Positions 1-64,000 of a DNA stretch of 64,000 nucleotides are shown one piece after another. The position numbers and the translations under genes were made by a program. Where the stretch lies: positions 37,002,548 through 37,066,547 of the forward strand of contig OZ025253.1 of NCBI GenBank assembly GCA_964019135.1, read 5' to 3'. Source of the DNA: Arenicola marina (Eukaryota > Annelida > Polychaeta > Arenicolidae). The notes under the pieces were generated by a model that had not been told where the DNA came from, searched no databases, and saw only the letters and a list, made by a program, of their open reading frames with translations. Numbering within the stretch: position 1 is the stretch's first letter; each line of letters begins with the position of its first letter.

Positions 1-2960
1 AGGTATGTTGATATACCTAGAGATAGGTATGTTGATATACCTAGAGATTGGTATGTTGATATATGTAGAGATTGGTATGTTGATATACCTAGAGATTGGT
101 ATGTTGATATACCTAGAGATTGGTATGTTGATATACCTAGAGATAGGTATGTTGATATACCTAGAGATTGGTATGTTGATATACCTAGAGATTGGTATGT
201 TGATATATGTAGAGATAGGTATGTTGATATACCTAGAGATAGGTATGTTGATATACCTAGAGATTGGTATGTTGATATATGTAGAGATTGGTATGTTGAT
301 ATACCTAGAGATTGGTATGTTGATATACCTAGAGATTGGTATGTTGATATACCTAGAGATAGGTATGTTGATATACCTAGAGATTGGTATGTTGATATAC
401 CTAGAGATTGGTATGTTGATATACCTAGAGATTGGTATGTTGATATACCTAGAGATTGGTATGTTGATATACCTAGAGATTGGTATGTTGATATACCTAG
501 AGATAGGTATGTTGATATATGTAGAGATTGGTATGTTGAAATACCTAGAGATTGGTATGTTGATATATGTAGAGATAGGTATGTTGATATACCTAGAGAT
601 AGGTATGTTGATATACCTAGAGATTGGTATGTTGATATACCTAGAGATTGGTATGTTGATATACCTAGAGATAGGTATGTTGATATATGTAGAGATTGGT
701 ATGTTGATATACCTAGAGATTGGTATGTTGATATATGTAGAGATAGGTATGTTGATATACCTAGAGATTGGTATGTTGATATATGTAGAGATAGGTATGT
801 TGATATACCTAGAGATAGGTATGTTGATATACCTAGAGATTGGTATGTTGATATACCTAGAGATTGGTATGTTGATATACCTAGAGATTGGTATGTTGAT
901 ATACCTAGAGATTGGTATGTTGATATACCTAGAGATTGGTATGTTGATATACCTAGAGATTGGTATGTTGATATACCTAGAGATAGGTATGTTGATATAC
1001 CTAGAGATTGGTATGTTGATATACCTAGAGATAGGTATGTTGATATATGTAGAGATTGGTATGTTGATATATGTAGAGATTGGTATGTTGATATATGTAG
1101 AGATTGGTATGTTGATATATGTAGAGACAGGTATGTTGATATACCTAGAGATAGGTATGTTGATATACCTAGAGATAGGTATGTTGATATACCTAGAGAT
1201 TGGTATGTTGATATATGTAGAGATTGGTATGTTGATATACCTAGAGATTGGTATGTTGATATACCTAGAGATTGGTATGTTGATATACCTAGAGATTGGT
1301 ATGTTGATATACCTAGAGATAGGTATGTTGATATATGTAGAGATAGGTATGTTGATATACCTAGAGATAGGTATGTTGATATATGTAGAGATAGGTATGT
1401 TGATATATGTAGAGATTGGTATGTTGATATACCTAGAGATAGGTATGTTGATATACCTAGAGATTGGTATGTTGATATATGTAGAGATTGGTATGTTGAT
1501 ATATGTAGAGATTGGTATGTTGATATACCTAGAGATTGGTATGTTGATATACCTAGAGATTGGTATGTTGATATACCTAGAGATAGGTATGTTGATATAC
1601 CTAGAGATTGGTATGTTGATATACCTAGAGATTGGTATGTTGATATACCTAGAGATTGGTATGTTGATATACCTAGAGATTGGTATGTTGATATACCTAG
1701 AGATTGGTATGTTGATATACCTAGAGATAGGTATGTTGATATATGTAGAGATTGGTATGTTGATATACCTAGAGATTGGTATGTTGATATATGTAGAGAT
1801 AGGTATGTTGATATACCTAGAGATAGGTATGTTGATATACCTAGAGATTGGTATGTTGATATACCTAGAGATTGGTATGTTGATATACCTAGAGATAGGT
1901 ATGTTGATATATGTAGAGATTGGTATGTTGATATACCTAGAGATTGGTATGTTGATATATGTAGAGATAGGTATGTTGATATACCTAGAGATTGGTATGT
2001 TGATATATGTAGAGATAGGTATGTTGATATACCTAGAGATAGGTATGTTGATATACCTAGAGATTGGTATGTTGATATACCTAGAGATTGGTATGTTGAT
2101 ATACCTAGAGATTGGTATGTTGATATACCTAGAGATTGGTATGTTGATATACCTAGAGATTGGTATGTTGATATACCTAGAGATTGGTATGTTGATATAC
2201 CTAGAGATAGGTATGTTGATATACCTAGAGATTGGTATGTTGATATACCTAGAGATAGGTATGTTGATATATGTAGAGATAGGTATGTTGATATATGTAG
2301 AGATTGGTATGTTGATATATGTAGAGATTGGTATGTTGATATATGTAGAGACAGGTATGTTGATATACCTAGAGATAGGTATGTTGATATACCTAGAGAT
2401 AGGTATGTTGATATACCTAGAGATTGGTATGTTGATATATGTAGAGATTGGTATGTTGATATACCTAGAGATTGGTATGTTGATATACCTAGAGATTGGT
2501 ATGTTGATATACCTAGAGATTGGTATGTTGATATACCTAGAGATAGGTATGTTGATATATGTAGAGATAGGTATGTTGATATACCTAGAGATAGGTATGT
2601 TGATATATGTAGAGATAGGTATGTTGATATATGTAGAGATTGGTATGTTGATATATGTAGAGATTGGTATGTTGATATATGTAGAGACAGGTATGTTGAT
2701 ATACCTAGAGATAGGTATGCTGATATACCTAGAGATAGGTATGTTGATATATGTAGAGATTGGTATGTTGATATACCTAGAGATTAATCTATTGATATTC
2801 CTAGAGATTAATCTGTTGATGTATCTGGTGATTGGTATGTTGATCTACCTAGAAATAGGTATGTTCATGTATGTAGAGATTGGTATGTTGATATACCTAG
2901 AGATAGGTATGTTGATATACCTAGTGATTAATGTGTTGATCTACCTAGAGATGAATCTGA
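1..2960 (+). repeat. 24-bp minisatellite, about 123 units, in an INTS11 intron
   Basis: Units of 24 bp begin AGGTATGTTGATATACCT, an imperfect palindrome, followed by AGAGAT. Two main variable sites (A/T before GGTATG; ACCT versus ATGT) define unit types. The pattern of types repeats: the rare AGAGAC variant sits at 1123, 2347 and 2683, spacings of 51 and 14 units, which shows a higher-order duplication of 1,224 bp. The period is a multiple of three, so one + frame stays open for 996 codons (MLIYLEIG repeats). The array decays after about 2780 and lies upstream of an INTS11 splice acceptor, so it is intronic and not a protein gene. Confidence 0.95.
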
Positions 2961-3082
2961 TGATATACAATTCCAAGCTCTGCATGATGTCATAACGAGT
3001 CTCTGATATTGTCATTGGCTATATTTTCAGTGTATCAGTAATTACTTTTGGGCATTCTCATAAATGATTTTCCTTTTTGTAG

Positions 3083-6000
3083 CGGCGGTTCCCAGATTTC
3101 TCCTACATCACCAGAGAAGGTCGCCTTACTGAATTTTTGGATTGTGTAATTATAAGGTATAGATATGTTCTACCCATATATATCTATGCAAGAGTGCATG
3201 GAAGACAGTCATATGATATGCACTAGCTTATATTGTCGTTACCTATTGGCCCTTCTAATAATTGTGCTTATACTTGAACTATTAGTGCAAAATTAATTTT
3301 CCATCTACATGAGTGTCAAATGTTGGCTGGTGTGTTCATATTTAAATGGAAATCAGGCTCCTGCATAAATATCTGGTGACCTACTCTTTGTTCGCTGTGG
3401 CCTAGTCATCAAACTGAGTAGGTTTTTTTATATGTACCTAGATCTACCTCTCCAATTAATACCTATTCTGATTATGTTTTTGTATTTTTTAATTTTTGTG
3501 CAGTCATTTTCATCTGGATCACTGCGGTGCCCTACCACACATGTCGGAGATGATTGGCTACGATGGACCCATCTATATGACGCACCCCACCAAGGCTATC
3601 TGCCCCATACTGCTGGTGAGTGCTTAACAGGCCCCTTCACTTAACTATCACCAGAAACAAGAACCTTGATACGTTTAAGATTGGATTGGGCGAGTTGGAG
3701 GCGGTTACACGCGGAAGACACTGCTAAAACATCTGTAACCAGTTTTTTATTTGCCAGGGATCAGATGCTTGGCCATAGTATGTGGTATGCCGGCGTTTCC
3801 CAAGCCAAATAATGCGCTCTGTATGGGCAGATCACGTGGTGTACCTTAAGTCCCTGTGCTGCATCATTTATCTTATGGCAAGCCATTCATGGCAGTGTAC
3901 TTATCAATTACGAAGTTGAAATAATGTATCTGGTACTTGTTATTGTATTATTGCCAAAATTTCTGTTACGGAGCGTCATACCTGCATGAGATTCTGAAGC
4001 GCTGACTCTTATTAATAGGCAACAGTGTTAAATGCGCCTATGGTCCACTTTCAAGTGCGTATTGGATGCGTAAAATGATGCCTAAAATGATACCGGAGTC
4101 ACGAGTATTTCAGTTTACCTACTAAAAATTAAATTTACTTTATTGAAACATATGTACCCTACTATCATAATTATATAATCATGGTTTAGTGATCGCTTTC
4201 TCATAACCATTACTCCGATTGGTTCAGTTATTAATGTACTTCTCTGTACATGTTCGTGTGTAGGAGGACTACAGAAAAATTACAGTCGAACGGAAAGGAG
4301 AAACCAACTTTTTCACATCGGAAATGATCAAAACTTGTATGAAGAAAGTTGTTGCTGTGAATTTGCACCAGACTGTACAGGTATGATGTTAGCTATATAA
4401 ACATGACTGCCAAGGCTGCGGCTCGTTGTGCCTACGTTCGGTTGGGTTTTGTTTATGAACATAAATTTTGGGATAGTTTTCACTAGTCATAGTGCAAAAT
4501 GTAAAGCAAGTTGCTTTTAAGCTGAAGTTGAGTTGAAAGAAAAACCACTTATTGTAATGCATCGTTTAGATTCTTACACTTTCCTGGTTAAGAAAAAGTA
4601 AAAATCTAAATCATTATTGTATCTTCATTATTGAGCCTTAGTTTGTCTGTCATTCACCAGGTGGACGATGAGCTGGAGATCAAGGCCTATTACGCTGGCC
4701 ACGTGCTCGGAGCTGGCATGTTCCACATCAAAGTGGGATCTCAATCCGTCGTCTACACTGTAAGTGTTTCATCAGTGTCAATGTTGATATCCTTCTTGTA
4801 AACCCATATTTAAAACACGTCATATTGGTTGTCTGTTACTGATTCCAAGTTAATTGATTGCAATTTATGCTACTGTGCCTAGAAATATTTTTTGGGGGGT
4901 TTTATATATATATATATTTTCAAAGGGCCACCGGAATACTCTGGAACCGCCAATGCGTGCTCATACGGTGTGTGGCTGTCCCTAGCTCCGGTGGTTAATG
5001 GAGCTGCAGACCCAACAGGTCCTGGGTTTGAATCCGGGCCGGGCACCTAATTTCGGGCATGTTTCATTAATTCCTTATTCGTCGTCCGGGGAGGTGTCCT
5101 TGTTTGCTAAACATAACGTTCGTTTCGGTCAGGTGGTTAGTTGGTTGTATATTCAGGACGCTTTAACAGATTCTGGTCATATCGTGTCAATGGGAGAAGG
5201 AAGGGAGAGCGGAGCCATGTCCCCATTGGAGGGGAATGTGTGACATGAATGTGTTCATAGTCTCCGCCAGATGGAGTTCAATGTGCCACTACGCCTAAAA
5301 CACGAATTAATTTTATTTCACCCGATGGTGTAATTCATCTGCACAAACGGGGCTAAATTTGTTTTCGTCATCCTTAACGAGACTTCTGCCACCATTGTAG
5401 TCTTGATGTGTCAAAGTTTTCTAAAACTCCCATTTGTGTTTTTACTATTTGCAGGGTGATTATAACATGACTCCGGACCGCCATCTGGGCGCCGCCTGGA
5501 TCGACAAGTGTCGTCCGGATCTCCTCATCACGGAGTCCACGTACGCCACCACGATTCGGGACTCGAAGCGATGTCGGGAGCGCGACTTTCTGAAGAAGGT
5601 TCACGATTCAGTCGAGAAAGGAGGCAAGGTGAGGGCAGGATCCGTTGCCATGGGAGCAGTGAATGGTGCATTGGTTGTCATGGTAGCAGCGAGGGGCGCA
5701 CTGGTTGCCATAAGAGTAGCGTGAGACGCACTGGTTGCCATAAGAGTAGCGTGGGACGCACTGGTTGCCATAAGAGGAGCGGGGGACGCACTGGTTGCCA
5801 TAAGAGTAGCGAGGGACGCACTGGTTGCCATAAGAGTAGCGAGGGACGGACTGGTTGCCATAAGAGTAGCGAGGGGTTCACTGGTTGCCATAAGAGTAGC
5901 GAGGGGTTCACTGGTTGCCGTAGAAGTAGCGAAGGACGCGTTGGTTGTCATAGCAGCATAAAATGCATTGGTTGGCATGGGTACAGTAAGACCCCCATTG

Positions 6001-9000
6001 GTTGTCATGGTGACCATGGCGGATAACTCTTGTGATAGATCACATAAACTAAACTACGACCAATGTATGTCATTGTTGGCGGTGCCATGGAAACGATTGT
6101 TCAGGTGACGGTGAATGAGCTCACTCAGTATGAGTTGTATAGTGCCTTTAACCTTTAACCTAACTGGTTTGAAGATGAGAAATACAGTTTGATCATTTTA
6201 TTGCATTGTATGCCATACGCTTGGAGCGTTGTACATTGTACTCACCACCCTTCTGACGATGATTTGACGATGTTCTCCCAGGTCCTGATCCCGGTCTTTG
6301 CCTTGGGACGAGCCCAGGAACTGTGCATCCTTCTGGAAACTTACTGGGAGAGAATGAACCTTAAAGTGCCTATCTACTTCTCACTGGGATTGACAGAAAA
6401 GGTATATAGTTGCCGCGTATTTCTAGTATGCAGCGAGATTCCTGGTCCAGTTCTAGTAATCTGGCTGAGCTGCGTAACCAACAGGTCATGGGTTCGAAGC
6501 CTGGCAGTCCACTTAATTTGTGTTGGCCCAGTTATGCCTTCGTGTACTCAACAATGGCATAACAAAGAGTCATTTCATATATTTTGATATGTGTGTTGGC
6601 AAATATACTTCAACGCGGTTGTAACGTTTTTTGGTATGGGTGATGTGTTGATGTATAGAGCAATGGTGGTAGCTCTCTCTCTTTATGTTATGTCCTTGGA
6701 TGTTTAAAATCTTCAGTTATTTATAAATGCATAGGGGTGTTCTTTGGCGATAGATATGTCATGTACTGTGACTCATCTGACGTATCCGCTTTGGTTTGAA
6801 ACAGGCCAATCACTACTACAAGATGTTTATCACGTGGACGAACCAAAAAATCAAAAACACGTTCGTCTCAAGAAACATGTTTGAATTTCAACACATCAAG
6901 GTAGGTGGCGCGGACAATGTCATGCCTGCTGATGATCTTGTTGTAGTGAACGTCAGTTAAAATTAAATTACCATTAGAATAATTACAAATTAAAAGTATA
7001 AAATAATTACAAATTAAAAGTATATAATAATTAAAACTGTTAAACAAAACTGTTAAGCAAATAAAACTGTTAAATAAATTAAAATAATAAAAAAAAAAAA
7101 AAAAATATTAAATAATAAAAATTGTTAAAAATTGTTAAACAATGAACATTGTTTAACTGGTTAAACAATTAAACGGTTAAACAATTAAATTGATTAAACA
7201 ATTAAATTGGTTAAACAATTAAATTGGTTAAATTAAAATTTCCAGCCGTTTGAGAGATCGTTTGCCGATAACCCGGGGCCTCAGGTGTTGTTCGCCACTC
7301 CCGGCATGCTTCATGGTGGACTGTCGCTGCAAATCTTCAAGAAGTGGTGCACGAATGCCAACAACATGGTACGGTGTGGTTCATGCTGGGGTCAGCGCAG
7401 CTTGTGAAAATATCATCAACTACTCGAGATTCGTACAACATCCAATTGGAGACCTTGTTGTGTTCTTATGGTTTGTTTTTAGTTTACTGACGCAGTTGAG
7501 ATATCCGGTATTTGTTACTGCATATTGTTAAACGTTCTGTTACAGAGCATGAGTGTCTTAAATGTCTCTGTGGCCCAACGTTTGATAGAATTAAACAAAT
7601 ATGTATATATATATACATATCTTTTTATTCTTATTTCACAATGGTATATTGTACACGTATTATTGTTTCTAAAGCGCAAACAAACCTGTTGCAATGTTGT
7701 TTTTGTATTTGTCCAGATCATCATGCCTGGGTACTGTGTGGCTGGTACTATAGGCTGGAAGATCCTCAACGGACAGAGGAAACTGGAACTGGATAACCGA
7801 CAGATCGTACGTGTCAATGTGCCATTTTTGCGCTGGCTTAGCGATGTTGCTTATCACGTTGTATCAGTATTTTGGCAGACAATAGCGGTTTTCTCGCAAC
7901 TGCCGAATGCGGTGTTGTTTCCGCTAGGTGTGGTTACCAGGGAGTTATTAGAGGCATCAGGTAGAAATCAATTATTGCGTCAAGTGTGAGCTAGGGAAAA
8001 ACAACGTATGTAGTATTTACAATACACTTGGGGAGGCGCCCCTCCCTACACCATCGTGGTTGCTGTCCCTGGCTTCACTTCCATTTGTTTCCTTTGACTG
8101 AGCTGCCAAAATTAATTCTTCCATATAATAATCATGCAATTATATTGACATAATTAATAATCCCAAACGAGATGAATGTGTGACTATGTTGCTTTCTGTT
8201 GTACTGATTTGGGCTCCTCCGCATTGGGGTAATTTCCGCAACTCGTGACCCTGTGTGGCCTGGTGTTCGGAGTCTCCGCCAGGTGGAGGTGAATGTCTGT
8301 AACTTGGTGTTCGGAATCTCCGCCAGGATGTGGTGACTGTCTGTGTGACGTGATGTTGGGAATCTCCGCCAGCTGAATGTTAACTTCTGTGTGACTTGCT
8401 GTTCAGAATCTCCGCCAGGTTGCGGTGAATGTCTGTGTGACTTGCTGTTCGGAATCTCCGCCAGGTTGCGGTGAATGTCTGTGTGACTTGCTGTTCGGAA
8501 ACTCCGCCAGGTTGCGGTGAATGTCTGTGTGACTTAGTTTTCGAAATCTCCGCCAGGTGGAGGTGAAGATGTCGGTGCAGTACATGTCCTTCAGCGCCCA
8601 TGCGGACGCCAAAGGCATTATGCAGCTGATCCGACACTGCGAGCCTCGCAACGTGATGTTGGTGCACGGAGAGGCCTCCAAGATGGAGTTCCTCAAGAAG
8701 AAGATACAGCAAGAGTTCGGTGAGCGAGCCAGAGGGAAACTGGGGGAAGATTATTGGGTTATTTGTGGACGGAGCTGGGGAGAGATACAGCAAGAGTTTG
8801 GTGATGGAGCCCGAGAAAAACTGGGGGAAGATATTTGGGTTATTTTTGGATGGAGCTGGGGAGGGATACAGCAAGAGTTTGGTGAGGCAGACAGAGGGAA
8901 TTTCGGTGAGGATTTTTAGGTTATTTTTGGATGGAGCTGGGAGAGATACAACACGAGTTCGGTAAGGAAGCCAGATGGAATTTGAGAGAAGATGCTTGGG

Positions 9001-12000
9001 TTATTTGGGGATGGAGCTGGGAAGATATACAGCAAAAGTTTGGTAAGGAAGCCAGAGGGAATTTGAGAGAAGATGCTTGGGTTATTTTTCGATGGAGAGA
9101 GGCCTACATGCTGGGAAGAGATACAGGAATGGTTCGTTTAGAGGCAGCCAGGGGAAGTTTGGGGAGAGATACTTTGGGAACTTGGGGAGAGTGAGAGGCA
9201 CTGATACTGTGAAAGCGACAGGTGGAATTGGGGGAAGAGATGCGGGAGGAATTTGCGAGACAGGTGACTTTGGACAGAAATACCGGAGGAATTTGTTTTA
9301 CACGCAGATTTTGCTTAGATGTAGAGGATAAATTTTTTCGCACATTATTTTCCTGAGACAGACTGACGAACTTTGGGCAGACAAACAGGAATGCGGTGGG
9401 AGATATCTGTATATAGACACAATATGATTGTCCTTCTATTTGCCACTTGCCCATTAGGAGTGGACTGCTACATGCCAGCCAATGGGGAGACGGCTACCAT
9501 CGCCACGAATCCCTCCATCCCGGTGGACGCGGCGCTAAGCTGGCTCAAGAGGGACGCCGGCCGCGCAGGTTAGTCACGTGATGTCGACACGAGAGGTTGG
9601 TGTGAACGATAACGCGATTATCAGTAACACTCCTGGTCATACATTGGTTTAAGCATATTTTTATGTTGCAATTGGAAAGCAGGCAAACCCTATGCAAATT
9701 ACTTGCTTGACAAATAAGAAACATATCTTACAGGCAATCAACTTAATACACTTACAGAATTGATTTACTAAAAGACGGACTGCGATGCAATTGTTGGCTC
9801 TCGCTGCACATACATTATGAGCTAGTTATAACGTTGACAAATCATGTAAATGGTTCCGTAAAAGCCTACAGTGAATCCTTTATTTAGGCAGGACGGTTTA
9901 TTCATTTTGATATGTAATTAGAAAATGTGTAGTTTGTGTTCCGTACCAACAACATAAAAATATCCATCGAGCAACTGGAAGTTTAGAATTGGCAGTGACA
10001 AAAGTGCCAATAAACAGAGTTTGGGATAATAAACGCCTCCATCCAGAGCTGGTGAAGATGGTACCTTGCGACAAGATAATCAATACGGAGATCAGATCAG
10101 ATCAGCCTGTGTGGAAAGTTTCTCTCGCAGGTTTGAACACTTTTATGTACAATCAAACCCCGTTTACCCGACAACCGATAATCTGATACAGTTCGACCTG
10201 TAACGGATTTCCACAATGTTAATTGCCCTCTTTAATCCGACATTCGCTCTCCGACACCGACACGGCAACCAAAGTGCCAATTTCTCTCGTTTATCCGACC
10301 AATAGGGGGCCGGCGCGATAGCTCAGTGGGCTAGAGCGCTCTCCTTGAGTGCTCTGACCACCTGAGAGCCTAATGGCACGTGGATCGGTGGTTCGAGCCC
10401 TGCTGTGGCCATATCTCTGTGGTCACAGGATAAAGATCCCATCTCTTTCTTCGTAAAAAGTAGGGGGTCACCCCGGGGGACATGGCTCCACTCTCCCTTC
10501 CTTCTCCCGTTGACGCGATATGACCAAAAGTGTTTAAAGCGTCCTGAATATACAAACAACCAACCAACCACAACCGACCAATTGGCCGTGAATCCGTGCA
10601 TGAAATACACCGTTGTTTTGTTCAATGGGAATCGCCCAAGTAAAGTAAAGTTAAAGTTTATTTTCGCCATGTACATAAAAAAAACATTGCAAAAAATCGC
10701 AATAATTGAAAATTTTACTTATGTCCATCCGTTCTTCCTATCTGTGTCTCTCGCAGGCCTTGGTCTTCCGGAGCCGAAGGGCGAGCGAGTGATGCACGGT
10801 GCTCTGGTCATGAAGGACAACGTGAGTGTATCTGGCGCAGAGATCAGGAGTGACTAAGATGTTTGCATTTTAGTTATCATGTGAAGTAATATGGACACCA
10901 TTTAGACGATAGGCCTCCAGAGCGTCATGAAAAATATTATTCGCCTTTTAGTAATGTGGAGGCTATGTGAATGATGGGCGTCCAGAATATCATGATATTA
11001 TATTGTTTACAGCTTTGAAGTTACGTAGACGATGTGTAGATAATGTTAATCATGGACTTTTAGTTGAATTTTAGTTGAAGTAAAGTGTAGATAAGTGTTT
11101 ATTTTGTATTTCTGGCCTTCGGCCCATATAACAAAAAAAACTGATATATAATGAGGTTATGATTCTGTAATATAGACGTTATGTTTGGAATAAAAAGTCC
11201 TGAAATATAAGCTGAATTATAATGTAAGTGTGCAGTAATATAGACGCTATGCATGTTGACAATGGAAATCAAGGAAAATCATGAAATATCAGTTGCATTT
11301 TAGTTCAAGTGTTATTGCCCAATTAATTATTCAAAATATCATGCGATATTAGTTAAAATAATAACGACCATGAAATACATATAATATATAGATAAGTCAT
11401 GTCTAAAATATCGTTATCGGCGTGGAAATGTACTATTTATTGTTATTGGTGCGCTGTGTTTTCAGAAGCTGCGTCTTCTGGATCCGAGTCTGGCGCTGAG
11501 GGAGCTGGGCCTTCAGGAACACCAGATCCGCTTCACGTCCAACATCACTCTGGAGGACGAAGGCGCTCCGACCAAGACAGCTGCCAACATCTACCAGCTC
11601 ATCAAGGAGTGAGTTAGGCCCCTGGCTGCTCCAGCCCCCTCCCCTCCGGCCCCCAGCCAACTCTAGCCCCCACCCCGCGATTTACGGATGAATTACGGCA
11701 GTTCCAAGCCGCCAAGTAGACCATGATGTTAGTGTTTCATGGAAAAATAGCATCCAAACATATTGATATATCGCTGGCAACGATTGTCTCTGTAAAAAAA
11801 CATGATTGAAGTTCGAATCTCAGCTATTTGTGTTTGCGATGATCACGCGTTCTTGTTTTGCTCATGAAGTAGGGCCGCCCCGATAGCTCAGTGGGCTAGA
11901 GCGCTCGTATTGAGTGCTCTGGTCACCTGAGATCCTAACGGCACGTGGGTCGGTGGTTCGCGCCCCGCTGTGGCCATGTCTGTGTGGTCACAGGATAAAG

Positions 12001-13731
12001 ATTCCATGTCTTTCTTCGTAAAGAGTAGGGGGTTACCCCCGGGGACATGGCTCCACTCTCCCTTCCTTCTCCCATTGACGCGATAGGACCAAAAGTAGTT
12101 AAAAACGTCCTGAATAACCAGCCAACCAATCGTAAAGTAGGCGTCATTTCCGGTTTGCATATAATTAGATTATCGCCTCCCGATTGGTCAATCGGGGCAC
12201 ACCTTCACAAAGAGCTGCCGCCTGGTTAAGCGGCTATGTCGTGGCTGGCGGTCACTTCTAAATTTTATTGGGAGCTACAGACAGGCCAGAAAAATTCTGT
12301 GTACTTGGGTATTATATGAATCGGTAAAGCAGTGTTAGAGGCCAGGCTGGCGGCTTTTTTTTTAACAGGTGGTGGGTTCGAGCCCAGGTACCTGCATCTG
12401 GTGTAAATTTTATCCAATCCATTTTCATTGTCCCGGGAGGTTTATTGGCCAAATGTAGCCTCCTTATTCCACATAAACGGCAATCAATAGCAACATATCA
12501 TTTCCAGACGCCTCGGGGACGTCAACACGCAGCTGGGATCGGACGGCAGCGTCACCATGTCAGACTCAGTGCTCATCAAGGTGTCCGGAGAGGAGTCCGA
12601 GCCGGAGAAAGACGTCCTCATCTCCTGGTCCCTTCAGGTAACAACTTTGTCCGGGAGTGATCGCCCCGTGGCCGAATGGGTAGCGCGTTAGGCCAGCGAG
12701 GAGTGTGCCCTGTTAGGCCAGCCCAGGCCAGCCCAGGCCAGCCCAGGCCAGCCCAGGCCAGCCCAGGCAAGCCCAGCCCAGGCCAGCCCAGGCCAGCCCA
12801 GGCCAGCCCAGGCCAGCCCAGGCTAGCCCAGCCCAGGCCAGCCCAGGCCAGCCCAGCCCAGGCCATCCCAGGCCAGCCCAGGCCAGCCCAGCCCAGGCCA
12901 TCCCAGGCCAGGCCAGCCCAGGCCAGCCCGGCCAGCCCAGCCAGGCCAGCCCAGGCCAGCCCAGGCCAGCCCAGGCCAGCCCAGGCCAGCTCAGGCCAGC
13001 CCGGCCCAGCCCGGCCCAGGCAAGCCCAGCCCAGGCCAGCCCAGGCCATCCCAGGCCAGGCCAGCCCAGGCCAGCCCAGGCCAGCCCAGCCAGGCCAGCC
13101 CAGGCCAGACCAGCCCAGGCCAGCCAGGCCAGCCCAGGCCAGCCCAGGCCAGCCCAGCCCAGGCCAGCCCAGGCCAGCCCAGGCCAGCCCAGGCCAGCTC
13201 AGGCCAGCCCGGCCCAGCCCGGCCCAGGCAAGCCCAGCCCAGGCCAGCCCAGGCCAGCTCAGGCCAGCCCGGCCCAGGCCAGCCCAGGCCTACATATTAA
13301 ATTAAATGTCTGTAAATTACAGTGACATTGCACGTGAGAGGTGCACGGTGTGATTGCGACCTCCATATCGATCTGCTAGAGTGCAACAATAATGTGGTGA
13401 ACCTCTTTAGAAAATGTTATGTTACCAAATTTGGCAATGAAATGAAAAGAAGCGAACACCCTTCATTAAACTTACGAGGTTCGCGGCGGTTCTAACTATG
13501 CGGTTGAAGCCTTCAATAACTGACATTTGTTGACACACTTGTGAGGTGTTTTCAACTTGATTTGCGTGTCTTTCCCAAGGAAGTGTCTGTCCTTTACCCC
13601 TGCGATCGATTCACTGTTTAATATTGTGATGTGATACTATATATATGTTTCTGTGCTTCCAGGATGAAGACCTCGGATCACAATTGTTGCAGATTCTAGA
13701 ATCCGGTTTCAAAATTCAGGAATCATCCTAG
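3083..13731 (+). CDS. INTS11: Integrator complex subunit 11 (INTS11), 5'-truncated by the window, 15 exons
   Basis: INTS11 is the metallo-beta-lactamase/beta-CASP endonuclease of the nuclear Integrator complex. It cleaves snRNA 3' ends and promoter-proximal nascent transcripts and pairs with INTS9. Exons: 3083-3156, 3504-3615, 4264-4380, 4661-4759, 5455-5628, 6282-6401, 6805-6900, 7246-7368, 7717-7806, 8557-8719, 9458-9568, 10757-10821, 11466-11608, 12508-12637, 13663-13731 (stop TAG). All introns are GT-AG and every phase joins. The 561 residues align along the remembered human protein from RRFPDF to the C-terminus. Visible motifs: HFHLDH zinc site (residues 26-31), [26 protein letters not shown] (motif A), [26 protein letters not shown] and [10 protein letters not shown]. 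One difference near the active region is YFSLGLTEK where human has YFSTGLTEK. The first roughly 42 codons must lie left of position 1. Confidence 0.96.
4925..5275. mobile_element. composite of a decayed tRNA-SINE B, a reversed SINE A tail and one 46-bp-type repeat copy
   Basis: About 4975-5125 carries a SINE B-like body on the + strand, with a B-box-like GGGTTTGAATCC at 5028, a GGGCACCTAAT segment and GGGGAGGT. It is followed from about 5130 by the reversed 3' half of SINE A (TTGGTTGTATATTCAGGACGC, then GGAGAAGGAAGGGAGAG). The end (5245-5275) contains TCTCCGCCAGATGGAG, a single relative of the 46-bp array at 8236-8556. The rest of this INTS11 intron holds nothing else I recognise. Confidence 0.6.
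5629..5965 (+). repeat. 30-bp minisatellite starting at the INTS11 exon donor
   Basis: About ten units of roughly 30 bp with the core CTGGTTGCCATAAGAGTAGC begin within a few bases of the donor of the 5455-5628 exon (AAG|GTGAGG) and degenerate toward 5965. Early units read GCGTGAGA or GCGTGGGA where the boundary reads AAGGTGAGG, so the array appears to copy the junction. Confidence 0.85.
6440..6575 (+). mobile_element. decayed tRNA-derived SINE relic
   Basis: A segment with a B-box-like GGGTTCGAAGCC at 6490 is followed by CCACTTAATTTGTGTTGGCCCAG, laid out like the tRNA-type SINEs elsewhere in the window but strongly diverged. It lies inside the INTS11 intron between 6401 and 6805. Confidence 0.35.
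6955..7240. repeat. AT-rich degenerate repeat in an INTS11 intron
   Basis: Runs of AATTAAA, TTAAACAATTAAAT and a 20-base A-rich tract fill the intron up to five bases before the acceptor of the 7246 exon. The terminal part repeats TTAAACAATTAAATTGG about three times. Confidence 0.8.
8236..8556 (+). repeat. 46-bp tandem array carrying seven copies of an INTS11 splice acceptor
   Basis: The motif TCTCCGCCAG (or close) recurs with its AG ending at 8282, 8326, 8372, 8418, 8464, 8510 and 8556. Spacings are 44, 46, 46, 46, 46 and 46. The last AG is the acceptor of the 8557-8719 coding exon. Several units also copy the first exon bases (GTGGAGGTGAA or GTTGCGGTGAA), so the unit spans the intron-exon junction. 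Confidence 0.93.
8703..9140 (+). repeat. 81-bp tandem array copying the exon end and splice donor of INTS11
   Basis: GATACAGCAAGAGTTCGGTG, the end of the 8557-8719 exon plus its donor, recurs in diverged form at 8784, 8865, 8945, 9024 and 9120. Donor-like GTs fall at 8720 (the one inferred as real), 8801, 8882, 8962 and 9043. Units also share GGTTATTT and GGATGGAGCTGG. The spacing is 81, 81, 80 and 81, so the reading frame continues through the second and third units until TAG at 8917-8919. Confidence 0.92.
10140..10300. mobile_element. possible remnant of a pogo/Tigger-like DNA transposon end
   Basis: The stretch has repeated ATCCGAC-type words (TTTACCCGAC, TTAATCCGACA, TTTATCCGACC) starting with AATCAAACCCCG, typical in style of Tigger/pogo terminal regions. 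No transposase is visible. It sits in the 9569-10756 INTS11 intron just before a SINE insertion. Confidence 0.3.
10304..10573 (+). mobile_element. tRNA-derived SINE A, full length
   Basis: The head GCGCGATAGCTCAGTGGGCT contains an RNA polymerase III A-box-like TAGCTCAGTGGG, with a B-box GGTTCGAGCCC at about 10391. The body contains TTTCTTCGTAAA, GGGGGACATGGCTCCACTC and GCGTCCTGAATA, and the tail is a CCAA repeat. A 9-bp target-site duplication CCGACCAAT flanks it at 10295-10303 and 10574-10582. Confidence 0.9.
11873..12134 (+). mobile_element. tRNA-derived SINE A, full length
   Basis: Same family as the 10304 copy: head GATAGCTCAGTGGGCTAGAG, B-box-like GGTTCGCGCCC, body with TTTCTTCGTAAAGAGTAGGG and a CCAACCAAT tail. 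A possible 7-bp duplication AAGTAGG lies at 11867-11873 and 12135-12141. It is inside the INTS11 intron between 11608 and 12508. Confidence 0.88.
12345..12480 (+). mobile_element. decayed SINE B-like copy
   Basis: GGTGGGTTCGAGCCCAGG (B-box), then TTTTATCCAATCC, CCCGGGAGGTTTATTGGCC and TAGCCTCCTTATTCC follow the order of the SINE B copies at 14403 and 29982. The 5' head is not clean. It ends close to the branch-point region of the exon at 12508. Confidence 0.45.
12660..13295 (+). repeat. GC-rich 10-bp minisatellite grown from a tRNA-like head
   Basis: A tRNA-like start, GCCCCGTGGCCGAATGGGTA followed by GCGCGTTAGGCC (12662-12694), leads into about 590 bp of GGCCAGCCCA units with shorter interspersed CAGCCCA variants. 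A larger block (about 12890-13040) recurs near 13045-13290. Several frames are open on both strands because the sequence has almost no T or A for stop codons. It is intronic, ending well before the last INTS11 exon. Confidence 0.9.
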
Positions 13732-14000
13732 CGAAAACATTCTGTACTCTGTACATGTCGCGTCCGGATGCGTGACGTCATCATGGAATTGTGACGTCAT
13801 TATAGATTCGTGACGTCATCATGGATTTGTGACGTCATCATAGATTCGTGACGTCATCATGGATCTGTGACGTCATCATGGATTCATTATGGAGTTGTGA
13901 CTTCATCATGGATATGTGATGTCATCATGGATATGTGACGTCATCATGGATCATGGCCAATCATAATGGATTCGTGACGTCATCATATAGATCTCTCACT
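13732..14000 (+). repeat. TGACGTCA-rich repeat in the INTS11 3' UTR
   Basis: Directly after the INTS11 stop, about nine copies of a 19-20-bp unit GTGACGTCATCATGGATTCG lie between 13775 and 13985. Most contain the perfect palindrome TGACGTCA, the CRE/ATF core. Placement in the 3' UTR follows from the absence of an earlier AATAAA. Confidence 0.85.
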
Positions 14001-14269
14001 GCCTGGTGTTAGGATTTTGATACCTGTCTGGAGCACTCCAGATTATACAATGAATTACCTATATCGGATCGACAAGGAGCTGGCACGGCTCGTATCCCGA
14101 ACGCTGTCTTCACCAGTCATCTGGTCGTCGGTCATAACGTGTCTGTACTGATCCATGTTCAGTGGAATCTTCCCGATTGGAGATGAACTGTGGACTGCAA
14201 TCTCCTGCCAAACTGTTGTGCTTTGTAGATATGTTCAAGTCTTTTATTCCGTATCTTTAAGAATGAAAT

Positions 14270-14595
14270 CGGGATTAGTGGCTAATGCACTAGGCCGCAG
14301 GTCCTGGGTTCGAATCCCGCCCTGGGTGGCTAATGATGAGCATGTTTTAGCCACTCGTCATTCATGGTCGCGAGAGGTTCCTTTGCCCACTCTATCCTGT
14401 GTGGGGGGCCTCCCTGGTGTAGTGGTTAGCGCACTAGACCGCAGATCAATAGGTCCTGGGTTCGAATCCGGGCTCGGGCACCTAATCTGGGGCATGTTTC
14501 ATGCCTTCATCCTTCATCGTCTCGGGAGGTTCCTTGGCCCAATTTAGCCTGTATGTGCACAAAAGTGGCCTAAAACACCAACATTCCATTCCTAT
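14270..14595 (+). mobile_element. two tandem tRNA-derived SINE B copies
   Basis: A diverged copy (14270-14400: TTAGTGGCTAATGCACTAGG, then GGGTTCGAATCCC) is followed by a well-preserved copy (about 14403-14595: CTCCCTGGTGTAGTGGTTAG, GGGTTCGAATCC, GGGGCATGTTTCAT, CTCGGGAGGTTCCTTGGCCC, GTGCACAAAAGTGGCCTAAA, then a CATTCCATTCC tail). The head resembles a tRNA with A-box and B-box promoter elements. Confidence 0.85.
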
Positions 14596-14859
14596 CCTGT
14601 GTGTGCACAAAGGCGACCAATTCGTGTGAATGAAAGGAGCGTTCTGGACTGCGGAATAGCGTCTTCCTAGCGTGTTAATGTCAAACCCTGATCGTCACCC
14701 GTTTCTATTATACGACTAAAATAGTCACACCGTGTTTCTTTGTTACATAGTTTTATGTATGAAAAATGGAAATTCACCACGCGCAAGTCGCCCCTTTGTC
14801 AGCACAGGACACCCAAGAACCCCCCTCTCCCTCTCCCTCCCCCCTCCCCCCCTATCATC

Positions 14860-15355
14860 GCCTTTTCAACACCCTGGATCAAACCTTGAAGCGTCCTAAC
14901 TGCCTGGCACAATCTGGATCAAACCTTGAAGCGTCCTAACTGCCTGGCACAAATTGGATCAAATCTTGAAGCGTCCTAACTGCCTGGCACAATCTGGATG
15001 AACCTTGAAGCGTCCTAACTGCCTGGCACAATCTGGATCAAATTTTGAAGCTTAATAACTGCCTGGCACAATCTGGATCAAACCTTGAAGCGTCCTAACT
15101 GCCTGGCACAATCTGGATCAAATTTTGAAGCTTAATAACTGCCTGGCACAATCTGGATCAAACCTTGAAGCGTCCTAACTGCCTGGCACAATCTGGATCA
15201 AATTTTGAAGCTTTATAACTGCCTGGCACAATCTGGATCAAACCTTGAAGCGTCCTAACTGCCTGGCACAATCTGGATCAAATTTTGAAGCTTAATAACT
15301 GCCTAACCGAACCTGGATCAAACCTTGAAGCATCCCTACTGCCTGGCCCAATGCG
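14860..15355 (+). repeat. 40-bp minisatellite with an 80-bp higher-order period
   Basis: About twelve units read ATCTGGATCAAACCTTGAAG followed by CGTCCTAACTGCCTGGCACA. From about 15030 the variant AATTTTGAAGCTTAATAACT alternates with the CGTCCTAACT type, giving an 80-bp alternation and implying amplification in dimers. Confidence 0.92.
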
Positions 15356-15662
15356 TGTTTTACAACCTTCTGCCCAACCTTAAACTGTGTGTCAATATTT
15401 GTTCTACGCTGTTCCAAATGGCCGCCTGGTTAAGACTTAACTGGCCACATGGATCATGATTACGAAATGAGGCCGTTATGCTGGTCAGGTGTTGAGAGAC
15501 ACTTACGAGTATGGCGACATGGCTGTCAGTGGGTGCTTCGGTGAAGTGCGCGGAGAGGTACGTATGGGATCTGATTGGTCGGGAAGTTTGTTTTCGGACC
15601 AATAGTAATGTTCGTATCATGGCCAATCGTTGTAAATATACATCTTGTACTTTATGTGGTGA

Positions 15663-15668
15663 AATAAA
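15663..15668 (+). terminator. candidate polyadenylation signal for INTS11
   Basis: AATAAA is the first canonical hexamer I find on the + strand after the INTS11 stop. It is about 1.93 kb downstream, so a variant signal closer to the stop is possible. Confidence 0.3.
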
Positions 15669-16409
15669 ATGTCTGATTATATGGATCTTTTGTGGCTATG
15701 TCCTGTCCAATGTTTTGGTGTTCTGTATAGAACCGTAAGCGTTATTCTTACTGGAGCACGTGTTGCCTACCTTCTTCACTCCAGGATTAAATTCGGAATT
15801 TATTTTTGGGGGGCGGGGGGGGGCTGAGGAAGCGAGGAAGATGCATGGAGAGTGGGCATTTCATGTGCCCCCCCCCCCCACCGTCCCGTCCGCTATCTCC
15901 CCTCCTGTACTCTCATTATTAATGGCTCTCCCTACTCTCTATTGTCAGTTTTAGAACCTCCCTCCGTCGTAAGATTGGTCTTATATTCCGGTGGCAGAAG
16001 CTCTTTTTTTTACTTTGATGGTAGAACTGATCACATTTCCGGAGTATTGACATTGTCCTCCTTGGGGATAGTATTTTATGGCGATATGTTAAAATGGCCG
16101 TTACTGAAATGTTTGTCTGACGTGGTTGGCTTGGCTTGGCTACAAATTCCCCCATTTATTTGTTGACACCTTTTCAACGACGGCAATCTTCAATTGTTAC
16201 CGTAATCAAATTTGGTATTTATAAGTTTAGCTACAGAAATCCCAAGTCTTAACATGTTCATTATGGGCGAATTATAATAGTACAAAAACGGCTTCTCGAA
16301 GTTGATTTTAAAATGTTGCCGTAATTACGTAGTAAATGTTACACAAGATCCGTGATAAAGAGCACCGACGATAATACTGGTCATACGGGCATTGCCACAC
16401 CGGATGCAG

Positions 16410-16666
16410 GGGCCGGCGCGACAGCTCAGCGGGCTAGAGCGCTCGCATTGAGTGCTCTGGTCACCTGAGAGCCGAACGGCACGTGGGTCGGTGGTTCGAG
16501 CCCTGCTGTGACCATGTCTATGTGGTCGCAGGATACAGATGCCATGTCTTTCTTCGTAAAGAGTAGGGAGTTACCCCCGGGGACATGGCTCCACTCTCCC
16601 TTCCTTCTCCCGTTGACGCGATATGACCAAAAGTAGTTAAAGCGTCCTGAATAATCAACCAACCAG
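16410..16666 (+). mobile_element. SINE A with perfect 11-bp target-site duplication
   Basis: Complete SINE A: GGCCGGCGCGACAGCTCAG head, GGTTCGAGCCC B-box, TTTCTTCGTAAAGAGTAGGG body and CAACCAACC tail. The duplication ACCGGATGCAG sits at 16399-16409 and 16667-16677, an undamaged footprint of a retrotransposed insertion and a sign that this family moved recently. Confidence 0.95.
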
Positions 16667-16679
16667 ACCGGATGCAGAC

Positions 16680-19570
16680 ATCGCCGGCCATAGGGTAACC
16701 ACACGGCACGAAAATCCCATTGATACTTGGTCATTTGTGGTCTTGTTATCTCAAGGAGGGCATTTCCACGGCGGCCATTTTGACTTTGTTCTTCCGTAAA
16801 TATTATCCAAGGGTCAAAATAGTTCATGCGGTGGGGATATAACCAATTGAGGAATTATATTGTCAGAAAAAGCAGCAAAACCTTATATAACGCCATTCTG
16901 TCTGTGGCCTACCATGAAATGATTTATTAATTAAATGGTAGAAACGTATTGGGAAGTGGCGAAATACATCGCTTAAGTTTAGTAACACAACACGAAAGCC
17001 GAAATGGATGGCTCTGCTCCGAGACCCCCCCCCCCCCACCGCCCCCTCCCTCTCGACGAATCCGGAGCATTTTGCCACCTATCTTCATGTCATTACCCCC
17101 ACGTGGTTCCTTGTTTAGACTTGTTTAACCTATTGGTGAATAAAGGTTGCATAAAACGCCAATTCCCTGATGTTTCCTGCCTGACGTCCTTCGCGGGAAA
17201 AGACACCAAATCCACTTGTGTCCAACAAGGCAAACATGTTACGAAACATACGTGTCTCGATTACCTTTGACGGGAACGTGAATTTGATTACAATTTATTT
17301 TATGGGATCGTAAATGTCAATTAAACGTCGAGTAGTTTAGCAAACGCGACTTAGTTAGGTCGATGCTCATGCATGTTAACTTGTTCTCTGCTATCTTATT
17401 TCACAGGTTTGGAAGGGGGTGCGGCGTGATGAGTCATCATCGAGTTAGCGACTGAATGCGAATATTTTCAGAGAGAACAAAAACAGTGGCTTAAGGCGGG
17501 GGGAGTGGGGGGGGGGATATGCCCCTCTGAATCGTGAATCCCCAAGAATTACAGAGAGTAACATCAAATCTCAACGACGATGACTGCTCAAAACCGGGCG
17601 CGATTTTTTTTTTGTGATATCGCGAATATTGAGAAATGCAAAAAGACTTCTAATGATCGTGGTAAGTAGGGAAATGGTCTTCGCGTTCAGCCAGGAATTG
17701 TACGGATAACAATCTCCAAATGTTGCCAACGGCTAATCGAGGATCTCCAAGAGTTCCTGGATGCTAATCGCGGAGATCGGAAAAGGTATCCCCCGCCCAC
17801 CCTAAGGCTTAAGACAAAAAATTCATTATGTGAAGTTGATTGCGTTAACGCATGCGCGGGACATAAATATATGAGGGCAAAATACAGACAGAAATGAAAA
17901 TTGGAAGAAAGAAACTAAACTGTATAGGGATTGACTCACGGCACAAACGAATAAAAGTCATGCAAAGGAGATTCATTGCGTCATTATCATAAAATAGAAT
18001 TTTCGGTGTCGCTAGCGGCAGTGCTCGGTTGATGCCTTCCGTTGGCACTAGAGGGCGTGTTGGCTGTACATGTCTGTCCCGCAGTCATTAAGGCTTTACC
18101 TACTAATGTCTGGCCGCCATTAACGTCAAATATCGCCACTCAAGGCAAACCAAGGCACCATTACGGCGCTAATTGGGAATAGATTAGCCTTTTAACGATT
18201 TTTGTTTTCATTTCGGGGTTTTGTTCAATAGCTCGACTTTCTACATTCTTTTTTGGAAATGTGGGTTTTGTGGATCGCACGCGACATGGATAAATCGGTC
18301 TCACTCGTCGAATGGACGTTTCGTCGGAAGCCCAAACAGACCGCTATAACGAGCGGGAAAGGCACGATACATGTCCAGAGCTGGTTGGCGTGACAATAGG
18401 TCTATATACTCAGAGAAGGGCACTTAGTCTAGCAGAGTGGTCGGTTTGTATGTAATATGCAGCCGGTGTTCTGAAAGCTAAGTGTATGTTGTGACAATGA
18501 ACGGCTTTGTGCCGGTTAAAAATCGATATATTTAGTTGTATGTGTTAATATATTCGATGGTGACTCCAGACGGTGGTAGAAGGGGATGTGGGTGGGGTGG
18601 GATGTTGTGCCGGTGGGCCACGGGGATGTGGTCGCTTAATTTACATGCATTCACAAGCTAGCATGCGATGTGAATGTCAGGATATGTTTGAGCGTGCCCC
18701 CCCCCTTTCTATGTGCCCCACCCCCCCCCCTTTTCAAATTATGTGCACCATGGTTACCTACGTCTCAGGCTTTTACACGCATTTTTATGTCCTTGTGCCC
18801 TCCCCCCCCCCCCCCCCCACACTTTGTGCCCTACATTCCTGCACACGACCCTGGGCAGAGTACAATGTTACAGAGTACAAGATATTTAAAGATATATTTC
18901 CCGCCAATTAAACAAAATCTGCCTAGGATATTGATTCCAAATGAAAGGTCGGCATTCACATTTAACACATTACATTAACATTACAAGTGTAATTAGTGTA
19001 ACATTTGCCCAAGATGGTTCGGCTAAACCGACCAGAAAAGACATATTTTGCATGGAAGCTTACCGTATATACGTTGGAAGCTATAGCGTACTACGTCACA
19101 ACAGATTTGGGAATAGTTCTCCAGTTTATCACACTATTTTATGGATGTTAAGCGGGCTCTGGCAATGAATTTCACGGATAATTAGGTGATAAGAATATAT
19201 ACCTTTTGCATTAATTATGCCATATTATGTTAGCTTGAAGCATGGTACATATAGGTCGAATGCCGCCCCCCATCGACTATATTAAGTGATATCTATATAT
19301 ATTCGGAACGAGTACAATTTAAATATGTATATATATATATATTATATATATATTATGTGTGTGAGAATGAAACGATCTAGTTCACACGCGGACCGGATTT
19401 CATTTGTAAATATGTTTAGACAACAATAATTTACTATGAAATACCTTAAGTATTAAGTATTAACAAACTTAGTATTTTAAATGCAAATAGGCCTGTAGGA
19501 TATTTAGGTCCAATATATATGAGCTCAGTCGTGAATTGAATAACGATACAGCCCACTAAGTGAATATAGG
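16680..19570. other. intergenic stretch without recognisable genes
   Basis: Between the SINE and the 3' end of the - strand neuropeptide gene I see homopolymer C runs (17021, 18700, 18725, 18805), a TATATA tract near 19325 and short chance ORFs in low-complexity sequence. No exon with homology or a paired splice signal was recognised. A CTCF-like GGCACTAGAGGGCGTGTTG lies near 18044. Confidence 0.5.
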
Positions 19571-19571
19571 T

Positions 19572-19577
19572 TTTATT
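19572..19577 (-). terminator. candidate polyadenylation signal of the neuropeptide gene
   Basis: TTTATT on the + strand reads AATAAA on the - strand, about 495 bp past the stop codon at 20072. It is the nearest canonical signal I noticed. Confidence 0.35.
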
Positions 19578-20071
19578 TCGAGAAAGTACAAGTGAACCTA
19601 TTTCCGCGAAATAATATGTCCAAAATGCCAAGAATTACTTCTTGCAATTCATATGATAAAAAGCCACCTTTGCTGCGGGCCGGTCTCATTTTTTAGCATT
19701 AATTTTGACCGCGTATATATATATCTATTGATATTTGGTCTGATCTTAACGAAAGGAATACTGCGGTTATCTGACGGCTACCGCACCGAATAAACTTACT
19801 ACCAATCCCGTCTAGGATACCAAACCCCAGGGATTGTTTTCAATACAATCTTGTACTATATAACTTCACGTTTTATCCATCAAGCCTCTCTTCAAGAAAA
19901 ATTGATTGATGAATTTCGGGTGGAACAATGTCCAAATTGATGACGTGCTACGCGAATGAAAACGTGGGTCGTATTTCACACTCAGCTGTGACGAGTGGGC
20001 CTGGCAGCGTCGATCTGATATGACTCATTAACGTCATATCAAAAAGGCTGGTACCCCAGCTCCAGAAGAAG

Positions 20072-20227
20072 CTAGTAGCAGGATACCAGCGACCAGTAGC
20101 ATGGTTTCGTCTTCTTGTACGTCTTCACGCCTCTCTTTAACGAGTCCTCAGCATCGGGGTCACTGAGTGCATTCACCAGCAGGTCAAACAGACTGGGTTC
20201 GCCGGGGGACGACTGGTGGGGCTGCAG
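20072..20227 (-). CDS. terminal exon with the mature C-x6-C peptide
   Basis: The acceptor reads CTCTATTTCAG|CTGCAG. There are 51 codons and a TAG stop at 20074-20072. The acidic spacer LFDLLVNALSDPDAEDSL precedes a dibasic KR site, and the 19-residue product GVKTYKKTKPCYWSLVSCY follows. An internal KK could yield a shorter TKPCYWSLVSCY. The exon is too short and ATG-less to appear as an ordinary ORF. A disulfide between the two cysteines is expected from the family. Confidence 0.8.
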   Translation of the reverse strand: MQPHQSSPGEPSLFDLLVNALSDPDAEDSLKRGVKTYKKTKPCYWSLVSCY

Positions 20228-23200
20228 CTGAAATAGAGAGTAAGACCGTATAGTGAGGAGCTATGAACAATGACGGTGAATTAAAGCTTTGGTGCCACGT
20301 TGGTATCGTTGGAGATAGACAAAGAAACGCGTGTTTTCAATAACATGCTATATATATAATACGTTGGCTATACCAGGATGTAGCTGAAAAACGCATTCAT
20401 CAGATCAGCCAAACCGCATGAGGTCCGCCTGTTTATTTCTAGGGCCATTGCATGCAATAGCGTTAGACGGTTAAAATTATGTAACCTGACCTAAATCGCC
20501 CTGTGAGCCTTTCAATCGTTGCCATAGTGACCTTGCGTAGAACAATGAAACATGGCCTGACACGAATACGAAATCTGGTTATTGATTTAAACCGCCAATG
20601 TATATTTATAGAAGCCATGAAAGGACCGTACGATACTTTAGACCACTTCGCTAATCGTAGTTCCAATTTTGCCACCGTGAGGCGCCACTGCATGTGCAAT
20701 GCATTCTGGGTATTATTTTGGTCTTTGCGAGATGTCAAGATGGCGTCATCGCATGACAACGTATTTTGTAGACATTTTAACATGAAATAGTGTCATCTAT
20801 GTAACGTTGAAAGAATAGAGTTTATGGTGGATATCCGGCGATTGGCTCACAGGGACCATTGAGCCACTTGTTAGAATGTATTTTCTAGTACTTCAAGAGC
20901 TGTAATCAAAGATGTATGTTTATAGGTTCAGGATATATGTGAGGTAACTTTAAATTCAACTCGTACAAATAATAGTGCGAGTTTTTTCAGGGCGATAAGC
21001 GTTTTATTGCCCCTTCATCAGGCTGATGTCGAGTCAGTAAACTTAGCAAAATCATGAAATAATCTATATTGCTGTAATAAATAGTCGGCGAAGAAACTGA
21101 ATAAACTGAAAAAGGTGGAATGCGCTACCACTATGCCTGGGGCACGGGGTTCAATTGATGATTACTCTGTTGTATAAACATGTCATTTTGGAGACAAACT
21201 CCTTAGGAGTACCAGTTTCAACGAAAAATCATTCGCCGTTGGCCTTTGCTAGTACTTAACAAATCGAAGGTTACACCCTGACCTACTATTTAGTAGCTCA
21301 TTTGAATCTCGAGTTTGCTTTCCTAGACTAACCTAGCCCGGCCAATGTCTATGTTTTTTGCAGGCTATATAGCAATATGTTTTGTAATTTTCCTGTTACT
21401 AATCTCTTCTTCATGTCAAATAAGTATATTATGTGAAATTAAATCCTGAAGGCCTGTGGGCTATCCGGAGAGAAGCACATGTGTCCACCGGAGCAGACGT
21501 TGGCGGCCGGCTTTATATCCCTGCGCGCCTGTTCGATGCTCGGTATTCTGTGTGATGTCAACCGCGATTCGCCAGGACGTCCGCTTGCGATAAAATAGTC
21601 CCCGCAGTTTGATGTTGAAATTGTTGTTTTACAGACTCAACGAGATATAAAACAAATAAGCACCATAATTTGGAGATAGGCTTAGTCTTGATCCTAAAAT
21701 TAAAAAAAAATCTAAGATGGCGCTTGTAAGTAGCCTGCGTTAAAGATACCAGGGGTCGTATTCATAATCCCCTAGTAAGTTACGTACGAAAAGAGCGTTT
21801 TCGTCTTAGCCTCACCAGCTCGTTGTGTTGGTGCTTATGATGAAAAAATTATCTTACAATTTTAGCACTTTCTTAATTAAGAAAATCCACTTCTTGTGTG
21901 ACTACTTTTGTGCCTTGAACCCGATAATCGCTCCACAAATCTTCCGCTTAGCGCTAAGTCTGGTAGCGTAGCCTAAGTGGCGATTATGAATACGGCCCCA
22001 GGTCTTCCTTCGCAAAAAGTGAGGGACGCCATGAAGGAGACAAGCTAGGTTCCTCGCTACTATGACCTTTCTCATTGCGGTGATATGATCCACAGCGTTT
22101 GAAGCGTTCCACGGAAGCCGAACCAACTAACCATCCCTCGTGTGATCATGTTCTTAGATAGTTACTATTTACTATTCACATGGAAGTGGATATAATTGTC
22201 TGTAATAAAGATCTTGAAGTAGGCGTATCAATGGATCCATGCTTGTCATGGAGGCATAAAACAATAAAACCAGCCCTTGCCGGATCGGAATATGGCGTGT
22301 TTGGCCACGTAATACAAGTCGACAACGTCTACAAACAGGACCCCCTGAAGATCCACGTACCAGTGTGAATCTGCGCATCCGGGACATGACAACCACTCGG
22401 AGGTGCATGCTGGGTAAGACTCCCAACCAGACCATGCAACAATATATAAGAACAAGCATCAATTGTTCAGATAGTTTTATCCCTTCTTGACTTGGCCGTT
22501 GCATGGGCTATACCATTGACATTTAGGGGGGGGTCGGGAGGGTCGTCGGGTCGGGTGGGGGAGTCGGGGGGGGGGGAGAGTCGGGTGCGGCGGGCGCGGG
22601 CGGGGGGCGGGTGCGGCGGGCGCGGGCGGGGGGGGGGGGCGGGTGGAGAGGGCTGGGTGGTGGTGGAACAATGGCTGTCCGTCCAGGCGATTGGATGCCA
22701 GATTGGATTGTTATTGTCCTTAAAGTGCTAATAACNNNNNNNNNNNNNNNNNNNNNNNNNNNNNNNNNNNNNNNNNNNNNNNNNNNNNNNNNNNNNNNNN
22801 NNNNNNNNNNNNNNNNNNNNNNNNNNNNNNNNNNNNNNNNNNNNNNNNNNNNNNNNNNNNNNNNNNNNNNNNNNNNNNNNNNNNNNNNNNNNNNNNNNNN
22901 NNNNNNNNNNNNNNNNNNNNNNNNNNNNNNNNNNNTCGCTATGGCAGCCCCCTTCTATTATGACGTGGGTTTCCAAGGAAACCGGCAGCTTGGGACCCCT
23001 TGATTGAGTCTCAGGTGGAGGCAGTTGGTGGGCCGTGCGCGTCGTATGATATTGTTAGTGGAAACACCAGCCTCCTCACTACCACTCCCCCCCCCCACCC
23101 CCGTCGGACCCCCCTTCCAAGCATCACCCCCCCCCCCAGTCAGTCCCCCCTTCAAAGCACACGCACCCCCCCCCCACGCGCGCACGCACAATCTCTGCCT

Positions 23201-26200
23201 GCACCGTACTGTCCTCCTATATGGGGCCCGCCCCCGTTGTGACGTCTTCAATCAAACCCCTCACCCTCTTCTTCCCCTACTCCGCCCCCCCCCCTCCACC
23301 GCTTGCTACCCTAAACCCTAGCCCTCGTTCTCATCTCATCTGTCCCTCTACGTCATCATCCACCGCCACCCCAAATCCCGACCCCCACTCCCAACCCGAC
23401 GCCCCCCCCCCGCCCCCCCCTCCCCCACCCCCGATCCCCAGCGACGCCCCCGGTATGTCATTTCCATGGTCACTAGACTCAGATTAAGAAGATGCCACAC
23501 GCAAGTTTTATATCGCCGCCAGGGAATCAAACTGCCCGAGAGATTTGGGACAATCATCATAAATCGACCGTCAACAGGTCAATACAGGACCTGTGCGAAT
23601 CGTGGATGCGTCGGTCAGTCAGCGTGGCTCTTTGATACGAGACCTGGACCCTAAAACCCATACAGGTCCGACATAGAAGTCAAACGTGTTCAGACCAGGC
23701 GACGCTCAGATAACATGGAACCCCCCCCCCATGCGCATGACCAGATGTCTCTAAGCTGGGACAAGTAATCTGGATAAAAAAATGTAATGGCATAATCGTG
23801 GGCATAGCTGCATATGGCAACTGGATACCAACTACACCTGAAAACGTTATGCATTATTCTTCTTGTTTCTACATGCTTCGCATTTGTACTAAAATAGTTG
23901 GGTGCAGATAATTTAGGTTAAGCGACGAATGTATAATTAATGTCGCATTGTTTTGCGATTCCCGGAATCCGCTTTTTTAATACTAAACACGTGAACGCTG
24001 TCACCAACGAAAAAAATTGAATTATAGGGCCTCTGAGTGTGTGGGGGGGGGGGTGTCCATGTTGCATGTCCATTTGAAGAAGAAGTTAATGCTGCGTGTC
24101 GCTAAGGCTTGTGTCGCATGTCGATTTTAAGGCAGCCCCAATGTCGCGTTGTCGAGTTTAAACCTCGCCGTGTCGCCGTGTCGCCGTGTCGCAAAAGGGC
24201 CTCTGGGGCCCTATGTATGATGGTTTATAATTAACGTAAGCAGAGAAGGAAGATCAACTGGTTTAATCAGTTGAAAAATGTTCAAAGCAATAATCTGTTG
24301 AGATGAAGAAATGTCAAGATATATCCTAGATGGTTGGAAATTCTTTAGATGCGTAATACAATGTTGAAAAATGCGCCACATAACTTTCAGGATTTTCAAA
24401 ACACTTATATAACATTGCTTCAGAAACAGTTTCAGAAACATAATCCAGTTTCCTATTGATATGACACATGACATTATAACCATCACGCCGGCAGAAATAT
24501 TACTGACAAAATATAAACAACAAAAAAACGATATTACAGAATTTAAGGCATGTATTGAATTGTCGCAATTCTGCAGAATCTGTCACATTGCAATGTATGG
24601 AGTCGACGCCTCTCAGGCTAAGGGTAGCAGAGAACCATGGTGTAGGAGCCTCCTTTGTTGGGGGAGGTCCAGGGCGCAATTACCCGGCAGCATTTCACTA
24701 AAAGGGGTCGTCATGGAATCCGTGGGAAGCTCTTAGCTATGTATTGATATTTTTTTCTAAGTGCGACATTGTCGTGATCTGTCACGATAGTCATGATAAA
24801 AGCTATCGACGCATAAAACCAGGGTTGTGTGCAAGCAAACGGAAAGGAGGAAATGGCCTAAGTAGAACATTAACCGTAGTTCTGGTTATTCGCGTGGTTA
24901 GATATACTGTATATGAATATATATATATATATATATATATGCACTGATATGCACAGAGATGGGAAATATAGATATGTGCAGATATATATATAAACTCGAC
25001 TAATATGTAATAACTGGTATATATAATTATATATAGGCACAGGTAGACATAAAAATATAGTTGGATATAGATATGTATTTAAATCGATGACTGGATAGAC
25101 ATATAGTACAGATAGGTAGATATATATGATGACGAATAGATTGTCGTGTTACCTTGCACATTAGCGCTAAACCGGAAGTCGAATAAAAAAACCTGCCGCC
25201 TGACGTAAACCCCCCCACGGCCCTTTCACTAAACGCTCGTCGTCATAACGACATTGAATAGAATAATAAAACATATTACGCCAAAAAAAAAAGAATTGTA
25301 ATAAGTAAAGTGCCACGTTTCGTGAACATATATGGAAGCAAGGGACCCAGAATATGAGTGTGTAATGTAAGTGGGCAATGTGAGTGGGCAATGTGGGTGG
25401 GCAATGTGAGTGGGCAATGTCAGTGGACAATGTGAGTGGACAATGTGAGTGGGTAATGTGAGTGGGCAATGTGGGTGGACAATGTGAGTGGGCAATGTGA
25501 GTGGGCAATGTGAGTGGGCAATGTGAGTGGGCAATGTGAGTGGGCAATGTGAGTGGGCAATGTGAGTGGGCGATGTGAGTGGACAATGTGAGTGGGCAAT
25601 GTGAGTGGGCAATATGAGTGGGCAATGTGAGTGGGCAATGTGAGTGGGCAATGTGAGTGGACAATGTGAGTGGGCAATGTGAGTGGACAATGTGAGTGGA
25701 CAATGTGAGTGGGTAATGTGAGTGGGCAATGTGGGTGGACAATGTGAGTGGGCAATGTGAGTGGGCAATGTGAGTGGGCAATGTGAGTGGGCAATGTGAG
25801 TGGGCAATGTGAGTGGGCAATGTGAGTGGGCAATGTGAGTGGACAATGTGAGTGGGCAATGTGAGTGGACAATGTGAGTGGACAATGTGAGTGGGCAATG
25901 TGAGTGGGCAATGTGGGTGGACAATGTGAGTGGACAATGTGAGTGGGCAATGTGAGTGGGCAATGTGAGTGGGCAATGTGAGTGGGCAATGTGAGTGGGC
26001 AATGTGAGTGGGCAATATGAGTGGGCAATGTGAGTGGGCAATGTGAGTGGACAACGTGGGTGTGCAATGTGGGTGGACAATGTGAGTGGACAATGTGAGT
26101 GGGCAATGTGAGTGGGCAATGTGAGTGGACAATGTGAGTGTGCAATGTGAGTGAGCAAAGTGAGTGAGCAAAGTGAGTGGGCAATGTGAGTGGGCAATGT

Positions 26201-29200
26201 GAGTGGACAATTTGAGTGGGCAATGTGAGTGGATAGTGTGAGTGGGCAATGTGAGTGAGCAATGTGAGTGGGCAATGTGAGTGGACAGTGTGAGTGGACA
26301 ATGTGAGTGGACAATGTGAGTGGGCAATGTGAGTGGAAAATGTGAGTGGACAGTGTGAGTGGACAATGTGGGTGGACAGTGTGAGTGGGAAGGTGATTGG
26401 CAATGTGAGTGGACAATGCGTGTGGACAATGTGAGTGGGCAATGTGAGTGGGCAATGTGTGTGGACAATGTGTGTGGACAATGTGAGTGGGCAATGTGAG
26501 TGTGCAGTGTGAGTGGACAATGTGAATGAGCAACGTGAATGTGCGATGCGATCAATATGCTTCATTGGTCGCCCGAAATCCCCAGTAAACAGGCAATAGA
26601 AACTTGGACGTACGACAATCAAACGATCCAAACCTCATGTATACGGCGTCATCTTCACACATCCCCATTGCCCCCCCCCCCGTCAACCACCATCCCACCC
26701 CGTACCCATATACCAGCCTTTACCATCTCGTACTCTCCGACTCCCCCCCGGACCCCCCGACCGCACCCGCATATATATGTGTCCAACCGCCCCCACCCCT
26801 CCACCCCCTCCACTTTGACTCCTGCGCACCAGCTCATCCTAACCACGACTCCCAACCACGACAACCCCCCCCCCCCCCACATCCCCACCCCCTTCACCCA
26901 TCATCGCCTTTTTCGCGGATGCATTAATCAATTAATGCTGAGCAGGGCGACGAGAGCAGTGTGTCAATGGAGTGAAACTGACGCTCTCTGTGCCTTTCAC
27001 ACACATTGCTCCTGTTTTGCACACCTGCACGGTGAATATATCCACGCAGGTTACGGGCTATACCTTCCTAGCAATCCTTGTGACGTGTTACGCCCCTGGG
27101 CCTTATTCTCTCCCACGCAGGCGCGGATCCAGGATTTTGAAAGACAGGTGTGTGTATGGGGGGAGAGGGTTGGGGGGGGGGGGGGAGGCACGCCTAGGTT
27201 GGCGTACAGTTTGCATGGAAAAAAAATGGCATCCTTGCGGGAAAAAAAAGGAAGGGGTGGTCAGGACACCCAGGACACACCTCCCCCCCCCCCCCCTCCT
27301 CCCTTCACCCACTAGACGCTTCCGTGGCCCCGTCACTCCCACGCACGTAGGTGGACACTCACCTACACGCATAATCTATACCCCTTTGCTTCAAAGGAAA
27401 ATCACTTGTGGTCAAGTCAAACACTCTCACGAGCTCCATTTGTTAGTCGATGTCATTATTCAGTCGCATATCCTCAAACAAGAATGCCTATGGTAGCGCC
27501 CTCTATAGGGAGGGTGTCCAAGGGTAAGTGCTATAGCACGTGGTCGCGTCACAGCAATGGCAGTACGCTGCACTACAGCGTTTCATGAAGGCGCCATATA
27601 TCACAGCGGCGGATCCAGCATGTTGTCAAAGGGGGGCATAAATCTAAAAAAAAGGGATGCACGGGTCATTTTGACATCTAAATAGCGCCGAAAATGGAGG
27701 AAATTTTACGCCGTAAATGGGGGATCACGTGTCCCCAGTATACCCCTGGAGCCACCATTGCTGATAGATAGATATTTAAATGTATATATATATACAATCT
27801 CACGGTTTGAAAGGCAATGTTGAATTTGTTGCGGTAGAAATAGGTAGAAGGGTGCGTAGAGCGTGTCTTGGATGGGCCATTGACGTGTGGGAGAATTAAA
27901 GCTCACGGTCGTATATTATTCGGGTCTATGGATTGATAGAATTGTATAATGTCCAATCTGTGCTTTACTAAAGAGTACCACATACACTTAAACCCATTTA
28001 ATCTGAACATAGCATGGATGTATGCCATGCAATAATGGTAGATGACATGCGCCACAGCAATACGATATCAAACGCTACAGAACTACCCAGACTGCGCCAA
28101 ATGTGAATAAAAAACAGCCAGAGATCATACAATGTCATATTTACAATGGCAGAAACATATTTGACCTTGATCAAGTGCAAAAGTCTGCAACTCACACAAC
28201 TGCCAGTAAATATTTATGCATAATACGGATGCACCCGAAGAACCTTTGACTAGACAATAGACGCCCCCCCCCCACCATCCGCCCCCCACCCCATAATTTG
28301 TCTAACTTTGGCTATATAGCCATCCTACGGCAGACATCCACGGGTCTCTCTCGCTCTGTACATATAACACGCGTATATAATGACGATGAATGGCCTTCCT
28401 CCTGAGCTTCACTGACGCGATGCATTGTGGGGGATTGCGCATCAATCCATAGCGCATTCAATGGCCATTGCCCAGGTGCATTTACCATTGCGGTCATCCT
28501 TTTAGGCCTAATGCCTGTTTAGCTTGCGATTGTGTGGCTTTAAGCCTTAAAATGGCTGCTGATTGGGAATACCAGAGGTAAGTGTCGAGCGGCAGTACAT
28601 TTCCCGGTATATATCTATGTATGTATGCATGTATTATGTAGTAGTACAGCTCCCCCGTGACGCATGCACGTATGTTATATCCCCGCCTGTACGCTGGCAT
28701 ACAACCATGACAATGGCACACACAATAAAGTCGTTATTCCAAGCTGCTCATAATACTATTTTCCACCTTTATAATGAACTTCCGAATATTGTTTGTTAAG
28801 CTTATGCTTGGTGTAGCATTGTTTGAGCTTGGTTCCTTCAGAGATGCATGCGTAGTCAACTATACATCTATATCAAACGACAAAACACGGTGGCAGTGGC
28901 CACCTTTGGATGACGTAGTACCCAAGGAAGCCATACAGAAAAAACCTAAATGCAATATTTCTGATTGAACAATCAAGTAAAATCACGGGGAATTGTCGCA
29001 CGTGAACCTTTAAGTGGTTACATGGGTTTAAAGATGATAGCGGCCATATGTCACGAGGGGCATATATATCTGATCCTTAATATATAAGGTCCATAGTATA
29101 TAAATATATGCATTTCCTACCAAATGGCGGAATCATAAATGGAGCTTCGCGACTGCATACTAGCATTGAAAATGCAAGTCGTATTCCGTACCATTACTGT

Positions 29201-32200
29201 GTAAACGATATCATAAATACCTCATTTCTATTGTTTAGCCAGAAGTTCTTCCTTAAGCCATTTTAACACGTTTAACATTTGTCATGTATGCACAATGATG
29301 ACCTAAACCACCAATCCCTTTAACTAGTATTTAGCAATTAATTTTCTGCAGTCTCCAACCTAACAACTATCCATTGGTCTTTGGACACGTGTACATAACC
29401 ACGTGGCCATGGTCCACGAGCTTGTGAGATCAAGGCATACTTAAGGCGGATAATGAGGCCCGTTAAGGGTCATCTCATATGAGAAACAGACCCACTTCGG
29501 CTTGACCTCTCTCGGGGGAGGCACTTGGATTCCCTTCAGGAATCTAATGCTCCTAATTGGAGACGGGATGAGGTTTGTTTTATGACATGCGCCACCGCTG
29601 TACACAAATCATGGATCCGTCCTTTAGGGAAATCAAACCTTGACTGATCTCTTTCTTTAATCTCCGCTTTGACCTTAGAGAGTATTTTCACAATATCTCC
29701 ATTTTCACGGTATATATCTGATGGTTTAAATGGGGCGTATCATACGAAAGCCCTCGTGAGTCCTCCACAGCCACTCACCACAGCTCTTATCCCCACCCTC
29801 ACTCTCACCCTCACCCCCTTAGAGGCACCCTTGGTTACTTATTATTGTCCCCTTGGTTTTACGTCTGATAAACGGAACATGTGAGGCATATATATTCAAC
29901 CCCTGGGTAAGTCACTCCGAGAAGAGGTTTGAAGGGAGATTGATACACATTCAGTCAAACGATTATATATATTACACGTGGAATGGAATGGAATGTTGGT
30001 GTTTTAGGCCACTTTTGTGCACATACAGGCTAAATTGGGCCAAGGAACCTCCCGAGACGATGAAGGATGAAGGAATGAAACATGCCCCAGATTAGGTGCC
30101 CGAGCCCGGATTCGAACCCAGGACCTATTGATCTGCGGTCTAGTGCGCTAACCACTACACCAGGGAGGCCCCCAGGACCTATTGATCTGCGGTCTAGTGC
30201 GCTAACCACTACACCAGGGAGGCCCCCAGGACCTATTGATCTGCGGTCTAGTGCGCTAACCACTACACCAGGGAGGCCCCTTTATTACACGTGGCAATCC
30301 ATATGCAATGTGTATGTGTATTACCACGTGTGTTTATACGGATTGCAGCGGTCGATTCGTACTGGTAGTAAGTTAGCATAAGAAGGTTGTGTTTCAATAT
30401 GAGAGATTACGAGACGCTAAATGCGATATAAAATGTGATACAAACTGGAGATCATTTCACACTAGATTACGTGACACAAGGTTACGTGACACGAGATTAC
30501 GTGACACAAGGTTACGTGACACGAGATTACGTGACACGAGATTACGTGACACGAGATTGCGTGATATGAGACACGAGGTTATTTGACACGTGACTGTTCG
30601 ATATGGAATCATGTGACACAAGAATATGTGACACTTGACAAGATTATGTGACCATAGATATTAATGGGCGAAATCGCGTAACGTGATATACGTGACACAA
30701 TATTATGTGAGATTACGTGACCTGAGATTACGTGACCAGAGACTACGTAACGCGATATCTTTTGGCGGCTCAACTGCACATCGCATCATTTGACATCATC
30801 ACGACTGTCGTAACCCCCTTTCAAAGAGTTTAACCCCATCTGGGTCCGAACAATTAATGCCGTGCCAATCCCCAGCACAGCGATGGAAACATAGACACAT
30901 AACAGAGGAAATATCGCCTGCAGGACTCCGATCTAGAGCGTGATGGCTGGCTCGTGTCCCCTCTTGAAATGGCCCCCCAGATCCCACCATCGGAAATGAC
31001 AGACAGGGTTGGTGGTGCCTGGGACTACGACCCCACGGGTTGCCTTTTCTACCCGGTCCAGCCCGACCGACTGGCCTGACCGTACCAGGGCAGTTAGCGG
31101 CCATTTCCCGACATCAGTCTCAAGTAATTTGAGCGCAATGAGATTTCTCGGCGTCACAGCCACAAATAGAAGTTTGCATCAAATGGTGTGAGGAAAAGGA
31201 CACATGAAGGACACGTGGTGCGAAATGTTGTGTTAAGGCGACTGTTGCAACAAGATATATTCACGCACAAATGATCGGCCAGGCTGCCATCCCATGTGTG
31301 GTGACGTCACTCCATGTGTGGTGACGTCACCCCATGTTTGGTGACGTCAGCACATGTGTGGTGACGTCAGCACATGTTTGGTGTCATCAGCACATGTGTG
31401 GTGTAATCCTTATGAATGTGATCTGAATGGGCAAAATGTATAAGGAGGTGTCTCTGGAACGCCCCAATCTTACCCATCCTATAGTACCAACATCTCTGTA
31501 CAACTAGGAGCCATCCACGTAAGTTGCCCGAATTTAGCTATTATTGTGATGACGAAAATCCTTAGGATCGACCCCTTTCCAGCTTGGAACTTGACCCAAT
31601 AGCGTACCAAAATGCACACAAAATGGCAAAAATGAGTGTGTAAAAGCCTGAGACATTTGTGACAGTGGTGCACTTTACGTACTATTTTCACACGTTATAA
31701 TCGTTGATAAGATAAAGAAAGAACACATAAACAACAACGCTTAATGCATTTGTAACGTATAAGGTCAGGGATATGCCAGGAAGCACAGAATGTGCGAAGG
31801 GGGGGGGGGCAGATATACCCTAGGGTCTGATAGGGGGTCAACGTGCCCCTTTGTGTGCCCCTGGAGATGCCCTTGCGTATGACAAATATGTCACATTTAT
31901 ATAGCGCACTTATAACAAAAAGTATTCAAGAGGTCGTGTTATGTGCAACTTTTGCTACGATACCATTTGCACTTCATGTTAGTATGGTGCAGTTTTGTGT
32001 AGAAACCAGTCTCAGGATACACACTTGCGTTCCTGTACTACAGCAGGGGAGACCGGGGCAAGTAGGCCCTCGGGGTACGTTAGCCCACATCGATTTTTTC
32101 GACTTTACACCCCTAAAGCACCAAGTTGTGTCATGTGATGCGGTCATGTGATGAATGTTTTACGTCCCAGACTTTTTTCATCAAGATCGAGCTGCGCGAC

Positions 32201-35139
32201 GAACAGTTTGGCGGGAAATGAACTTTTTCTGCCAGGTAAGTAAATAACAGTTCCGCCATGTGTTCTTCGCTTTTCAAGTATGTCCTGTAGAGTTAGAAAA
32301 TGAATAATGTACCGAAAGTCATGTACTATATGCGCCTAATTTTGATTACAAATTGAAGACTCTAACTTCTAGTCCAATTCATATTTCTTGCATCCAAATA
32401 TAGCAGACACGTTTGGGGCACATCCACCCGCTTGTGTCCGGGCAATTTGGCCCACTGGGCGAACATGCCCCGGTCGTCTGGTCTAATGTACCCCATATGC
32501 ATAACATGGAGCATCTATACAACGTTCACACAATGGAAAGGTGGCCCTAACATAAGACTGACAGCCCTACCTGATGCAGACACTGCTTTATACATGACCC
32601 CAAAGATCTTCAACAATAAGTTACAGCCCTTGCTGCAAGACTCGTCCGCAACACAGACGTAATAATGAGGGATCGGGATTCTACATATAGTAATATGATG
32701 GGACAGCTTACTATTCAATTCAGATTTAAGATTCAATTACCAAATAATATTGATATTAGTATAAACACCTTGTAAGTCAATCATAAAGGCGAGTTATATA
32801 GTAGCCTATATATAGACATACCTAGTTTGATTTTGCAGGATGGTCCGGAATTATGTACCGAAAAGCACATAATAACACTATTTCTTAGTGGTGACGGTGT
32901 CGCAGCACACTACGCTGCAATTGTTCCTACTCCCTCCGTTTCAGAGCCTGCTACTATCATTTCAAAGCCTGATCTCATCGTCACCAAGCCTGCTAAAGTG
33001 TCTTAAGGACCAACCGGATCTTCGCGAAGACCGTTTTGCGCAGCAGAGCGGAAATTAATTCTCGCCCATTGTTCAGCCTCATCCTAAGGCTCCGCACAGG
33101 AAGTTAACGACCAAGAGTAGAAAACAAAGACGAGCTGCAATCCTAACCGATACACCAGAAAAAGAAGCTATCGAAGCCGAAACACGCAACAGAAACAAAA
33201 GGCAAAGGAAACTTATCGGTGTTACAAAAGAAAAGACTAAATCAAAAACAGGTAAAGAACCCAAAGCAAAGAGAAGAAACAGAATGAAGCGAAGAAGAAG
33301 CCATTCGTCTAGTGATGATTCCTCTGAATATTTCTGTCTTGTGTGTCCTCACCATGGTCAGAAAGCAGGAAAGGAGAGGTGTGGGTGCAATGCGCATCAT
33401 GTAACGACTGGTCACACAGAGAATGTACATGGATGGAGTCCCCTCTCTACGTATGCCACAATTGCAACTCTGATCACGGTTCGATTTTTACCAAGTAATT
33501 CCGAGTAACTTGTAGCGATCCAAGTGTTTTGTTAAAGCAATATGCTTACATGCGCCATCTTAGATTTTTTACATTTTAGAATCAAGACTAAAGTATCTCA
33601 AAATCTATGATGCATATGTTTTTATATCGCTTTGAGTCTGTAAAACAAACATTTCAACATAAAACTGCGAGGTTTATTTTTATCGCGCGCGGACGTGATA
33701 GCGAGCCGCGGTCGACATCACACACAAAATAGCGAACTGCGAACAGGCGCGTAGGGATATAAAGCCGGCCACCAACTTCTGCTCCGTTGAACAAAGTGCT
33801 TCTCTCCGGATAGCCCGCAGGGTTTCAGGATTTAAACTCAAGACAGAGTGTACGTATTTGACATGGAGAAGAGGTTGGTCATACAAAAAAATACGGAATA
33901 TATTGCTTTAAAGATTTCGTTGGTTGTGTCTAGATTGTTTAAGATAACGTTGTATTACTAATAAAAAAAAGGGTGTAAGACGGACGAATTATTTGCGTTT
34001 TGTACCAAGGGCGTACTTGCCCCGCGGGTTGGGTCTACGTGCCCCGTCACGGGGCACATTAGCCCTTGTCGGGTGCCTCTGCTAAACTGCAAACTACAGG
34101 AAAAACAATTGACGGAAACAAACTAAACAGGGTCCAAAATACAGCTACATAATACAGCTGTCACCTAACAAAAAATCAGACAACATGCTTTAACCTTAGC
34201 GCATCTATGGGCCTTAATGTAAAAATGGAGCGAACGTGCCCCGGTCTCCCCTACTGCCACTAACAAGTCTGTTGTTATCAGAATCCGTCTCTTAGATCAA
34301 GCTCCATCAACAGCCCATGCTACCCTTTCGTATATTAGCCTTCCTATTCAGTCATTATGCAAATTGGATGAACCTTAGTGGCACTTTCAGCTTGTTGAAT
34401 GACATAACGTCAAACCTGTTGTACATTAGATGAATGATTCTACTAACACTCCTCAACGTAATCAGTCATGTGAGTAAATCATAAAAAGGAAATACGGAAA
34501 GTCATTGTTCTGAATGCGAACTGTTACTGATAAATTATGAATAAATCATTAAAGCAATATACTTACATGCGCCATTTTAGAATTTTTACATTTTAGAATC
34601 AAGACTAAAAGTATCTCAAAATTATGATGCATAGATGTTTCATATCTCTGGGAGTCTGTAAAACAACAATTTCAACATAAAACTTCGCGGTTTATTTATA
34701 TCGCGCGCGGACGTGATAGCGAGCCGCGGTCGACATCAGACACAAAATACCGAACAGCGAACAGGCGCGCATGGATATAAAGCCGGCCACCAACTTCTGC
34801 TCCGATGACCAAATTGTTTTTCTCCGGATAGCCCACAGGCTTTCAAGGTTTAAATTCAGGGATACAATATACCTATTTGACATGGAGAAGAGGTTGGTGA
34901 TATAAAAAATTACAGAATATATTGCTTTAAAACCATACCTGTTCTTTGTTGATGTCGTTGAAAGCAGGGTCTGATAGGATGTCTCTCTGCTCTCTGCGAA
35001 GCATCCTCCCCGCTGGAAGGTACCTCCCCTGGACCGGTGTCGTGAGTACCGCCGCCAACAACACTGCCGCCACGAGCACTAAGAACAGTTGTCCTCTCGG
35101 CGCGAATACACTGTGGTTGCTTGATTTCATCATGTTCAT
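20072..35139 (-). CDS. allatostatin-C/somatostatin-type neuropeptide precursor, two exons joined across a 14.7-kb intron
   Basis: Exon 1 (35139-34939) encodes 67 residues: a start, a hydrophobic signal segment (about residues 18-34) with likely cleavage after VQG, then RYLPAGRMLRREQRDIL and on to DINKEQ, ending in phase 0 at CAG|GTATGG. Exon 2 (20227-20072) begins after TTTCAG in phase 0 and encodes 51 residues. The last part reads KR, then GVKTYKKTKPCYWSLVSCY and stop. The joined precursor is 118 residues, a usual size for allatostatin-C precursors. The ring C-x6-C with aromatic residues after both cysteines matches the spacing of the arthropod CYFNPISCF peptide. No Gly precedes the stop, so the C-terminus would be a free acid. 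Joining the two exons is an inference from matching phase, signal peptide and strand; an extra exon between them cannot be excluded. It would act as a secreted ligand of a somatostatin/allatostatin-C-type GPCR. Confidence 0.65.
21367..21745 (+). mobile_element. diverged copy of the TTAA MITE family
   Basis: It matches, in the opposite orientation, the elements at 33532 and 34549: AGCAATATGTTTTGTAATTT, CTTCTTCATGTCAAATAAG, GGGCTATCCGGAGAGAAGC, GGCCGGCTTTATATCC, CGCGCCTGTTCG and TAAGATGGCGCTTGTAAGTA. The ends have drifted, so the terminal repeats are no longer clean. It is older than the other two copies. Confidence 0.85.
21751..22001. mobile_element. MITE-like element with inverted ends GGGGYCGTATTCATAATC
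   Basis: The left end reads AGGGGTCGTATTCATAATC and the right end CGATTATGAATACGGCCCC, which are inverted repeats. The interior has further palindromic words (CTTAGCGCTAAG) and no coding potential. The length is about 250 bp. It sits directly between a TTAA MITE copy and a SINE A relic. Confidence 0.8.
22002..22135 (+). mobile_element. decayed 3' part of SINE A
   Basis: TCTTCCTTCGCAAAAAGTGAG, then CATTGCGGTGATATGATCC and AAGCGTTCCACG with CCAACTAACCATCC at the end follow the order of SINE A bodies but are heavily substituted. The tRNA-like head is missing, apparently replaced by the MITE to its left. Confidence 0.55.
22520..22660. repeat. G-rich low-complexity tract
   Basis: Dense G runs (GGGGGGGG, GGGTCGGGTGGGGG, GGGCGCGGGCGGGG) lie just left of the assembly gap and could form G-quadruplexes. 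Open frames here (R/G-rich or P-rich) are compositional. Confidence 0.85.
22736..22935. other. assembly gap (200 N)
   Basis: Exactly 200 consecutive N, a conventional placeholder length, flanked by G-rich and C-rich low-complexity sequence that probably stopped the assembly. The true length is unknown. It lies inside the proposed neuropeptide-gene intron. Confidence 1.
23080..23460. repeat. C-rich low-complexity region
   Basis: Runs of 6-10 C separated by short CT/CA-rich spacers (CACTCCCCCCCCCCACCCC and similar) extend to about 23450. The pyrimidine bias leaves several + frames open (Pro-rich) without coding support. Confidence 0.85.
25370..26540. repeat. 12-bp minisatellite, about 97 units
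   Basis: The + strand unit is GGCAATGTGAGT, with variants GGACAATGTGAGT, GTAATG and AATGTGGGT. A block near 25435-25640 recurs at about 25675-25870, showing higher-order duplication. Because 12 is a multiple of 3 and the unit lacks stops on the - strand, three - frames stay open for 400-460 codons of HCPLTLPTHIAHS-type sequence; these are not genes. Confidence 0.95.
27117..27345 (+). mobile_element. CGGATCCAG repeat family copy
   Basis: GGCGCGGATCCAGGATTTTG opens a segment with G-rich and C-rich arms around TTTGCATGGAAAAAAAATGG. The same opening word occurs in variant form at 27603, 37648 and, reversed, 43290, so this is a dispersed non-autonomous family. Boundaries on the right are approximate. 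Confidence 0.5.
27603..27768 (+). mobile_element. short CGGATCCAG-family element with imperfect inverted ends
   Basis: The left end CAGCGGCGGATCCAGC and right end CCTGGAGCCACCATTGCTG are imperfect inverted repeats about 165 bp apart. The interior has GGGGGGCATAAA and GGGGGATCACG and no coding potential. Confidence 0.55.
28552..28577 (+). other. speculative short first exon
   Basis: ATG followed by codons for AADWEYQR runs into AG|GTAAGTG, a perfect donor, after a CTTAAA-rich leader. No downstream exon was found, and it is antisense within the proposed neuropeptide-gene intron. A chance match is likely. Confidence 0.1.
29982..30282 (-). mobile_element. SINE B with triplicated 54-bp head and 12-bp target-site duplication
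   Basis: Read on the - strand: the head CTCCCTGGTGTAGTGGTTAG occurs three times at a 54-bp period (copies of GGACCTATTG on the + strand at 30121, 30175 and 30229). A single B-box GGGTTCGAATCC and the usual body and CATTCCATTCC tail follow. TATTACACGTGG flanks it at 29970-29981 and 30283-30294, so the element was inserted as one unit or the head expanded in place afterwards. Confidence 0.93.
30455..30765 (+). repeat. 15-bp ACGTGACACGAGATT minisatellite
   Basis: Seven clear units between about 30467 and 30560 (alternating ACGAGATT and ACAAGGTT) are followed by more diverged GTGACA/ATTACGTGACC copies to about 30755. The array lies in the proposed neuropeptide-gene intron. Confidence 0.88.
31293..31412 (+). 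repeat. 20-bp CATGTGTGGTGACGTCA repeat
   Basis: About six units of CATGTGTGGTGACGTCACCC or its CAGCA variant. Four contain the CRE palindrome TGACGTCA; the last ones decay to GTGTCATCA and GTGTAATCC. Confidence 0.88.
33076..33510 (+). pseudogene. C-terminal relic of a pogo-type transposase
   Basis: One frame reads TKSRKQRRAAILTDTPEKEA, then a Lys/Arg-rich nuclear-localisation-like stretch and EYFCLVC. A +1 shift then continues as a Cys/His zinc-binding module: GEVWVQCASCNDWSHRECT followed by YVCHNCNSDH. This ILTDTPEK plus CxxC...WxxCxxCxxWxHxxC order is typical of the tail of pogo-family transposases. The frameshift and the missing DDE core make it a pseudogene. Confidence 0.7.
33532..33911 (-). 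mobile_element. TTAA-bounded MITE, copy nested in the pogo relic
   Basis: A 380-bp element with ends TTAAAGCAATATG and ATATTGCTTTAA (inverted). It is about 85 per cent identical by eye to the 34549 copy, including GCGCGCGGACGTGATAGCGA and GGCCACCAACTTCTGCTCC. A TTAA at each end suggests a TTAA target-site duplication. It interrupts the transposase relic just after its zinc module. Confidence 0.9.
34549..34930 (-). mobile_element. TTAA-bounded MITE, copy abutting the neuropeptide exon 1 donor
   Basis: A 382-bp element with perfect 13-bp inverted ends TTAAAGCAATATA / TATATTGCTTTAA. Its right end stops about 8 bp from the 5' splice site of the - strand neuropeptide exon (34939). A short - strand ORF inside it (from 34883) is shared with the 33532 copy but has no recognisable homology. 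Confidence 0.92.
34939..35139 (-). CDS. signal-peptide exon of the neuropeptide precursor
   Basis: ATG is at 35139 within a GAAATGAACATG context, with further Met codons at residues 3 and 4. Residues 18-34 are strongly hydrophobic (LFLVLVAAVLLAAVL). The donor CAG|GTATGG is at 34938. Without splicing the frame would stop after three codons, at the TTAA where a MITE begins. The TATA box at 35331 and about 160 bp of 5' leader support a true first exon. Confidence 0.7.
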
Positions 35140-35330
35140 TTCAATTGTAGATTTCCGATGTAGATTTCAGGGGATGTTGATTTCAATTTTTGAATAGTTT
35201 TTCTTGAGTGAAGCGAAGTAATACGTCGAGTTGTTCCCGCACAAAATGACTTCCTTAAGCTGGTGTGGATTAGTCAATCCCTATTTCAAAGCTATTCAGC
35301 CACTTGAAGCGTCCGTGTATAGACGTTGTC

Positions 35331-35338
35331 TATTTATA
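35331..35338 (-). promoter_or_regulatory. TATA box of the neuropeptide gene
   Basis: The - strand reads CGTATAAATAGACA, close to the metazoan TATA consensus, about 195 bp upstream of the ATG. Transcription would start near 35300. CCAATCAG (35531) and CCAATCGG (35585) boxes and a CACGTGGGCGGG element (about 35556) lie 200-250 bp further upstream in a locally GC-rich stretch. Confidence 0.55.
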
Positions 35339-35874
35339 CGTATACATGTGTATATATATATCAATATAAACACACTATACGACGTGGCGGCAGCCTGAAT
35401 ACTTCGTTCTCGCTTGTTCCCGGTCCCAGAGCTGCGTTCCAATCCCTCCTGGTCTTGTGCTGTCCACTGCTCAGCGCGGGAAGAACCCTTTTGTTTCCCT
35501 CTCCAGTGGGCGGTGCGCAGGACCGCCCCGCCAATCAGACCCACTTGTTTCTACCGCACGTGGGCGGGACTACGCGTAGGCCAGCCAATCGGAGGCGTTT
35601 CCGAAAAGAACTCCCATCGGCGCGGAGATGAAGTACTAATTGGAGCACTTAACGCGGAATCACGGCTTGTCACGCCCCTCGGAGGGCTCATTGAGACGGG
35701 AAATGAATTGCCCACTAAACACAGGAACTACAGCGAATGTATATATATATATATGTCTATATATACAGCCGTGTGACTTGTGGGATAACAGTGCGTGTGA
35801 TATGTTATAAGGTGCCTGCCCTTTCATCGACGTTGTCCGGGCGGGCGTTCGACACCCGTCTGTCATATAAAACC

Positions 35875-36008
35875 TACACTCTCCCACCAGGGGGCGTTTC
35901 GCTTATACATTCAATCTCCCAACAGGGGGCGTTCCGCTTATACCTACACTCTCCCAACAGAGGGCGTTCCGCTTATACATACAATCTCCCAACAGGTGGC
36001 GTTTCGCG
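35875..36008 (+). promoter_or_regulatory. four tandem CTCF-like motifs
   Basis: A roughly 35-bp unit with the core CTCCCAACAGGGGGCGTTCC is repeated four times (CCACCAGGGGGCGTTTC, CAACAGGGGGCGTTCC, CAACAGAGGGCGTTCC, CAACAGGTGGCGTTTC). Each approximates the conserved bilaterian CTCF core CCASYAGRKGGC. The array is about 550 bp upstream of the neuropeptide-gene TATA box and could be an insulator or boundary; binding is inferred only. Confidence 0.5.
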
Positions 36009-36500
36009 TACTTAATAGGCTTTGTAGTCGCTCAACCCCATGTTAAACTACGGCACATGTAACCGTCTAATCAAATACGTATATATTCCTTGCCGTCATA
36101 CGTATGAATGATATCATTCACTTGGCTAAATAATGCAGTTAAGGTCCATATCATATTTCAAGCACTATTTTTGAATGGATCAAATTTTGAGTCAAATATT
36201 GCCTGAAGTGTCTAAAACATTGACTTGTTCTTCTGTTTTGGCTTATATTACTATTTATAAGTTACATATACTATTGTATTGTTTTATTTTACTTTATATA
36301 AGATCATCATGTTGTCGACATACGAATCTTAATGTGTAATCGCCTATAAGTCTGTATAAGAATTAAATATATGAAGCGAAAACTTTATTTGGACGATGCA
36401 GATATACAGACAACCGATATATAGTGATCACGTGACACAGGAACCCGCACGTGGGGCAGATTCCCATATACAAAGCGACCTCTTAACGGAGAAGCCGGCA

Positions 36501-36766
36501 ATGGTTGGTTGGTTGGCTATTCAGGACGCTTTAACCACTTTTGGTCATATCGCGTCAATGGGAAAAGGAAGGGAGAGAATCCAGAGCCATGTCCCCGGGG
36601 GTAACCCCCGACTCTTTACGAAGAAAGACATGGGATCTTTATCCTGCGACCACACAGACATGGCCACAGCAGGGCTCGAACCACCGACCCACGTGCCGTT
36701 AGGCTCTCATCTGACCATAGCACTCAATGCCAGCGCTCTAGCCCACTGAGCTGTCGCGCCGGCCCC
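36501..36766 (-). mobile_element. tRNA-derived SINE A, full length, reversed
   Basis: GGTTGGTTGGTTGGC tail, GGACGCTTTAACCACTTTTG, AGAAAGACATGGGATC, B-box complement GGGCTCGAACC and head complement CTCTAGCCCACTGAGCTGTC. The flanks CGGCAATG and CGGTAATG may be a slightly diverged target-site duplication. Confidence 0.9.
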
Positions 36767-36999
36767 CGACGGTAATGCTATTAATCTTCCCATACATTTC
36801 AGTTTAAACATTGTTATTTTATTGGCAATTGGAAAACAGGCGCACTGCCTATGTGAATGCCTCTTGCTGAACTTAAATCAATTGCTCATACATACATATA
36901 TACATGACAGTTGCGTACATCACAATGTAGTAGAAATTCCATAATTAATACATTCAGGCATAACATTAAAATACGTGATATTTAAGGGAAACGTTTGGA

Positions 37000-39900
37000 G
37001 GCTGCAATGAAGTCGTGAACTGCTTGAAAAAAACAACCCATATATTTCGTCCATGCTGTTGCCGAAAGTTGCAGATTTCAGGGTACTGGCAAAATACATC
37101 CCTCGTGTGAAATAACGCAATCCAGATGTTCCCAACTTTCATGTAACTCCAGCAACATGTCAGTATTGGCTCCAGTTGACCTATTTAACCAACGTCTGTA
37201 TAATGTAAGAACTATATATTGATTTAAATGAGATAATGATAAATAAATCGATTTCAAATTGATCCGCCGTTGTCCATATTTCTGTTGGAAACTTACAATG
37301 ACAATGAGCAATTACATGATGATATAGTTATCACTGTTCGCGTGTTCTATTAAAACCGTCTCCATGCTTTTCAGATGTGACATGAATGCAACACGAACAT
37401 CCATATGGCCACGTACTATTGTAAATGTAGCAGAAACCAGGTTACTACCCTGTGTATCATTTTACATGATAAAGGACGCAGTTATCCAATGCATATTTAA
37501 TTTACTTAGAAGCAATAGGTGTCATTCATCAACCCTTGTTTAGTTCGATCCTCTGAATCCCCCCCCCCCCGCCCTCCTCTCCCCTCCCCCCCCCCCGTCG
37601 TTAGTAAGACTTTTATTATCGTATCACCTTAAATGAGTAAAGTGTCCAAGGGCGGATACATGATTTTGAAAGGGGTGGGATAGGTTTCAGTTTTGGCTTG
37701 TAAAGTAAGGGGGGAATCAAGGGTGGGGGGTGGGGGCAGGGTGGTACTTGAGGGGCGTCAATCCGAAAAAAGGCGGTCCACCGCACAACACCCAAAATTG
37801 CATGCATTTTACATTGAAAAAAGTCATCCTGGCTCCTCGGATCAGAGAGTGGAGCCGGGAGGGGTTAGGAGGGGGGGGGGGGTGGAGGCTAAAAAAAAAC
37901 AGGATACCCATCCCCTACCCCTCCCGCCCTGAGTCTGCCATTGGGTATGTAAGCCCCCTGATCTGGGGGACGCCAGATGTTTGTGCGTGCTGGACCCGAA
38001 ATTTCTAATCAACGATACCCGAAATAAACCGATAGACTTAACCGCCTTTATAAGATTGTTTAATTTGACTTCGAGCGGCTTGTTATGTTATACTTAACAT
38101 TTATTTTTACCTGTTATGTCGTGGAGTGTTGATGAAGGGTGCGTTGTGAGTGGCTCAAACTGGATGGGGATGATGTGGGGTTGCGTGGGTGTTGGGGGTG
38201 AGGATGACGTTGGTATGGACATTTCTATATGGCATCTTTTTTTGTGTTCGGGGTATGAGCGAAAGTAGATGTTGATGGCCTCCCTGGACCCTGTAAGTGC
38301 GGCGATGAGCGCTTTGTATGTACCCGGTGCGTCATTTATACCTCTTACCCCTCCCCAAAGAATGTGAGAAAGAAGAGCTGGTTGCCATAGCGACGAGGGG
38401 GTGACACAGTTGAACTAGTGTGCGGGGGAAAACCTCTTAGACGTCGCCCCTGAGACAATAGCGTGGGACCGACAACAGTCCTCTGAGTTTCATTCTCTCG
38501 CGACCGATTCCCTCACCAGGTGGCGCTCCAGGCCATGCGAACGCTATTCGCGAATGAAACGACGTCCTTGGATATATATACCCCTCCGGTCAAAGTTCCG
38601 CCACCCCAGCCTGCACCCACACCCGGTCAGGAGTTTCCGGTCGCGCATGCGCTGTTGTGCAACACGCAATATTGAATTAATGATGATCCCGTAAGCTCGT
38701 AAGCAATGGCTTCGTAGGTACATCTACCCCGAACTCCTGTATCCAGGGGTTGGATCCATTAGTTGTTAAGCATCGTTCACTGTATCCTGACCTCGGTTTT
38801 GGTGGCGTCTATAGACACTGCATGAGAGTGGCATTTGTGCAGATAAATAGGAGGATTTATTGCGAAGGCCACCGGCAAAGTTGCGTTCACAATGTAACGT
38901 GTGGTGCGAACATATACATACATACACAAATATATAACAGAAACAAATCACATTATTACGGTTCAGTGCAGGGGGGTTAGCAACGGAGTATATCGAATAC
39001 CTCACCGGATGGGTCAACAATATATTGGGTAGAGGGGTGGGGGGCGGCGGATAGGGCGGGGTAGGAGGTGTGGGTGTGGGTGTGGGGTGGGGTGTGCGGT
39101 AGGGCTGTGTGGTGGGGGGAGGGGGTGGGGTGGGGGGGGGGTGTGGGGAGGGGGGTCCCCAAGACGGATGGTTATAGCCTATTCTCCATGAGAAATATAC
39201 AAGGGACTTACAGTGCCGGATGCACATGATGGCGACATGGTGGGATTAATACATGTATGTATATATATGTCTATGTACATATATATGTACATATACATGT
39301 ATGTACATATATATGTATGTACATATATAAATATGTATATATATACATATATATGTATGTACATATATATGTATGTACATATATATGTATGTACGTTTAT
39401 ATGTATGCATTCTTCTTCGGAGACGGACGGATATGGACCATGCTTATATCACGCGAGGTCTGTTGTATCATGTAGGCCACAAAATTGACCTCATCTGGCC
39501 ACCTGTCTTTTAAATATAAACACTCAGAGGGGTGAGGGTGCGATGGGGCTGGTGTAGGAATGCTGGTTTTCCGATGAATAAGCTGTTGTCTTTACACGTG
39601 ATATCCTTTACTGTAGATAGCTATGATAGTTAAGTAACCTTCAATGGCTCCCCTACTTCCATGTTTATTTATTTTGACTGTTGATTTTTTCGAGTTGCTT
39701 TGTTAGCGTACTTGAATGCCATAATCACCCTAACACTCCATATCTAAATCGAACAAATAAGCCTCTGGCTCTTGTCTTGAGAAAATGTCTTGAACACTAC
39801 AATATTTCACTAATTAATGTAATTTGTGTGTTTTATTATTATTATTTTCATTATAAAAAAACTGATTATTATTATATCGGTTCCGGTTATCCATTACATT

Positions 39901-40590
39901 TGTTGACGTGTTGGAGGTGACAAGGGGGAGGGTCAATTCATGACACTGACTCTGACCCTGACCTTAAACAAATGAAATTGACCGAAACGTGGTTGAATGA
40001 TTTTTTATTCATACCTTGCTGAAAATGATCGTAGCCACAGACATACTTGTAAGATAAAGTTAACTGACACCCTGGGCTTAACCAGTTAACAAACCGAAGC
40101 GTTGACCTATAGCGAATAGGATACCCCGAGCTGATGTAAAAGTAACGCATTGAAAATGGAGACACTGAGATGAGCAAAACGACTGCAATCGGCTTAAAAA
40201 AATCGTTATGGGATTACGCCCCCTCCTCACCCTCACACACCTCAGATACAGAACCCCATACGCCAGTGAACAATGCAGAACGGAAACGAATCATAGGTTT
40301 TGTTCCGTTGATTACGGCGCCTTCAGTGATGTTAGCCGATGAAATAGCAACCTGTCAGGGAACCCCCTTCGGTAATTTAATTTTTCCATAAGGACATGTA
40401 TTCTTCATTCTGAAGATGACTAGATGAATCCGTCTGTTGGGTGGCTTCGCATCTATTGTAGATGCGTAATACGATGGATTGGCAGGGGATTTTTGTTGGT
40501 TTTATTGGATGTATCCGCAGTGCTTCTTTTCTATGTAGACTAATGGAAGACGTGCTGGGACTGAATTCATAATTATTTCGCTGATTTTAC
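37000..40590. other. intergenic stretch: microsatellites, low-complexity tracts, no recognised gene
   Basis: Apart from the repeat at 37648, I see a C-run block at 37560-37600, a GGGTGTGGG-type block at 39035-39155, a 16-bp ACATATATATGTATGT repeat at 39255-39405, and CTCACCAGGTGGCGCTCC at about 38512, a good CTCF-core match next to a TATATATA. The short ORFs show no homology I recognise. Confidence 0.5.
37648..37950 (+). mobile_element. CGGATACATGATTTTG repeat family copy
   Basis: GGGCGGATACATGATTTTGA opens the segment, G-rich arms flank GTCAATCCGAAAAAAGGCGG, and it ends at CCTGAGTCTGCCATTGGG, an imperfect inverted match to the start. Related to the 27117 and 27603 copies. Confidence 0.5.
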
Positions 40591-40784
40591 ATATTTGCAT
40601 TACCAGGATCCAAAAATTCTATCTGCTGATAGCGCTCCAACTGTCATGTTCTGCGTGATATGCCAAGTAGGTATGACATTAGTAGCAATAAGTACGCCAG
40701 GCACAATAATCATAACGTTAGCATCATCTCTAAGATGGACCTGGAAAGCCACATGGGAAAGCCGGGAGAGGACGAAGGTAGATA

Positions 40785-41510
40785 TGTACAGGGTGAATGT
40801 AATCATATACAGAACCCGCGTAGATAGATACAGGGCGAATATATAGGCCCGGTCAGGATGAATGTAGACACGTACAGGGTGAATATAGATACATACAGGG
40901 CGAATATATAGGCCCAATCAGGGTGAATGTAGACACCGACAGGATGAATATAGATACATACAGGGCGAATATATAGGCCCAATCAGGATGAATGTAGACA
41001 TGTACAGGGCGAATATAGATACATACAGGGCGAATATATAGGCCCGATCAGGGTGAATATAGACACCGACAGGATGAATATAGATACATACAGGGCGAAT
41101 ATATAGGCCCAATCAGGATGAATGTAGACATGTACAGGGCGAATATAGATACATACAGGGCGAATATATAGGCCCAATCAGGGTGAATGTAGACATGTAC
41201 AGCGCGAATATAGATACATACAGGGCGAATATGTAAGCCCGATCAGGGTGAATATAGACACCGACAGGATGAATATAGATACATACAGGGCGAATATATA
41301 GGCCCAATCAGGATGAATGTAGACATGTACAGGGCGAATATAGATACATACAGGGCGAATATATAGGCCCGATCAGGGTGAATATAGACACCGACAGGAT
41401 GAATATAGATACATACAGGGCGAATATGTAAGCCCGATCAGGGTGAATATAGACACCGACAAGATGAATATGGATGCATACAGGGAGAATATATAGGCCC
41501 GGTCAGGGTG
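40785..41510. repeat. 65-bp tandem array, about 11 units
   Basis: The unit contains GAATATAGATACATACAGGG, CGAATATATAGGCCC and AATCAGG followed by GAATGTAGACA, itself built from shorter degenerate 20-22-bp sub-units (GTGAATGTAGACACCGACAG types). Identical segments recur at 65 and 130 bp offsets. The - strand ORFs of 64 codons step by 65 bp and are artefacts. Confidence 0.93.
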
Positions 41511-41690
41511 AATGTACGCTCAGGAAAAACGGATGCCCGTTATGATTATGCCTAATCAAGATTTGATTGACCAGTCGAAAATTGCTCTTCTTCAGCAAGG
41601 TTTTTAAATGATCGAGGCTTATTGCTCGCTTGCAATTTTAATGCATCACTGGAGTGATTTGGGAGTTTTCTCTATAGGGGTGTACAGTCA

Positions 41691-42420
41691 CTACGGGACT
41701 GATCGAGACTGGGATACATATGCGTAATACGTCAATGCCTAGCATCAGCGGCCTGTACGCTGGTACGTGATGCCTTCCTTCCCGGTTGTTTGCCTTCACT
41801 CGCTTCACACTCAAGATCGGCTAAAGCTGTCCTTGGATACACAACTAACTACTGCAGTTCTGTGCACATCAGAAGTATAACAATGCAGTATTTTAGGTCC
41901 ATACTTTTGCGCCATACTGTAGTTTGCTCGCGTGGGTTGCGATAGCAACCTGCGTTGATGTCACCGCTTGGGTTGAGTTTAGCAGTCAGCTAGTCAGCGG
42001 CGTTGCGGGAGGACAGGTTTCAGTTAGCAAGCTAGAAGGGATTTTGATCGGATTCACCGCCGTGCGGAGAGAGGGGCTGGCAGCCAGTTAACCAACTGCT
42101 GCCAGGTAAGTGACACACCGTTTAACGGAGTTGGTAACTGGTTTAATTTGAGTTTTAAGAGTTTTAATAAATCATCGAAACTTTAACCACTGCGTTTCGC
42201 CTAATTGCCTTCGCCACCACGTGTTGAGCTAAGACCGATCTCAGAACGAACACCCAGTTTAGGGTTGTCGAAATTTAAGTTAGAAAAGACACCAATTCGG
42301 AAATATCGCATTTGGTGCCGTGAACCAGCGGCCTTTTCACGTGGTTGAGCGACAGGTGGCAAAATGGCGAGCGCACTGCCGCATGCGGCTTGGTGGTTGA
42401 GTGATGATGAAATTGATTCA
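41691..42420 (+). mobile_element. LTR-like segment with primer-binding-like site (possible BEL/Pao remnant)
   Basis: TGTACAGTCACTACGGG at 41691 could be a 5' end. TTTTAATAAATCATC (polyadenylation hexamer) is followed by CGTTTCGCCTAATTGCCTTC and ends near ATATCGCA at 42310. TTTGGTGCCGTGAACCAGCG follows immediately, a junction typical of LTR and primer-binding site in BEL/Pao and some Gypsy elements. No gag-pol coding sequence follows, so only an LTR plus leader remains. Confidence 0.45.
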
Positions 42421-43144
42421 CCGGGGTGTTCACTGAACAGGTGAAGGACCTGAAAGTTTAGACTAGATTTTGTCAGGATGGGTGATTAAACAAAGACTCA
42501 TTTGGGATAAATGTTATGACTTAACCAGTGTTAGCGTAACTAGAGTTAGCAGGGATCTGTGATTTGTGTGTTTAGCAAAGATGGCGGATCTTTCAAAGTT
42601 CTAGAATGTTCGATAGGGGTGAGGCCGTCACGTGGTCAAAATGCCGGTCTCTGATTGGCCGAGGAGTGCGCGTTCGTGCCAAAACTGGTTTTGGGCCGTA
42701 CGTTTTTGGAAGATGTGGCCCCGGTTTCGGATATATGTAGGTATGTATTATGACATTTTGTGACCTAAAATACCGCAACCATCCGAGTATATTTATGTAA
42801 TATATGAGCCATTAAACAGTTGATAAACCAGAATGCGATCGTCTGATGTCACATGACGATATGAATAATCATCATGACTCGCATGCCTGCGTGAGGTATC
42901 TATGGTTACGTAACAGCGCTCCTTATATGGACTGACCAGGTGAAGACAATGGTGTCCGTTTGTCGCCGAAATGTAAACATCGATGATTTGCCTCAAACTA
43001 CAATGTTTCCAGCAGTCTCACCGAACGGACCGCATGCATTATGGAGAGATAAATGTATAATATTTAACTATATTATGGGCCAAAGCAAACAAAATATAGT
43101 GTCACACTCACTCGATTCTTCACGCACAAACCTGGGAACCTGAA

Positions 43145-43300
43145 ATTACACTGTTAAAGTCGGCTTCCCCGACCACCCCCCACCCCCGGTCGCAAGTTTT
43201 TCAGAGAGCCCCCCCCATCCCCCTGGTCGCAAGTTTTCAGAGAGCACCCCCCACCCCCTTGGCAAAGTCCGAGATCCGCCCCTGTTAATATATATCCCGT
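43145..43300 (-). mobile_element. reversed CGGATC repeat copy with internal 46-bp duplication
   Basis: On the - strand: GGGGCGGATCTCGGACTTTG, then G-rich arms and two copies of CTCTCTGAAAA with CTTGCGACC. It matches the opening of the 27117 family. Confidence 0.45.
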
Positions 43301-43869
43301 TTTGGTCTAGATAGGATGTTCTTGCCAATGATTGCACAATTGTGCCATATGTAGAACATGCATTAAGCATCTTAAAAGTGTTTGTTTAGAAATCAAATCA
43401 CGCGATGAAAACCATGGAAGTTTTATTGGTACTGGGAAGTTTACAGCAGAGGAATCTAAACACTGAAAGCGAGTAGGTACTCCAAACTCCGGAATGACGG
43501 GCTAAAAAAACAAAACAAAACAAATGAAAAACGAAAACAGGATGGACGTCATCGTGTTCGCAAGACTTTGAGATGCTACGACTCACGTGTTCTACGAACT
43601 GCCAGGGCTGTCATAATGTTACCATTGCAATGCTGACAGGCAAAGCCAACATGGCATCGACACTCTCAACAGACATGCTCAATCAACATCAACATCGATA
43701 TCAATTCATATTCATATCAATATGAAACGATATCTATAAGCTGTGCATATCAGTTCATAATGCAAGCGAATCACCGCTAAGTGTCACAAATGTGTGCTTA
43801 TTTGGTGAAACAGACCGTCATAATGCGCCCTAAGTAGCTATGGGCGCGACGAACAGAGATGAAATGTTG

Positions 43870-45492
43870 ACGATACCGTGGTACCGAGTACCATAGAGGA
43901 CACCGCTGTACCGAATATCATATGGATGACATCATTTTACCGAGTACCACAAAGGACACAATAGTACCGAGTACCATAGAGGACACTATAGTACCGAGTA
44001 CCATAGAGGACACTATAGTACCGACTACCATAGAGGACACTATAGTGCCGAGTATCATAGAGGACACTATAGTACCGAGTATCATAGAGGACACTATATT
44101 ACCGAGTACCATAGAGGACACTATATTACCGAGTATCATAGAGGACACTATAGTACCGAGTATCACAGAGGACACTATAGTACCGAGTACCATAGAGGAC
44201 ACTATAGTACCGAGTATCATAGAGGACACTATAGTACCGAGTACCACAGAGGACACTATAGTACCGAGTACCACAGAGGACACTATAGTACTGAGTATCA
44301 TAGAGGACACTATAGTACCGAGTAACACAGAGAACACCATAGTACCGAGTATCATAGAGGACACTATAGTACCGAGTACCACAGAGGACACTATAGTACC
44401 GAGTATCACAGTGAACACTGAAGTACCGAATATCATAGAGGACACTATAGTTCCGAGTATCATAGAGGACACTATAGTACCGAGTATCACAGAGGACACT
44501 ATAGTACCGAGTATCATAGAGGACACTATAGTACCGAGTATCATAGAGGACACTATAGTACCGAGTATCATAGAGGACACTATAGTACCGCGTATCATAG
44601 AGGCAACTATAGTGCCGAGTACCACAGAGGACACTATAATACCGAATATCATAGAGGACACTATAGTTCCGAGTATCATAGAGGACACTATAGTACCGAG
44701 TATCACAGAGGACACTATAGTACCGAGTATCATATAGGACACTATAGTACCGAGTATCGTATAGGGCACTATAGTACCGAGTATCATAGAGGACACTATA
44801 GTACCGAGTATCATAGAGGACACTATAGTACCGAGTACCACAGAGGACACTATAATACCGAATATCATAGAGGACACTATAGTTCGGAGTATCATAGAGG
44901 ACACTATAGTACCGAGTATCACAGAGGACACTATTGTACCGAGTATCATATAGGACACTATAGTACCGAGTATCGTAGAGGGCACTATAGTACCGAGTAT
45001 CATAGAGGACACTATAGTACCGAGTATCATAGAGGACACTATAGTACCGAGTATCATAGAGGACACTATAGTACCGAGTATCACAGAGGAAACTATAGTA
45101 CCAAGTATCATAGAGGACACTATAGTACCGAGTATCATAGAGGACACTATAGTACCGAGTACCATAGAGGACACTATAGTACCGAATGTCATAGAGGACA
45201 CTATAGTACCGGGTATCACAGAGGACACTATAGTACCGAGTATCATAGAGGGCACTATAGTACCGAGTATCATAGAGGACACTATAGTACCGAGTACCAT
45301 AGAGGACACTATAGTACCGAATGTCATAGAGGACACTATAGTGCCGAGTATCACATAGGACACTATAATACCGAGTATCATAGCGGACACTATATTACTG
45401 AGTATCACAGAGGACACTATAGTACCGAGTATCATAGAGGACACTATAGTACCGAGTATCATAGATGATATCATTTTAATCGAGTACCATAG
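43870..45492. repeat. 27-bp minisatellite, about 60 units
   Basis: The unit is ACCGAGTATCATAGAGGACA followed by CTATAGT, with T/C and A/G variants (GTACCATAG, GTATCACAG). A block of eight units (216 bp) beginning near 44620 recurs at 44836, showing segmental amplification. With a period of nine codons, the + frame (PSIIEDTIV) is open to 44737 and a - frame (SSMILGTIV) is open across the whole array and beyond. There is no splice or promoter context, so it is not treated as a gene. Confidence 0.95.
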
Positions 45493-45629
45493 ACGACCCA
45501 CGCCCACCTGAGGATATTGTAGCATGTATGTGTATCTGCGTTTCATTTCACAATTGACCATGGCGTAAGTTTGCTTTTCGAATATTTCAATAGACAAATA
45601 CAAGATGTTGGCTGAAACTCTCTCTCTAT

Positions 45630-45850
45630 GCAAATATATGTTGATATACATTGCTATATATTGCTATATATTGCTAGATATTGACATACATTTTGATATA
45701 TATCGATATATATATTGATATATATTGATACATAAATCGATATATATCTATTGACATATATTGATACCTAAATCGATATATATATATTGATATATATTGA
45801 TACTTAAATCGATATATATAATGATATTTGTAGACATATATTGACATATA
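45630..45850. repeat. degenerate ATATTGATATATATCGATAT tract
   Basis: Overlapping TGATATATATCGATATA-type words at irregular 16-26-bp spacing, a decayed AT-rich tandem repeat. Confidence 0.8.
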
Positions 45851-45999
45851 TATCTGTGTGTATAGTGTCTAGTGAACCATTCCAAGTGACAATAATAAAT
45901 GACTGTTTTCGTATTAATGATATCTTCATAAACAACGGCATTTGATCACCGCATTCATAATCGGCGCGAAAAGTGAGACACAAAATGCTAAATGTACTG

Positions 46000-47273
46000 G
46001 CCACCTTGCTCGTTTATATGAAATGATGCTTCAGCGTTCACCTTAAATCACAAACACCACTTGACTCAACTAAACAGGATTGATTAATATAGACTGGCGA
46101 ATCACACAAATGTATCGTTTAATTGCAATCAATACCACGATATACAAGCAAAATACCAATACACGTCAATTTAACAAATTGTGACAAACAGGCAAGTATT
46201 CTCGAGACTCACGAGAGGATACAGAATACGAACCCATACCAAATACATAGTCATAAATTCAAAATATACATGAGAGTATTTTTAGTATAAGTCGCGCAAA
46301 ACGTAAAGCTGGGAATGCCAAAGGCGACTTCAAAACATATAATTTGTTCTGCTTGCTGTGCTTTCATTCAGCACTTCGTAACATGTGTATTGATTAATAT
46401 CAGGCGATACAATATATTGAGACATGCATGACAACCATACCCTCATGATGTAACGTTATCTGCTGTGACGAAGAAGAAAACCAATTTTCCTATTTCCTCA
46501 TTGTTGCCCTCTAAAGAATGAATTAAACTGCTTAAAGCGACATTGAGGACACCTGCTGCGGGGATCTCAAGAAGTTGTGTAGATGTTTGTGATGTCAGCT
46601 AGTGTGACGTAGTCCGCAAGAAAGCCCCCACACATGGGCGATCAATGCCATGGGGGAAGAACAGTCTGGTCTTCTTACTTAGCGCTGCTATCTAAAATAC
46701 CAATGTCAATCTGCTCATTGCCTACCTATAATTATACCTTGCAAAGCGTCAATGAAGGGCGCATTATTCCAGGATTCTGCACCATTTGTCAAATAAAACC
46801 TGCACGATAATCGTCTTCATTGTCATAGGAATCTCGACACAAACATATCCAAGCCCAGCAAAATAAATTATTGCAGTCGGGAAACACAGTGCGCTGTTGG
46901 GCTTATGTGACTGTGTATAAACTGAAGAAACTATTTTTTCATGTAAATCCTCATATAAATAATGTGTATAGCATACTAAAGCGTCAACCATCAACAACAG
47001 AGCGACATAAATTCATATGCATATACATAGACAAATACTGGACAGTGATTTAGTCCGATTAAAATATTGAGTGGAAGTAAGGGTCGATTGAAAAGAGGCC
47101 ATGCCAACCATCGCAATATATTACGCCATTGTTTGTCAGAAGTAGAATTCAATATTTACGTTGGGAATTTTCCCGTCATTCTGCTATGCATGAAATAATT
47201 AATTGATCATTTCATGGCTGGACCTACTCCACGTGATTCTTTCAGGTCGAAACTCTGACTCATTTTCTATCCA

Positions 47274-47348
<75 letters not shown>

Positions 47349-48750
47349 AATATATATATATATTGTAAATCTATGCATGTCTCAGGCAATGAGTGACGAA
47401 TGTAATCACAAATGCATTATCAATGATATTCAAACATCAGTTTCTGTACAATCTAGGAACGGACAAGGGTAGCCATAGTCAAAGACAACAAACCGCCATG
47501 AACGAGAGACGAATATGGATATAACAACCCATGAAATTGTTACAATGATAGATGAAGTAAGACTAAGATACGAGCATTATTACGACTATCAACGCTGTTA
47601 CGTACGTTCTGCAGAAATGCAAGCCCCCATTGTTCACGTAGTTAGACAGGTACCGAGCCATGAACACCGCCAAGGTCATACATCAACACACAAGTCATAC
47701 ACGCACGATGTTGTTTAAAAGCAATTGAAGGAAGTGTTCCGTTCGCAGTCTCAAATCACCATTCCATAGTGACAATTGTGAGGATGATATACAAAATGGA
47801 TGAACAAACCATGAGCAACATCTGCCCCTGTTAACAATGTTAAAGTTAAATTTACTGACGGCAGCAACCGTTATTGAGACTGACTGAATAGTAATCACTT
47901 TTTAAATCAGTTATTCTAAAGCCAGTCGGAAGGTTAGTTCAGACGGCCCGGTTGTTTGCCGCTTGTTTATATTTTAATGAAATTCGCACACATTTAATAA
48001 CTCTTGCTGAGGCAATAAGTACTGAAATCATACATCTTCTTTTAGTAGATAATTATAGCTTGTCTCAGTTTATTCAAGCGTGTTCTTCATATTGAATACC
48101 CTTTGGTAACTAACTTGGAAATTTATCAGAAATATTTCCATTCATCGTATCTCATATCGTGTTTCCTTACCGCGTTTTTGTTGTGGATAATTATAGTACA
48201 TGTATCCAAAACAAGGTTACTTTCCTGCCCTAATATCGCCCGTTTTGTTGTCGACGTTTCAATCACTCAGCAGAAGTCACCATCTTAGAGCAAACGCAGG
48301 TAGTCTTAACAGCCGGCAAGGGCATTACTATCGCTAATATATATCCAATTGGATGAGTCGTAAAATGCTGTAATGTAATTATGCAAATGGTGGATTGAAC
48401 AGCTGTCCAGATATGTTGCTGCGTTCTGTAGCAACTGAAACGATATGTGTCACACACACGCCATGAAACTGCATACAACCAGTCGAACGCCTCCCGAATT
48501 TACAACCTCAACATCTTGATCTCAACATTTATTGCTGAAACTCACATCGATGTCCTGCACTGTAAACGATCATGTAATATTTAGTTATATTTGCTGATGG
48601 AAACAAATTCAGCACAGCGTTAGTCATGTACTCCTTAAAATGGTTAATTATTACCCATCAGTTTATAACGCGCCTGACTTTTCATTCACGCATGCGCATT
48701 AATGACAGTGATCACACCACGTTCATAATGTACGGCAATTTTACCTCTGA
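46000..48750. other. intergenic, no recognised gene
   Basis: AT-rich unique sequence with a TA-dinucleotide microsatellite at about 47275-47365. Short ORFs occur at chance frequency, and I see no homology, splice pairs or RNA genes. Confidence 0.5.
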
Positions 48751-48755
48751 TCACG

Positions 48756-48761
48756 TTTATT
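48756..48761 (-). terminator. candidate polyadenylation signal of the TMEM26-like gene
   Basis: TTTATT on the + strand gives AATAAA on the - strand, about 825 bp beyond the stop at 49586. It is the first canonical hexamer I noticed downstream. Confidence 0.3.
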
Positions 48762-49585
48762 TTACGACTTTAAGAAGTCGAATCAACTGACTGAAGTCGC
48801 AGTTGCGTGTTAATTGGCCCTCGTGTCTCATATGTTGAGCTGTCGTCAGACCTATTATTGTTTCCCTACCAATAACAAATGGGTGAACATTGTTCTCTGC
48901 GTAGTAGTAACACTTGTCACAGTATTGTAGTATGGCTGAGAGCAACTAAGCGTAAGTTCCCAAGATGACGTAACAGATAGATGATGTGTATTTAGATCTC
49001 TTTGTAGTAAACGACGCAATTGCAAACACAAAACCGGATCATATCTCACCCAAGAACATTGATTAAAGGTCTTTCCAATCCGCGATTTGCTGAGCAAACC
49101 CCCTAGTCACCCAAAAATGGTTACGAAACAAATAGTCAGTTACAAAGTTACAAACGTCATCTCTCCTCGTTGAGAGCGAAAGTCTAAATGCGATAATATG
49201 AACACGAATGATATCGCTGCCCGACTATACGGATAGATACACGGACGAGGTGTAGTTACTTGAATTGACCGCTACCAGGATTCAATCCATTGATGACTCG
49301 CTAGCTGCTCGGTGGTTCCTGCCAAGCGGCCAGCTTAGAGACGGTGAAGCCTCCCTGGTTTCTATACCATAGGCCGCGGCTCCGCTTCTTCTCGACGATT
49401 CCGCTACATACCATGTTCCCTTCCTTGTATTATGGCGCTTCAACATCCATCCGTGTAGGACGGAGGGTAGGGGAGCGGAGGGAGCGCTGTATCTCAGGAA
49501 CCACACCAGAACAGAACCAAAACGGACCCGCTGTTACCTGCAGTGAGAATATCAAACAAAAATAGCGTTTACGCCCTCACCGCCA

Positions 49586-59791
<10,206 letters not shown>

Positions 59792-60469
59792 CTGCGGCGG
59801 GAAACAAGTGGTCAGTGAATTCTCGTGGAGAACGGAAAAAGTCAAAATAAAAAATTAAAAAAACTTAAAAAAACTGCGTGGAGACAGAAGCTGTATCAGG
59901 GACAAAATGGATAGCGAATCGATCCGCAAATCGAGTAGACAATAATAGAATATCTTTTAGAACATAATGCATCCACACAGTCCATTTGGACATCAGGCAT
60001 GAAATGGCTTATGTAAGCAGTTGTCGATGGGGTGCATGATTCGATGTATTGCACTGGTGTGGGTCATAGCATGCAAACCAAGTTATTCTATAACACGTAA
60101 TTACTTAGCTATATGTCGCATTAGCCAATGACCATGGGCGCAATATAAGGAGATAAAATAATATTCATAGCTCCGTGGCAAACTGCCTTGTTATGGGCAA
60201 AATCGGTGCAAATGTTATGACCTTTGCTTTCGGACGGTTCCATACTGATAAATGCCCAAACACACACCATGTGGTGATAAATTCCTACACTCTCCCTCTC
60301 CCTGTTTTCCTTTTACGATGGCAGCATTTCAGTGACCAACTTCTGACCCTTCGTCCACCACCAACCCCATCTATCTCCCAACCCTCCCCTCCCCTCTCAC
60401 ATTTACCATCAGACAGTCCTCTCTATGTCCACCCCTCATCCCTAACGTACCCCTCCCCGGCCTTCATAC

Positions 60470-60550
60470 CAGAAATCGCACACCCACCCTTCGATCCCCA
60501 CCCCCCCCCCCCTTATCTCCCCTTAACTCGCTCCTCTCTATACGCACCCA
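60470..60550. repeat. C-rich low-complexity tract
   Basis: CACCCCCCCCCCCCTTATC and surrounding CCT-rich words from about 60340. Pro/Ser-rich + frames here are compositional. Confidence 0.7.
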
Positions 60551-60949
60551 TTCACTCTTAATTTACCCTCTCCCCCGGCCTTCCTAGCATAGATCACCCG
60601 CGACTCCTTCGTGAGGCGGACTCCGCCAGCGGCACTAGAGCAGCGCCAGCCAAACGGAAGTGGTTCGCCCACCTCGCGCCAGTCAGGCGTGACGCCCTTA
60701 GCCTCGTTTCCACCACTAGACTGGACCACTGGCATCATCAGCTGGACGAATCTGAGGTCCATATTCGTCATACATAGAGGTACGCCAGGCTTGACTACAA
60801 TGCGGCCAGCTTGGTGGGTGTGGTTACCATTAGGTATATTGAGGATAGTGCGTGCTATAGTTGTGAGCGTGAAAGCTAGGCATGTTAGGGTTTATTATAA
60901 ATGCCCCATAATATCCAGACACATGGCAATGAACCGTACATCCCTTTCG

Positions 60950-63900
60950 GCAATAATGTTTATACACATGGTTATGGACCGTACATCCATTTTGACAATA
61001 AAGTCTAGATATCTGGCGATGGACCGTACAGCCTTATCGACAGCAATGTACAGACATATGGCAATGGGCCATGCATCCATATAGGCAATAATGTTACTAT
61101 CTATTGAAATTGGCCGTACAACTCTACAGAAAGTAATGACCAGACACATGGCAATGGACCATGCAGCCCTATAGGCAATAATGTCACTATCTATTGAAAT
61201 GGGCCGTCCAGCTCTAGAGAAAGTAAAGACCAGACATATGGCAATGGGCCATGCAGCCCTATAGGTAATAATGTCACTATCTATGGAAATGGGCCGTCCA
61301 GCTCTAGAGAAAGTAATGACCAGACACATGGCAATGGGCCATGCAGCCCTATAGGCAATAATGTCACTATCTATTGAAATGGGCCGTCCAGCTCTACAGA
61401 AAGTAATGACCAGACACATGGCAATGGACCATGCAGCCCTATAGGCCATAATGTCACTATCTATGGAAATGGGCCGTCCAGCTCTACAGAACGTAATGAC
61501 CAGACACATGGCAATGGGCCATGCAGCCCTATAGGCAATAATGTCACTATCTATGGAAATGGGCCGTCCAGCTCTAGAGAAAGTAAAGACCAGACATATG
61601 GCAATGGGCCATGCAACCCTATAGGCCATAATGTCACTATCTATTGAAATTGGCCGTACAACTCTACAGAAAGTAATGACCAGACACATGGCAATGGGCC
61701 ATGCAGCCCTATAGGCAATAATGTCACTATCTATGGAAATGGGCCGTCCAGCTCTACAGAAAGTAATGACCAGACATATGGCAATGGGCCATGCTGCCCT
61801 ATAGGCAATAATGTCACTATCTATGGAAATTGGCCGTACAACTCTACAGAAAGTAATGACCAGACACATGGCAATGGGCCATGCAGCCCTATAGGCAATA
61901 ATGTCACTATCTATGGAAATGGGCCGTCCAGCTCTAGAGAAAGTAAAGACCAGACACATGGCAATGGGCCATGCAGCCCTATAGGCAATAATGTCACTAT
62001 CTATTGAAATGGGCCGTCCAGCTCTACAGAAAGTAATGACCAGACACATGGCAATGGACCATGCAGCCCTATAGGCCATAATGTCACTATCTATGGAAAT
62101 GGGCCGTCCAGCTCTACAGAAAGTAATGACCAGACACATGGCAATGGGCCATGCAGCCCTATAGGCAATAATGTCACTATCTATGGAAATGGGCCGTCCA
62201 GCTCTAGAGAAAGTAAAGACCAGACATATGGCAATGGGCCATGCAACCCTATAGGCCATAATGTCACTATCTATTGAAATTGGCCGTACAACTCTACAGA
62301 AAGTAATGACCAGACACATGGCAATGGGCCATGCAGCCCTATAGGCAATAATGTCACTATCTATGGAAATGGGCCGTCCAGCTCTACAGAAAGTAATGAC
62401 CAGACATATGGCAATGGGCCATGCTGCCCTATAGGCAATAATGTCACTATCTATGGAAATTGGCCGTACAACTCTACAGAAAGTAATGACCAGACACATG
62501 GCAATGGGCCATGCAGCCCTATAGGCAATAATGTCACTATCTATGGAAATGGGCCGTCCAGCTCTACAGAAAGTAATGACCAGACATATGGCAATGGGCC
62601 ATGCATCCATATAGGCAATAATGTTACTATCTATTGAAATTGGCCGTACAACTCTACAGAAAGTAATGACCAGACACATGGCAATGGACCATGCAGCCCT
62701 ATAGGCAATAATGTCACTATCTATTGAAATTGGCCGTCCAGCTCTACAGAAAGTAATGACCAGACATATGGCAATGGACCATGCAGCCCTATAGGCCATA
62801 ATGTCACTATCTATGGAAATGGGCCGTCCAGCTCTACAGAAAGTAATGACCAGACACATGGCAATGGGCCATGCAGCCCTATAGGCAATAATGTCACTAT
62901 CTATGGAAATGGGCCGTCCAGCTCTAGAGAAAGTAAAGACCAGACATATGGCAATGGGCCATGCAACCCTATAGGCCATAATGTCACTATCTATTGAAAT
63001 TGGCCGTACAACTCTACAGAAAGTAATGACCAGACACATGGCAATGGGCCATGCAGCCCTATAGGCAATAATGTCACTATCTATGGAAATGGGCCGTCCA
63101 GCTCTACAGAAAGTAATGACCAGACATATGGCAATGGGCCATGCTGCCCTATAGGCAATAATGTCACTATCTATGGAAATGGGCCGTCCAGCTCTAGAGA
63201 AAGTAATGACCAGACATATGGCAATGGGCCATGCTGCCCTATAGGCAATAATGTCACTATCTATGGAAATGGGCCGTCCAGCTCTACAGAAAGTAATGAC
63301 CAGACACATGGCAATGGACCATGCAGCCCTATAGGCAATAATGTCACTATCTATTGAAATGGGCCGTCCAGCTCTACAGAAAGTAATGACCAGACATATG
63401 GCAATGGGCCATGCAGCCCTATAGGCCATAATGTCACTATCTATGGAAATGGGCCGTCCAGCTCTACAGAAAGTAATGACCAGACACATGGCAATGGGCC
63501 ATGCAGCCCTATAGGCAATAATGTCACTATCTATGGAAATGGGCCGTCCAGCTCTAGAGAAAGTAAAGACCAGACATATGGCAATGGGCCATGCAACCCT
63601 ATAGGCCATAATGTCACTATCTATGGAAATGGGCCGTCCAGCTCTACAGAAAGTAATGACCAGACATATGGCAATGGGCCATGCTGCCCTATAGGCAATA
63701 ATGTCACTATCTATGGAAATGGGCCGTCCAGCTCTAGAGAAAGTAATGACCAGACATATGGCAATGGGCCATGCTGCCCTATAGGCAATAATGTCACTAT
63801 CTATGGAAATTGGCCGTACAACTCTACAGAAAGTAATGACCAGACACATGGCAATGGGCCATGCTGCCCTATAGGCAATAATGTCACTATCTATGGAAAT

Positions 63901-64000
63901 TGGCCGTACAACTCTACAGAAAGTAATGACCAGACACATGGCAATGGGCCATGCAGCCCTATAGGCAATAATGTCACTATCTATGGAAATTGGCCGTACA
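60950..64000. repeat. 90-bp satellite, about 33 units, running off the window
   Basis: The unit includes GGGCCGTCCAGCTCTAGAGA, AAGTAATGACCAGACACATG, GCAATGGGCCATGCAGCCCT and ATAGGCAATAATGTCACTAT. The period is exactly 90 with no indels from about 61090 to the end, so one - frame stays open for more than 1,000 codons (30-residue repeats with CLVITFCRAGRPISIDSDII). Unit variants recur in blocks of 7-8 units (630 and 720 bp), indicating higher-order amplification. It lies upstream of the TMEM26-like exon at 59791, probably in its first intron. Confidence 0.95.

Follow-up and report, generated by a model that had tools for sequence, protein, structure and literature searches.

Does this stretch of the Arenicola marina genome encode a cyclic neuropeptide of the allatostatin-C (AstC) type, and, if so, is the gene of a new kind? 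The window, by which we mean the whole 64,000-base stretch that was analyzed, lies at C6:37002548-37066547 in an assembly of 867,369,267 bases in 762 contigs. A sequence-only reading had proposed that two distant exons on its minus strand form one undescribed-looking neuropeptide gene. Both exons were found where they had been claimed, and both junctions are in phase 0. The gene and its candidate signals are as follows.

Coding exon 1: 35139-34939, minus strand; 201 nt, 67 codons, with the start codon, a signal-like N-terminus and the first part of the propeptide
Intron, phase 0: 20228..34938, minus strand; 14,711 bases, splicing predicted
Coding exon 2: 20227-20072, minus strand; 51 codons plus TAG, with the rest of the propeptide, a KR site and the cyclic peptide at the C-terminus
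Predicted mature peptide: 20075..20131, minus strand; 19 aa, GVKTYKKTKPCYWSLVSCY, processing and disulfide predicted
Candidate TATA box: 35331..35338, minus strand; TATAAATA, a motif match about 200 nt before the ATG
Candidate poly(A) signal: 19572..19577, minus strand; AATAAA, a motif match about 495 nt after the stop

In the window DNA, exon 1 reads MNMMKSSNHSVFAPRGQLFLVLVAAVLLAAVLTTPVQGRYLPAGRMLRREQRDILSDPAFNDINKEQ and runs into the phase-0 donor CAG/GTATGG. By hydropathy, its N-terminus has a strongly hydrophobic core (mean Kyte-Doolittle value of 3.32 over 12 residues). Exon 2 begins directly after the acceptor ...ctctatttcag and translates as LQPHQSSPGEPSLFDLLVNALSDPDAEDSLKRGVKTYKKTKPCYWSLVSCY followed by the stop. 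Its frame opens 11 codons further upstream, at 20260, and this extension contains no Met, so the peptide requires an upstream exon. The translation thus bears out the claim of a 51-codon exon that lacks an ATG and ends in KR, the 19-mer and a stop. Joined, the two exons encode a precursor of 118 aa whose C-terminus is KR-GVKTYKKTKPCYWSLVSCY. The proposed TATA box fares less clearly: the motif TATAAATA does begin at 35338, but it is one of four on the minus strand between 18000 and 36500. AATAAA occurs eight times over the same interval, and neither motif is rare. Within the intron, 1,868 bases are tandem arrays, and a run of 200 N at 22736-22935 is probably an assembly gap.

The rest of the window holds parts of other genes and many repeats. 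An exon of the Integrator complex subunit 11 gene (INTS11) lies at 5440-5640 on the plus strand. A second segment of this gene probably falls within 6159-6584 on the same strand, where a weak Beta-Casp match is below the Pfam cut-off. The region 5440-6584 is separated from the stop codon of AstC by about 13.5 kb. On the minus strand, two frames at 49589-55333 match TMEM26 well above the Pfam cut-off, and a 478-codon stop-free frame at 56710-58143 is rich in D-V-T repeats and overlaps short tandem repeats. Large minisatellite arrays occupy 2-2952, 25351-26538, 43881-45465 and 61051-63997, with periods of 24, 13, 27 and 90.

The predicted peptide carries features by which AstC is recognized. Its two cysteines enclose six residues (C-YWSLVS-C), as is reported for protostome AstC (PMC7536072, PMC8786951). 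A single Tyr follows the second Cys (SCY) and TAG then ends the precursor; an extra Tyr or Phe at this point is described for protostome AstC (PMC5996578). There is one Cys pair per precursor, behind a KR at which cleavage is predicted. The position of the insect Pro is occupied by L (W-S-L), and lophotrochozoan AstC is reported to have V, L or I there (PMC8851493). The splice sites and phase read from the DNA indicate an intron in phase 0 that interrupts the sequence for the N-terminal part of the precursor, the arrangement stated for human, fly, nematode, scallop and echinoderm genes (PMC7536072). The fly and nematode genes differ in having a second intron, and none was seen in the window gene. 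The ring position that is Phe in insect AstC, the Phe of the FXP motif, is Trp in the window peptide. In Aplysia it is also Phe (PMC8786951) and in scallop it is Val, showing that the position varies within the family (PMC5996578, PMC8851493).

Residue-level comparison covered the AstC of scallop and Aplysia. The reported molluscan peptides (Aplysia, SHYSSMCMFNVVACY; scallop, GHIQCLVNLVACY-amide) are likewise C-terminal, with the pattern Cys-x6-Cys-Tyr, a single copy per precursor and V or L at the insect-Pro position. The last nine residues of the window peptide are identical to scallop CLVNLVACY at five of nine positions (PMC5996578) and to Aplysia CMFNVVACY at four of nine (PMC8786951). Unlike the molluscan peptides, it has Tyr-Trp after the first Cys and a longer, basic tail before the ring, giving 19 aa if cut at KR alone as opposed to 13-15 aa in mollusks (PMC8514136). 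An additional cut at the inner KK would leave 12 aa, TKPCYWSLVSCY. Unlike the scallop peptide, it is not expected to be amidated, because there is no C-terminal Gly.

Ring size, the C-terminal Tyr, the phase-0 intron and the single peptide per precursor thus uphold the AstC/somatostatin-type identity first proposed. From these features we conclude that the window very probably contains an annelid AstC gene made of two exons that a single long intron in phase 0 separates. Weighing against this reading, the precursor bears little resemblance to human prosomatostatin: of 1000 shuffled sequences, 41 reach the score of the whole precursor and 268 reach that of the exon-2 spacer, and the similarity outside the ring was set aside as unconvincing.

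The best surviving alternative accepts exon 2 as a real AstC exon but gives it another first exon, or an extra internal one, and assigns 35139-34939 to a different secreted protein. We scanned for first-exon candidates, defined as an ATG, a hydrophobic N-terminus and a phase-0 donor. Loose thresholds return two candidates on the minus strand and three on the plus strand of the window, compared with 0.33 per simulated 15 kb. Upstream of exon 2, five ATG-donor pairs that use two distinct donors pass, and a second, weaker candidate at 22504-22361 could serve as the first exon. Exon 1, however, combines the best donor with the strongest signal-like segment among the loose candidates. Under strict thresholds, which were chosen after exon 1 had been seen, it is the sole candidate on either strand of the window, and none appears in 200 simulated 15-kb stretches.

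Codon usage was scored with a model trained on 30 receptor frames of the same genome. Exon 2 scores 0.210, a value reached by 127 of 2906 open segments, while exon 1 scores -0.052 (209 of 2102 open segments are as high). The latter is near background, as might be expected if exon 1 belonged elsewhere. Known exons of the neighboring genes vary widely on this scale (TMEM26 exon, -0.035; INTS11 exon, 0.150; another TMEM26 stretch, 0.557), and codon usage is therefore weak evidence for either exon. The length of the intron (14.7 kb) and the run of N within it also leave room for a different exon, but a single phase-0 intron is what the family leads one to expect. Overall, we consider a different exon arrangement unlikely.

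A second alternative is that the gene is of the somatostatin or urotensin type. The ring does contain an aromatic-Trp pair (YW) that recalls the FW of somatostatin, and C6 carries markers of what we take to be the human cortistatin/urotensin-2 region. Vertebrate somatostatin and cortistatin are also reported to be cyclic peptides at the C-terminus of a precursor whose N-terminal part is split by an intron in phase 0. The ring itself argues otherwise: it holds six residues with YWS, not 10-15 (at least 10 with FWK in chordate somatostatin and cortistatin, 10 in the vertebrate peptides), there is no Lys after the Trp and hence no FWK lysine, and an extra residue, Tyr, stands beyond the second Cys. 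Urotensin II and URP genes are reported to have a phase-1 first intron, whereas phase 0 is common to AstC and somatostatin/cortistatin (PMC7536072) and is what we find. A somatostatin or urotensin gene is very unlikely here.

We also asked how often the peptide pattern arises by chance. The ring motif, written as [KR][KR]..C-x6-C-[YF]-stop, has two overlapping matches at a single place in the window, which start at 20137 and 20116 and end at 20072. Sixty simulated windows gave three matches, two of them with at least 40 open codons; with a background of this size the motif alone is suggestive but inconclusive. Pfam matched no family to the joined precursor (one chance-level match, E 4.2), and Rfam gave no match at gathering score in the window. 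In the genome, a 51-residue query found one place only at E up to 0.001; with 23 residues and the limit raised to E 10, the search found the AstC place and one further match, on contig C350 (E 4.0). The latter is a Cys-x6-Cys stretch, CYWPRISC, that we rejected as a chance match: the frame continues beyond the second Cys (GGRPCYWPRISCPGQTG...) and repeats adjoin it. With these two queries, no second AstC copy was found in the 867-Mb genome. That exon 2 is a chance open frame or a pseudogene fragment is highly improbable: the ring motif does turn up in about one simulated window in twenty, a similar stretch occurs by chance on C350 and Pfam does not recognize the precursor, but chance would also have to supply an in-phase acceptor, a dibasic site, an LV-x-CY end resembling that of the scallop peptide and, on the same strand, a secretory first exon in matching phase, all in an intact frame for which no second copy was found.

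The AstC reading therefore stands, but the hint of novelty does not extend to the family. AstC precursors are already recorded for Platynereis, Capitella, Helobdella and Hirudo (PMC8786951; for Platynereis also PMC3890597), and the expression of Platynereis ASTC/somatostatin has been assigned to a sensory neuron within the neurosecretory center (PMC5747525), so this kind of gene was already known in annelids. The exact ring of the window peptide is absent from the main texts of the papers searched; annelid sequences may stand in their figures or supplements.

If A. marina makes an AstC peptide, its genome might be expected to encode a matching receptor. Among the 112 matches listed for human SSTR2 against the genome, two are clearly separated from the others by score:

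L005: C4:16129282-16130142; 44% identity to human SSTR2, 270.8 bits
L006: C6:17554566-17555429; 41% identity to human SSTR2, 244.3 bits

The next match, L007, scores 162.2 bits and is closest to galanin receptors. SSTR2 is the best solved relative of both L005 and L006, and in each the 7TM region lies within one open frame. By this similarity, both are likely genes for somatostatin/AstC-class receptors, and their pairing with the window peptide is putative. L006 lies about 0.5 Mb from a 6PGD gene on C6.

In SSTR2, Asp122 and Gln126 hold the lysine of somatostatin. Aligned to it, both candidate receptors have Thr for Asp122, Trp for Gln126 and Gln for Asn276 (3.32, 3.36 and 6.55, respectively), and so, in contrast to SSTR2, both lack D3.32 and Q3.36. 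Because the ring of the window peptide contains no lysine, the peptide and these receptors are at least consistent with each other. Against a simple pairing of ligand and receptor in annelids, a Platynereis AstC receptor reportedly needs a peptide concentration of about 1 micromolar before it responds (PMC8786951).

The position of the gene bears on how AstC and somatostatin are related. The chromosomes that carry the AstC gene of Pecten and the somatostatin gene of amphioxus are reported to descend from one ancestor (PMC8851493). In A. marina, six Pfam families were used as markers: ICAT, Pex14_N, 6PGD, FRB of MTOR, Enolase_C and PMC2NT of EXOSC10. We take their human genes to lie near cortistatin or urotensin-2 on 1p36. 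Five of the six families were found, and all of their matches fall on C6, the AstC chromosome (ICAT, 1; Pex14_N, 1; 6PGD, 6; FRB, 2; Enolase_C, 12), the weakest being Pex14_N at E 7.6e-6. PMC2NT had no match in the genome; control genomes also gave none, making this marker uninformative. The control family NMT lies on C12, and the 112 listed receptor matches are distributed among 16 numbered contigs, with one on C6. The Enolase_C family includes two adjacent enolase exon sets at C6:23934886-23953034, probably tandem genes, one piece of which has an internal stop.

The AstC locus thus fits a chromosome derived from the common ancestor, and the fit extends to human 1p36 given the positions we assume there. 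This context is compatible with either orthology or paralogy of AstC and somatostatin. One possibility, which we raise tentatively, is that protostome AstC and chordate somatostatin represent a single locus or an old tandem pair, in which the peptide and both receptors changed together. If so, the two would not have arisen by a duplication that put them on separate chromosomes, and the joint change would comprise the loss of the somatostatin lysine from the ring and the replacement of Asp3.32 and Gln3.36 by Thr and Trp in both receptors.

The assembly also includes a mitochondrial contig, C762, of 15,942 bases, on which the recognized protein genes all lie on one strand. The order is cox1 cox2 cox3 nad6 cob atp6 nad5 nad4L nad4 rRNAs nad1 nad3 nad2, with gene names taken from translations except for cox1 (Pfam) and rrnL (Rfam), and with rrnS placed by position. 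In annelid mitochondria, nad6 and cob are reported to follow cox3, atp6 to separate cob from nad5, nad5 to have traded places with nad4L/nad4, and nad3 to stand between nad1 and nad2 (PMC2639372). The order in C762 fits this arrangement, and on this basis the initial idea of an echinoderm, hemichordate or amphioxus source was rejected. About 1.1 kb between atp6 and nad5 contains no recognized gene; in clitellates, maldanids and terebellids, the major non-coding region is reported to occupy this position (PMC2639372).

Taken together, these data suggest how the AstC gene would work. By analogy with the known family, neurons or neurosecretory cells would transcribe both exons, and the 118-aa preprohormone would enter the secretory pathway by means of its predicted signal peptide. 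The C-terminal peptide would then be excised at KR, with a possible further cut at the inner KK. A disulfide between the two cysteines of this peptide would close the ring, as in other members of the family. The product may act on L005, L006 or both, as candidate GPCRs of the somatostatin/AstC class. Its action would be inhibitory if it follows the usual pattern of the family; this is not certain, as a starfish AstC-type peptide is reported to be excitatory (PMC8851493).

An annelid AstC gene leaves the textbook picture unchanged. What the locus would offer is a candidate AstC system in one more annelid, consisting of a peptide gene and two receptor genes, and its context on C6 is a further observation for the debate on orthology versus paralogy of AstC and somatostatin (PMC8851493).
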